Shown: piece by piece, positions 1 through 64,000 of the stretch | Layout of the letters: each line of letters opens with the position of its first letter | Position numbering within the stretch: the first letter of the stretch is position 1 | Assembly: GCA_002205965.3 (NCBI GenBank) | Contig: NADL03000596.1 | Coordinates: 682,001-746,000, forward strand | Reading direction: 5' to 3' | Source of the DNA: Kappaphycus alvarezii | Taxonomy: Eukaryota > Rhodophyta > Florideophyceae > Gigartinales > Solieriaceae | Length of the DNA stretch: 64,000 bases | Notes under the pieces: generated by a model | Told to the model about the DNA's origin: nothing | Seen by the model: only the letters and a program-made list of their open reading frames with translations | The model's database searches: none | Program-made: the position numbers and the translations under genes

Positions 1-378
1 AATTGGATTAGATTGGCCAGTTTTTTCTTTTTAGCTACATTTTTAAAAAGAATATTTCCCCAACAGGCGGGGGAAACTCAACTGGGGGGGAACTCAACTG
101 GGGGTGGGCTAGGCTATTATTTATGTCGAGCACTATGCACAAAAAAGGGCAATCTTAACGGCATGCACCGCATTTGTCTGCAACGTGTATTACCAGTGGC
201 TACAATTTATTACACAAATAGTGCTGGACATCACTACCCACAATTCGCGTGTTCTAAGAGAGAATCTTCTACTCTTTTTACTTATCTTGAGTGTACAGGA
301 GTAACTCATGTACCTCTTTACAGTACAGTACTGTACAGCGCAGTGTCAACAATGTCCAGTTGGCTTACAGCACTGATC
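1..378. other. Intergenic, no gene seen
   Basis: No supported gene. Open frames on the plus strand here run into the haemoglobin gene in antisense and look like shadows. The stretch ends downstream of that gene and carries a 14-bp perfect palindrome of the TACAGTA type at 323-336. Confidence 0.6.
323..336. repeat. TACAGTA-type palindrome
   Basis: GTACAGTACTGTAC reads the same on both strands. Related runs of TACAGTA or GTACTGTAC occur at 1129-1148, 3745-3772, 4251-4293, inside the MITE (11659-11677), in both copia LTRs and near 49141-49155. The function is unknown. Confidence 0.7.
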
Positions 379-888
379 TTACACCTCACCCTCTTTGTGC
401 TTGCCATAATACCCCACCGTTCTCCCGCCATTCACCAACTCCACTCCAAACACGATATACCAGGCCATGTGCCCAAAATAACCCTCCATCAACTCACCCT
501 CCTCCCCGTCGACGCCAGCGTCGCCCATGGCACCCTTCATATGCTCCAACCATCGTTTCGCAGCCCTGGCATCAACGCCATACGCGCCATGTCTCCCCAA
601 GATCATGGTGCAGCCCTTGCGTTGCTCATACAACCTCGGTCCGCCAAACTCCTGTCCCAAAAACTCGACCTGATTCTGTATAGCGGCATCTCGAGTCGTG
701 TTTGCAAACAGTCGACGAAACCACAGGTCGTCGCCGTACACTCTATCATAGAAGCGATGGCTCATGTATGCCAGGCGCTCCGCTCCCACACGCTCGTATA
801 AATTCGCTCCGCGCGCCGCCTCCACCGCGCTGTACGGGTATCCGCTTAGCTCCTCGGCGCGTCTTCGTAGTTCTCTTAGGCCGGTCAT
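379..888 (-). CDS. Truncated (2/2) haemoglobin, group II type
   Basis: Predicted 169-residue haem protein of the trHbO (group II) class, which binds O2 or other diatomic ligands in a 2-on-2 helical fold. The pattern around residues 84-120 is diagnostic: a Pro-Arg-Leu-Tyr segment, then Gly-Arg-His with His100 as proximal F8 ligand, then Arg-Trp-Leu-Glu-His-Met with Trp113 at the group II G8 position. The E helix with Gln residues and the FLGQEFGGP turn also fit. A 30-residue N-terminal helix precedes the core, as in many trHbO proteins. The frame is intact from ATG to stop with no intron. No targeting peptide is clear. It stands alone, with the next gene more than 1.6 kb upstream. The family call is firm; the physiological role is not visible. 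Confidence 0.85.
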   Translation of the reverse strand: MTGLRELRRRAEELSGYPYSAVEAARGANLYERVGAERLAYMSHRFYDRVYGDDLWFRRLFANTTRDAAIQNQVEFLGQEFGGPRLYEQRKGCTMILGRHGAYGVDARAAKRWLEHMKGAMGDAGVDGEEGELMEGYFGHMAWYIVFGVELVNGGRTVGYYGKHKEGEV

Positions 889-2562
889 GACGCCTTAATT
901 TGCAGTGAGAGTCAACGCAGGGATATTGGCGTCTGATGCTTGCTCTGGCGTGTGGTGGGAGGTGTGAAATGTGGAGCGAGACGGTTTATGGCCCACCCCA
1001 TTTATTTAGGTTCAATGGCTGTTGTCATAAAGTTTTCTACACCCTGAACTAAAATTCGAGTAGGGTGTGTTGTGTGGATGTCCCAATGGCACAGTAACTC
1101 TTACTGCGTGTATGGCTTGATGTTGTTCTGTACAGTACATATGTACAGCTACGAGCAGTTGAGTGTACCGTACTTTACTGTACTTCAAGTTCATCCGATT
1201 GTACCCCGCCATTATTCGATCATTGCGCAATATAACCAACCATTTGCGCTCTACAACGTTTGTTCGCATGAGCAGCATTGACGCAACCCTTGTGCAAACA
1301 AAATGCCGATTCAAATGTATTTTCTAAATCCAGTCACATCTGCCACCGCACCAACCAAATCTCTCCATTTCAACCTCCCAAACCAACGAATCCCCGATTG
1401 CCCACACCCGCCCGCAATTTCTCCCTATTTCCTTCAGACAACCATCCACCTACCGAAACAACTTCCATCCCCTCCGCGCAAAACTCCACCCGCCCCCGCA
1501 CCTCCTCAACATTCCGCACCGCACCCCACAACCCCCGTACACCCCGCACAAGTCATCCCCCACAGCCTCTCTACCCCATACCAACCCACCCCCACTCGCG
1601 ACTTACACTATTCACAACACCCTCACGACAGCTCTCCCATTTTCCACCCCTTTCGACAAATAACACCACGCCGCAAACTCGCCATCCCAAATACCCACGC
1701 AGCTTGCAACCGCGTTGTAAACTTCCACGCGATGTCGCTCCCGACAGGTACGACAACGCGTGCTCAGGGCACGGTGCTAGCTTACAATGCATGACACTGA
1801 GGTAGAGGTATAGCATAGGAGAGGGGTTTGAGGGGTTGCGAAACGCGGGGCTGCAGTAGGAAAGACGGGGCTGTAGCGGCGTGTTTGGGACACGAATGGC
1901 AAGGGACTGCGAGTGTGGTTTCAGTTTGGACAGGGGGGACAGCCTTTGTGAGGTTGACATGGTTGGTGCTGTGACACGATACGAGTGTGCGTTTTGGGGT
2001 GGATGCGGCGTGAATTGCAGCAGCACCGTTCGTGCGGAAGGTTTTGTTAGTTTGTCTGGGCTACCGGTTCGTGCGCAGTCCTGTGGTTGTGTTTTTGAGT
2101 GGAGTGCCGGTTGGCAGCGCTTTGTTTTTTGCAACTGCTGCTACCTTTCAGGATGTGAATGGGGCAGGGGAAATGTGGTGTTTTGCCTCTGATATTAGCG
2201 TGTAGCATTCTGATGATGCTGGGCTCTGAAATGTCGTTGCACGATTGCATGTGCTCAAGCTGCACTACCTGACACAGTGTGCAAATTGCAGCATAGTCTA
2301 TAGGCTAGTAAGATTATCGGGGCGAGGTGAGAAAGGTACAACGCCTGGGTAAAGACTGCAGCTCTATCCCACGTACAAATCTCACCGTTGTGACAGGCAG
2401 CGAGATGTCTTTCCTGGAAATGTACCCGTTATTCAGAGAGCGTAAACTTCTAGTGTAACCCGTGTATCAGGCGCCGCGGCACCCCTACGTCAACCCCTCC
2501 CGAAAATATCTCATCATAACCACAAACCCACGGCCCAAAACCATTACATGCAACTTTCCCTA
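889..2562. other. Spacer with skewed composition, no gene recognised
   Basis: 1.7 kb without a recognisable gene. From ~1300 to 1800 the plus strand is strongly C-rich, which opens overlapping Pro/Thr/Ser-rich frames on + and Gly/Arg/Glu-rich frames on -. None shows a family signature, and they overlap one another. A TACAGTA-type palindrome cluster lies at 1129-1148, including the 12-bp palindrome GTACATATGTAC at 1135-1146. A decayed or lineage-specific gene cannot be excluded. Confidence 0.45.
1129..1148. repeat. TACAGTA/GTACATATGTAC palindrome cluster
   Basis: CTGTAC...GTACAG arms flank the 12-bp palindrome GTACATATGTAC (1135-1146). Same motif family as at 323-336. Confidence 0.6.
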
Positions 2563-3015
2563 CTACAGTATCTGCGAAAAGGAGACGGACGTCAAATGGA
2601 GCCATTGTGCGGCCAAAAACAAGACATACAAAGGCACAGCCGCCGACAGAGTAACAAACACCCAAGCTCTTAACGTCGGCTCCCCACTGTCCGGATCGAT
2701 AAATGGGATTCCAGTAAGCATGGACATGGAGGCGAATTGTTGTAGAATATCGGCCCATTGCTTTTCCTTACGTCCCAACATCTGGATGCGTTCGCGAAGC
2801 ATGGCCATGTCGTTGTCGACCTCGCCGGTGACAGGGGCGGGCATGAGAAACTCGGACTCGATGGCACGACGGTCACGTTCCTCCCGGTAGGAGGAGTCTT
2901 GGGGTTGGAGAGTCATTGTGGGGAGTTGGTGGGTGCGGGAGCGACATATGGCTGTGGAGGTTGGGAGACGGGAGAGGGGGAGGGAGAGGGTGAAGGCGAG
3001 GTTTTGGTGGCGCAT
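2563..3015 (-). CDS. Small single-TM protein, possibly plastid-targeted
   Basis: Predicted 150-residue protein of unknown function. Residues 1-35 are Ser/Thr/Arg/Leu-rich without acidic residues, like an organelle transit peptide. Residues 40-95 are hydrophilic and charged, with a likely amphipathic helix (LRERIQML...KEKQWADILQQF). Residues 117-137 form one hydrophobic segment (AWVFVTLSAAVPLYVLFLAAQW) followed by a short tail. The start could instead be the internal Met at residue 34, which would remove the transit-like part. Upstream DNA is a purine-rich tract. The frame is longer and better organised than its shadows, but I do not recognise the family, so the gene call rests on ORF structure only. 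Confidence 0.5.
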   Translation of the reverse strand: MRHQNLAFTLSLPLSRLPTSTAICRSRTHQLPTMTLQPQDSSYREERDRRAIESEFLMPAPVTGEVDNDMAMLRERIQMLGRKEKQWADILQQFASMSMLTGIPFIDPDSGEPTLRAWVFVTLSAAVPLYVLFLAAQWLHLTSVSFSQIL

Positions 3016-3110
3016 GTTGGGGATGGGGTGGTGGGATGGGTGGATGGGGGATGGAGAGGAGAGATGTCGACGGAGGGAGAGGGGTGGGTGAGGTGAGGGG
3101 GATGGGTTGG
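2940..3110. repeat. Purine-rich (GGAGAG) low-complexity tract
   Basis: The plus strand is an almost unbroken G/A run of GGAGAG and GGGGAG units. It covers the 5' end of the minus-strand gene and its presumed promoter, where it would be a CT-rich leader. Confidence 0.7.
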
Positions 3111-3744
3111 TGCGGGCGGTGATGTCGAGGGCGGTAGTGTGGTGGGAAAAGGTGGCGTTTCCGGTGGCTCAGCAGGATGGCTTGTGGCATTTACTTTTTG
3201 TACTGCACAGGGCCGTGCTGTACTTTGGATAAAAGGGTTGCAATTGTTAGCGCATAAGTTGTTCGTGGGCTGGTTGTTTGTCACTTATTGTGATGAGATG
3301 TGAAGTGGCAAGGCGCTCTCGCCGTTGTTCAACGGTACGCGATGATTGGATTGAATGAGATTTTTAAGGTGAACGGGTGCCATTCATTTCCGTGAATTCC
3401 TGCACCGTTCCAAAAGAAAATGAAAAAAGTACAAGATTATTGCCGAATGGGCACTGCCGACAACTCTTTTTTAATTCGCAGATATTTCATTTTCTTTCTT
3501 TTTTCAACATTTCTTAAAACATATCCAACCCTTGTGTATAAAAATCTCAATCTCAACGTGCATGGTTACAGTTGCGATACACTCCAACCACCTTTGGCAT
3601 TGATGATCAATTATTCTGATCAAGGATAATATTTTGTCTTTGACCGTTTACTCCACTTGCCGAAATCAGTGATGCAGAAATGTACTGTAATGCAACATGT
3701 TTTACAATATGCTGTAATGTAAGCGCAGGAGCAAATGGGTGATG

Positions 3745-3772
3745 CTGTACATGTACTGTACTGTACTGTACA
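3745..3772. repeat. GTACTGTAC repeat cluster
   Basis: Overlapping CTGTAC/GTACTG units: a GTACATGTAC palindrome followed by three TACTG repeats. Confidence 0.6.
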
Positions 3773-4250
3773 TAGCCGGGATTTCAGTAAATGCGCGCAC
3801 GAAACGCTGCATGGAGCACTTTATACACATGGCGCTCCACGTATTGCACACAAGTACCAAAAAACTCCATCTGTTGATGGAACACAAACGGGGGGGTTTG
3901 GGGTGCTTTACTGATTACAGGCATAGAACGGCTATTTCCCGAGACGAGAGGAGAGCCCGAGACGGGAGGGCAGGTTTTGAAAATGAAGTGCATTGTATAA
4001 GCCCTGTATCGAGGCAGGACTGCCCGAGTTTTACACTACATGCTGTTGTGTGCGCCAGAGTCCATTATTGCGTTATACAGGAAGATACCGTACTTGGTTC
4101 TGAGAGAGAGATATTTACTCGTTACTCGTCTAGATAGATTGTGCCCCACGTCGCACTTTATCAAGAGAATGGTATTTATTCATTCAAAAATTGGCGCGAA
4201 AGGGTCATTGTACAGTATTGATACCCCGTTGATCTTCTAGGTGTTGTGCG

Positions 4251-4293
4251 TACTGTACGGACAGAACAGTACTGTACAGTACAGTAGTACAGT
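4251..4293. repeat. GTACTGTAC repeat cluster
   Basis: Dense run of TACTGTAC and ACAGTACTGT units about 260 bases upstream of the RRF start. Same motif family as at 323, 1129 and 3745. Confidence 0.6.
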
Positions 4294-4555
4294 TCAGAGC
4301 GTTCAGAGCAGACTATGTGAACTCCTCGAGCAATCTCCCAGAGCAAATGCATAAACCCAGCCATCCCGCACGCTAATTTCAGCCCCGCAGCTCCCCTCCA
4401 GCATCATCGTCTCTCAGAACACCAATTCCCCTCCCCTCCCTTCCCCGTAACCCTCCACTCTCCCCTCCAACCCGCCCGATCAATTCCCTATCTGTTTCCG
4501 ACAACCCAACCCCCTTCCCTCCCCAACCCTCACGCCACTCGCAACCGCCCCAACC

Positions 4556-5263
4556 ATGCAAACCCGCCAATCTCTCGCCTTTCTTCCCGCGCTTCCCCTC
4601 TCCTCCCCGCATTCCTCATTCCACTCACCTCTTCTAACCCCATCCCGTCATCAACCCCGCATTTTCAAATCCCGTCGCTCCTACCTTCCCCCATGCTGTG
4701 AACTAACCCAAAACGACACCGCCGAAAAGTCAGCCCAACGCATGTCCAAAACCATCGACTCGGTTCAGTCCGCTTTCAACACCGTTCGTACAGGCCGTGC
4801 CGTGCCGTCCATTCTGGACCGTGTCATGGTCTCTTATTATGGCGTTGACACCCCGCTCAATCAGCTTGCTACAATTTCTGTCAGTGGAACCTCTACTCTT
4901 GTCGTAGAGCCGTATGATAAGAGTAGCATTGCAGATGTTGAGCGTAGTTTGATGGAATCTGATATCGGTATCACCCCTACAAACGATGGTTCTTGTATTC
5001 GCTTGACTGTTCCCCCATTGACCGAAGAACGGAGGAAGCAACTCGTCAAGCAAGTCAAGGCTATGGCAGAGGATGGCCGCGTCGCATTGAGAAATATTCG
5101 AAGGGATGCAGTCGATAAGCTAAAGAAACTTGAGAAGAAGAAAGAGTTGGGCGAGGATGAGAGCAAGACTTTGCAGAGCGATATTCAGAAGCTCACCGAC
5201 AAGAACGTCAAGCAAATAGACAACCTGTTGAAAAAGAAGGAAGCCGATATTATGAAAGTCTAG
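4556..5263 (+). CDS. RRF: Ribosome recycling factor, plastid-targeted precursor
   Basis: 235 residues. Bacterial-type RRF splits post-termination 70S ribosomes together with EF-G. Residues ~1-50 are Ser/Pro/Arg/His-rich with almost no acidic residues, as in plastid transit peptides. The RRF domain follows (~51-235, the usual ~185 residues): the helix with RTGRAVPSILDRVMVSYYG, the small beta domain with PLNQLATISV and LVVEPYDKSSIADVE, the conserved R-L-T-V-P-P-L-T-E-E-R-R-K, the NIRRDA segment, and a C-terminal coiled coil ending near KKKEADIMKV. No intron and no disruption. Mitochondrial rather than plastid targeting is possible because only composition supports the choice. It is convergent with SEC31, with 392 bases between the stops. 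Confidence 0.93.
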   Translation: MQTRQSLAFLPALPLSSPHSSFHSPLLTPSRHQPRIFKSRRSYLPPCCELTQNDTAEKSAQRMSKTIDSVQSAFNTVRTGRAVPSILDRVMVSYYGVDTPLNQLATISVSGTSTLVVEPYDKSSIADVERSLMESDIGITPTNDGSCIRLTVPPLTEERRKQLVKQVKAMAEDGRVALRNIRRDAVDKLKKLEKKKELGEDESKTLQSDIQKLTDKNVKQIDNLLKKKEADIMKV

Positions 5264-5655
5264 AGCTTCACCTTATCATCATAAAAGCTAAATCTTCCTT
5301 CCCCCTTGCTGCGATACTCAGTCATTCAAATCTATGGCTTACTTGCGGCTCAGCTCGCAGCTGTGTTTACGAACTCAGTTCAGGGAGGTGCCGAGGTTGA
5401 CCCGGTATACCCTCCTGAAGATATGCCGATTGCCCCCAAAGCTAATAAATTACTAAGTATTCGTTCGAAAGTCTATGTCTAGTCCTCTACAGATCTGATC
5501 GACGCTCTCGACTAGTTTGCCATTCCTCAATCACAACACATAGCTAATGTCACATCCATCGCATGTTCAACTCGAACCAAAATCCTGTAACTTTGAATCT
5601 TTAATGATCATGTATCCATTATCCCAAACCTGTCATCTACCACCCTACCAAATCA
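5264..5655. other. Convergent 3' spacer
   Basis: Both neighbours end here, so this holds two 3' UTRs. No ORF or repeat of note. Confidence 0.6.
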
Positions 5656-8600
5656 TCAGCGCCCAGTTAGCACACAATCGATAAGTCGCTTCAACCCTTG
5701 GATCCACTGAGAGTTCGACTCCCAGTGTCTTTTTGTAAGAGTCGTCACTATAGCACTGGCTTGATCATAATTCCCCTTTTCGATTGCTTTTCCTACTTCA
5801 ATCAACAAATTAACAACTGCACCGTCGACCAACCTTGCGTTCAATCCCGCTACTAACCTTCCCAGCCTTTTGCTCACGTCATCCATTTTCTTCTTGTACC
5901 TTGGCGATTGGTTCAAACCTTGAGCGTACATGTAAGCACCACGCAGCGATTTTACAATAACCTGCTGATTCCCTGGTACTTTGGACACATCTGCCTTGTC
6001 CAGAAAAACAGTTTCAGTTCCAAGTGCTGAGAGCGATGAGGACGTTGACCCAGATCTTTGCGGTGGTCTGCCAGGCATCCCAGAGCTGGAGGGAGGCTTA
6101 GTTCTCCTGGTCTCCGCAACTGCGACCTCAGCAGATGGTGGCAAGGTAGCACCAGACCCTGGCTTAGCTCTGGCATGATAGGACGACGGGGGCGGGACAG
6201 ATTCGTCTGTCGGGGGTGGTGGAGGGGGGGTGCAAAGTCAGCAACAGGGGCCGAGTGCATACTGCCGCCGAACTGAGTCCTTGGCATTGGAGGAGGAACA
6301 GTACCACCTCCGGCAGCAGCGGGTGCCATAGGTGTTGGTAACGGCGGGGCTGCGGGCATTGGCGGCGGTGGGGCAGAATGCATTGTAGAGTCGAATTGCC
6401 CCATGGGAGCCGGAGGAGTTGCGACGCCTGATGTTTGTTGAAAGTCCCCGTGGCCGTATGTAGGAGCTCCTGCGTAGGCAGAAGACGGGTCGTAGACAGA
6501 CCTTTCTGCCGAAGGGGCAGAGGATCCAAACACATTTCCTGGTCTGGGTGGCGTTACTGACGGAGCGGATGGCATTGGTGGCGGCGCGGTAGTGGTCCCT
6601 CCGCCATGGCCATTGTAGGGCGACGTTGATTGTATCGTAGAAGGTGCGGGAGGCGCTACGGCTGCATGGGACGCAGTTCCCCATGCCGAAGAGCCTAGCT
6701 GCTGACCTGGCGCCTCGTACCCTGGCACTCCACTCGTGTAAGTCTGATCCTGGTACGAGCCGCCATAAGAAGTGCCGTACGGGTCGTAACCGGCTGTCGC
6801 GACATCTCCCATACCCTGAACCGCGGCAAGCTGATTGGTGTCAGAACCATTCAGGCTCTCCAGTGCTCGTGCCTGTATCAACTCCGCGGAGCCATACACA
6901 CATGAGTAGGATGGATCCAAGTTGTTGAGGTAGGTGACTGCTTTCGAAAAGTTTCCTTGAGCAGCCAGGAGGGCACCATACTCGCATAGAACCGACCCAC
7001 TGACTTCGTCCAGTGCCCTCACTGCACCAATCTCTGGTTCTCCATTGCACAAGGCGGTTGCTGCTGTGACCAGGCGCACTCTCTGGACTACCTCCGTCAG
7101 TCTCTCAATCCTGTGCGACATCATCACAGACGTAGCTTTCGCGGTTGACGGTCTCTCCCGCATCCATACTGTCGTTGCCATACGGGTATTACCCGCGCAT
7201 ATGAAGCAAAACAACGCCGCTGCAGGATCATTCCCAACAAGTAATCGCTGACCAAGGGCGCTACATGATTCAGAAATGTCTTCCGAAGCGCTGTAAGTTA
7301 ACACGACAGCAAGGGCTTCTTTCCACGATTCCTTCCCTGCCTCTGCAGCCTCGCAGACAAATGTATCCATTTTGCTCTTTGGCCCAGCCACCGCACCGAC
7401 AATACTGGATCCCTCTGATGAGCTGACCTTAGAGAGGTACTCTGTTTGAGTCTTCAGCCATAGATCTGGTCCACCAGCGTAAGCAATTAGCAGAGCATCG
7501 GCAGCACGCCCCACGTACATGCACGCTTCAACGGCCGCTTCGAAATCTCCGACAATGACAGATCTCTTAATTAGATTATCAATCTCTGGCTTTGACTTTG
7601 ATGCTAGACTCTTGGATTTGTTTATAGCCTCCAATAAAGTCCCGTTTGGCTTGTTCACATTACCTTCGAACCCACCGTTAGCGGTGTCATCTCCATCAAG
7701 AATGCTGTCCTTCATGTTAACATTGTCCTCAACGGGATCTGAATCTTCCCATGGTGCGGGGCCATCCAAATTCATCGCCGAAGCTCCATTCGCAAGTGAG
7801 TCGACAGTGGCAGTAGTATCAATTTTGTTCTCTGGGATGTCCACGGCAGGGACGGGAGCCGGTCGTACGGGCACTGCCAAAGGTTGTGACTGAGCCAAGC
7901 CGTACACCGGCATATTTATGTCGTCACCGGCATCCGGAGGGGGAAGCTCAAAACCCAGGTATTGAAGAACCTTCCTCCTGCAATCAGTTTGAAACATCAA
8001 CGTGAGCGCATCCCATGCCATTTTTTCCCTTGGAGTCTCCGCACAGCCGGCCGCCTTCTCACACCACTCCTTGGCTGGGGAAGGATTCTCAGACGTCAAA
8101 TCCATAAGGGCATTATCTAACTCTGAAGGGGCCTCTGCTAATCCTGGAAAGCTCTCTTGATACGACTCAATGCTGACAACTCTCGAAGTGTCCTTACAGT
8201 TGAACGATGCACTTACCCCTCCAAATCCAAACGATACAGAAACAGGTTTTCTCAACCACTTTGGAGGCCTTGTTACATTGTAAGCGACACGTTGGGCGCC
8301 CGCAGCACGAGGTGATGCCTCCGAGACACCACTTTGAAAGCCATCTGCCATCTCACCAAATGACTCAGCCAGGGCATTTACGGTTTCACTGGAGACAGAC
8401 GGCGCAGTTGTAGAAGTCATTAAAGAGTTCACAGTGATTCTACCGTCGCAGGCGGACGCGAGGTAGAGCCCGGGGATTCTGGGCGACCACTTAACGTCAA
8501 AATTCCATTTGGCAGCCTGCGGGGCTTCAGATATAATTTCACCGGATGCCACGGACACAGCAACAGTCCTTGAATCACGCGACGATGTAAGTAGCATATC

Positions 8601-9463
8601 GGGATCGTGAGGACACCAGTGGCTAGAGACAACGCCTCTTGACCCATGATGTGAGTAAGTGAGGATAGGGGCGGAGGAATTACGAAGATCATAGAGCACG
8701 GCTCCCGTAGATTCGTCCTCCTCGCAGCAAACGACAATCTGGGTTGCATTCTCAGGATGCCAAGCAAGGGAAGAGCACCGAAGACGTCCTCTTGGATTTC
8801 GGATGTCGATGACCCAGCTGCCTTTCTTTAGATCCCATATACTCACAGTGCTTGAACTAGTTGCCGTGGCTAGAATGTGAGGGACGCGACGATTCCACGC
8901 TGTCGCTGTGATCTCCTCTTTAAGCCCGGCGTTCGAGATGTTTTGATTCTTGGCGGGCGGTCTTACGGCAGGGCCAGCGGAAGGATTAGCAAGATCCCAT
9001 ACCAATATCTGACCATCAGCAGATCCCGTGGCCAACCTTGTCGGCATACTAGGATTAAACGCCAGGCACGAACCGGTGCGGAGTGTTTCTTTTGGGCGGT
9101 TGGCCCTCCAAAGAGCACGGCAGTGTTCTCATCAGTGCGACCCTGCGAAGAACGAATAAGTGTAGCAGCATCCCACACGCGAACAGTGCCGTCACTCATA
9201 CCACCTGCAATCAAGCCGGCTGGATGCGCACGGGAAGGAATGGCCCAATCGATGGAACAAAACTTGTCGGGAGTAGGAACATCAGCAATGGGAATAAGCT
9301 TTGATTGTTGAATATCGACGGACATAAGCTCGAGAGAGGCGCCATTGGCGAAAGAAGTATCAGCGGAACCAGCGTAAGTGCCCACGGCGATGTAACCGCC
9401 GCCAGCACCGCCTGGAGACCAGGCACCTACCGCAAGGCGACCTAGCTCCGCTACTACACCCAT
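5656..9463 (-). CDS. SEC31: SEC31 homologue (COPII outer coat), two frameshifts
   Basis: COPII outer-coat subunit that assembles with SEC13 on ER exit sites. N-terminal WD40 blades are clear: GGMSDGTVRVWDAATL, LATGSADGQILVWDLANPS, a TATSSSTVSIWDL blade, a LAWHPENATQ blade and a LLTSSRDSRTVAV blade. An alpha-solenoid follows (e.g. the DNLIKRSVIVGDFEAAVEAC segment), then a long Pro/Gly/Ala/Ser/Met-rich linker (roughly 6200-6750), then the C-terminal SRA1/Sec31-type helical domain (5656-6000). Total ~1,270 residues, about the usual size, with no introns. The frame changes twice: near 9060-9075 inside a WD40 repeat, and near 6224-6230 at a run of seven G on the plus strand. Protein similarity continues on both sides of each break, so these are single-base indels. 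Assembly error is the simplest explanation because the gene is otherwise intact and essential in known eukaryotes. Confidence 0.9.
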
Positions 9464-9870
9464 GGTAGTGTGTTAGTTGAACGGGGGACAAAAGGATCCC
9501 GGTTGGGCGAATTAGATGAGGAAACGGTCAAGGGGATGTAGGTTGGTGTTGGACGAGAAAGAAGTTGATGTAAGGACGGTGGAAACTACGAGCTATTTGT
9601 TGATTGTACGATTTGGTATCAGGGGGCCTGTGGGCACGAACGAATGATGCGGTGCGCAAAACAAACTGGAGGATACTGACCCATAGGATGCCCAGCAATC
9701 ACCATCGCACAAAAATTTGTCTGTAATTAATCATCGCAACAAAGGACACTGGCTGATTGGTGATTGGCAACTTGGCCAAATGGACTGACTTTATTAAACA
9801 TCCATATTTAATTTTCTTCAATTTTGCATGACCTCATTTTTGATCACAAATACGATTTGGATTCAATTCC
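9464..9870. other. SEC31 upstream region
   Basis: About 400 bases upstream of the SEC31 ATG (9463). No ORF or clear promoter element. It marks the border between the gene-dense part and the mobile-element part. Confidence 0.5.
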
Positions 9871-10584
9871 GTGTTCAACTGGAACCAGCTCGGCCCTCAC
9901 AGGCGTCAAACGCAATGGTGCACATTGGATCAAAATGGTGCGTTGACACCTTGGGCGTTCAGTTTACACGTACTCGATGATGCCGCCATGGCAACGTTGA
10001 GAGCATCCATTTGGTACATCTGGCGACCAGGCTGCTTACATCTGCCCTTCGGTTTTGACCGAAAGCACCGCCACAACTCCATACGCAACGTGCTCGAATA
10101 TCATGTGTTTCGCACTGCAGGTTCGGACCACCTATTCGAACCCCCGCTCCTAATACCTGGCACCAATCTGCGACCAGCAGACCTCCTCGTCCACCCCCTC
10201 TTCCTCCTGTTGGACCCACAGATCCGCCCACGTCGGTGACGTCACCATCGTTTCGCCGTATACATCTACCTCCGCCACAGCAGCGACGAAAGCCGCTGCA
10301 GGCGCCGCTGCCCAGGCCTACCGACGCAAGGTCCAGGACCTCGAGCGCAAACTCTCCCGCCGCCTAGTACCGCCTTCTGAAAACCCCTCTCGCGACCCGG
10401 GCTTCCATTTCCAACCCATCCCTTTTGATTCCCTTGGTGCGCCATCCCCGGCCACCTTCTGGTGTCTAGAAGAGTACATACTGCGCATTACGGCCCGCTG
10501 CACGCCACCGCTGCTACGAATTGCGCATGCATCTAACAGCGCGTTAGTTGCGCGCTGTAGTGATTGGTGGCTATGGCCATCATA
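9871..10584 (+). pseudogene. LINE-like retroelement 3' end, remnant 1
   Basis: A decayed coding stretch with the layout seen after the reverse transcriptase in algal and oomycete LINE-like elements: a His-rich RHNSIRN segment, a NLRPADLLV motif (~10170-10200), then after one frameshift GDVTIVSPY, an Ala-rich helix, and a C-terminal tail with PGFHFQPIPFDSLGAPSP and a final helix. The RT itself is absent, as expected for 5'-truncated insertions. The tail from about 10330 to the stop at ~10584 is paralogous to the second remnant at 10979-11285. The family call comes from the motif order and was not checked by search; an unrelated repeated gene is possible. Confidence 0.55.
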
Positions 10585-10978
10585 ACTCCGGCCCCGCTGC
10601 ATGCGATCGCTGTGAGCCAGCCAGTTAGATCTTTCATAGACGGTCGGACGGTGTAAACCCTCGTTTCTTTACTTCACCGCAGAAGCATGCAGGTGCACCA
10701 TGCAAAGTCCTGAATACATACACTATTGTAACAAACCTAAAAAAATTAGGTTTGAATAGGGTGGCTAAATTCTGTTGCGTAAACCCTAAGGACAGAACAA
10801 GTAAGAATGGTTTTTGGGTTTTTAATTACTGAAACTGTACGATTTGTTGTCGGCTTGATTCGCTTGAATAAACAAACATGTGTTTGGCTGAGAAACGCCG
10901 AGTACTATTTGAAGGATAAAAATTACAGATGCTTATCATGGACGCCCTCTGTCGTACTGTTGACTCCACCCAGCAGTA
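10585..10978. other. Spacer between LINE-like remnants
   Basis: Holds the shared 3' tail of remnant 1 (the GGTCGGACGGTGTA-type sequence also seen after remnant 2) and a strong AT hairpin near 10735-10756 with AAACCTAA and TTAGGTTT arms. No gene is recognised. Confidence 0.4.
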
Positions 10979-11285
10979 GCAGTACCAGGACCTACAGCAC
11001 AAGCTGTCAAGGCGCCTGGTCCCCCCCTCCCTGCCCTCCCGGGACCCAGGCTTCCGATTCCAACCTCTGGTCTTCGACTCTCTCGGTGCCCCTTCTCCGG
11101 ATACCGCATTATTTATCGAAGAGTTTGTGCCACGTGTAGCCACGAAATGCCACACCTCGGACGCTACGATTCGCACACGCATCTACCAGCGTATCAGTTG
11201 CACTTTGTGGTCGTCGGTGGCTATGGCCATCATATCGCGGGCCCCACTGCACGTGACCGATGTGGTCCATCCAGTTAGCTCGTAA
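10979..11285 (+). pseudogene. LINE-like retroelement 3' end, remnant 2
   Basis: A second, more truncated copy of the same C-terminal tail: DLQHKLSRRLVPP, PGFRFQPLVFDSLGAPSP and a final TRIYQRIS...VAMAIISRAP helix, stop at 11283-11285. The paralogous positions in remnant 1 read DLERKLSRRLVPP and PGFHFQPIPFDSLGAPSP. A stop codon lies just upstream (near 10976). The nucleotide similarity continues past the stop in both copies, so both probably derive from 3' ends of the same family. Confidence 0.55.
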
Positions 11286-11378
11286 CTGAATAGTCGGTCA
11301 GTCGGTGTACACTCAAGATAAGTAAAAAGAGTAAAAGTAAGGCAGTAGAGGAGTTGCAAACGGGGAGCACTACTACTA

Positions 11379-11820
11379 GTGTCTATTGGACCGTTGTCCT
11401 CATATGAGGACTACTTTTAGCACTTCTTTTTCAATACAAAATTTTTTTACCTCAGCGCATTTCTTGTCCCTCCGCATTAGTTCATGAGTGTAGATGGCCG
11501 ATCAAAACAAACTTTTCAAGATTGTTGACCTCGGTGAAGGCTAGGCCAGTTTTCCCTCACCAGCTTCCGCTCTTCGCAAGAAGTTGTGAAAACGACTTCA
11601 TTTTGGAAGGTAAAATAGTTCGTATTATCGTGGGGGGTTTCAGAAACGAGGGCGCATGTACAGTAAAAATTACTGTACTGTAACTAAACATAAAAAACCT
11701 TTTTTCCAGTAAAAATTTCGGGCTTCCAAAACATTTTCCTTTCCAAAATGGAACGGAAATTGTCCTCATATGAGGACAAAGTGTGCCTCATATGAGGACA
11801 GTGCGTGGTCGGATAGACAC
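11379..11820. mobile_element. Tc1/mariner-like MITE, TA target duplication
   Basis: 442 bp, flanked on both sides by TA (11377-11378 and 11821-11822). The ends are inverted: GTGTCTAT..GACC at the left (from 11379) and GGTC..ATAGACAC at the right (to 11820). Subterminal palindromes GTCCTCATATGAGGAC (11396-11411 and 11762-11777) and CCTCATATGAGG (11786-11797) lie inside both ends. An internal hairpin TACAGTAA/TTACTGTA sits at 11659-11677. No transposase ORF. Superfamily assigned from TA duplication and end type only. Confidence 0.7.
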
Positions 11821-11893
11821 TAGCGTGCACAATGAAGTCATCTCAAGGCGATGTAGTTCAAATTGTGGACTTCCTCGAATGTACCGTGCAGTA

Positions 11894-12010
11894 TGTAGGA
11901 CATTACAGTAAGTACAGTAGCACCACACTGCTTAAGTACCGGCTACCCCGCGTTACCGACGGCACACCCGGTCCAACGATCATCCTTAATCAGTAAATCT
12001 GCTTCCTACA
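11894..12010 (+). repeat. Copia 5' LTR, 117 bp
   Basis: Direct copy of 18184-18300 with four substitutions. Begins TGTAGGACATTAC and ends CTTCCTACA. Very short for an LTR, near the lower end of the known range. No obvious TATA box. Contains the CATTACAGTAAGTACAGTAG block, which matches the intergenic TACAGTA motif. Confidence 0.92.
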
Positions 12011-12027
12011 TGGTAGCATCGCAGTTC
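12011..12027 (+). promoter_or_regulatory. Copia primer-binding site
   Basis: TGGTAGCATCGCAGTTC starts at the base after the LTR. The TGGTAGCA part is complementary to the CCA end of initiator-Met-type tRNA (ending TGCTACCA), the usual copia primer. The exact tRNA of this organism is not known to me. Confidence 0.65.
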
Positions 12028-12457
12028 AACGAGCTCGAGTCTCTCGCCGCGTGAACAAACCGTCCCACGATCGGGACACAGGGTCGAAAGCTGAGGCCTC
12101 CTCGCTTCACAACCCCCAACCAAAGGCCTCCAAACACAGCTCTCCACCCCGTTCTCATTCTTCCCCCAACCAACCCCGCATCTTTCCTTCAAAGTCTCGA
12201 TCCCTCTCCATCATACACAAGAACACCCCACACACATCAACCGATCTTCTTCCAACAAGGAAAAAGGTTTGGGTGTTTTACTCTTGGAAGATATATCCGG
12301 TCTATCCCATGGTCTTCCAACAATGCCGAGCAACGCCGAAGACTCAACCAATCAAGAGAGAAGCGTCCCAAACCCGGCTCAAGCTCTGCTTATCGAAAAT
12401 ATGACAGTATTCCTGAAACGCCCCCAAGCACTATCCTGAACCGACCCCTGGCCCTGT

Positions 12458-13714
12458 TTTCTGGACGGGATCACTATCTTTAACGTCAAACAATTCATTC
12501 TTAGCTCCACCTCAAGGCCAAAAAGGATTCCCGACTGGCTCGCCAACGCCATCAATGAAGACTTCCGCAATTTCCAAAGCGAAGAAGAAGTTTCTGAGCA
12601 CTTCCAATGGTTCGTGAACGCCTACTCCATCCCGGCCCTCGACCCCTTCTGGAAACTCACTCTTTTTCGCATTCTCCGTGCGTTTGCCGGATGCCCTAAG
12701 GCCCGCCACTCCTACACCATTGATCAAGTCATCAAGGCCAATCTCCCTGGCGAGGATGCATTCTCAACGGAAGACTACGAACATCGTGCCAGAGACCCGT
12801 ATACTAACTAAGATGAACCGTCAAACCCGATTACCGTGGAAATAAAACCCAAGCTGGACCTGACCAAGAGCATCCACACGATCACATCCATTTTCGGCCC
12901 AGCCGATCGCGTTACAGGTGAAGAGCATGATCCATTCTTCCATCGATTGCAACCTATCGTCGACCAAATGGAAGCCTCAGAAATACCTAAAGAGTTCCGC
13001 GTCACTGTCCTTTTCTCTGTTCTCCAGGGCAAAGCCTGCCAGGCTGCCGCCAAGATACGGGCGAACAACACCACCTTGGACGAATTCGTGAGAGAGCTGA
13101 GCAACATACTACTCGTCGAACCCAACATTCAAGCGCGAAAAATGAACCGCTGGAATTCTATCACCTACGCTTCCTTCCGCGCCAAACATAGCACTCATCA
13201 CGAGGCAGTCTCAATGTGCATCGACCATGTAATATCCTTCCACTGTAATCTTCCCGCATTCATGCCCGCTCCCCAACTTGTGGTGAACCGCCCTCGGTAC
13301 ATATCAAAGGTGATGACTGATGCAAAAGCTTATTCTAAAACCGTTCACCACATCAAACTCCCGCAGCTTCTTCGGAATTACTCAAAATCGCCGCATCGAA
13401 TTTTGACGAGCAACGCAACTCGTGCAAATATGCAAAAGCCGACACTTCTTCATACGTCGTGAACCCGTACGCCTCAGCCCTGGATTCCACCATACAACTT
13501 ATCGCAGCGTTCTTCGCGAAAACACCCCCCTTTCCACCGCCGCCCGAACATGTATCGGAGCAGATACCCAAACCGGAACAGGCAGAGATCCCGCCGCAAT
13601 CCACCGCCTGCCCTACGCAAGGGCCAGATCATCTGCCACGGATGCAAGATGCCAGGAAATATGCTCCGATTCTGTCCCGAAAAACACAAATACCTCAACC
13701 GGCTCCATCTATAG
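12458..13714 (+). pseudogene. Copia gag with one-residue-altered zinc knuckle
   Basis: Gag-like part of the gag-pol frame. It is open in one frame with stops at 12809-12811, 13460-13462 and 13712-13714. The capsid-like region runs from about 12458 (FLDGITIFNVKQFILSS) through TITSIFGPADRVTGEEHDPFFHRLQPI and FRVTVLFSVLQGKACQAAAKI. The nucleocapsid zinc knuckle at 13634-13675 reads Cys-X2-Cys-X4-Asn-X4-Cys, so the usual His is Asn. No frameshift is needed across the segment. Confidence 0.65.
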
Positions 13715-15472
13715 AAGAACATCGGCACAACCGCCCACTTTGTAATCGATAGCGCAGAAAAGGAGCCCGACGACAAAATCGACGAACTCGTGGCCTACCT
13801 GGACGAAGAACTCTCAACCTCATCCGCGGAAGGCGACCCACACGAATCCGAATTTGACGAATGGCTCTTTGCATTTTTGGAAACTCTGGACTCAGCACCA
13901 CCAGGGGCATCATCTCCACAACATCATACCCCAGCGTTCAACTTCGTATCGCCTGTGGCCTCCAAATTCTCACTCCATTCCCTGCGGAATGGTATCGATG
14001 AGATGAGCGTGCACTCTGTCGAAAATGTCTTCAACCACATGCTCATGGACCGCGGCGCTCCTCGGAACCTCTGCTCCGAAAAATGGCTCCAGTCTGTAGG
14101 TTGGACCCCAAGAACAGAGATGCCGATACCATAATCCACGAGGCCATTCAGATTCCGAGTAGTTCCAATCTCTGCCATCCGCGCAGTTTGCCTCGTTTGC
14201 TGTCTGAGAGACAACACCGGACAAGCGCGGACACTGCGACTCGTCGTTTTCGTCCTCCCTCCTACTCCGATACCATTCCTTTTAGGATTGCAGACGCAGA
14301 GAAAGCACTCGTTCGATCTATGCCTCCGAGATAATGCACAGCGCAACCATGTACGCATCGACAAGTGGAATACAACCCACCACCTCATCATCAAATCCCA
14401 CATCCGGATCGAATTTGAACCTCTCTCCAGAGATCCAGACCCCTTATTCCAGTGGGATTCCCTCCTCAAGGACGCCCTTAACCTCCGGAATGCCCCCACC
14501 GCCCACAACTGCTTCTGGATCCCAAATTCCGATGCTGCCCTAACGATCACACCACTATGGGAACAGGACTCATGGAGAACGAACCTCACTGCGGAAAACA
14601 TTGATCGCCTCCATTGGGCCCTCCGTCACCCCACAGGCTCCTCCCTCCTCCGCCCATTCCGCCAGAAAAGCAACGGTTCTCGGATGCCTCCGTCCTTAAC
14701 CAAACACATTGAACTGCAGCAAGCCGCCTGTCGCCCGTGTTCCGAGAACGAAGAGCTCCCCCGGATTCCAGAGCTTGGCATCCCTCCTCCAGCAACTCCA
14801 AATTATGCCGTCTCACTTGACGTGATGCCATACAGCATATTTTCAACATTCGTCAAATTCCTTGTCATGCTGGACTACGGCGATAGCATGATGAAGCTGG
14901 CCTACCTTCAAGACGACTCCTCCGTAAAAGCCTTCTGGGGGTACCTCTATCGATGGATCGTGAACTTCGATGCTCCCAACTTCACCGTGGTTGACAGAGG
15001 CTCAAACCTCGTCAGCTCCGAAATGGCCGACAATCTGCGTCGTCTGGACTCTCAACTGTGTCCCATTCCAGCAGAGTCCCCGTGGTCTCTTGGCTCGAAT
15101 GAGCGATCTCACCGATTCATACACAAAGTAATGGACAAACTCCTTTTGACCCTGCAGTTTGAACCCGGACCACAGTATGAAAACCTAATGAACGAAACAG
15201 AAATGGCTTGGAATTTCTCACAACACGCCAACCATCTCCTTCCTGACTACAACCGCTTCGGCACCATGCCGCGAATCATCGGAGAGCTCATGGACACTCC
15301 GACAACAAATGAACGGATTGCGCTCATGCAAATCGCCAGCAGCGAAACAGAAAAACTACGCTCAGAGGCCGTTATCCATAACGCACTACATCCCAATCAC
15401 CGTCAAGTTCTCAAACTTCGCACATTCGCGGTCGGAGAGAAAGTCTGGTTTCACAGAAAGCGGAAGGGATAG
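13715..15472 (+). pseudogene. Copia pol: protease remnant and integrase
   Basis: Same frame as gag. A HFVIDSA segment near 13737 is the probable protease active-site region (DSG-like, with Gly changed to Ala). From about 14605 a pre-integrase HHCC module reads H-W-A-L-R-H ... C-R-P-C. The integrase core follows: an Asp in SLDVMPYS (~14815), an Asp in VVDRGSNLVS (~14990) and a Glu in SNERSHRFI (~15095), a DDE spacing that fits. C-terminal part ends VGEKVWFHRKRKG and a stop at 15470-15472. A further in-frame stop is at 14132-14134. Confidence 0.75.
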
Positions 15473-17878
15473 CGCCAAGGAGTCGTTACGGATATTGAAA
15501 ATCCACAGATCACAATATCCATCGACCGCAAGATTTTTGCCACACACGAGACCCGCGGACGACCGTTCTTCGGAACCATTTCACTCCCACCTGAAATAAG
15601 GAATCAAGAAAACCTTCAAGACTCCGGAATGCTCGACAAACCCGAAGGAAACATCCAAATTACCAGCGACGGTAACAGCACCAACAACGTCGACACCCTC
15701 TCCTGCATTCCCCATACGTAATCATCCACATTCATCAGCAACGTCGTAACAAATACACATCGCGGCATCATTTCAACAGACGACAAATCCATAGTCCTTC
15801 GCCCCTCCTCCTCCCCATGCGGATTTATCGACGCCACAGAGTTGACATTCATCCCCACGATTATCACGCTCGAAGACAGCGACTCGCTACCTATTCTCTT
15901 GAAACCGGCAGAGAAAATAAGCTCCTTGGCCAAACTTCCTACCGACTAACAGCTCACATTCAAGAAAGCCAAAGAGGAAGAAATCAAATTTCTCATCTGC
16001 GGTCCGGTCGCAACAGTCCCCCATTCAACCATGGACGACTCATCGGAACTTCAATCGATGAAATGGACATTAATCATAAAACGGTCTCCGACTGCGAAAC
16101 CACCAATCCGATACCGTGCGCGTCTCGTAAGCGCCGCCCACCTCTCCGCCCTCCGCCATTCCGTGACCGGCAACGCAACAACGGTCGGTCTGAGTTCACT
16201 TTGATTCCTCTTGGCCATCGTTTCGACATGGGATACCCAACCCAAGGCCAAAAATGTTTCCATATCCCTCATCGTCCGTGACGTAACAAAGGCATATCTT
16301 CAAAGCAACCGTACCAAACGCCTCATCTACTAACGCCCTCCGCCTGAAATCTTCACTTTGTTTCTTGACTAGAAAGGCTTCGTTTGGAAAGCTAACGTGC
16401 AGATGTATGGCGAAGTCGAAGCAGCGCGATACTGGAACATCACAATCGTCCCATGGATGTGCTCAAACATTCTTGATTATCGGCAATGAGTGTACGACCC
16501 ATCTCTTCTCTTCAGCCCTACCGAACAAGCCGCCACTGCACTCTGCACAGATGACGTGGCCACCGCAATACCGACATCCAAACTTGAAGAAGAATGCAAG
16601 CTCGCCAAACGCTTCCTGTGCCGTGATGCTCAACACCCACCGACGGACTTCAAAGGAATAGACATCAATCAAGACGATTCCGTGATTACAATATCCCAAT
16701 CTGCGTACATCTCCAAACTCACGATCCCAGACACTTTGGATAGCGCCGCTAAGGACGAATTGCTTCGCCCGATGACGAGCGCAGAGATCTCCCTACTCCG
16801 ATCCAAGGCTGGCAAACTCGCTTGGATCGCCGTTGGCATAAGCCCCTACTCCACATTACAAGCTAGCGGCGCACTCCAAAGGAACAAGGACCAAAAAGTC
16901 GCACAGCTTCAGGTCCTCAAGAACACAAGGAGGAACCTATCAACAGTCCAGAAGGAAGTTTTGTCCCATATCCGATACGTCCCACTGGACTCCGAAACGA
17001 TACACCCCCGGCTGTACTCCGACACGTCTTTCCAAAACCTCGCGACTAAGCATTATCAAATCGAGTTCATCATCTGCATCGCAGACAAGAACGACAAGAT
17101 AAACATTGTGCACTGGCATAGCTCCAGAGCTCCTCGCCGACCGCGTTCCACGGAGGAATCCGAGCTCATGGCCATCGACGCCGCATTCCGCTGCATCGAA
17201 AACATGTCAATGATCGCATTCGATCTTGTCAAGCGAATCGTTCCCGTTGTTGCATATGTTGACTGCGAGACGCTTTGGACGAGCCTCATGAACGACACCG
17301 TGCCATGCATTCCGGAGATAGGATACCAATGCAGAGAGTTCATCGCAAGAGGCAAAGTCGCCTCGGTGTGCCTCATAACAGGAATGTCCAACCCGGCAGA
17401 TGCAATGACAAAAGCAACGCCAAACCGCGCACTAAACAAGGCCATTACGACAAACACATGCATTACTCCGAGCAAGCGTGTATTTATGCTCCAGGACTCT
17501 CCATATCGCCACCTCGACTGGATACCAACGACCAGAGTTACCATGCCAGATGACAGTAATCCTAATCAAGGTCCCCGCAATGAAGGCAACACAGGAAGAG
17601 AAGCGGTCAAACAGGTCAGTATCTCATTGGAGGAAGAGTCAGACAGACAACACCAAGGCTCGCAGGGGGGACCGCGGTCAGCACCGCGAATTCGTAGTCC
17701 CCTAGCACCGAACCCACCCCATTGGGGCCCGGAGGATCAAGCATTGTCCATCGAGGGGCACTCCCCCGAAGGTATCGCGATAATTCAGAGCGCCTATTTT
17801 CGGACATCGTTTACCCCACTACCCAGTGCTAAATTGGACAGAGTCCATTTCTGTTGCTCCAGTAGAGCAAAGAAGTGA
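15473..17878 (+). pseudogene. Copia pol: reverse transcriptase and RNase H
   Basis: Continues in the same frame after 15472. RT: DVTKAYLQS carries the first catalytic Asp (~16275-16300), then the WKANVQMYGEVEAA segment (~16380-16425), then CTDDVATA at ~16540, where the usual Y-V-D-D reads C-T-D-D. RNase H: LYSDTSFQNL (~17010), EESELMAIDAAF (~17155), AYVDCETLWTS (~17255) and MSNPADAMTKA (~17385). Stops interrupt at about 15719, 15947, 16202, 16331, 16370 and 16487. The 3' 460-residue block (16490-17878) is open. The acidic and basic tail after ~17480 is not recognised. Confidence 0.8.
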
Positions 17879-18166
17879 CCACGGCCAACATTGGTACCTC
17901 ACCCACCAAGGTAATGGACACCTGGAAAACCTCATTGCACGCTAACTACTACTCTTTTATATAGGAATTTTTTGCAATGAGACGCATCGGCATTAAAAAA
18001 CAGGAAAGGTTTTCCCAGGAACGGGCGTCAGGAGAACCCGCGAATGGTCGTCGAGTCTATTCGGGAACGGTCCCGGTGATACATGGGCCAAGTCGTCGGG
18101 CTACATAGAAGAGTCGTCGGGTAAAAACGGTAACACTTTTTGGCCAAGGTTAGTGTGATAACTTCT

Positions 18167-18183
18167 AAAAAGAGAAGAGGGAA
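18167..18183 (+). promoter_or_regulatory. Copia polypurine tract
   Basis: AAAAAGAGAAGAGGGAA directly abuts the 3' LTR, the expected plus-strand primer site. Confidence 0.85.
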
Positions 18184-18300
18184 TGAAGGACATTACAGTA
18201 AGTACAGTAGCACTACACTGCTGAAGTACCGGCTACCCCGCGTTACCGACGGCACACCCGGTCCAACGAACATCCTTAATCAGTAAATCTGCTTCCTACA
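18184..18300 (+). repeat. Copia 3' LTR, 117 bp
   Basis: Direct copy of 11894-12010 with four substitutions; begins TGAAGGACATTAC, where the third base T is changed to A. Followed by the target duplication CAGTA. Confidence 0.92.
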
Positions 18301-18982
18301 CAGTAAGCGTATTACACGTAATTCGAAAAGAATAATGTTAAGATGGCCTCAGCGCACACAAATACCCACATCGCAGCACCATTTTTCAATGAAGAAAGGT
18401 GAAATCCAACTAAAGTCAACGGTTAACGTGGAAGCAGCATTTGAACCCCTTTTTAGTCAGAAAATGTCTTTAGCCTCGGAAAAAATCCACAGGACAGTAT
18501 TTGTCCTTCCGTCTCCAAACGTTTGTCTATCAAAAAAACCTAAGATGCAATATTGGCTCCTGTAATCAGAGCGCAAATGTTTGCTCCGCTCGTAAAGAGT
18601 ACCTTGTCCTTGTAAATACCAAGGCAAGGCTGAAACGTGATAAAGTAGCCATAGTGTTTCCTCTCCGAATGTAAACCGGTAACGACAAAAGGGATTGGGG
18701 GACTCTTTCAACATTGCCTTTACATGCAGTGCCCTGGACGACTAAAACCAAGTTGACTTCTGCAAGGGGGTTTAAACGACGTCTGAGTTTCCAGTGTGCC
18801 GTTTAGGATACGTATTTTGAGCAGCTGGTAAATAAACTACACATCGCATTTTCTTCGAAGCGACTCGAGTGAGAATCGCCAAGGCACCTGATGCGGACAG
18901 TTCATTTTCGAACAAAGCTGTCACCTGCTCACATTTTCAACGTTATGCTGGGTTTTCTACAACACAGTGAGACTGCTCATTT

Positions 18983-19447
18983 TTGACGCAAGTGAAAGCT
19001 TACAAGTTCATCTGTACGCTTCATACGCAGTCCAGGGCAGCCCTTGAGGGATCTAGTTTACAAGGCTTGCGGAAGGAAAAGCCTAATATTTCAATCAACT
19101 ACATCCTCAAGCGTATTAATCCAGCAAAGCTACGCAACAACATGAAGAGCTTTTTTGAATGGCGTAAGGATGAATGCTTCGAAAAGAAGGACTTCGACGC
19201 CTACTTACCAGAATTTGCAGATCAATGGAGGGAACTTGAGGAAGGAAAGGAAACCAAGAAGTCACACTTAAGTGCTGGTGAGGACTCTAGCAGTCCATCC
19301 GATGTCGCTCGCGGCCGTTCTTGGAACATAAAATCAACTAGAAGAAACGAAAGTTTAATCGGAATGATTGAGCTCACATTGATGATGACTCCGAAAGTAA
19401 GTCTGACAGGGAGTCACAGACAGACAGAGAACTTGCCCGCATTCTGA
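18983..19447 (+). CDS. Unrecognised 154-codon ORF, perhaps gag-like remnant
   Basis: Charged, helix-rich product with segments such as FICTLHTQSRAALEGSSLQ and KSFFEWRKDECFEKKDFDAYLPEF, then a Ser/Asp-rich linker and a basic Arg/Ser stretch. The composition resembles capsid-type proteins of retroelements, but no diagnostic motif is present. No LTRs, other pol domains or other genes lie beside it. It may be a random or relict frame. Confidence 0.25.
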   Translation: MTQVKAYKFICTLHTQSRAALEGSSLQGLRKEKPNISINYILKRINPAKLRNNMKSFFEWRKDECFEKKDFDAYLPEFADQWRELEEGKETKKSHLSAGEDSSSPSDVARGRSWNIKSTRRNESLIGMIELTLMMTPKVSLTGSHRQTENLPAF

Positions 19448-20844
19448 ATCTTACAGGGAACTGCTAGATATCAGTTTCCGGCTTACATCTTCATTCTTTT
19501 ATTCCGACGACTTTAGCAGGTTACTGGGTCCGGAACGGCGATAAGCCGATTCCAATTGATCGGCATCTCTCATAAGGTCAGAGATATTGGCGTATTCCTT
19601 GCCGCTGTAGCGTTGCGCGATCTTTGGCGTACTGTAACCATATCAGTTGAGTAATTTAATGGGGTGTAGTTGAAACTCAATTTTGATACGTTGGTGATTT
19701 GGGAATTCATAGCAATGTGGCTGGCAATTACCGTTGAGGATTAGCTACCGCAGAAACTGTGAACCACATTATTTACCGAGGAGAAGTGACCCAAGGGCCT
19801 CAGCTCGAGAGGAAAAGGAGGCCCAAGCCGGACGGGAGGGAAGCCCAGCCTAGGATACTTTCGGCAGTGTGAAGTGCAACAAAGAGTACAGAGGAACGGA
19901 GCAACAACCATCCAACCACTCCACCAACTTTCCTGTCCCATCTCGAGCTGTATTGCCCAACTTTTATTATACCGCGCAATTACTTCCGTATATATATAGC
20001 TCCAAACTGCGGGAATAACGATCTATTTGGTCTCTAACTCTAATTTCGAGGTTTTCTAGAATACTTTTGTTGAATTCTTCGTTGAAAATAGAAAAATAGT
20101 TGCCTTTTTGCAGCTTATGAGCTTGTCGAGAGCGATATTTTCTTTTCTAAGTGTTTCAAAACGCTGGATTCAAGCACCATAAGAGCCTGTCTGGAATTTC
20201 TTCCCTTTCTTTCTTCATATTTTGAGTGGAACATCTACCACTCATGTGTTTTGCAAGACAATTCGCTCAGTGCTATGTGTCTTGGTTCATTACCACCTCT
20301 CAGTCCGAGGTATTTTTAAATCCGAACATGCCACTTTCCAATTGATCATTTCTCAATGAAAGTAGTGGGCTTAATTCTGTTTGGGCATTGTTGGCTTCCT
20401 ATGGGTTCAACAGTTGAGAAATTGCTTGTCCTCAGGCGATTACCAGTTTAAACTGCAAACAAAATACTTATTTTGCCGCAATTTAAAGGTATGGTTTGTG
20501 TACAGCAATCTGGCTCTCAGCCTTTTCGAGATTTTATTGCAGCTGACATAGCATTTGTGTGGAGGAGTCCATGGATACCTAGGTCTGATCCATAGCGATT
20601 GGATTCACGAAGGCAGCAATAGTGTCTCATCCGAGTATCTCAGTTTAGTTTAGATTTTAGCAGTGTACAGCCGAAATCGTTTACACATGGAAACAATTGT
20701 ACAAGATTTATATTTATATGGACTAACAAACAGTTGCTCCCATGGATTTCAGGCTACGGTAACTTGCAACGATGTGTAGTGTGGAGCAAGTCGGTTACAG
20801 AATACCCTGGGCATAAATTTAAGGACTTAATCTGACTGTTGTAT

Positions 20845-21000
20845 GCTGCAGGATCTGACTATGTTGCTAGCTAAGACCTATAACGGTTGTCCACGTCAGT
20901 CACGTGTGGCGAAACATGATGATAACTTTATGGAATTGGTATGACGAAAGTCCGCTGCAGGACCTGAATATATTGCTAGCTAAGAGCTAACTGGGTGGGT
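20845..21000. repeat. Imperfect tandem repeat, ~109-bp period
   Basis: GCTGCAGGA(T/C)CTGA..AT(G/A)TTGCTAGCTAAGA occurs at ~20845 and again at ~20954, each followed by a GT/CACGT-rich segment. Only two units are visible. Confidence 0.45.
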
Positions 21001-21558
21001 CACGTTGGCCAAGTGCAGTAATGATTTTCGAAAATTTTTGTGCTTTACATAATCTGATTGGCTTTCCTCATACCTTCAAATTACGGTTCTGGTGGGAGAA
21101 TATTTAATTGTAAGCAGCTCAATGTGAAGTTTTCGCGGGTCTATTTCCTGACAGAAGCACTTACGAAAAGTTCCTTGTCTGACGTTAGGTTTGACGTCAG
21201 GCACGTCTGGTGCGTTTAGAATAGCTTCTCTTTCGATACCTTCTTTCCGCATGTTGTCCCATGTAGGTCCTGATGGTGATACGGACCTAAAATTTTGTAA
21301 GTCCTACTACAGGGGTTTAGAGACAGCACAGGAAGTTTTTCAATCACAGCGGAAATTTAAACACAAAACATGCACAAGTCGATTTAGAAAGTACGTTTTG
21401 CCCCATTTCCTTTTTGATACTCAAAAAACAAGCGATTAAATGATAAATAAAGGTATAATTGTGACCCCTGGGTCTAGATCTATGCTGAGCGCCATTATTG
21501 TGGCGAATATACGGCCTTGTGCACTGAATACATCCATTTTACACACTTTGCACTTTTA

Positions 21559-21768
21559 CTATTGCTTTCTTTCACGACGGACATGACAACGGGAACAAAG
21601 ATGCTCGAAGTACTGAAATCTTCCGCTGCAAGCTAGTTGGCATCTACGACAATGGAACGGGGAAGAATTGGGGTTATTTTTCATCCGTGGACTTGTCGAC
21701 GACCGAGCATTGCGGATTCGTTGATTCGCAACCCTATAGATGGACAGCGAAGCAGCCGCCGACAGCAT
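21559..21768 (-). CDS. Small basic protein with Cys4 zinc-ribbon-like C-terminus
   Basis: 69 codons from the first Met, with the frame open for at least another ~45 codons upstream (to about 21900) as a basic Ser/Thr/Lys/Pro-rich stretch. The C-terminal end carries Cys-X2-Cys, a third Cys, then FQYFEHL-Cys-X2-Cys-His and ends in basic RRERKQ. The C-X2-C-X14-C-X2-C spacing suits one zinc-binding ribbon in a nucleic-acid-binding protein. No neighbour supports a role. It could be a fragment of a larger or spliced gene. Confidence 0.35.
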   Translation of the reverse strand: MLSAAASLSIYRVANQRIRNARSSTSPRMKNNPNSSPFHCRRCQLACSGRFQYFEHLCSRCHVRRERKQ

Positions 21769-21904
21769 GTGGAGCCTTGGCGGAATAGCCTTTGAGAGTT
21801 TAGGTGACTTTAACGATTTCGCGAGGGTCGAACGATACGACTTCCTTAGAAGCGGGGTTGAAGTCTGTACTCTAGTCGATGGCGTTGTTGTAAACGATCC
21901 AAAA

Positions 21905-22688
21905 GGATAGCGGGGCCCTCAACTTTAATTAGGGGGTACTCAGGGATCTTAAATTGCAACGGATATTTTCGGGTCAATGCCTGAGAGATGACTCGGCGTC
22001 TGCATCTTGGGCTTCCCTGGCTTGCTTAGGGCCAAGTCTGTGAGCTGGGTCCATGGAGTCTACGTATGGGGTTGTGGCTTGAGACCTTCTCCCTCGCCAA
22101 TCTTTACGAACGGAGAGGTGGGATGAGACCTAATTTTGGCAAAGTCCTCTGAGTTTTATTTTGACACAGACAAAAGGCGGCCCTTTGAATTCCTCTTGCA
22201 AGACATTGTGGGTTACCACGTAAGGCTCAGAGTAAAGACCGTAAATTCAGCCTCTGCTTGCAGTCAGTCAGCTGCGGTAAATACCCGAGGGATTTAAAGG
22301 CGGCTGAAGAATTGGAAAACGCACAATTAAGCAAAATATACTTGCAGTGCTACCACGATGTGATTTTAAGGCGGAACGAGCATATCTAGGCTGAAACTGG
22401 TTGAAACTTGGGTATGAGCTCGCTGGATTAAGCCGGTCGTTCCAAATTAAGGTTCATATAGAACTATAGACAGCCAAATGCTGAAGGAAAAAGTTTTCAA
22501 ACATTAGCAAATGCAAAAGTTTTACCGCGAGACTTCCTTGAAGTTATCGCAAGTAGCGCTTTTGGAACTTGTAATCTGCATTCGAAAGAAATTCTGAAAA
22601 CATTTGGGACGTATATTGGTTAAGGCAGCATTGGAAAGCAGGGCAGCATTCGATTGGCAAAGCAGAAGTAAAAATACCGGTGTGTAAC
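21905..22688. other. No gene seen
   Basis: 784 bases with no supported ORF or repeat. Confidence 0.45.
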
Positions 22689-23457
22689 TAGGGCCAAGTG
22701 TCCACTTTACTTATCTCCAACTTGGATCTCCAGTACTTGGCTGACATTGACTTTACCTACCGGCCGTTGTAGATAACCCTACCGTAATTAACTAGTATTT
22801 ATACCTACCTGGCAACTATGGCCCCATATTAAGTAGCCACCTCGGTGTTTGCTCTGAACTTGACTCCCAGCTTCCGCCTTTGAATCACCCTTGCCAACGG
22901 CAACTTTGGCAACTTTGGCTAGAACCACTTTTATCCGCCCGGGTTACACTTTCAATTTCCTCTCTCTACCCCATATTTTACCGCTCCTTTCGTATTTCGT
23001 TTGTGATATTTACTCAAACTTCGCGCCCCGGATCCCGGCGTCTATATACAAGTAGGCTCTTCAGGCTTGTCGTTGGTGACAACATCCTTATCTCCAAAGG
23101 AGATATTCAGCACTTTTGACCGACTGCTACATCTTCTCTGTCCAATATTGAATCCCTGGTGTCCAATATTCTTTGAACTCGATTCTTATCAAGGCTCTAG
23201 CATTCCGCGGATCACGGTCCGGCCTTGCAACCCGGAGGACAAGTATACCGTCCAACCGTCTAAGGAATCACCCCCGCTCTACCATCCCAACTTCTCCTCG
23301 CCATCGGCTAGCTGTGCTACTGCATCGTAGGGTGCTTAAAGAGAAAGAGAGACAGGTAATACCCTGTAAGTCTTGGTGTGTGTGTGTTGGTTTTCTCATT
23401 GTCTGGCGGGATTCCATTTCTAGACGAGGACAACTGCGCATCGCGAATGGCACTACA
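22689..23457 (+). repeat. Truncated LTR copy (family of the 48.3-49.2 kb solo LTR)
   Basis: Reads collinear with the reverse complement of 48256-49060. Similarity starts at AGGCCAAGTGTC (~22689) and ends at the LTR terminus GCACTACA (23457). Near-identical blocks include the TATCTCC/GGAGATA hairpin (23089-23105). The first ~185 bases of the LTR are missing. The two open frames of ~87 and ~130 codons inside are conserved in both copies in two frames at once, so they reflect shared descent rather than coding. Confidence 0.75.
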
Positions 23458-26400
23458 AAAATGAACCCTTACGGGTTTGTTTCGCCACTTCCCGATTTTA
23501 ACCACAAAAAATTCCCCTCATTCAACATTAATCCCCAATTCAGCCTGCAAAACTCAGAGTTTTTTAAGTAGTTCCATGAAGAAATAGAAGCGAAAACATC
23601 TTAATTCAGGGTCCAGACCTCATTAAAATCCTACATGCCAAATAATTCAAAGCACAAAAGAACTAAGAGACATAAAGTTCTTGTACAGAGCTAAAAATCT
23701 AAACCATACAAGTGTACTAGATCACAAGGGAATATTTTCATTTCAGATAAGCAAATATTTATCAACCGCGATGTATCAGATTTTCAATATTCTAGGGCTC
23801 AAATTAAATATTTCTATGATGTTTCCTGAGGTGACGTGATTGGAACTCAAATTATCTTTTTCATTCATCAGAAATGATCCCGAATTATACTACACAGCCT
23901 TTTTTGAGGCTTTTCATATAGACATAAAGGAATTGGTTAAGAAATTAGTTTGGAAAAACGTACTCAAACAATTAATTCCTGAAGACTGAAGTTAATTGAC
24001 GGCAATAAACGTACTTTCTGTAAGTAATGTATTTACTGAGTGAGAAAACCTAAAAGATAAGTTCACAGTCGAAGGCTTCATATAAAAAGGCAATAGATTT
24101 CTTGTAAAAGACGATAAATTTATGAGGCAAACTACAACAAATATGTTGGTGGCTGTAGCATCACTGCTCTGATGTTGCATCCGAGAACAGGACGTGAAGC
24201 AAGACTATTTGCAGGTAAAAGGATTTAATTTTAGAAAATCTTAATCGAAACATCGAAAGGAACTCAATTTATTCGAAATATCTTCTTTTAACTCCTAAAA
24301 ACCTTCGAAATAATTCATAATTGCAGAGACTGTTGAAGCATTACGATGAATCCACATCAGACATGACCTTTTACTTAAGCTGAATAATTGTGATCTCTCG
24401 CTTATTAATATGTTCGAAAATTATATGCTAGTAGATACATTTGGGACATAAGTTGATGATTCTTTGACCTGTGGGAATGATCGGTTCAGAAATTGAATTG
24501 GGAAAACGTTTCCAAAATTCTTCAGATGGGAGAGTTAGTCTGTTGACATAATAGTCCCCGTATTAATAAGAGTAAAAGAGAAGAACTTCAAGTTTTGAGC
24601 TCAATCAGAACAGCACGGGAAAAAAAATCTGAAAATACCTCTATATAAGGTATTTTTCTCTGATTTTATTTTTTAGGCTCATTTAAGCTTTTTTATGCAC
24701 AAAAGGCCTGAAAATCCCGCTGAATTTAAATTGTCGCCCATATAACCGAAAATGAGTCCTCCAGAGATTACATTAATCATATATGTACGATTTTCTTAAT
24801 TATATGTAACATAATATCAGTCAACACCTCTCAGGCACTGTAATCTTGACTTCACCCCCATGAATTTTAAAAAGTACGCTGATTCTTCTTCGCTTATAAT
24901 AATGAAAAATGGTGCGGCTAATATATATTGTACTTCCTAAATATGAATCAAATAGATGCATTTTATAGTTATGTTGAACTATTAATGGGTCTATTCTTCA
25001 ATTTGATGTCTTAGATGTCTAATTATTTGTCATTAATGACCCCTTTCAGGTTTTTTACATAATTGAGTATGTTCTAGAAACAATTCTGGGAACCAGTACA
25101 CCTTTCTTTATGTTCCTCTTTTCTAGGAGATTATTTGATGCCATCACTAATCACTCTGCAAACTTACATAAAAAATGATGATGGACATAAGTGACACCCG
25201 TCATGCATACCAAAAGAATGATATTTCTGACTTTTTGTGTTTGTAAGAACTTTGAACAGTCCTGCAGAGAGATTTAGGAAAATTGCTAATTGCGAAAAGC
25301 TCATCAACTTATTTCCAGGAAAAAGTGATGTTCAGTCGATATATGGATTATAAGATCTTCTGTATGAGAGCATAGGGAATTATCTATAAAATTCAGTACC
25401 GATCCCCGCGCTCTGTCCAACAGCGCGGCGTATAAGCATTTCTTCATGCCTTATACGTCACTCTGCTTCCTCCCTTTGAGGACCATATTCTACTCTCTCT
25501 ATAACATAGATGTTCTTCTAATATTCTATCCTTCTTAACCATAGATTCTCAATTCTTGTTACTGTATATTTTAATAGATATTATATAATTATCTTAATTA
25601 CACTTTACTTCTCACAATTTTCCGGGTATGCTAGGGATATAATACGGTAGAGGGATTTTTTAACCTATACAGAACACCAAATTCACATTTTGAGTCTTGA
25701 GATTAGCCCGCAAGCCCTACTTTGCATTTTTACCTTTAAATTCACAAAAATATCCGTAACTTGTTTCTCCCGCGTACAAACACTCTCCTCTACCATGGTA
25801 GACTAAAGCATATGTATTGCAAACATTAGTAGATTGATTTAGTTGAACAGGGCAAGGTTTCTGGTGATTAACGTTGAAACTGAATACACTAACTTTGTTA
25901 CTCAGGATGAAAAGAAATTTCCCTATGATCACATCCTGGAACTAAACTTGATACTAAACACTCAAAATGCGTGATATAAACTCCTATGGGTCCCTCTCGA
26001 AGCCAAATGCGATAACAACAGTAGATACAGCGTTTATGAGGAACCCAGACACAGCTTTAGAAACGAGGTTCCTGTGTTTCTTTTCCACTTAAAGATTCCT
26101 AACCCTACTCTCGAAACCAAGCAATCGACGCAGTGTTGTGAAGTGTTTAATGATAATTTACAGAAGCGTCTTCTGTGCATCATCCGAGGAAACCAAGCCC
26201 GGAGAATCGCCATTATAGAAAATCGAAACTCATCCGGCATACACAACTGAGACATCAGAATTAGAACGAAATGATTGATGCCGCGGTTTATTGACCCCGA
26301 ACGTCTGTTCTCAGCCTGACTGTAATGAGAATACTGGTCGAAATCAACACCTTTTATGTTTTACACCTTTGCTGTATGAACGTATTATTACTTGGCATCG

Positions 26401-27968
26401 CATTCCATTTGGATAGCCTTAGTCCTATCTTTCGCTTCAAGCCCGAGTCTATCTATATAAAGAGTCATCTTATTTACAACCTCTTTCATGCTTTTTATTG
26501 ACCGGACTGTCGAATTTCGTTTTCCTTCATCCAGGAGGGTAAAAATTACTTAGCTCCAAAAAATAGAGGAAACTTCAGCAAATATAGGTAGCTTTCGTAT
26601 GAAAACCTTACGTGAAAAACAATGTAAAAAAGCAAAAAGGAGATCGCAGGTAAGTCTGAAAGAATCGTTTTTGCTAGTTGGGTCCGAGTTAAATATAGAT
26701 GAATTGTTTGCTCACTTTTGCAAATTCGAGCGCGGTGGTCGCACAAATGGTACAAAATTTATAGCACCTGAGTACCTATCTAGTATAATATGGTATTTTT
26801 ATCTGCTATAATAAAGATCTTTCTAGAATATCCGTAAGTATTTACAATGTAGCAAAAAATACATAATCAATGATCTAAACGGAAGAAAAGAAAAGGACAC
26901 CACTTATTTCATATGTTGGGGGATTTTATTAAAGTGAACGCGAATTAAGTACCAATTTAATGTCTGTAGTATATGTAGTGTCACATCTCAAAAGGGTGAC
27001 ATGTGCAGCACGCGGCAAGGTCGCTGGTAGGGGTCTACTGTAAGCCGTGCAAACTGAGCTTACAATGTCTTAAACAACCGCTGATCTTTTAAAGTTAGGC
27101 TTCGCGTTTCTGCAGCAAGAACAATTTTTTACGTCTTCTGCCTGATATCAGTTTCCTGATTAGCTGTCTTGTAATTGCTCCATTGCACTGTATATGATAG
27201 TACAGTAAAGTGAAAATTAAACTACCGTAAAATGTGAATTTAGTGATTATAGTTGCATTCGCTTTTCATAATTATCACCTAAATATGTTGGATGCCAATT
27301 TATTCCTGCTGAGCTGAAATAGATAAGACTTTATCAAAGATTGTCGTGCTTGCGGTTCTGGCGTGCCCGCAGTTGCTGGCTGCATACCAGTACGGCTAGA
27401 GCGGGATTGAGTCCTCAAAAGAGGGGTCAGGGTTGCATATTGCGGGAAGCTGCAGCTCATTTGACGTTACGCATTTACTGAACTTTAGATACTGTGATGT
27501 ACAGTACGGAAGCATGCGCCGCTAGTGCTCAGGTTTTCTTTAGCCCCATCAGCGTGTATGGACACACTAAGAGTTGAGCATATGATAACATGCAACAGCA
27601 TCTGGCCATTGTACATCATTACTTCTACAAGAATCGTAAAAATTCTCCGGTGCTCCTCTCATCCAACCAATCAATAGGATAGTATAACTTTCTGTTCGCA
27701 TGGACGATACGCCAATAAACTCCTTCGAAAAAAGATAGGGCCAACAACTAAGAGTAGGCAAGCACCACTTCAGCCCATTGAACAGCTAACCAGAAGGAAG
27801 TGAAATAAATACTACCAATAAAAAAATCAAATTGACTGTAAAAGTTCAACTTTGCAACGCCACAGGGCAGATAATAACCCTTACTTGCTCGCCTATCTTT
27901 TCGCACGGGAAAAAGTTAGAGAGCTGAATAATCATTAGTAGAGCACCACTATATGATATAAAAGAGAG
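23458..27968. other. AT-rich stretch without genes
   Basis: 4.5 kb, strongly AT-rich, no supported gene. Short ORFs (for example 25717-25932 - and 26034-26255 -) have no family features. The one structured island, two abutting hairpins at 25406-25457, is listed separately. Confidence 0.55.
25406..25457. other. Two abutting GC-rich hairpins
   Basis: CCGCGCT/AGCGCGG (25406-25428, loop 9) is followed without a gap by CGTATAAG/CTTATACG (25429-25457), whose stem extends inward by CAT/ATG with one bulge. It stands out in AT-rich DNA. It could be part of a structured RNA or a relic of a mobile-element end; there is no evidence for either. Confidence 0.4.
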
Positions 27969-28726
27969 TGTAGTGCAACAGGCACGACGCGGGTGTTCTA
28001 GAAGCGAACCGGGAAAAGCGCTCCGTATTGGATAAAGGACAAATTGACTATTAGAGTCAAAAAAGGTTCTCGAAAAGAGAATGGGGAAGAAGGCGCACAA
28101 GGGCAAGGGAAAAGGGCAACGCAAAGCGCCAAAGAAAGAACATGCACCACGCGTGAATGTAATGCAGCGCAAAGCGCAACGTAAAAGGGCAGTAGCCATG
28201 GATACACGTCCTCCGCGCAAAGGGACGAGGGGTACAGTTCTCCCAATAGGACAAAGACAAAAGTAATAGGTACGAATCTGACGCAGCGCGACGGGCTCAG
28301 ATAGCCAAGCTGGCGGGAGGGGGCCGAAGAGGATAGTACCTACTATAGCTGCACGCGCGGCGCCACAACGAAAAGGGAACGCTGGTTGCAGGAGCAACAA
28401 CTAGAGCCGAAACCAAACAACGGTGAAGAAGATGGTACCTCCGGTACCTTTGCTAGTGGTGGTGCGACCTTGCACCAGAATAAATACTAAGTTAAAGTTA
28501 CTAGGTAGTAGTTAGGGCAAGTGTCACTCTGTTAGTTGATTAGCCCAAAATAAATATCAGGTCCAGGTATTGGACCGCCACCATCCCGATAGGGTCTCGA
28601 CCATGGGCCTAGAGGGCCACTGTAAACAAACTATAAATACCGTACTACAGTAACAGTGTGGCACGCGCCACCTACTATAAAATACATATTGACTTTTCAA
28701 ATGAATAAAAGTGCAATTGTACTATA
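27969..28726 (-). repeat. Chromovirus 3' LTR, 758 bp
   Basis: On + it begins TGTAGTGCAAC and ends TTGTACTATA (the terminal CA reads TA by one change). Same order of sequence as 41295-41975 but ~75 bp longer, because that LTR lacks the GGGCAAGGGAAAAGGGCAAC-type section near 28095-28180. Roughly 3% of compared bases differ over 28400-28726. Contains many hairpins, for example GGTACC-TCC-GGTACC and GGTGC/GCACC. Confidence 0.9.
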
Positions 28727-28739
28727 TCTCCCCCTTTTG
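28727..28739 (-). promoter_or_regulatory. Chromovirus polypurine tract
   Basis: On the minus strand CAAAAGGGGGAGA directly precedes the 3' LTR, as required for plus-strand priming. This fixes the element's orientation. Confidence 0.85.
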
Positions 28740-28805
28740 AGCGCACAGGCGCAAGGTTTGATTCGAATTGCTAAAAAGCAAAATACCGGGAATTAGTTTC
28801 CCACG

Positions 28806-31059
28806 TTGGGCGGCAACGTCAGGTTTCTTTCAAAATACCGTCGTCGGGTAGCAACAAAAAAAAATGAACTCGCCTGGGCAAGAATTTTCCAAAGGCTTTG
28901 GCACAAAGCTTACTTATCCCAAGATCGTCATCGATCATCCTCTTCCTCATCAGAAAGTTCATCTGCTGCATCACCATCCATTAAGGATAACAGTTTACCC
29001 ATACGCGCCCCGAGTCAGTCCAAAACTTCTCCAGTCACACGTGACCTGTCAGCCCTCAAGGGTGATTCCCCTTCGGCGCGTACGCCTTCGCGTCAAAAGT
29101 CGGAGTCCTCCCCTGTAGTTCGTGTTGCACAACGAGTGCGTGTTTCTGCAGAGGTAAAACCTCTTTCACCAGACTCAACGGCTACTGGGTCCGTAACTAA
29201 GGCGGTGTCGCCCCCTGTACGCGAGTCGAGTGAAGACGACATCCTCCGGCCTGCAAGGCCGTCGTGGTACTCACCGAAAAATTCGGAGTGTTTCAATCTG
29301 CGTTTGCGCTCGACCAACCTTCCCTCTTTCAGGGTGCCAACCCGTAATCGCAAACCTGCTTTAGGTACTTTCCACAATCATTACTTCATAAGGCGATCTG
29401 GTTTTCTGGACACGACAAACAAAAAACCGCCTCATGCCCTCTTTTCATTCCTATGACGAAACTCCTGTTGGAGGAGATGGATGGCCGTACTCCTCAGTTT
29501 CGGAGCTCATGCGCTGTGACCCATGTCACGATATCGATGCGTACGTTTACGCTCCTTGGTTTTGCCCTAGGGGGTCTTGGAGACAACGCGTATTGAACGC
29601 GAGTATTGCGACGGGAGTGGGTTTCTCCCTGTAAATGTGCCGTTGGAGGCAATTACGACTCGAGATTGGCTCGATCACCTCGCCTTCCCTATTGAGGCAT
29701 TTGCTGTTGGACCCACGGAGTCACTTATGCGTGCGTGTAGGCGCTTCACATGTGCGGTAATGGACCGCCTTGCTCTGTTGCCAGGAGTCATTCCAATTTC
29801 CCTAAGCCGGGGCTTCGATACGTGGTCCTACAGGACTAATTGCGAACGCCAGTATGGCGACAATCTATGCAGTCTTGCCTCTGGAAGCACACCACCTGCT
29901 CAGGAGACTGATGATCGTTGGCGCGGAGTGCGTGGTGTTCGTATCGCAGCCATGTTTTGGCTTTCCTTCATCATTCCGATGCATTTCCGCTTCCAAAGCG
30001 CAATCAACGTCAGTTTTTGAACCAAACTGTCAGATTTGAGAGTCGTATACGCGATGAAACGGGATATTTGATCCCTTATCAACAAAAAGAAGCAGAGCAC
30101 ATTGCTCCTCAGCACCTCGGACGTCTCCGCTTCCCGATTCCAGACTAATAGCCTCGCGCGGAGGTCTGTCAGGGATTCTGGTCCGATCTCGGACCGAGCT
30201 TAACCTACTTAGGTTCTTATTTTCATGAACCCGCTCATGGGTCTGGACTCTTTTCCATACGGAATATGCCGTGACGGTCGCTGCCTTCTTGCTCTGGGAT
30301 GTGCATGACACATGGCGACTGTGGTTCTTACCATATAAACTGATCTCGTGGATAAGATCTTTTGATATGCGTGTCCCGCTTCGGGGTGAGGACAATCACG
30401 ATGAGCTCGTAAAGCTCTTGGAATTTATCAAAAACATCGACTGGTCTGAGGTACCACTTCAGTGGAGTTCTAGGCCTCGTGGCTCCCATCGACCGCACCT
30501 GTCACCAGATCGAAACGATTCCAATGCTGGGGACTTTGTTTTCTATAACCCTAGGGAGGGGTGTCGTGTCACAGCCCGTGAGGCTCGCGAGGGGCGAAGA
30601 GCGCCCCTTGTAAATGCTATTTCTCGCTTTTCTAGTGCTCTAACATTGAGCGGTATTGGATCTAATGAGATCCCAATTGATCCCTCTATGCGTCTCGAAG
30701 GCGACGATGAGGATGCAGTTACGGCGCCAAATGCGGCTGCAAATGCAAATCCTAATCAGGGTAACTCAACCGCTGATTACATCGAAGTGGACGAGACTGC
30801 TACTCGGTCAGCTGATTTGTCTGGATTCATTGTCATGAAAGCAGCTGATAAAGCCAAGGAACAAGCAGGTAGTGCTGCTGGTGATAGGTCTGAATCATAC
30901 ATGATTAGGACGCTCCTGTCGAGCTTGGGAATGTCAGAGGCGGAGTTTGAGGTTCCCCTTTCTGAGCTGAAAGAGCTCTTGAAAACGGCACTACAATCGG
31001 TGCGTCAAGCCTGTCAATCGGGTATTAACAACCCACCGTCTCGTTCGTCGAGCATGTGA
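28806..31059 (+). pseudogene. Antisense ORF region inside the chromovirus
   Basis: About 2.25 kb of coding-like sequence on the strand opposite gag-pol, starting just inside the 3' LTR. Four open pieces follow one another in shifted frames: 28806-29456, 29392-29634, 29571-29940 and then to 30148, and 30229-31059. The first part is basic with a Ser-rich run (SSSSSSESSSAAS) and SP/TP-rich repeats. The middle part looks globular (DWLDHLAFPIEAFAVGPTES, PYQQKEAEHIAPQHLGRL). The last part is acidic with a C-terminal helix (EFEVPLSELKELLKTALQSV). No known family is recognised. Some plant LTR elements carry antisense ORFs at this place between pol and 3' LTR; similarity of position is all I can claim. 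The shifts could be decay, introns or sequencing errors. Confidence 0.6.
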
Positions 31060-34000
31060 TTTAGTTTCCCACTGGAACTTCGCTCTGTATGGATGAGCCA
31101 AGCTGGATTCCTTACTGTAGTTGACTGAAGGGTCGCGTAGGCCTCAACAGGCTGCCTTAGCTGCTCCTTTGCGTAAAGAGACTTTGAATGCGTACCACTT
31201 CAGCGCATTAGTCGTAGCTTGTAGAGCTTAAAAATTAGCGTAGGTGCGTGTCGCGTACGTATTCCAGTTGCCTGGTGCAACGTAGTTCAGTCACTCACAC
31301 AGATTGTTCTCAGTTTTCAATGTCCCATTGGACTACGTACTGCACTTGTGTAGTGTTTCTGTGTTTTTCAGGTGCACCTCACCTCTCACCAGTTTCACCA
31401 CTATGCATTGGCGTAGTTCTGAGCTCAAATAGCATAGGATTACCTTACGTTATAGTGAAGTACATGCCACAATAGCATACTCTGCTCAAGAGTAACTTCA
31501 GCTCCTGCTAAGCTCTGCATAACAACAATCATTACCACCCTCATGGTAACCTTGACAGAAAAACTTGTTTCCATTAATGTAACCATAAATTCAACAACAT
31601 AAGCAAACATGAATTCATTACTCCATGACTCGTTTGGGGTCTTGATTACACCTTCTAGTTTTAAGGAGTCATGAGAAACTATGGATTACCCAATCCAAGT
31701 ACGAATCCAACATGGATTTGAAATACCAACGCGTCGGCGCAATGCATACTGAGCTTCACTAGCTTTGTACTGAGTTACTGTTGAACCATCGCACATGGAA
31801 ACTCAAGAGAGAATCCTTTTATCTTTCACAAGACTTGAATTAGCACTCAGCAAGCCTCTAGGCTTTGAAAAACCTTAATAATGGGTTCTTATACTGCAAG
31901 CTTTCAATAGGCTTTTCACCTTGAAAATCCTTTTTAGGGATCAATTTTGTTCCGTCATGTAACTTGCATAAATTCAAGTCCTTCATGGACCATTCCATGC
32001 AGGAACTTTTGAGCTCTTGTCGCACACCATCATGGGTGCTTTTTATTGACGCGAAACTTCCATAGTTTCTTGCTGTAACCTGACTCTACATTGAGTCTTC
32101 ATTGAAGCGTCCATAGCTTCCTTGAACTATGGTCCTCTGTAGGACCTCGACACAACATGCTTCTGCGCATTTGTTCTTATCCATCAGGGACATCCATAAG
32201 TAATGTAATTCTTCATGGGTCATACCTGAAGATATCTCTTCTCGTAATCGATTATAACTCGCTGTCGAGCATGTTCCGTCCTCACTAAGGACTATTAATG
32301 TGTCTTATTGTAGGGATTGCTGGTTGAACGCGTTATCGCGTCCTGCTAAGTCCGCAAGAATTCAACGTAATACCGTGGCCCTTCGTGGGACTGTACTGGA
32401 GACCTTTCTTCGTACTTTCCACAATAAACATAACTTGATTATACATATCCACAAGCTCTCTAAGATTTCTTCGAACATGTCCTCCAAGGACTTTCTCCAT
32501 TCGTAGCTCATTATCAGCCTCAGTCAAACCTTGACAAGGACAACTTACACATTGAACTTCAAAATTTCTTCGTTCTCTGGCATAGGTACATTACTCTAAG
32601 TTCATGAAGCTGCATTGCTTCTCTCTTATTACCAGACTCCGCTCGAGTCAAAGCTGAAGCTGCGATTGCTCTGCTCCTACTGTGTCCTTTCATAGGAATT
32701 TGTTACCATCGCGACACCGCGATTGTCTTGACCCCATTGGTCTCATACTTAAACACAAACCCGTTTGGGTATGAACTGAAGACCTTTCGTCTCGTTTTTC
32801 ACCTTAGCAATAAATGGTTTCGTCTGCCAAGCGCTCAAAAGCTCTTTAACTTTTCTTTGGAAGACTTTTTCAATTCATCCCGCTCGCGTTGAGCCTGTTT
32901 TCATCCTTCAGCAGGATTTACTGTATACCTGAACAATACAAGTTATAAGTCTCATTTCTTTGACTGTTCCTCCACTTCGGTTTCCTCAAACCTTTTCTTA
33001 CACCATGAACTCATGAGATCCTTTCATTCCGAGACTACATTATAGTCCTCATTATATTATGAGCTTACTAGCTCTCGCAATTGACTTCACACTGGGGATT
33101 GACAAATCTCCCGGAGGGGCCGTTTTAACATGATCCGTAATGGATATATTGGCAGTGTACACTTAAAAAAGTGTTCACTTCAATCATAACCATACTCATT
33201 CAGAGTAACAACAATGACAGCATATGTCTAATGACGCGCGTAACTATAACAGTCACTGTAACGAGCACCTATGCTCCCAATTGTACGATTACCTCAATGG
33301 TAATTTCCAAACCTATCAAGGTACCTCAATAGCCTGAACTCTCAAAGGAATTCTTCATTGCCTCGATGGTATAGTACAATTGTTGAAAAACAAAATAGTA
33401 AATCTGAGACCACTCTCTTTCTGAATACAAACTCATATTTTGAGTGAACGACATGGCTTCAGCCAAATTCCCACGTAACCTAAGTTGGGGAATGTATGCT
33501 GATGCTCTTCATCATGGTAAAACCCAAAATGGGTAACTGTCCTCACTGTAGGAGTTGATTTCTTTCTTACAACTTCGTCTTCATCAGACAATGATGGCAT
33601 GGTTTACCAGGACCCTTAACTATGTGAACAGTTACTGTACGTGCTCCCATCTGGGGACCATGTTTCCGTTTTCGTGCCACTTGGCACTTCCCTAATTCCT
33701 TTTAGCTTCCAAAAGGCTTTTAGAAGGCGGATTAGAATCCTGTTCTGGTCCAATCATAACCTACTATAGGTTAGAGTCACTCTGCTTCTCGCGATTTTCG
33801 AGTCTTCTCCCCCTTCTGAAGGGTGTTGTACCCTTTCACGGGCGGCAAAGAGCGGATACACTCGCGCGCGCTCTCTTTTCAGAGCTACTCACATCGGTAC
33901 CCCTCTGGGTCGTGTATTTACTAGGTCAGTAGCAGTTTTATCACAAGAACTTTGTGGTTTCCTGCTTCTGGGGCTCTTCGAGCCATGCGAACGTCCTCCA

Positions 34001-34222
34001 TGAGGTTCTCGTCCACCTCATCAAAATCCAGGACTTAATTAGTCTAAAGTTACATGGTTCACTTGCACTCTTTTTCCTGTTTCATAATGAAACTCAGCGT
34101 GATGCTTTTTAAGCAACTGTTGAAGGCAAAAAAAACTACCGAATTAACTGCCGAAACAACTGCTGACTCCCCTCACCCTCCTGAAGAGGGAAATTACACG
34201 TTTTTTTCACAACTACATTTCA
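31060..34222. other. Chromovirus internal non-coding, hairpin-dense stretch
   Basis: 3.2 kb between the antisense ORF and the chromodomain with no supported ORF. It is filled with short perfect inverted repeats. Examples: TTACCA/TGGTAA (31532-31549), TGGATT/AATCCA (31682-31697), AATCCA/TGGATT (31704-31718), GAAACT/AGTTTC (32053-32069), GGTCCT/AGGACC (32131-32146), ATCGCG/CGCGAT (32708-32723), ATTACC/GGTAAT (33288-33304), CCTTTT/AAAAGG (33698-33716), TAACCTA/TAGGTTA (33757-33773). See findings. Confidence 0.75.
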
Positions 34223-34558
34223 CTAGCCAGCTATGGACGAGTCAATCTCTGCCGGTAGCGGCAACTTTTTCCTCTTATAGTATTGAACTACCTTACTCCT
34301 GGGCAGTCCTGTAATAGGTTCCCATGTTGCTTCGTCCTCATGGTATCCGTTCCACTGGACCTTGAACAACAATTCGCCGTCCTCGGCTTCGCCGTGATCA
34401 ACAATTTGATCAATTACGTATTCTCTCTTGTCCTCTTGGACCGTGTCCATGTCCTTTTGGACCGTAGGTTGTTCTTGAATAGAATTTTGTGGTCTTGAGG
34501 CTCGTGCCTCGTTACTGATTTGACTTCGGGTCACTCTTCGCGTTGACTTCTTAGTCAT
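34223..34558 (-). pseudogene. Chromodomain (C-terminus of chromovirus integrase)
   Basis: Contains YVIDQIVDHGEAEDGELLFKVQWNGYHEDEATWEPITGL, the standard chromodomain order: Tyr/Val start, V-K/Q-W-x-G-Y, then ATWEP. In chromoviruses this domain guides integration towards marked chromatin. Domain length ~50 residues is normal. It is in the same frame as the integrase upstream (starts at 35731 and 36262 share the frame), with stops between. The N-terminal ~55 residues are a basic, Ser/Thr-rich linker. Confidence 0.85.
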
Positions 34559-34672
34559 TGGAACTTGAGACTGCGTAGTCTGCGGTTGCGTAGGAGGTTC
34601 GCCCTCCTTGTCAACATTGAAATTATCACGTCGTGATATATCAGGAGACTACACATCAGTGTTTTCCTTTTT

Positions 34673-36262
34673 CTACTCTGAGGAACTTCCTTCTTCGTCG
34701 TCAACCTGTTTACCTTGGTGGCCAGCAGGCTGAAACGTGGGGTATATTACGCACTTGATTGATGGAGGAACCTCTTCCTCTCTTGGTACCCTAGTGAAAC
34801 CTTCATCCACTGTAGAAAGGTCAACAAGACCTCGTGACACTGTGTAACCTTGTGGAACCCCTGCAACTATCGTTCGACTTTGTATAGTCGGTTGGTCCGT
34901 GGTCACTTGAGTGACATCTTGGCTTTGCGAGTTATCTAGCGGTTCGGTTGCCCTGTCTAAGGGACTGGGAGCTAACTGCACTCTGTCTCTTTAGATTCTT
35001 TCAACCATATCTCCATCTGAGATAACGACGGTATCATCTTTGACTTCCTTGACTCTGTAGGGTCCCGTGGCGACCGGTGCTAGCTTATGCCTGCGGTCTT
35101 GCTTGCCAAAATATTCCTTTCTTAGGAACACATATGATTCACCTGGGATCTCTTACTTCGGCTTTCTTAGCCTTGCGTCGAAGTTGCGTTTGTAGCGCGC
35201 TTGCTTCTTCTTAATAGAAGTCGAGGCTGAACGCATAAGGCGTTGTAACCATGACTGCCACTTAAGGTGGCACTGTCGTTCCGTCCCAAAATCTTCCAAC
35301 GAAGGCTGGGCTTGGATAGCCAAACTTTTTGGCGCGCGTGACAACTCTAGCTCAAAGGGAGCTAAGTTCGTAGTCCCGTGGACCTGAGTATTTTATGCGC
35401 AAGTTAACGCGCCATTGAACAAATCCCAATCCTTGGGATGATCAGCCACAAAATGCCTCAAGGCAGCGATAATAGTTCTATTGAACCCTTCTGATTGGCC
35501 GTTGGCCTGAGCATGGTACGTAGTCGTGAAGACTTGGCTGATCCCTAGGATCCTTGACACGTTCTGAAAGAACTTTGAGGTAAACTTTGTCCCGTTATCG
35601 GACAACAACTTGGCCGGGGGGCCGTACACAAATACCCAATTGTGCACGAATTCAAAAGCAACTGCTGCTGCCGATATCCTCTTGAGAGGTTCCGCTCGAA
35701 GTAATTTCGAATACCGATCCGTTATTACCAAAAGGTAACGATGAACACGTTTGGACTTGATTAGCTCACCTAAAAGGTCGATTGTAACAAACTACAATGG
35801 AGAATCGGGCGGGAATAGTTTCACATCTTTGCGGTGCTTCCGCGACATGACTCGGTTGCGGGCACAACTGATAAAATGCCGTACTACTGCGTAGCAATCG
35901 ATGACCATGGAGGGCCAGTAGTTATCTCTTGAAAGAGATTTGTACATCCGTCTCCCTCCTGGGTGACCTGCGGTCTGGGCATAGTACCCTATTCTTAACA
36001 CTCTGTGTTGTAAAGACTTTGGAATAACAATTTGTATCCTGTTTGAGGATAAGCGACAAAGGTAGCCTTCATAAGGTGTTGCTGTCATGGAGAACGGGAC
36101 AAGTTCTCCCTTATCCAATTTTGCCATGATGGCTTTGCAAAAAGGATCTGAATCCTGTTCACGAACTAACTCTTTGGGAGTTATCGCGACGAACTCATCA
36201 AGTTCTGTAACTGGGCTCTGGAGGGGGAACCAATCATCTACGAATTCATCGTAATTGTCCAT
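34673..36262 (-). pseudogene. Chromovirus integrase
   Basis: Three parts in one frame with a few stops. The N-terminal zinc-binding region (35792-36262) keeps the two His positions (HRVLRIGYYAQTAGHPG) but shows only one clear Cys in FISCARN, where two are expected. The catalytic core (35393-35731) has Asp in MVITDRYSK, Asp in LLSDNGTKFTSKFF and Glu in HAQANGQSEGFNRT, the DDE set. The C-terminal part (34982-35344) has ARYKRNFDARLR and a GPYRVKEV module, the GPY/F motif typical of chromoviruses. A linker of ~100 residues (34673-34981) leads to the chromodomain. Decayed but complete in domain order. Confidence 0.85.
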
Positions 36263-36484
36263 TTCCTCATTAGGATCATGATTTTCTTCTTGCTCCTTGC
36301 ATTGGAGACATGAAAACGTTTCTTCACATAAGAAACATGGAATTTCTTAGTTGATCTCAATGGTTGTGGATCCTGTTATCTCAAGTGAGAGCGCATCCGC
36401 TTGGGTCTTAGTACTCCCTTTTTTTATATATCTGACTTCGAAGTCAAACTCTCTTAGGCGAAGACACCATCTTGTTAATCGTCC

Positions 36485-36885
36485 TTATGGATCATTATCA
36501 TTCATGAGCCATTTTAAAGATGCATGATCGGTGTTCACAATGAACTTTTCCATTAGTAAATAAGGCTTTAATAGGTCTAGTGCCCACACCACTGCTAGGT
36601 GCTCCAACTCTGAAACATAGTATCTGGTTTCTGTACAGTATCTAGTAATGTTCTCGAAAAGAGCCATATCGGTTTCCTTTCACCATCAGGGTGAGTCTGG
36701 AATAACACAGCTCCAAGCTGAATCTTGGATGCATCCGTATCAACGGAGTATGGAAATCCTGGCTTAGGTAAAGCCAATACCGATGGCGAAAGAATCGCCT
36801 CTTTCAATGAATGGAACGCTTGTTTCCCTTCATGACCAAAAGTTAGCAATATATCAGGTTCTCCTTTTCGTAGGAGCTTGAACAA
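36485..36885 (-). pseudogene. Chromovirus RNase H
   Basis: VDTDASKIQLGAVLFQ gives the first catalytic Asp (~36745), then YYVSELEHLAVVWALD gives the Glu (~36600) and VNTDHASLKWLM the second Asp region (~36525). One frameshift between 36595 and 36667 moves the rest of pol from the frame of RT into the frame of integrase. Confidence 0.85.
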
Positions 36886-36924
36886 GGGATGCGCGATAAG
36901 GGTAAATTACCGAATGAAACGTCT

Positions 36925-38256
36925 TTATACGTTACAAAAACCGTAAAATCTTCTTAGCTGAGTTCCTCTCTTAGGCATCTGTGCCTCCTTCAATGCCGGT
37001 AAACGGAAATGATCGATCTCAAGCCTTCCTGGCCTAATAAAATGACCAAGATATTTGATCTTATCGGAGAAAAATTCACACTTTCTCAACTTGAGAGTAA
37101 CACCTGCCCTTTGAATGGTCTTTAAGGTTTCATCTACATGATGAATGTGTTCCTCGCCATTGCGAAAGAAGATAATAATGTCATCTAAACACACGAGACA
37201 TGTTGTCCACTTGTACGGCGACAAAAGAATGTCGATAGCACGTTGAAACGTAGCTGGCGCGCTGGTTAAACCAAAGGGCATCCGTAAAAAACGGGACAGA
37301 CCACTGTGGCATGTGAATGCCGTTTTGTCCCGATCTTCTTCGGCGACGGGGATCTGCCAGTATCCCCATTTAGCGTCGAGTTCTGTGAAGATCTTTGCCT
37401 TCCCTAAAGAGTCTATGCACCCGTCCATACGAGGAATTGGATAAATATCCCTTACCGCAACTGCATTCAGTTTCCTAAAGTCGATACAAAATCACATGTA
37501 ACCATCTGGTTTTGTAACCAGCAAAACGGGCGACGGCCACTCTGACTGTTCCGACTCAATTATTCCGGCCTTCAACATCTTTTGGACCTCTTTTCCTTCT
37601 ATTTCTCTGGCCTTCTGGCCTGCGCGATACGGTGCCTGTGCTATAGGCATAGTTCCGGGGACTAACTCAATACGATGTTTCGTAGTCTTGATTTCCCCAA
37701 GAGGACCGTCCCACATTGAGGAATACTTCCTCAGCATTTCACGAAAACGCTCTCTTAGAGCTTCGGTCACATGAATAAGGTCAAGGTCATCCACTCCTAA
37801 GAGTGCAGTATTATTTGCTACAGCCTTTGTGGCTTCTCTTTCCTGTGAATCATCTTGACTCTCTTCCTCTTTTCCTTCCTCAAGAGATTGTTCAACTTGT
37901 ACCTTTGGGGTACTTACCTGGGTTGCATGAGCATCACCTTTTCTCGTTGACTTATGAGAGTCTTTTGCTTTCCCCTCGGTGACTACGAGTACCTTTGCCA
38001 ACTTGATGGGGCTGTCGACTGTTGCAGTCGAATGCGGCAATGTGGTAGCAACCACTAAATTTTTGAATACCCGTTTTGGGATTTTAGTGAAGTTTGCTAT
38101 AAGCAACTTGAATGGTTGGTAGCGTTCGACCTGTACCACGCCATTAGCAATGGATAGTCCATAAAGTTCATATAGCTTCGGTACTGGTTGGACAACCAAT
38201 AATCCGTACCTGTTACAGGTAACCTGAATTAACATCTGAGAGTCCGGGGGACTCAC
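36925..38256 (-). pseudogene. Chromovirus reverse transcriptase
   Basis: N-terminal part (37492-38256) ends in VQKMLKAGIIESEQSEWPSPVLLVTKPDG, the usual entry to gypsy RT. One in-frame TGA (37492-37494) interrupts before FCIDFRKLNAVAVRDIYPIPRMD. Core (36925-37428): FTELDAKWGYWQIPV with the first Asp, RMPFGLTSAPATFQRA, and CLDDIIIF for the YxDD box, where the usual Tyr is Cys. Protein order and spacing are normal. The DNA coding for WGYWQIP forms a GGGGAT/ATCCCC hairpin (37348-37367). Confidence 0.9.
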
Positions 38257-38391
38257 GAACTATTGTGCGCAACGCACTTTGTTTGATGTTCGCTTTTGCG
38301 AACTTTCTTTCTGCTCAGGTGGGACCGGAAAGTTGAACCCTGCCTTCAACAAAGGCTTTCTTGTTATCGGAACGGTAGATCCGTCCTCTAA

Positions 38392-38946
38392 TTACACCAT
38401 CCTCTTTCTAGAATTTATCTTTTCGACATATCTGCCACAGTAATCTGCACCGATAACTACGGGTGCTGCTAGTCTATCACAGACTATGAAGGCTACTTCT
38501 ACAAGAAGTCTTCCAAGCCTAACAGGCGACGAAATTGTTCCTCTCATTGCGCGTTGATTGTTATTTGCATCGCAAATATCGGGCAATGGTCCTGAATGGA
38601 TCCTGTGTTCCAACTCCGGGGGCAGTTCACTTCTTCTTATGAAGTTTGGTCCCGCGCCAGTGTCTAACACTGATAACGAACGTCTCATAAGAGACACTGA
38701 AATACCAATTTCTATATAGACGTTGTACTTTCTCTTGGCGAGAATGAGTATCTTACCCGGGCACTTCGGGTTATGGTACCTGACCCATGGTCGGGTGAGT
38801 AATAACGTTGAGGATGTTTTCCTCTTGACAATAATCCTCTTGGATTCGATAACCACTTTGTCCTCTTGGACTTTTGAACCAATAACTGGGTTAGGGAGCG
38901 GGGTAGCGACACCCCGAGTGAGGCGTAGCCTTTCCTCTGTTCTCAA
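38392..38946 (-). pseudogene. Chromovirus aspartic protease
   Basis: Retropepsin-like: LSVLDTGAGPNFI gives the catalytic Asp-Thr-Gly-Ala (~38665), and PVVIGADYCGRY the second hydrophobic-Gly motif near the end. Same frame as RT. The N-terminal ~100 residues are basic and Arg/Lys-rich. Confidence 0.75.
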
Positions 38947-39107
38947 TGGAACTCCCTCTTCTAGTTTTTCGACTTGGTCATGATGACCTTTTGTTCACCA
39001 TGCTCTTGTGACCTATGTTGAGGTGAAGACATCTCTTCCGCAATTTGGGCCTGGCCCACCTGTCTATTTACGTCCGATACGGACATGCTTGCCGGTGTGC
39101 CGGTCTC

Positions 39108-39506
39108 TTACTGAGCCATGAATTGGTGTATTCTTTCATAACTTGTGCTAGGCACACTTGATTTCTCCATGGGAGACAACGATTCGTAGTTCCTAACAAC
39201 TGTCACCATATCCTTCAAAGGATGAACAAAGTCTGTTGATACGTGACCGTGCTTGTAACCCTCATAACAACTAATGTGATGCCGACGCTGAACCTGTTGA
39301 GGTTTCTGCTGCGTTGGTTTGCTAACCCAATCTGGACGACTAGATTTGGTTCTGCTGTCCTGATAAGAAAGTCTTTGTGCATTATGCGCTCTACTGGGGT
39401 CTTCCAAGGCCAATAATGGTTCGATCGACATCGAAAGCTGACCTGTTTCTTGTGAAACACTTAGTTCCTCCGAAAAGGAAGGTTGTACTGGGGTACCCTC
39501 TTGCAA
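39108..39506 (-). pseudogene. Chromovirus nucleocapsid with broken zinc knuckle
   Basis: HHISCYEGYKHGHVSTDF matches the retroviral CCHC knuckle by position (C, G-H retained), but the second Cys reads Gly and the fourth reads Phe. This region is in a third frame relative to gag and protease, so at least one shift lies on each side. Confidence 0.55.
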
Positions 39507-39856
39507 GAGGTGAACCTCCTCGTACAGTTGACCATGATGGTCTATTGTATGGGACTCTCGTGAGCCCGTAGGGGATTAAATGAGGTTGTTTGAACCTCTT
39601 GATGTCCACCTTGGGTGGCATGTTCCTGTGGGCGACGACGCCCTTCTTGGTGTCGTTGTTTTGACTAACTTGTTATCAAACGAAACTTTTTGTGGAACAT
39701 GAGCTCTTGCTCTAACTGCTTAGCCCTCTGCTTTGGAATAGTCTACTAGTTCCAAAAAGGAAATCTTACGATGCGATTCGCGATATCTTGCATCTACTAT
39801 CTTCGTGGTGTTGTCGAGACCGTCGACAAACATGATCATTAACTCCTGGGAGGAGT

Positions 39857-41028
39857 TTATATTCCCACAACGGTTTGAACTGGAATGGAGTCATTCGTTG
39901 AAAAGCTTCTAAGAAGCCATTGAACCGCCTCTGGCCAAGAAGTTATCCCTCCCTGATCAGAGTTTGTGGCTTCCGAAACCGATCGGAACATTCGCTGAGC
40001 TATTCCGCCAAGGAAATCCGTCAGCACTCTAAAAGCTTGTGCCTCCGCCATACCTTGTAGGTTGAACTCGCGCAATAACTTCTGCAAGAAGTCGAGAATA
40101 ACAATGGGGTCGTCCCCTGTGAAATGTTCCTCCTTGTGGAGTTTGGTACTGATACGCCGCGCGTAATCGCGAACATTTCCCGATTCACGGGACGATAAAC
40201 GTTGGGATATATTATCCAGTCGTTTCGTCTCATAGGACACAATCCTTTCAAAAAGGTGGTTGGTTGGCTTGAGCTCTTGTAGCCCTTCCAATAAGAGACC
40301 ACGATAACCTCTTCTCTTCAACTTAGAAGTTGAACTTCTATGGGAACTAGTCTTCTTAGACTTTCCTGTTCTCTTGGATCCTCTGGTCGCTTACTCTTGA
40401 AGGTCCTACCTCTCTCATTAACCGATTGTTTCGTGGTGGAACTACTTTCACTGGGCGAATTATCGCCATCTTCAAAATCCACACCATCTGAGGTTTCCGA
40501 CGAGCTGGAGATCGAACTTGAACTTGGATCCGACGGATCCTGATACCTACTCTTCCAATAGTTTCTTACTTTCTTGTTCCTGCTGGAACTTTTCCGTGAA
40601 TTTATCGAAATATTTTCTTTCCTCGTCCCATAATGGGACATTTCCTGCTTGGATCCCTGTGGATCTTCGTGAATACGTGAAGCCCTTACATCCTCTAATG
40701 TTGCTTGAGCAACCGTTATCTCGGGTTGATCACCCCTCAACTCACTTGAATTTCCTTCAAGTATCGCTAACCTGCGCGCAATGCGCTCGAACATATCATC
40801 ATTATGATGCTTTTCCTTCGCCATGCCTTCTAAGGCTTGATTCACATCCGTCCGGTTGACGAACGCACTATTCCTTAAGAAATCTATAATATCCTTGGAC
40901 TCAGGAGAGCCCTCAAACTGCACTTCAATCGCGGAGACACGAGTCTTCAGTTTCTCAACCTTTTCAAAGGTCCCTTCCTCCAATTGGGCAAACGCCTCTT
41001 TAAGTATATTCACTTCAATAGTGATCAT
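39857..41028 (-). pseudogene. Chromovirus gag (matrix/capsid part)
   Basis: Two overlapping pieces. 40318-41028 opens with a long helix and coiled-coil-like segment (KEAFAQLEEGTFEKVEKLKTRV), then a Ser/Asp/Glu-rich linker. 39857-40321, in another frame, holds the capsid-like part: FTGDDPIVILDFLQKLLREFNLQGM, which fits the gag pattern of gypsy elements. A stop or shift separates them. The start near 41028 lies ~250 bases inside the 5' LTR. Confidence 0.7.
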
Positions 41029-41275
41029 TTCTTTGCACTGCTCTAGAATAGAACGTTGTTCCGATGATTCTTGTGGAGCATCTTCACCAAGAGCTGTAGA
41101 AGCTCTTGCAGGGTTCTGTGCTCCACGTGAGGAGTTGGACCCTGTTCGCAGACTCGATGAGTCGTAGACATTATTGACAAATTCGATTAGTAAGCAATGG
41201 GTTGCAATAAACTCTTTTCACAAACACAAAGGTCAGTAAGACCAAGAAAATTCTTCCAAAAAAAGAACGCTTCTA

Positions 41276-41288
41276 GGTCAAGAGACCA
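41276..41288 (-). promoter_or_regulatory. Chromovirus primer-binding site (candidate)
   Basis: On the minus strand TGGTCTCTTGACC starts six bases after the 5' LTR end. TGG fits the CCA end of a tRNA; which tRNA is not identified. Confidence 0.5.
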
Positions 41289-41294
41289 GAACTT

Positions 41295-41975
41295 TCTAGT
41301 TCAACAGGCACAACAGGGGTGTTCTAGAAGCGAACCGGAAAAAGCGATCCGTATTGGATCGAGGTTAAACTGTCTTTTAGAGTCAAAAAGGTTCTCGAAA
41401 AGAGAATGGGGAAAGACGCAAAGCGCAACGTTAAAGGGCAGTAGCCACGGATACACGTCCTCCGCGCAAAGGGACGAGGGATGCAGTCCTTCCAATTGGA
41501 CGAAGACAAAAGGAATAGGTATGAACCTGACGCAGAGCGACGGGCTCAAATAGACAAGCTTGTGAGCGGGGGCCGAAGGGGATAGTAGCTACTATAGCTG
41601 CACGCGCGGCGCCTTAACGAAAAGGGAACGCGGGATGCAGGAGCAGCTACTAGAGCCGGAACCGAACAACGGTGAAGAAGATGGTACCTCCGGTACCTTT
41701 ACTAGTGGTGGTGCGACCTTGCACCAGAATAAATACTAAGTTAAAGTTACTAGCTAGTAGTTAGGACAAGTGTCACTCTGTTAGTTGATTAGCCCAAAAT
41801 AAATATCAGGTCCAGGTATTGGACCGCCACCATCCCGATAGGGTCTCGACCATGGGCCTAGAGGGCCACTGTAAATAAACTGTAAATACCGTAGTACAGT
41901 AACAGTGTGGCACGCGCCACCTACTATAAAATACATATTGACTTTTCAAATCAATAAAAGTGCTATTGCACTACA
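41295..41975 (-). repeat. Chromovirus 5' LTR, 681 bp
   Basis: On + it ends GCACTACA (41975); the low end (41295, TCTAGTTCAACAGG) has drifted from the inverted terminus TGTAGTGCAACAGG kept in the other LTR. It lacks ~75 bp present in the 3' LTR. Hairpins include GGTACC-TCC-GGTACC (41683-41697) and GGTCCA/TGGACC (41809-41825). Confidence 0.9.
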
Positions 41976-43099
41976 GGTTTTGATGGCCTTCAGCTAATAT
42001 GTATATCAAACCGAAGGATTACGATTATATGGTCAAATAAGCTGTAACATCAGATGCAATCCCCCAAATGAAGGAAAGCGACATGTATATGGAGTTTTTT
42101 CAGGGACAAAATGAGCCTGAAGAGGATTTTAAGTCGGTTTCGCAGGAAATGCGACTCAACCAAGGTTCCGACTATGAAGATCAAGCTCGATCGTTTTAAA
42201 AGGCCGGTGGAGAGTAATTCTCGCGCTAACTTGCTCCACAGCGAGCAAAATTGAAGACGCATGTAGCCGAGCTTGTCTATTCAGGTATTTGGATACCTAA
42301 TCCGCAAACTGAGTTGAAAGCGACGCGATTAATTTTGCCTAATGCTGGCTAAAATTGTAAGATTAAGTGTTTCCACGATGCCTTGGGGCCTAGAGGGAGC
42401 CTACGAATTACAGTTATTACAGGAAATTCTTGGCCAAACAGTCATATTATCTTTCTAAAAGCCGGGAAAGGTGATATGTCTACACACATGTATTCAAAAA
42501 CTGTTCCATCGTGGTAACGCAGATAGATTCCAAGAATTTACATTAATCAATGCGGGAAAAGCTCGTCGGTGCTCCGGAATGCTAGTTTACAAGGCAAAAA
42601 GGGATGAAGAAATGACCGGAAATCGGTTAAATTAATCAAAGTCGAAAACCCAAATTTCCGAAAAGAACTCCATATCAGAATTTCTAGTTTCTTTTAGAGG
42701 GAAAACTGGAAATTAACCGTCTAGACTCTATTTCTCGCGCACATAAAATTAGAAAATAACTCCACTTTCCGTAGTTTAATGCTCGTGAGATAGAGGATTA
42801 CAGACCGCATAGATAGAAAATATTGTGAAAACAGTGGTATACGCAGGCTAACCACTAGGTAGCAATCTTTCTTTACATTAACTCGAACCGCCCATGTAAT
42901 TCATGCTAACACCATCGCACTACTACGGCACACCAGCATCACCTGGACTCCACTCTTTTTCCTCCAATCGTCCCCCCGTGTGTCATATTGCGTACCTCCT
43001 GAGGTTAACAAACCCCGAGAAGCTCCAATGTTTCCAATTAACCCTTCCCCTTCCCACCATTTCGTTCTGCTGCTTCCCCAAGAGTTAATTCTTCGCACG
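41976..43099. other. Spacer, no gene seen
   Basis: Mixed-composition DNA between the chromovirus and the Plavaka-like locus. Short frames have no features. From ~42900 the plus strand becomes strongly C/T-rich. Confidence 0.45.
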
Positions 43100-43699
43100 C
43101 ATCATCCCCGCCATCCTGATGCACCAGAGGCGCTACCCCATCGTCTCACCTTTTAAAATCACTTTCTCCCCCTAGCACCAGCCACACTCATTTTCGCCCA
43201 CTTACCAAGCGCTACAAGTCCAATCCTCCAATTTCCCACCCCAATCACCCCAACATACCCTCCTATAACGTTCCCTTCGCCGACAAAGACTCTTACCACA
43301 AGACCAGTTCGCCCTCTCCCTACGTACTGGAGACGCTTTAAACATCGTAAACAGTGCCAGACCCCTCCTTTCCCCCTCCTCTCCCGCTCCCTCCGCCTCC
43401 TCTACTGTCTTCTATCTCGAGCAGCTCGTCTTCTACATCTCTTCTATCTCCTCCAACCTCGGCCACGGCAAAGCAGACGGCCTCATTTCCCTCCTCACCC
43501 ACCCCGCCTTCTACAAGCCCCCCTTTCAGAATTCCATCCCTCCGCAAAGCAATGCCTCGATTTCCATATAAACCTCTTCAACCAACGAGTCAGCTCCACC
43601 GAATTACTTCTCTTCTCCTCTCTCTCCGTTCTATCACACACTCCGAGCAACGCTTCTCCGCCACACTCTTCCCAAAAAAATGCAACAGAAGTATTCAAA

Positions 43700-45900
43700 T
43701 AACAACTCGCCCCCGCCCACTTCAACGACACGAGATTCCACCCCGTCTCCCAGAAAAAAACCTCAGGATCCCTCGCTTTCTCTCACTCCATGCCATTCAA
43801 ACTCGGAAAACATGCAGTCTCCGTCATCGAGGTCAAAATAATGAAGTCCTCGAGCAGAGATATCGTCTGGCACAAACCCCTCACCATCGTAATCGACCCT
43901 GTCATTGGCTTCGTCCAGCCCTACTCCGACAAGTCTTCAACCTCCCTCAAAAGCTACTCCATCACAGCATAACCCCTTTACCTCACCATCCTCAACATAT
44001 CCGACTCATTCCGCCGTAAACGCATCTCCGAAAGCCTCATATTCATTGGATACATCCCCAAGTTCTCCTAAACCACCTAAGCCTCCGCAGATGGAAATCA
44101 CACCCCTCAAATCTTCTTAGGCATACTTAGCGAATCAAAAATTGAACTCACTCAGCTCGCCACCTCCAACCTCCATAAGCCCATCTTCACCCCCGATCTC
44201 CTTGGCTTCCCCTCCTACAATGCCCACGGCGTCATACGAAAATGACACCTAGTAATCGCCAGTTACTGCGCCGACATCCAAGAGGCAAAGGGCACCTTCG
44301 CAATCTTCCACGGCACCCGATTCAAGAGACCTTGCGACATATGCGTAGTCTCTCGCGACAACCTCCACCACCACTCTCCTTCCCCCCTCATCACAAACAG
44401 CATCAAACCATCACCACACGAAAAAACTACTTCAGTCCCCTCTGTGAGTCCGAGCAAGCCCTTCTTGCACGAAACTCCAGAGTCGCCCGCATAAAGAGGG
44501 AGCACGCCCTCCAAGTCCTCTAGTCCCTCTCCCTCGTTCTTCGAAGCTTACCCCCTCCTCAACATCACCCCACTCCTCTCCCTTACAACATCTTTGTTTT
44601 CGAACCAATCCATAACTTCCATTTCGGCGTCTCCAAGCTCATCAAGACAGCCACCATCGATCTTCTAATGTCAGAAGATCTCTTCACTACTGTCGGCTCC
44701 TCCCACTCGTGTCGCGCCTTCCTATCCATCGGCACCTCCATCTTCAAGCACTCAAACACCATCCTCGCAGCCATCGAGAAACGATCCCCCACCACCGGTC
44801 TCCACACCGACTTCTCCACTTCCGAAAACGCCAAGAATATCAACGGCTTTTTCACTAACGACATAATACGCGGAATGCTCGAAGAAAAAGATTACCGCCA
44901 CTCGAGATGTTCTTTCCATTCATCGGTACCCTCTCCGACCGCTGTTGCGACGAAATAGCTTTAGCTCCCATCACTTTCATCATCACCATGTACACAGATA
45001 TTCTCTTTATATCCCTGCGACACAACTCCTTCACTAAGTGGAGAACAGAATGCCTCTCCACTATCCAGAACCACATAAACTCCTCCACTCAAACAGCAGT
45101 CGCCATATTGGGCCGCTATCACCCCTTCAACCTAGGCACTCTCAAGTTCCACCTCCTCGACCACATCGTCTGCGACATTCTACGCTTTGGAGGACTCCAG
45201 TTCGATGATGCAGGCATATCAGAGCACGCCCACATACCCTCCAAGACAAACTACCGAAAAGTCCAAGCGAAGATCCACCGCACACCACGAAACTATTAAA
45301 GCCATCTACCGCTACAACATCTACCCTCACCACTGGAACCCCATCTCCACTAGTCATTCGATCTCCCCCCTCCTTCATCTCCCCCACCCACAGACCCGGT
45401 TTCGTCCTTTATAGAAAACAACTCCCTTTCTCGTATCTCAACGCCGGCAACAGGTACCGTCGCTCCCATACTGGCTCTGAACACAGATCCCTTCAAGGCA
45501 TCTTCTCCTCAAACACCCTCTGCATTATTAACTGTATCGGCATACATCCTCTCTCCACCTTCGTCAACCTCTTTACCGAAAACTTTGACCTTACCTACGA
45601 CTCACCTACCCTCCGTCATATCCACGTTCACATTTTTAAATTCTGTCAATATCATCGGCGGTTACATCCCCACTACCGAAAACTACCTTCTGAAAGAAAA
45701 AGATATCGCCATCAAGTATTTCCCCATCCCCTCCTTCAACGCATCTTCGCAACTACATCGTTCTGCTCTTCCAAGCTTCTAAAGTTCTCCCGCGTCCTCG
45801 TCGCCTGGTCCAGCATTTCGAGCTCCCGTCACGTTTCCTTGGTTCCCAAACTCACTAACCTCATCCGTTTCAGACAAAAATCTTCGACCATACTCAACGT
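43700..45900 (+). pseudogene. Plavaka/KDZ-like (EnSpm/CACTA) transposase, decayed
   Basis: Cut-and-paste transposase remnant in shifting frames with many stops. Motifs in family order: PVIGFVQPYSDKSSTSL then, across a stop, PLYLTILNISDSFRRK and LIFIGYIPK (43870-44070), matching the 'S-D-x-T ... P-x-Y-x-x-I-x-N-I ... R-R-K ... G-Y-x-P' block of Plavaka-type transposases; a Cys-Asp-Ile-Cys zinc pair (44333-44344) after the TFAIFHGTRFKRP segment; and near the C-terminus LKFHLLDHIVCDILRFGG ... GISEHAHIPSKTNYRK (45138-45260), the conserved 'H-L-x-x-H ... R-F-G ... E-x-x-H ... Y-R' block. Weaker coding-like sequence continues to ~45900. No terminal inverted repeats were found. The next gene on the right is convergent. 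Confidence 0.6.
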
Positions 45901-46529
45901 TGCCTCAAAGTAATTCTCCCTCGTTCAATTCCTCAAAGTCTTCCCACCACGGGACAATGTCGATCACACCCTCAACTGCATATCCCTCAGATTGACAACC
46001 GGCGACTAGCGCAAACAAACGAAAAGCCCAGTCCCTATCTCCACACACTCCGACTCTGACAACATTTCCCCCCGGTTCAGCCTCGATCCGCTCCTCCATT
46101 CTCGGTTCTCTCATATGGTCCGCCAAAACTACGCCGTACCCCCATGTCCTCCACGTCTGTACCGGGGCTTCCCCAGATTCTACTTCAATCGCTTCTATCG
46201 CGACCCAACAGAGAAGCTACATCTATCCACCAATCAATAGCACCCATTTTCACACCTTATCTCGCCCAACCGGCCCCTTCTCATCTCCAATCCTCAATCA
46301 CCCTTCGTCTACACCACATCCCTTCAGCCTCTCGAACCATTCGCCCAACGGTCGGTGCGACGCGATAAAACAATCCAAGACATCACTAAGCTATCTCTTC
46401 ATCTTCTCCACAAAGTTATGCTACCTCACCGCTAAGTAAAGCCTCTCCGTAGATTGTATCTATAACTTAACAGTCGCTACCCTCTCCAAGTTCAAAGACA
46501 CCGCTCTTCGATCTCCGCCATATATACCA

Positions 46530-47140
46530 TCATTTTTGAACTAAAGAGCATGCGCATCCCTCACCACCTCCTACGCTCCTCAATATTCCATCCACCGCAC
46601 GTGGTAGATATTTGCCATAAAGCGTCGGAAACAAAAGTTGCCTTTTCCCGTTCCTTCCTACCCCAGTCCCCGTCGCCCTCACCACACAAGCAATAGAAGT
46701 GTCAAGCAGCTCAAGGTGCATCACAGTTCCATCCACATAATGCTTCCCCCCATCTAACTTCTTCTCCACTCGATACCCCATGAACTCCTCCATTACTTCC
46801 ACTGCTATCCATTCCTGAATTACAAGTGTTCCTCCCCAAACACTGTGAAGAGATCATGCACCTTCGAATCTGAGTATACGAGATCATTAATAACAGTCAT
46901 TCTCCAAGCGGATACCACATAGTCCTCGACACCACCGCAAAGCTTCTCCCGCTCCTCATCCGTCTGCTTCTTCAAAACCAAACCAAGCTCCGTACCTTCC
47001 GCAGGCTTCGCCGTATAGCAGTCAAATCGTACCAGAGCAACGAAAACAACTTGTCCCGCGCCGCCCGCTTCCGGACCCCAATTACGTCATTAGTCTTCTG
47101 CTTCAGTAGCTGTCTCAAGGATGTAGCCCTGCTCACCTAT
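46530..47140 (-). pseudogene. Decayed ORF 3' part with DGD (Tudor/agenet-like) reader segment
   Basis: MEEFMGYRVEKKLDGGKHYVDGTVMHLELL..ACVVR (46640-46790) followed, in a shifted frame, by EGDGDW resembles the 'F-V-G-x-R-V-x-K-x-F-D-G ... F-x-G-T-V ... V-x-Y-x-D-G-D-x-E' pattern of algal chromatin-reader-like repeats. Upstream on the same strand TDEEREKLCGGVEDYVV and MTVINDLVYSDSKVHDLFTVFG (~46860-46990) are clearly coding-like but not recognised. This is the distal part of the minus-strand coding track that begins near 51.6 kb. Pattern match only, not verified. Confidence 0.4.
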
Positions 47141-48255
47141 TCCACAAATTCTTCTTCCCCAAAATCCGTATCCGCTCCCACCTCTCCCCCAGGATCTTCG
47201 TCTCCACCACATACCTCAAGAACTTGTCAACACCCCTCCGTCAATGGCGTATACGATCTCATCTCCGCAGCCATTTGTAGCCGGTACCTAGGAACCATCT
47301 CCTTCTCTCCTACCACAAAAGTGCTCCACTACCTACTATCGCTCAAAATCTCACTTTGGGTCTTCCAGATCCAAGCAGTACTCTTCGATTCCAGACAAAG
47401 CTCCGACGTCTTCTACTTCCCTTAATGTAAGATCAGATCGTACAAAGCCCTCGTAAAACCCACAAAAGCATCCCTGCACACCAAGATAGTACCATCAGCG
47501 TTTTTTCCCCTCTTATTTCCCTCGTCTTTGCGCCTCTTCCCGGTATCTCCTCGCCTTAGCCGCCTCTCTCAAACTGTGAGTCAGTTCTTTGTGCTCAACA
47601 CCCCCTTCGCTCGCTCTACCTCATTTTGAGTCAATTTCAAACTCACCATCACAATGTAGTAATTTTACTTCATCTTTCTCACTTTCCCCTTCTGCGAGTG
47701 GGCCTTCTCCACCAGTCTCATTCGCGGCAAAATAGTTATATCCTCCCCTTCCGCTTCCTTTTTCCAATCTATTTCTCAGGTTCGTGACCATCATATTCCC
47801 TCTTTCCATCCCCCTCTCTCCTTCCTCTCCACGTCCCAGCACATTTCCTACATTCATCCGACCCTGCGACGACACTTTACTCCTCCTCACCACACGCATC
47901 CCCTCCGGAGTCCGTTAGGACTTCCACGGTAGCGTCGTTTTCAGACAAATTTCATCAACCTCTAACAGTCTTGTCATTCCCATCTTACATCCAGTCGCCG
48001 TTCTCGAGTCTACTAAATCCACTCTGTCCCTACCCGCCCACTCCTCATACCTGCCCTAGCCCCATGCCTCCTTACTTTTCGCCTCTCACCTGTACATCTC
48101 ATCCCACCTCTACCTGATCCCCCATCCATACGCCGCGTCACTCTCCCTCAGCTTTACCGCCACCCTCTCTCCTCGTCTCTATCTCATCCTGACTTTTTCA
48201 ATATCTGTCTTTTGCAGCTCTACTACGTTCTCCACTCCATCCGCTGTGTTTATCT
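47141..48255 (-). pseudogene. Decayed ORF, central part, unrecognised
   Basis: Minus-strand coding-like sequence with scattered stops: INTADGVENVVELQKTDIEKVRM (48190-48255), RRGERVAVKLRESDAAYGWGI (48115-48180), DLVDSRTATGCKMGM (~47980-48030), and an open 92-codon piece at 47621-47899. Strongly A/G-rich, hence Glu/Arg/Gly/Lys-rich. It abuts the solo LTR, and coding-like sequence resumes on its far side, so the LTR interrupts it. No domain is recognised. Confidence 0.4.
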
Positions 48256-49245
48256 TGTAGTGCAATGCGCGGTGCGCAGTTCTTCTCATCTAGGAACGGA
48301 ACACCGTCAGACAATGAGAAAACCAACACGCACACACCAAAACCCACAGGGTGTTCGCTGTCCCTCCTTCTCTTTAAGCACCCTGCGATGCAGTAGCACA
48401 GCTCGCCGACGGCAAGGAGAAATGGGGTTGGAAGAGCGGGGGTAATTCCTTGGACGGCTGGACGGTATACTTGTCCTCCGGGTTGTAAGGCCAGACCGTG
48501 GTCCGCGGAATGCTAAAAACTTGATAAGGATCGATTCCAAAGAACCTTAGACACAAGGGGTGTACTAACGGACAAATAAGATGTAGTAGTGGGTCAGCAG
48601 TGCTGAATATCTCCTTTGGAGATAAGGATGTTGTCACCAACGACAAACTTGAAGTTCCTATTTGTATATAGACGCCGGAGTCCGGGGCACCAAGTGGGAG
48701 TAAATATCACAAAAAAACAACAAAAGGGGTAGTATAATATTGGATAGAGAGGGGGGAATTAAAGAGGGGGAACCGGGCGGATAAACGTGGCAATAGCCAA
48801 AGTTGCAGTTGGCAAAGGCGGAAGTTAGGAGTAAAGTTCAGAGCCAACACCGGGGTGGCTGTTTAATCTGGGACCCTAGTGGACAGGTAGGTATAAATAC
48901 TAGTTAGATAGGTTAGGTTTTTCTACGACGGCGGGGTGAGTGAAGTTAAGGTTAGCCAAGTAAGGGAGATCGAATTTAGAGATAAGTAAATTCGACACTT
49001 GGCCTAATAGGTGCCTTTCACCTGCGAAACTATAAGGTCCAATTTGGGGACAGAGTGGTCCAGATTGAAAACCCTCAGGCCCTCTCGGGTGAGTATACGG
49101 TACCAAGAGTAATAGTGGGCTACAAACGAAAATTGCCCTTACTGTACAGTACAGAGCCTGCTGGTTAGCAGTGAATAAGATCAAAAAAGATCACCAAAAT
49201 CAGCTCTGCCGATGGCAGTATAGTTTGAGTGCCAATTGCACTACA
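48256..49245. mobile_element. Solo LTR, 990 bp
   Basis: Complete LTR with inverted ends TGTAGTGCAAT (48256) and ATTGCACTACA (to 49245), the same termini as the chromovirus LTRs. No internal element is attached. Flanks TATCT and TATTC agree only in part, so the target duplication is degraded or absent. A TATAAATA box lies at 48892-48899 on +. The part 48256-49060 is repeated in inverse orientation at 22689-23457. It sits inside the minus-strand decayed coding region. Confidence 0.8.
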
Positions 49246-49298
49246 TATTCGTCTCAGTCCTCACCACATCACCTACCACCCGCTCTGGTGCAGTACCG

Positions 49299-49942
49299 CT
49301 AACCCTCCTCGAACCAATAACCCTTTTTTCCCGCCCTAATCTCTTTTCTCTGTATCAACCTCTCCAATTCCGTCACATGTAACTCCGCCAGTACCAGCAC
49401 CCTCCCTTCGAACCTGCTCTGCACCCCCGAAACCATCCTTCTTTGCGCCGCCTCCCCACCTCTGACATCCATCTCGGCCGACACTCCCGCCTCGGGCATA
49501 GCGTAGCTAAATGCATCCGTCGCACTGAAACCTCTTTCATTGTTCCTCACCGCTTCGCTTAAGGTCCGGTCCAAACTTGCCGCTCTAACCCTCCTCGCTC
49601 CACTGCTTCTCCTCATTCCACGTATTTTACCCCATGCTTCAGGCCCTACACCACCACACAGATCACTCCGCCGCGGACGATATCGACGCGCCCCGCCCCC
49701 AACTTTCTCTTCATTCTTCTCTCATCGTCTATTTATGCGCATACGGCTACCTTCTTCCGCTATGTAGACCCTCCCTTTCCTCTCTTGCACCATTTGTCGA
49801 CCCCAGCTACGCATGCGGCGTGAAACACGGCGTCATGAGCGCCGATCAAAAGTACTCCTCCAATACGGTGAGAAAACAAGTATACATATTTCAGTAGACC
49901 GGATTTGCCGGGGAGAGTGTCACTCACACTACAAACACCCAT
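49299..49942 (-). pseudogene. Decayed ORF, part between SET and solo LTR
   Basis: A 105-codon open piece (49299-49616) with a charged, helical product (VRNNERGFSATDAFSYAMPEAG, VLAELHVTELERLIQRKEI) and a second piece at 49760-49942. Same strand and same compositional track as its neighbours. No family recognised. Confidence 0.35.
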
Positions 49943-50109
49943 TTTGCGTGCCTTACTGCGTACATAGCCTCAACCGACAATATTCACCATGTTAAGTGCA
50001 CAACCACTAGTACAAATTGTAGTTCAGGTGGCAGCAGCACATACTTCATAAAAGGTTATCAGTCTATCTCAAGTTATGCTGGGATAAGAGTACAACAACT
50101 AGTGATACT

Positions 50110-50794
50110 GATCTTTTACGGTTCTCATGTTCCTGCGCAAGCTGTACTTCGGACCGTAATTAAAGAACAGATCCTCCCTGCTTCGATATCTCGAATCGCT
50201 CGCACGGCCAGCAAACGATAACATCTTATCTGATAGGGGGTCATTACAGTACCTGGTGTACGTGAAACAGTAACATTTGCTCTACTCCTTTCTTTCACCC
50301 CATCCTCAACTGCACTACTGTCTTTTCCCTCGTCGACGAAGTTCACGTCGTCTATCCTCCTCCCAAACAGAATGGAACAGGGACAATCCTCATTGGGATA
50401 CAGTCCATCGCTTTCGTCCTTTCCGGGAGGTTGTAGTATTTTTCGCCACGTAGAGTACCTTCCATCGAATATTGACGAAAATGATCCGCAATCGCGCCCA
50501 AAAGCCCTTCTTCACATGTTTTGTGCACCAACTCCTATTCGTGAGGTCATGGTACGCAAAATTCCTATTCAAGTAACATATTCCCTTCCTCTACATCACT
50601 CGATGGGTTGTGAATACTCCTACACCAGCGTCGGGATGTCTAATTGTGGACTTTGCTATGAAAAAACCACAAGTTGTTGCTTCTGTTACCATAAATGCCC
50701 TTCCGTCAAAAAATTGCATACTCCCTTGCATACTTCTCGGCCGCTCATATAGACCCCTCCGTCTTCCAAGAGTTCCAATTTTCCCATTTCCCAA
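50110..50794 (-). pseudogene. SET domain (protein lysine methyltransferase), decayed
   Basis: SET motifs appear in order over ~680 bases, in shifting frames. STIRHPDAGVGVFTTHRVM (50591-50650) is the N-terminal 'G-x-G-V-F/A' SAM-binding start. VNFVDEGKDS..SRANVTV (50255-50345) sits where the 'R/Y-x-N-D/H ... N-V' block is expected. LAVRAIRDIEAG (50175-50215) is the 'A-x-R-D-I-x-x-G' block, directly followed in another frame by DLFFNYGPKY with the catalytic-type Asn-Tyr-Gly at 50153-50161. Histone lysine methylation is the known job of most such domains. Several stops and at least two shifts make it inactive. It lies ~0-20 bases downstream of the methylase-like part, so both may have been one protein. 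Confidence 0.6.
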
Positions 50795-50796
50795 GT

Positions 50797-51640
50797 CTAT
50801 GCGATAAAGTCCTCAAAGTACGGTGGGAATAGTTGGTATTGAGGGAATTCGGAAGGAACCTCCCAAATCCTAGAAGGGCGAATATTCGTTTCAGGAAATA
50901 TTTTCGTCACTATACGCACAAGATTCAGAGCTTCCCGTGAAATGAAGATGTCCTTCTTCTTTCTTAACATAAAACTCGAAAGGTTCACCATGTTTGCGTG
51001 CCTTGCATGGTGGAAGCAGCCCGTGTGCAGCTCGAAACCGATGAATTACCGATGTCTTTCCCGCTTTATATACGCTATGATCGTGAATAACGTACCGATA
51101 ACATATCGACAACCATGTATCCAGGCTGAGAAAATCGGTTGACCAGATCCTTCAGCAGCGTACTTGGTTTCTGCTCAGGTTTTACTTTCCTAAGTTTCCC
51201 AAATTCCCTTCCCTCCGTTCCCCTCCAAAGAATAGTCCCCTCTTTCGACAGGGGGGTTACCTTGTTAATGATGCCGTGATATAACGGGTACGGGGAGCGA
51301 ACGAAGTTGAATTTCAGGTAGCTCACCATCTTGTACGGATCCTCATAAGGTAGGCCGTTGCGCAGAAGGTGCAAGCAAAACTCGGTAGAATTATAGAAGG
51401 CGCATGAAGACCTTCCCAGGTTGTTGATAACGTTGGCTCTCGATCTCATGACAAGAAAAGGGGCCATGGCAACCACAAAAGATTTCCTTACAGCTCAATT
51501 GTCTTTCTCGTAATCTATTCTGTTAATCACATCCCTCCATTCCTTGAACTGCTCAGTTGCGCAGAAGATAATAAGGTCCCCTCCTGGACTTAGAAGCCTC
51601 CACATGAGCTTGCTCACATTTATCATATGTGTTTATGATT
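50797..51640 (-). pseudogene. DNA methylase-like (N4/N6 class) segment, decayed
   Basis: Pattern of class-beta amino-DNA methyltransferases. LLSPGGDLIIFCATEQFKEW (51545-51610) is the strand after motif IV. A TGA stop follows, then in the same frame FVVAMAPFLVMRSRANVINNLG and a 133-codon open piece whose end (51100-51175) reads EQKP..LLKDLVNRFSQPGYMVVDML, equivalent to the 'K-P ... L-x-x-x-I-x-x-F-S-x-P-G-x-x-V-x-D' motif I approach. The expected Gly-x-Gly after that Asp and the DPPY motif are not seen. Coding-like pieces continue to 50797 (KKKDIFISREALNLVRIVTKIF). Family call is by motif order only. Dam-like methylases are known in DIRS-type elements; this one is linked to a SET domain instead. 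Confidence 0.45.
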
Positions 51641-51681
51641 TGATTTGATTTCAGAGACGTGAGCGAGGTTGGTCGCCTGTA

Positions 51682-52310
51682 TTGAATGATTCAGAGTGTG
51701 GGGTGTCACTGGAGGTGTTTTCTATGGCTCGGAAACGCTTGAAGATGGTTATGATGGAGGTGGGGAGGCACACGTGTGGAATAGTGGAGTGTGTGGCGAG
51801 GGAGGTGCGAAAGGTGTGGAGGGTGAAGGTGTTCGAGAAACAGATGGGACTGGTGGCGAAATCGTGCTAATATCCAGAGGATTTGAAAGTCATTCTGAAA
51901 GAGGAAGGCGCTGAGAGGGGGGGTTGAGGAGGGAAGGGGACTGATGCAAAGGTGTTGAAGGGAGTTAGTGGCAGAAGAATAGGGAGGGAAGGGAGAGGGG
52001 AGGGGCGAAAGGGTCACCAGCTACTCATGGGGATCGGGAGAGCATGCTGAATAACAAGAAGAATGGGGAGCAGAGGGAGCAGAGGGGCTGGTTTGTGTAT
52101 GTTCCGCCGCAGCTGCCGGGAGGGTTTTATAGTGCTTTGCACTCTGCACGTGCTGCGGAAGGTATCTTTGAGGAGCAGGAGGAGAAGTGGCTGGGAGGGA
52201 TTGGAAGCCCTTTTGAGGCGAGGAATGTGTTTGAGAATGAATAGACCTGTGCGCTGTACTTCTTTGAGTTGACATTTAAAGATACCGAAACGCGGGATAC
52301 GGACGCTTGA
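51682..52310 (+). pseudogene. Unrecognised decayed plus-strand ORF
   Basis: G/A-rich plus strand with coding-like pieces: MARKRLKMVMMEVGRHTCGIVECV (51724-51870), then WFVYVPPQLPGGFYSALHSARAAEGIFEE (52044-52244) continuing past a TAG as CALYFFELTFKDTETRD. No family is recognised. It is divergent from the methylase-like segment and may be the third gene of the same element. Confidence 0.3.
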
Positions 52311-52319
52311 AGAGCGGGA

Positions 52320-53455
52320 GTAAACAAAAAACGATCGATTTGTCGTTGGAAATTGCAATATTATGTAATACATGGGTGACTTTGCAGAGTTAAGCAGGAA
52401 ATTAAATTATCAGCAAATTATGTTGCAACTTCAAACTATGTAAAACTACGATATGTGAACGTTGGGCTGCGCTTAGCGATTTTTTTCCAAAATTCGGTCC
52501 GTACCGCCTTGTCACTAGCGCGAATTGCAAAATGAAGATTTTTGGAATTCAATTTTCACACATTGGAAACTAGCAGATCCAACGAGAATTACGAGAACAT
52601 CGACTCAGGTTGAGCCATTGTAATCCCTAAGAGGTACATTGAGGTACTCTTAGTTGAACTTGAGTACCTTTGGAGAGGAGGACTACCATAGCTTGCAGAC
52701 GTTTGACACTGCCTCACCGATGGTCGTTACAATTACACTAAAGATATGATTCATCTTTACTTCATTTTCACTGCAACAGAATTTCTTGAGCTACACCAAT
52801 GGCAAGGGAACTGCGGTGCTCTTCTCTCTCCCAATAAACTAAAAACTGATTCAGAGGGAGATATACACATATTCTTCATGCTTTCTAGTCTCAAAAAAAT
52901 TAAGTGGTTAAGATCTAAATGAATAAACTACCGCTTAATTTTCAGCTTGTTACAAAGTATTTATATGAAGGCCAGCAATGAGAATGATCTGCAAAGAGTT
53001 TAAAGGTACTGTGTAGCATATTCTGGTAGGAATGATGAATATTACAGCATTGATGAGAGCAGTGACAGCCTTAACGAAGATGATTTCTTTCGCTTCAAGT
53101 ACTCTAGATTCTTGATATGTCTGCATCCAAAAAAATATCTTAGATAAGTACAGCATACTTTTTTACGCAATGTCCTTCCCAGTTCGTTGGGAAAATATGC
53201 CACACTCAACCCCATATTGTTCCAATTCATATACAGAGATGAACTTCTTGACCTGAACTCAAATCGGATTGAAGATTTAGAAGTTACTTCAGAGGGATGA
53301 GGTGATTTAACAGAGGCAACCATCGAATCAATTCTATTCTTCACCAATAGGAGAACTGTGCGGAAATTAAATACATGTATGTTTTCAAACACAGCGTTAA
53401 TCAAGTTCAAGCTCCTGCCAGCACCGGTTTGGAGATATGAATCAATGATGTTGTA
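52320..53455. other. AT-rich spacer with one unsupported ORF
   Basis: No recognised gene. A 139-codon minus-strand frame (53042-53461) has hydrophobic and basic segments without motif support. Confidence 0.4.
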
Positions 53456-54060
53456 GTACAATTGTGTACTAGTGGTGCGCTGGCAGTAGGTCGATCACTT
53501 TACTGTTGTTGTCTGCCTACTTTCATAGTGTGGTATGACCACTTGTACGCGTGGAGTCTCCACTGAAAGTGGTTGTTGAGTGGCGAGTGTCCACAGGTCA
53601 CCTGGTGCTGCACTCCAACCTATTTTTGGATACGGTTTTGGGCACAGTCAATCAGAGGCCAGTTCACTCTAGCCCTTCTAGTTTTATCCCTTTATTATTT
53701 TTCCGGTTAATAGTTTAGGAGTAGGTCTACTACTTAATCTACCCTACCTAGCTAGACCTCCTTCTCGTAAACAAAGCAACCTTCGACCTGGTACGGAGGT
53801 TCCCTCCACCCCTTTCTTCGTCACTACGCTCGAGGCTGGGCCCATTGTAGCAGATACCTTCCTTTTCGCGTTGTCGAACCCCTTTCAACCTGCGGATCTC
53901 TGCTTGCGAAAGAAGTCCATTTGGCCTCAACGTTTCTACCCCAAGTTTCTAGCAACCTACCTCCCTTTATTGCCCCTACACCCCTATTTGTGGTTTTCCA
54001 CTGCGCTCCGAGAAAGCGGTCCCGAACGCGGGTGGCAACCCGAAGCAGGGTAACTGCGTA
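53456..54060. other. GC-richer island, possible mobile-element fragment
   Basis: About 600 bases that are clearly richer in G+C than their AT-rich surroundings. The + frame around 53750-54050 gives a basic Ser/Arg/Pro-rich product (VRRFPPPLSSSLRSRL) with stops. The sharp compositional edges suggest an inserted fragment; no family recognised. Confidence 0.3.
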
Positions 54061-57000
54061 AGCGGATATCAGCGCTACGGTATTATACCACAGATATTAC
54101 AACACCTTATTCATACTCATATGATGTACTTAATGGTAATGTAAGTTCCACGAAACAATGGGGAATATTTTTGCAAGCAAAGTTGAATGCTGCAACTGAC
54201 TTCTCAGCAGTACTGGGAAGGAACGGAAGTGCATTAAAAAGGGACAATAAGAACTGGATTCCATTTCTTAAATACCTGGGTTCACTTATTACCGATTGAT
54301 GTGATCGGCTACAGAAAAAAACTACACCCAAAAGAATTCCTTGTGTAGCGTCGCTACATAGACCACTCCCAAAATTTAGCCAAAATTTTCATTAACGAGT
54401 TTTGGGGCCAATCTCTGTGGCGATGCCATGGTATTAGAGGCAGGTAAGCCTTGGCATTATTTTTCGTTACATTTTTCAATGGAAGGATCAATTGGGGACA
54501 TACTTTCGATAATATCAACCACTGTATCCTGTACGGGACTGAAACCGACACTGATATTATTTTATAACTTAAGGTTCCCATGTATCTAAATGTGAAAATA
54601 GGACAAAACATAATAGTTTTTTCTAAGACTTATCAATGCTGAGGGCATAAAATTTATGTGTTTATAATATGCACTCAATCCAACCTACTTTTGGCTGCAA
54701 TTTGAGACCCATTACTATATCACTGCTTGCAACTCTCTACATGAGTGACAGTACCCGTAAAACCCTCCCCCTGGGAATAACTCCGTGCCAAATCCCTAAG
54801 GAATAGCCTATTCAATTCCTTTAAATTAAGATATCCAATTATATCTTTCATTGTATACTGAATTTTGACTCATTTTCCGTTAGTTTGTCGAGAAACTCTG
54901 TCTTAGCCTTTTATTTACTACGTTAATGTTAGCACACATTTAAAGACTCAGATAGGCGATTTATCTCATTTAATTCGGCCGTTTTGGTAATCAATACCCG
55001 TTTTCGCGGGAACCTTTGCTACACTCGCTGCCCACTCCCTATCTCAAGCTATTCTGTTCCTCCTTTCCTTTCCCCTTTTTTGAAGCAGTGGTTGTTCGGA
55101 TCTGATCGCGAAGAAAGCAGCCGATTCGTATACCTCTTGATCTGTTCTTAGCGCGGAGAACATACTCCGTGCATGTACGTATATTCAGCCAGTCTCCCAC
55201 TAGTAAAACTTCTTATAAGTTCAATTTTATAATTATTCAAAACTGAAAAATTGCATAAATGCCGAACATCAAACTATTCTTGTTGATTCAATCACACAAA
55301 AAGTATTGTATTGTCATTTTCGGCTCACTGCGCGGTAACCAACAGAGTTCAATACACTAGGCCTAATCTTGGTTTGCATGAACACAGAACCATTGTAATC
55401 AATATATGTCGGGATATTACGCTAATCTGAAACTTTGCATAAATGCCAAATCGCCTCTACGGCTATTTATCACTATCTACTCAAACTCATTTTCAAATTA
55501 CTTTTGAAATCTTATTGGCCTATATTCCTCATTTATTTAAATAGAATGAAGTCTTCATGTACAATACTAAATTGCCTTGATGTTTTGTTTTATTTTTTCC
55601 CTTCCCCTTAGATAATTCGCAATCTAGTCAGAATTTTTGCCTTCACACATTTGAATCACTCAAACATACTGCAAAATCTTTGGCCCTATGTATTTTCTCT
55701 CACTGAAAGCCTAATTCCAATCTCAGGGCCCTTGCCTGTGACATCCTCCACTATTGAATTTTTTCCAAGATATTCGCCGTCTTTACATCACATGTTTTCA
55801 CATTTTTGTGGAGTAAAATATCTGAAGCGAACTCCACATACCAATGTCGACATTAGGAAGTTCATGAATTGGATTATGGAGTGGGGCATGACACAATGAT
55901 AATATATAGTCCGTATGTACTCAATAAAGGATGGTCGTTGAGCCTCTAATGATGAGAAACAATTAAGAGCGCTTTAAAATGGCAGCACCGAATTATGTAG
56001 AAAACTTGGGAAAGGACAAGTCCGTTGTAGATAATTTCTGGTCAATAAATATGGCAGGCACAGTAATTTCATCCTGTAGATTGTCAGTTTTTGTTCAAAG
56101 ACATGTAACCTGACTTTAATACATGAAATGCGGCAGAAACAATCAGCAGGCAATTAATGATTTGTTACAGGATGAATAATCTACATTACTGGAAAATTCG
56201 AGTTGGAATTATGTCTTGAAATACGTCAATTACCTGAAACATTCTTCGGAAATCGAATTTAAGAAGCCCTTGTAAACTGGGAATAGGATTGGAATTTCAA
56301 TTGACGTCTTCATTTGTGCATATCGCCATCCATGCACGGCAGGACTACTGGGAGCTTTCATTTTATTGCGACTGTACACATATTTAGATCCTCCAGTAAG
56401 ATCCTAGATCGCCGAGGAGAATGTTTTCTCCGTCTTAAAATAATTTGATATTCAGAAAAAACATGAAATCGATTCACAGACCTGATAACATCCTGCCGGA
56501 GGTGTCGCAGGGAACTTTCGATGAGTACCATACCATGAGAAATATATTTCTGTATCTATCCGGTATGGGTTACATATAATCACAACAAGGACCAATTTTA
56601 CACAATTTTAGATCCTTTTTGTTCGTTTTGGGATCTTCTTGCTCGTTTTTTAGACAAACAAACAGTAAGTATTGCAAAGAAGAAGAAATACAACCTGCCT
56701 TTTCCAGTTGAGTTTACAAACGTGCCAACACATTAAGCTCCAGACTTTAGAGTGGATTTAATAGTCCCTCCAGAATTGGAAGTGATATATTTCGAGGAAG
56801 AATATCATAGTGACCACATAGAACGGATTACCAGGATGGCTACTGACAACAGTGAGGTAAATGAAAGTCGAAGTAAGCGTCATTTATCCTATTCTAATGC
56901 TCAATGAGATACAAAAACCTCGATGTATGTACCATCACAATAAAGAGACTTAAAAAATTGCTTTAAGCTCCGTCAAAGCACAAGAAGATATTTTTTTGAC

Positions 57001-57590
57001 TCTATAATGCCCGTACCCTCCGAAAAGCTTCCCAAAAAGACATAAATTGGTAGCACAGGTTAGTCCGTGGAAATACTATAAAAGAGCTGCGCTACCGATT
57101 CTCAGCTTTTCTAAGGCTCATAACTTTTTTATGCCGGAGCCACCGACATATTTATGAATATCTATTAATGCTGTACTATTCTATCTATTCCTAACTATGC
57201 ATATGTTTCTTATGTACAGTTTTATCTATTCCAAAATCCCCCTTTTTAGAGTTCTGAACTAATAAATAGAGAAACACAATAAAATTCAATAAATCAGTAA
57301 AGATAATATGGTTATATATAGATACCTCTCTCTCGTTCGCATAAATATTTATAGCAGCCTCAGTAGAAGTGGTGAAGCCAAGGTTTTAAGGTGAGTAAAT
57401 CTTCGGATTAGACGATTTTCATGAAATAGAGTTGAAAATTTTGGCCATAAGTAGTTTGCACCGCAATGTAACTCAATTTGTTGAAAAGAATCGAAAGCTT
57501 TCAATCGAAATTCATAATAATCTTCCTGTTATCTTACAAGATTTGTTTGAAATTGTTTGTATTTGTCCATTACTCTACCAATCAGGGCCA
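54061..57590. other. AT-rich stretch without genes
   Basis: 3.5 kb, strongly AT-rich. Short frames such as 55651-55899 (+) have no features. Nothing supported. Confidence 0.5.
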
Positions 57591-58390
57591 TAGGCTACAT
57601 TTTAATAGAAGGGGGCCTAAGAAAGTATTTGGAGCCTCAAGCACTCACACTATACACACTGATCGACGAAGTCCACATCTTCTTGACTGGCTACACCCAA
57701 CCTTCACTTCATCTCGCTCGGCACCCGCGCACGGCGTGGGCGCCAGACCTTCATCCGGCTCTTCCCTAAGGAGATTGCCCGTCACGGCTGCAGAGTTCTC
57801 GCTGCAACGTTCTTGTCGATGGCCACATTGAGTGGATTGCCTCTCCGCGCCCCCAGCGCACATGGGATGAACTGGGAAAGGTGTATAAGGATGGCTCTAC
57901 TACTCGAACAAGGTTTGCGAAGTCCACCGTTCCCGTTCGCGCCTAAATCCACCGTTATTTTGACGTCTTGCGAGGAGTTGTTGTCTTCACAGCCTTGAGG
58001 GCTGATCGTCAAGCTCGCTCGTCCAATGTTCTCGCCGTTGTAGTCGCCGTCTCTATCTGTAAGCCTATGTGCTTACAGTGGGAGTTTTTAAGCCTCCTGA
58101 ATACTCGGTTCAGGTGGTAGAGTTTTCTTCCTGTCCCTTTCTCGCTTGAGTGGGCAATTGGTTCAGCCATTGCCCGGAGTAGTCCGTCTAGCAGAATCCG
58201 TGGTTTTGTGTAGTGCGGACTTGTCGACATACAATAAGGCGGAACGCATTTTAGTACATTTGGAGCCGGCTCTATGCCTGTAGCCACTGTTAATGTGGCT
58301 ATAGTTATAGAGCTGGCTAACAAATAAAAACGCTTCCTGCAGACAGTTCCAGTAGTACTTTTGTGTTCATTAAAAACTCTATTCATCAAC
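57590..58390 (+). pseudogene. GC-richer coding-like fragment, unrecognised
   Basis: An island in AT-rich DNA whose plus strand reads coding-like with a few shifts: RTFIRLFPKEIARHGCRVLAATF (57715-57815), then VDGHIEWIASPRPQRTWDELGKVY (57815-57890), then YFDVLRGVVVFTALRADRQARSSNVL (57950-58035). A retroelement fragment is the likeliest source, judged only from context. No diagnostic motif. Confidence 0.3.
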
Positions 58391-58989
58391 CTCCAATTAG
58401 AAAAACTGAAGGTTCTTATTTGATATCATCCAAGCCCTATTACTATGCCTGAATCGGGTTGATTGAAGGCAGGTCTCTGAGATTAGGAACTTTTAATAGC
58501 TATAGTGCCCATATTTGTGCTTCGTTGAATGATAATCAGGCCGTAGATGCATAAATTTAGGGTGAGGGCCATTCTTCTTCAACTAAACGCCGCACTGATG
58601 GCCAACTTCAACGCAGCTTGCTTAATAACGAGGAAAATAGCTAATTTTTAGTTTGCTGGAATTTTTCGCTATTCGCCTATTACTGTATGATTTTCAATGC
58701 CTATTCATAGTAATCCTAACTTTTCACCAATCCTGCCAACCTTTATCAGGAGAATCAAGTCAGCCACTCCATTTAAACTTACTATTAACAAATAAAGAAA
58801 CCTTACCTCGTTCAACTTCGCCTGCTCCCTCACCGCTAACCAAACGTGCCTAACTCGCGAAGGCTCAAATGGGACTTCTAGATCATGCCAGAATGGCCTA
58901 AAAATCCACCAACAAGGGCCAATTTATCAAAAATAATTACATAGCAACAACATAAATCTGTCACCACATCCTCGAGAAATAAATCATTA

Positions 58990-60246
58990 TCACAGTTTTA
59001 GAACTGTCACAGACCTAGAGCGACGCAGTGCGAACATAACTGGCCGTTACACTCATACCTACAAAAGAACGAACTTCACCCTTGACATTACTCCATCCTC
59101 AGCGTTAGCTGTCCCAGTCTGGCAGCTCTTAAACTTTACCAGCTACGTTTTGTCATGATTTAAGACCTTAAACTTAATTTCGCAAGGGGCCCTGAAGTGT
59201 CACAGTTTCCAATCTTCCAACAGATTCTCAGATCCGTCTGCCTCCTCCTTCAATACAAATAAAGATACCCTTCTTGAACCTCATCCTATTCGTTCCCGCT
59301 CTCTGTGGTGACACTAGCAATCTATCCCTTCAATTAACAAAAAAATTCAACTTTACCGTCCGCTTTCGCCGCGTAAACAGATATAAGCTCGAATTGGTAC
59401 TCTTTCTCCTCTTCAAATCTGCTACCGTCCCAATCCAGATGTATCTATCGTTATAACTCGAACAAAGCTCCCGGAAAAGCGACAACTTTCCCCCTCTCTT
59501 ATGCATAGTATGCCTTCCTCTGAAGTCGAGTCCGAGTACACACGTGCAGTCGAACATCCAGAAATCTTCCCTCTTCCGACCAAGGGGAACTGATTTCTTT
59601 TCTTAGTGAAGGGTAGTGGCCCTGTACAGTAAAAGACGAACGTATCTAAAAAAGCCCTGCAGGCACCCGAAGTGAGATAATATACTTGTCTACCGTCCCT
59701 GTCCTTTAAAGCCCTTTACAAGGACGCACGTACCACTCCAAATTTATGAAACAAGCTGTCCACCAAAACCAATCAGTAACGACTCTAACGTCCTTTTCAC
59801 GTCCCAGTTCCTGAGCTCATCATTGAGCGTCCTAAAAATTCCCTCTCGGATATTTCTCACCGTAAGTAATCTATAAAGCCCGGAGATAGATATTTCATCA
59901 AACAAAAAAACAGTTGGATCCCTTTTGAGTTTAATTTTCTTATTTCGATCCATCATACCTTCAACACTCATCCTCTCTAGGTAGGAATTGATGATGAGAA
60001 TATTTTCTTTCAACCTTTCTTCGATGATTGCTAAAATATTTTCCCTGCACGTGGAACAAGCTCCATTTTTGAACATGTATCTTCTACTGTATTCGGAATG
60101 CCACAAATGTGCTCAATCATGAACTCTTGTTCCGAAAAAGTACCAAACCAACGCTCAGACATTGCGATGAACTCCATTTTTCTTGACTTATATGCTCTAT
60201 GAGCGGTGAAATGAATATACAAAAAGTAATTACTTAGAAAGTGCAC
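58990..60246 (-). pseudogene. Decayed minus-strand ORF, unrecognised
   Basis: Several coding-like pieces on one strand. 60031-60246 (MEFIAMSERWFGTFSEQEFMIEHICG) overlaps 59744-60106 with a frame change (Cys-x-x-Cys in ACSTCRENI, then a Lys/Glu-rich helical part and IREGIFRTLNDELRNWDVKRTLESL). 59330-59557 follows (MHKRGGKLSLFRELCSSYNDRYIWIGTVADL). Then, with two stops, the segment near 59070-59230 (APCEIKFKVLNHDKT..LVKFKSCQTGTANAEDGV). No known family. It may be another large mobile-element protein. Confidence 0.35.
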
Positions 60247-60250
60247 TATG

Positions 60251-63200
60251 AAATATGTATTAGGTATTTTTCACAAAACGAGTAATTCATCTCAGTCAGA
60301 AGGACTCAATACCATAATTGTCAACTGTTAGCGGTAAAAACTTCCATCTCCGTCGTTTTCAGATAATACCGCACCAATTTAGACATCGGACACATTTTTA
60401 TCCACTCAAAAGCCTTCTTAAAACAACGAAAAATCAACATAGGCGTCGAATAAAGCCTTGATCTCTGCTCATTGAACGCGCTCTGGTGTATTCGGTTCCA
60501 TTAAAAAGTTAAGAAGGGCCTCATGGCACTAGGCACCTCTTGTTGGCAGCTTTCGACCTTTCTCTAGAGTTTTATTGGATGAAATAATTAACATTATCTT
60601 GTTTAACTTTAGAAGAAAAAATGCTGATGAGGAAAACTACGTATATAAGTACTGCAGTAATATCACTCCGGTTCCTGCCAGATTTATACAATCAAAAAGT
60701 AAGAAATCCAATCCTCCATAGCTTCACATGAAACTATAGTACAAGTTCGACACGAGATAGGATGCCGTGAAGGAAACTGAGGTGACCATACCTGATAGAA
60801 ACACTCACTCTTTATAGAACATTTATTTCAGCCTTACTAAAAAGCCACTCAGAATTGGAAGCGATGATTTCAGCGTCTTTATATGGGTTCATATTCGGTT
60901 TCAACATTTCATAACTTACTGCTTCGACATACTTGAAACATACAAGATCACTGAATGAAATGAAATTCAGCAAATGAAAAGTACTAACAGCGCAGTTGAT
61001 TGACTTCGACTGCTCATGAATCTACTCCAATAATGGAAGATATGACAAATATGGAGAGTTGCAGTTTCATGCTTGTAACATTTTTAGAATTGTAATAGGG
61101 TATAAATAAGGGTTGAAGTTGGGAAACTAAACCAGACGGCGAATGTCAGCCCCTTCTGGAAAAGAATATCGTCTGTTCATTGGTTCACTGGATTTCGAAA
61201 CTACTGAAGTAACCTAAATACATCAAAAGAAAATGAATTTGTGCTTTTGAACGACTTAAATATGCTTTAGCGCAGACTGGTCCGATTTTGACTGACAGAA
61301 TAGGAGTGAGTTGCATTTGCTTACCAACAACAGTGCGGTAACTACAATATTCAATAATAATATGGAAGAATAATACAGACCAAAAATCTGTGATAGGGCT
61401 TGGAGAGTTGCAACTCGGTGATTATACGGAATATCCAAAAAAAATAATCGAGAAAAGTAATTATCTTGAGTATCTGTTGGTTTTAAAGTACCATAAATAA
61501 ATAAAATTTATATTAAAATATTTGAAATCTGAACTACAATATCATCCTCGGACTAGAATACGGATTTGATGTATGAGGTAAATAAGGAAACGAAGGTGTC
61601 TCTACTTCCTCCATGGTACCTTTGTTTCACATATGTGGCCATATTACTAGACAGTACACTAAAAAAATACAGTTTCTAATTTTTCTGAAGAATTTCTTTT
61701 CAATAGATTTTGCCATGAAGTTATTTGTGTATTCATATCTTCATAAACATATCTGCAGGACTTTGTACACTACTAAGAAAAAACAACAACATAAATATCT
61801 TTTCAGTGGTTTGTTTGAGGCATTACTCTTACCTATAATATTAGAAGATTATAATAAGGTCAAATAAAGTTTTAATGGGATAGAAAAGAATTTGAAGCCG
61901 TAGATTACTGAAATTGGTACCCTTTTTCATCCGGCTGAAAAAAAAATACTGCTTAATTACGGAAGATTGGGTTGAAAAGTAGGTCGATAGCTTACTTCAG
62001 CACTAATAATAGGTCTGTTAGCTGTATAAACCCTGTAGTTTGAGAACTGGAGTATATTTCACTAGCTGATTAGGTCCTGGTTACTAAATATATACCCAAA
62101 CTATCCCCTAATTCTACTATTCGTAAAGGTTGAAATTCATTGATCATGAACCTGGGATATTGTACAAAGATTTTGTATCACTTGAATGATTTTAGGGGAG
62201 CTTTGTTTCACATCTGAAACTTTCGACTTTTAAACCTTAGCTAGCTTTGGCAACCTACAGATTCTGTAATCCTTTTGGCCATTTTAACCAAACAAAAGAT
62301 AATTTTAGGTCTCTTGCCAATAATTGAAGAGATTATTTTCTTAAGAAAGTAATGCTGACTGATGTCCGTCAGTTGAAATAGCGTCATGAATCCCGTTTCA
62401 ACTCGAAAACTCAGCTTGTAGGTACCGTCCAAAAAGGTTCGCAAGAGGTAACTTATTCTGGATGAATAATTATTTTATTATTTCCCGATAATTGAGATTT
62501 GATAATTTACATATGATTTATTTATTTTCACGCAGCGAGATTTCAATTTACTAGAATTTATAGATTATTCGGAGTATACGTTAAAATTTTCTCAAAATTT
62601 CGGAGCTATTTATTTTGGACGCTTTAGGAGAAATCCTGTCAACGATTTTTTGGCAGTTAGTAACTAATTATGGGCATGGGCAGGACGAAGGAAAACATTT
62701 TTCGGCATTCCGCTGACGTAGGATTCTAATTTGATGTATTCAGGCTTATTTCGTTCACCTTCAAACCATCGACCTTTTATTCTGCATTATTTTGATCGGC
62801 TTCTTTCGAAAATTCTCTGATACTATCCGCCACTGGTCATATAAAAATTTAAAACGTGGTGAATTTTGCCTCCATTTCACGTTTTTCAGTTACCTAGAGG
62901 AACCCAGGTTCCAGTTCTATTCGAAGAAAAAAGGATTTAGAAGTTATAGAAGGGGCTTGGATTCATTAAGAACTGTAAAACAGGAATTGGTTCTTAATTC
63001 TTTAAATGAGAGAAAACAACACTGGTCAAGTCTTTTGTGTTCACAATTACTTCTTTTCACAGATCCTTGATATTAATATGGCATGTACATTTACCTCCGT
63101 TAAAATAATTTATATTAGACAATTTTTTATTATTATTACAACTGAGCAATGATTAATCACTCCCAAGCTAGTAAGCTAATCGTTGAATTGATGTAAAAAA

Positions 63201-64000
63201 CGAAAATATGTTAGTATGAATTAAAGCAGATCGGGAGAAAAGTTTCTCATAGTCAGAATATTTCTAGACTGGATATTCCTTTAAAATATGCAACCGCTCT
63301 TGCTAGGTGTTTTCTCTTTCTGCCATATCTTCTATTTGAAAAGTTTTAATTCTGAATCCTTTATTTACTTTGATCTTTAGTGAATATTGTGTAGATCGTG
63401 GAAAGCTCTGAGAAGAATGGTAACTTCTTCCGAAAGCTTGGAGAGCACTTGTTGATTTATTGGCGAAGCCGAAAGTGATACGTGAAGAAAAATTTTTTTT
63501 CGAGTTGCAGTTGTCTGCGACAAAGTACGACATTAGAAAAGATAATTCTTCTCTTGTGATCAATTGGGGAAGACATTTTAAAATGGAGATGAAACTATTC
63601 TTAAAGATAAAGGATTAAGTACTTTTTCCTTTTCAAAAAAAGAGAGTTGGAAAAGGATTTGAAATAAACTGTATATGTAGTGTAAAATGTAGATTACAGC
63701 TGTTTAATTCCACCTTGATATTTACCTTACGTAGGTTTAGTTATGTGAAGGATAATAATATAAACATATTCGGAAACTTTTAAAATACTTTTCGGTATTT
63801 GGAGTCCTTTTGGAGAATAAATACAATACATCTTTTTTCATTCATTTTTTGGGTAAGTTATGGACTCATCATAAACTAATTACTGAAAAGTGTATGTATT
63901 TAGGCAAATGATGATCACCATGAGTGAAAGTGATAAAAACAGAAGTAATGTATGATGGTAACTCACTTAAGGCTACTCATCTAAATAGAAAGGCCTGAAA
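60251..64000. other. AT-rich stretch without genes
   Basis: 3.7 kb, AT-rich, with only short low-information frames (61613-61867 +, 62792-63070 +, 63303-63563 -). Nothing supported. Confidence 0.5.

Follow-up and report, generated by a model that had tools for sequence, protein, structure and literature searches.

A 14-kb chromovirus in a 64,000-nucleotide window of Kappaphycus alvarezii DNA (the whole stretch that was analyzed) is filled with short perfect hairpins, and selection on the density of these hairpins is well supported. The explanation we favor, to which we give about an even chance of being right, is that hundreds of dispersed RNA stem-loops are under selection as putative binding sites for an RNA-binding protein that the element itself encodes, Gag/nucleocapsid being the likeliest candidate. 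The 27969–41975 interval contains 217 perfect stems of ≥5 bp with loops of 3–6 nt, compared to 47.8 in 60 dinucleotide shuffles made in 500-bp blocks (z 26.5), and 71 stems of ≥6 bp (shuffles: 11.9; z 16). These counts bear out the earlier note, which had described the hairpins from the letters alone: all 10 of its example hairpins are present, letter for letter, where it had placed them, and its hand count for 31.5–34.2 kb (about 33 stems of ≥5 bp against 10–11 expected) became 41 against 10.2 on recounting (stems ≥6 bp: 13 vs 2.6 expected). Its remark that the neighboring DNA lacks the excess also holds, given that the left flank (114 stems; shuffles: 103.9), the right flank (91; 82.7), and the 8–20 kb region, where another element seemingly lies (50; 40.2; z 1.6), are all near their shuffles, and that the cellular gene at 5952–9047 shows no excess (9; 11.0). 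Stem density is 10–22 per kb within the element and 0–12 per kb (mostly 1–6) outside it, with the step at the LTR ends. What is in excess are specifically hairpins with 3-, 4-, or 5-nt loops and 5–7 bp stems; there was no excess at loops of ≥8 nt or for 3-bp stems, and a small one for 4-bp stems. Coding and non-coding parts are affected alike, as had been claimed: 10 coding pieces together contain 85 hairpins (20.5 ± 4.1 in synonymous-codon shuffles), and the stretch following pol is rich in hairpins too (Table 1). Based on the loop-size and shuffle controls, base composition is excluded. The statement that no such element had been described is consistent with the open-access literature searched.

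The Pfam domains of the window element occur in the order RVT_1, RNase H, Integrase_H2C2, rve, and Chromo, with the chromodomain at the integrase C-terminus, and the Ty3/Gypsy order of reverse transcriptase (RT), RNase H, and integrase was found both in the window pieces and in the sister copy L021. The two LTRs share 83% identity (gaps counted) and have the ends TGTAGTGCAA..TTGCACTACA, of which the inner ones are partly mutated; hairpins of the 5′ LTR were counted from 41297, the first two LTR bases having been placed by eye. Two window pieces of the gag region gave nothing over the Pfam cut-off, and the probable protease is without a Pfam match. A CX2CX4HX4C knuckle is intact in four of the six sister copies inspected and, as judged by eye, degraded in the window copy. 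The post-pol stretch is mostly unalignable to other lineages, yet their hairpin density there is similar.

Table 1 Features of the hairpin-rich element (window coordinates; LTR hairpin densities refer to loops of 3–5 nt)
Feature	Coordinates	Strand	Evidence or remark
Chromovirus (Ty3/Gypsy LTR retrotransposon)	27969..41975	- (sense)	LTR pair; ordered Pfam domains; 217 hairpins
3′ LTR (left on + strand)	27969..28726	-	9.2 hairpins/kb
Conserved ORF antisense to the element, in pieces	28797..31059	+	Reading frames
Post-pol stretch, no recognized sense gene	31101..34222	-	12.8 hairpins/kb
Chromodomain	34223..34648	-	Pfam PF00385, E 9.9e-12
Integrase (H2C2 and core), two open pieces	35393..36346	-	Pfam PF17921 and PF00665
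Palindrome hairpin example	36433..36446	.	Between RNase H and integrase pieces
RNase H piece	36595..36906	-	Pfam PF17919, E 8.3e-17
Reverse transcriptase piece	36925..37491	-	Pfam RVT_1, E 3.7e-30
Probable protease	38392..38994	-	DTGAGPNF, read by eye
gag region, split over several frames	39108..41217	-	Reading frames
Hairpin example, 8-bp stem, 5-nt loop	41088..41108	.	In gag
5′ LTR (right on + strand)	41295..41975	-	11.8 hairpins/kb

All 30 loci of the family, the window copy included, have a raw density of 9.8–25.6 hairpins per kb (background: about 3), and the family carries one short perfect hairpin per 40–70 bases or so from end to end, protein genes included. The density is raised all along the element in the six copies represented by two pieces each. 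Hairpin spacing lies within 2 sd of random in all eight w-clade pieces; the only case more regular than random is L057 (CV 0.75 vs 0.98 ± 0.08), which represents a second hairpin-rich family in the same genome. In the RT tree, which omits L017 as too short, the two families are sisters with a support of only 0.47, and broken reading frames account for the long branches of L011 and L035. Two loci, L017 and L035, may represent collapsed repeats and so resemble a consensus; the other copies agree. Three loci that are only partly element (L025, L028, and L030) were left out of the alignment, the wobble count of near-perfect stems, and everything derived from that alignment, and L012, L033, L036, and L038 were additionally left out of the loop and stem size count. 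Across 26 copies, hairpin density falls with the length of the copy's own terminal branch (rho -0.78; L021, near-identical to L020, was excluded here and from the within-clade comparison).

When lineages are compared in gag-pol, differences per site amount to 0.123 in stems, 0.215 in the loops of these stems, and 0.229 outside, whereas chance stems show no gap (stem 0.216, loop 0.204, outside 0.205). The non-coding parts follow the same pattern (stem 0.227, loop 0.307, outside 0.302; chance stems: 0.312, 0.308, and 0.288, respectively). The lineage comparison skipped 931 of 2,493 gag-pol and 1,524 of 1,702 non-coding hairpin comparisons in which the alignment was gapped or locally of low identity, and the site rates were also subject to an identity filter. 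Inside clades, stems (0.0187) and loops (0.0182) change at equal rates, and the difference in contrast from the between-lineage comparison (p 0.043) rests on only 15 loop changes; in shared hairpins, the rates of both parts fall below that of the surroundings (0.0294), partly because of how the hairpins were chosen. The non-coding parts are barely alignable between lineages and retain their hairpin density while their sequence turns over. Given the decay along branches, the slow stems, and the density kept in non-coding DNA, hairpin density appears to be selected during the life of the element. Of the two causes offered in the earlier note, the evidence supports the first, selection for a genomic RNA with structure, and does not support template switching as the main cause (see below). 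That arms change more slowly than loops suggests that selection keeps the RNA as a dense hairpin array, perhaps as sites for the element's own protein.

Hairpins are dense in the coding sequence of L057 as well, with 70 in an open frame of 1072 aa (11.8 ± 3.3 in synonymous-codon shuffles). A CCHC knuckle was not found within 6 kb of L057, and part of gag may be located beyond that stretch. Two relatives show no excess, namely L080 (50% aa) and L078 (59% aa), the latter having a long open frame, so elements of this kind can live without the hairpins. The two families differ in the base pairs next to the loop. At pair 2 of the 5′ arm, L057 has G in 65% of hairpins and L017 has C in 43% (p 7e-23), and these opposite loop-proximal preferences within one genome suggest an element-encoded reader, for which Gag is the probable candidate. 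There is no shared loop motif, and the known RNA tetraloops were rejected as one (GNRA in 4 and UNCG in 0 of 455 unique hairpins). Under the proposed mechanism, the full-length chromovirus RNA would be under selection to bear hundreds of short stem-loops, the selected unit being a strictly paired stem of 5–7 bp with a 3–5 nt loop of almost any sequence. An RNA-binding protein encoded by the element would recognize these scattered stem-loops in the sense RNA, and many weak sites per RNA could allow cooperative, cis-preferential coating, selection, and compaction of the element's own 14-kb genome; an inserted copy would no longer be tested, and its hairpins would decay. The folding z of L057 on the sense strand and the stem excess in the phages MS2 and Qbeta, both given below, are in line with this reading too. 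More tentatively, and with somewhat less than even confidence, we suggest that the array could serve as a self-identity code, in which the three loop-adjacent base pairs of about 200–300 stem-loops per genome are read by the element's own protein, with opposite codes (YCY vs AGG/AGC on the 5′ arm) so that each family's protein would package only its own RNA, imposed through synonymous codons and held by density rather than position.

The strongest competitor, although in our judgment an unlikely one, is that the RNA, like the genomes of leviviruses and GORS viruses, folds throughout in a general way; dense local structure would then be selected for compaction or as a defense against RNA interference, nucleases, or the sensing of long double strands, with no dedicated reader required. 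Folding energies are low, as this predicts: the window element has a z of about -1.5 on both strands (55 windows; 31–35% below -2) compared to -0.2 and -0.3 elsewhere, and mean energies lie under those of the shuffled controls in both this element and L057, whose sense z (-4.3) is close to those of MS2 (-4.4) and Qbeta (-5.0). The lack of a common loop motif fits as well, as do the two phages themselves, which share the signature of loops of 3 to 5 nt (MS2: 8.4 per kb; Qbeta: 7.9 per kb). However, under the energy rules generic stability is expected to favor longer stems and to accept loops of 6–8 nt, whereas here the excess is small beyond loops of 5 nt and, in L057 (22.2 hairpins per kb), mostly ends at 7 bp (34 stems of 7 bp, 7 longer). 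General folding also leaves the opposite preferences of the two families unexplained, and of 13 other host retroelement loci compared with shuffles, seven show no excess and six a mild one. 

Less likely again is that the hairpins act as DNA, either while the cDNA is single-stranded in the course of reverse transcription or, once a copy is integrated, by forming small cruciforms. Loops of 3–5 nt suit DNA hairpins, the hairpins are strand-symmetric, and near-perfect stems pooled over all positions show no overall preference for G.U over A.C, which pointed first to DNA and away from sense-strand folding alone. This argument was weakened because the RNA-only phages MS2 (12:14 and 15:17) and Qbeta (19:11 and 22:15) show little or no G.U preference in the same count, and because G.U exceeds A.C at pairs 4–5 from the loop in the w clade (110:59; controls 181:205). 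That split was chosen after inspecting the data and rests on related copies, and the bias is absent in L057 (10:9), in L079 and L081 (5:11), and in substitution directions (335:347). Antisense folding z-scores are nearly as low as those of the sense strand, and lower in the non-coding part of L017, so that folding energy speaks for neither strand. A role in integrated copies is further opposed by the decay of hairpins after insertion. RNA is likely the acting molecule rather than DNA, with only the outer-pair wobble bias favoring the sense strand.

Improbable, in our view, is a functionless mutational process in which reverse-transcriptase fold-back or template switching perfects near-palindromes, even though it would account for strict Watson-Crick stems, loops of 3–5 nt, the presence of hairpins in coding and non-coding DNA, and the turnover of positions. 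If one arm were corrected from the other, about half of the stem changes should, by our reckoning, be compensatory double changes, but the 8,280 gag-pol pairs compared include 180 double changes that kept pairing and 1,272 single breaks. Where both sides changed in gag-pol, pairing was kept and lost in a ratio of 180:99 (chance stems 43:42), and in non-coding DNA it was kept in 24 and lost in 37 cases (chance stems 8 vs 7). Such a process predicts neither stems slower than loops nor opposite arm preferences. Very improbable is a host factor by which hairpins are favored or protected solely in this element: a strong excess is indeed confined to some host elements, but a single factor should impose a single preference, and related elements on contigs from bacterial bins are also raised. 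Among 18 loci in bacterial or archaeal bins, L075 (10.0 per kb; z 6.9–8.5) and L060 (6.0 per kb; z 3.8–4.1), the two with the highest RT identities, are raised, L061, L062, L065, and L068 (z 2.7–6.0) have an excess spread over many loop sizes, and 12 have z < 2. Two scans of viral contigs yielded no locus in the first and one in the second (L059), which has no excess (z 0.2). Chance, base composition, or an assembly artefact is refuted by the dinucleotide and codon shuffles, the loop-size controls, the flanks, the other elements, and the 29 other copies.

If selection for protein-bound stem-loops is the correct reading, LTR retrotransposons would offer an extreme case, and one that can be dated, of the genome-wide dispersed RNA signals debated for RNA viruses. 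Synonymous sites of mobile elements would then be under strong selection from this source, and an element could have a way of distinguishing its own RNA from the RNA of its relatives. At least 40 places in the host genome, young and old, match each of the two families with different preferences, so that hairpin gain, loss, constraint, and specificity can be measured without experiments.

The window element resembles Ty3/Gypsy chromoviruses in its LTRs, its order of RT, RNase H, integrase, and chromodomain, and the CCHC knuckle of its sister copies, and differs from them in the hairpin array, the length of 14 kb, and the conserved antisense ORF after pol. Genome-scale ordered RNA structure (GORS) characterizes some positive-strand RNA viruses, coding regions included; structure throughout the genome and folding energies below shuffles are common to both, whereas the sharp stem and loop size rule, the family-specific base-pair preference, and the LTR retrotransposon context are particular to our case. 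In Ty1, Ty3, and retroviruses, Gag/nucleocapsid selects the genomic RNA, and the portions of PMC4974528 consulted describe Ty1 RNA as compactly structured at its 5′ end and the structure of Ty3 RNA as uncharacterized, with no genome-wide hairpin array as found here. There is also a likeness to the dispersed packaging signals of MS2 and other small RNA viruses, in which many variable short stem-loops across coding RNA act collectively (PMC6281560), and in our counts MS2 and Qbeta have a stem excess of the same kind. MS2 is an RNA phage, whereas ours is a retroelement whose protein binding is putative. In the model of Twarock and Stockley, what the MS2 stem-loops share for recognition is a loop feature (xxYA) together with a bulge (PMC6281560), whereas here the loops are free and the preference lies in the loop-proximal base pairs, at a hairpin density 1.7 (window copy) to 3 times (L017) that of MS2.

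The window element (27969-41975), a chromovirus whose sense strand is the minus strand, contains 217 maximal perfect stems (at least 5 bp, loops of 3–6 nt), compared with a mean of 47.8 in 60 dinucleotide shuffles of 500-bp blocks (z 26.5). This bears out the abundance claimed in the earlier note, whose ten example hairpins (10/10) all lie exactly where it had placed them. The note had also seen no such excess in neighboring DNA, and the rest of the window is indeed near its shuffled values (left: 114 vs 103.9; right: 91 vs 82.7). Hairpin density is 10–22 per kb in the element and mostly 1–6 per kb elsewhere in the window, with isolated peaks to 12; the step coincides with the LTR ends, and a BLAST search with the element found no fragments of it elsewhere in the window. 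The excess is specific to loops of 3, 4, and 5 nt and stems of 5, 6, and 7 bp; stems of 3 bp show no excess and those of 4 bp a small one. In the codon-shuffled comparison suggested by the earlier note, ten coding pieces held 85 hairpins (loops 3–5) vs 20.5 ± 4.1 after permuting synonymous codons, so the encoded proteins are not the cause of the hairpins. A 1031-aa frame at 5952-9047 (-), likely Sec31 (WD40 repeats and a Sec16/Sec31-type domain), is without hairpin excess.

The RT, RNase H, integrase, and chromodomain follow the Ty3/Gypsy order, and the reading frames of the window copy are broken. The 5-kb stretch downstream of pol carries a conserved open frame on the strand opposite to the element (511 + 164 aa in the sister copy L021); the 511-aa part has no Pfam match, and one database relative (P0121, 41% identity) was found among the candidates scored. 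The LTRs of the window copy are unevenly different, one half being nearly identical and the other strongly diverged. No target-site duplication surrounds this copy (GAGAG at 27964-27968 vs GGTTT at 41976-41980); L021, by contrast, has TTTAG on either side (by eye). In L017 and L021, differences are shared between the 5' and 3' LTRs and the 5' flanks of both copies look similar, a pattern that suggests duplicated insertion, recombination, or assembly collapse. Elsewhere in the window, two copies of the palindrome TCCTCATATGAGGA lie close to 11.4 and 11.76 kb (11396-11779), immediately preceding a pair of direct repeats (11893/18183) that look like the LTRs of another element.

Coordinates of the LTRs and the antisense frame
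Feature	Position	Strand	Remark
LTRs of window element	27969-28726 and 41295-41975	-	paired repeats
Antisense conserved long ORF, 3' region	window 28797-31059	+	
	L046:2857-4887	-	
	L048:2432-3187	-	

The RT relatives include an Agarophyton protein (P0118: 72% across 63% of the query), which makes a red algal host likely. A DNA search of the host genome (G000: 336 Mb, 884 contigs) with the RT stretch gave at least 40 places at 70–100% identity, the window's own among them. Thirty of the listed places, excised as loci L009–L038, contain 9.8–25.6 hairpins per kb (the two lowest are only in part element); the control, which was the same count at loops 9–14 rather than locus-by-locus shuffles, gave 1.4–3.9 per kb. 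In six copies retrieved at full length (two pieces each; the 3' end of L037 is absent from the fetched pieces), hairpins are raised along the whole element and fall outside it (gag-pol: 19–25 per kb, non-coding part: 11–20; window copy: 16 and 13). Among 14 retroelement loci tested against shuffles, seven were not significantly raised (L001, L003, L007, L053, L055, L056, L058) and L054 showed a slight excess (z 2.7). The same genome also contains a distantly related Ty3/Gypsy-like family (L005, L006, L008, L051, L052; 37–38% RT identity), whose excess was mild (5.7–6.6 per kb, z 3–5) and fell mostly at loops of 5 and 3. L057 (RT 60% identical) reached 22.2 per kb (z 26.6–28.7); its family is young, with RTs at least 95% identical at 15 of 40 places among the matches listed. 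L079 and L081 (about 50% at the amino acid level) have 11.5 and 10.5 hairpins per kb, and L078 and L080 show no excess (3.0 per kb each). Density is also raised in L060 (6.0) and L075 (10.0), on contigs with related RTs from bacterial bins (Moorena, Robiginitomaculum); because they carry chromovirus relatives, these contigs are probably eukaryotic contamination.

Of the two causes offered in the earlier note, reverse-transcriptase template switching, a mutational process, fared worse than selection, which is favored by slower change in stems and by density decay. Density declines with a copy's own branch length (rho -0.78, n=26; -0.73 once L017 and L035 are left out; these two copies lie closest to their star centers and are possibly collapsed repeats). 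Between lineages (ten pairs, both directions, sharing sequences and therefore not independent), gag-pol differences per site were 0.123 in stems, 0.215 in their own loops, and 0.229 in surroundings, compared with 0.216, 0.204, and 0.205 for chance stems (loops 9–16). The corresponding non-coding values were 0.227, 0.307, and 0.302 (chance stems: 0.312, 0.308, 0.288). For the single pair L017-L035, the stem-loop comparison gave p 3e-5. Within clades, where changes mostly postdate insertion, stems and loops were alike (46/2,459 vs 15/825 sites changed; surroundings 1,072/36,467); this contrast differs from that of the between-lineage pair at p 0.043. Two-sided changes kept pairing more often than they lost it in gag-pol (kept:lost 180:99; chance stems 43:42) and less often in the non-coding part (24:37; chance stems 8:7), a stretch of 56–65% identity between lineages under forced alignment. 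There, although just 25 of the 178 hairpins that could be compared persist, every copy still has 11–20 per kb, so the conserved property is hairpin density rather than particular hairpins. The array is real and family-wide, and this evidence makes selection for hairpins very likely. No such hairpin-filled element was described in the literature searched, at the level of titles and abstract starts, with passages from PMC6281560 and PMC4974528.

Most likely, the array would be a genome-long set of putative RNA sites to which an RNA-binding protein of the element itself attaches. Beside the loop, the 5' arm is pyrimidine-rich in the window element's clade (T/C, C, C; the same in seven copies examined, the window's among them) and G/C, G, A/G in L057, where 34 of 133 stems are of 7 bp and 7 are longer. 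The arm compositions of the two families differ at the three loop-proximal pairs (p 5e-12, 7e-23, 2e-10) and at the fifth (p 1e-4) but not at the fourth (p 0.07); chance stems of L057 lack the loop-proximal preference. These opposite preferences in two families of one genome point to a hairpin reader encoded by the element, and we give such a dedicated reader an even chance. An intact CX2CX4HX4C knuckle is present in 4 of 7 copies of the clade (L021, L017, L035, L026); it was not found in L011, L037, or the window copy, nor in 6 kb of L057, a stretch that may miss part of gag.

The hairpins probably act as RNA rather than DNA. Pooled near-perfect stems contain G.U and A.C equally rarely (271 and 263), as do pooled substitutions (335 and 347). 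Pairs 4–5 from the loop favor sense RNA (110 G.U vs 59 A.C; controls 181 vs 205) in a split made after looking, on related copies; pairs 2–3 gave 58 vs 70, and L057 showed no such positional bias. The RNA phages MS2 and Qbeta, known for structured genomes, have 8.4 (z 7.0) and 7.9 (z 6.1) hairpins per kb by our count and likewise prefer short loops; they too show little or no G.U preference in the same count as for the element, so a missing wobble does not exclude RNA.
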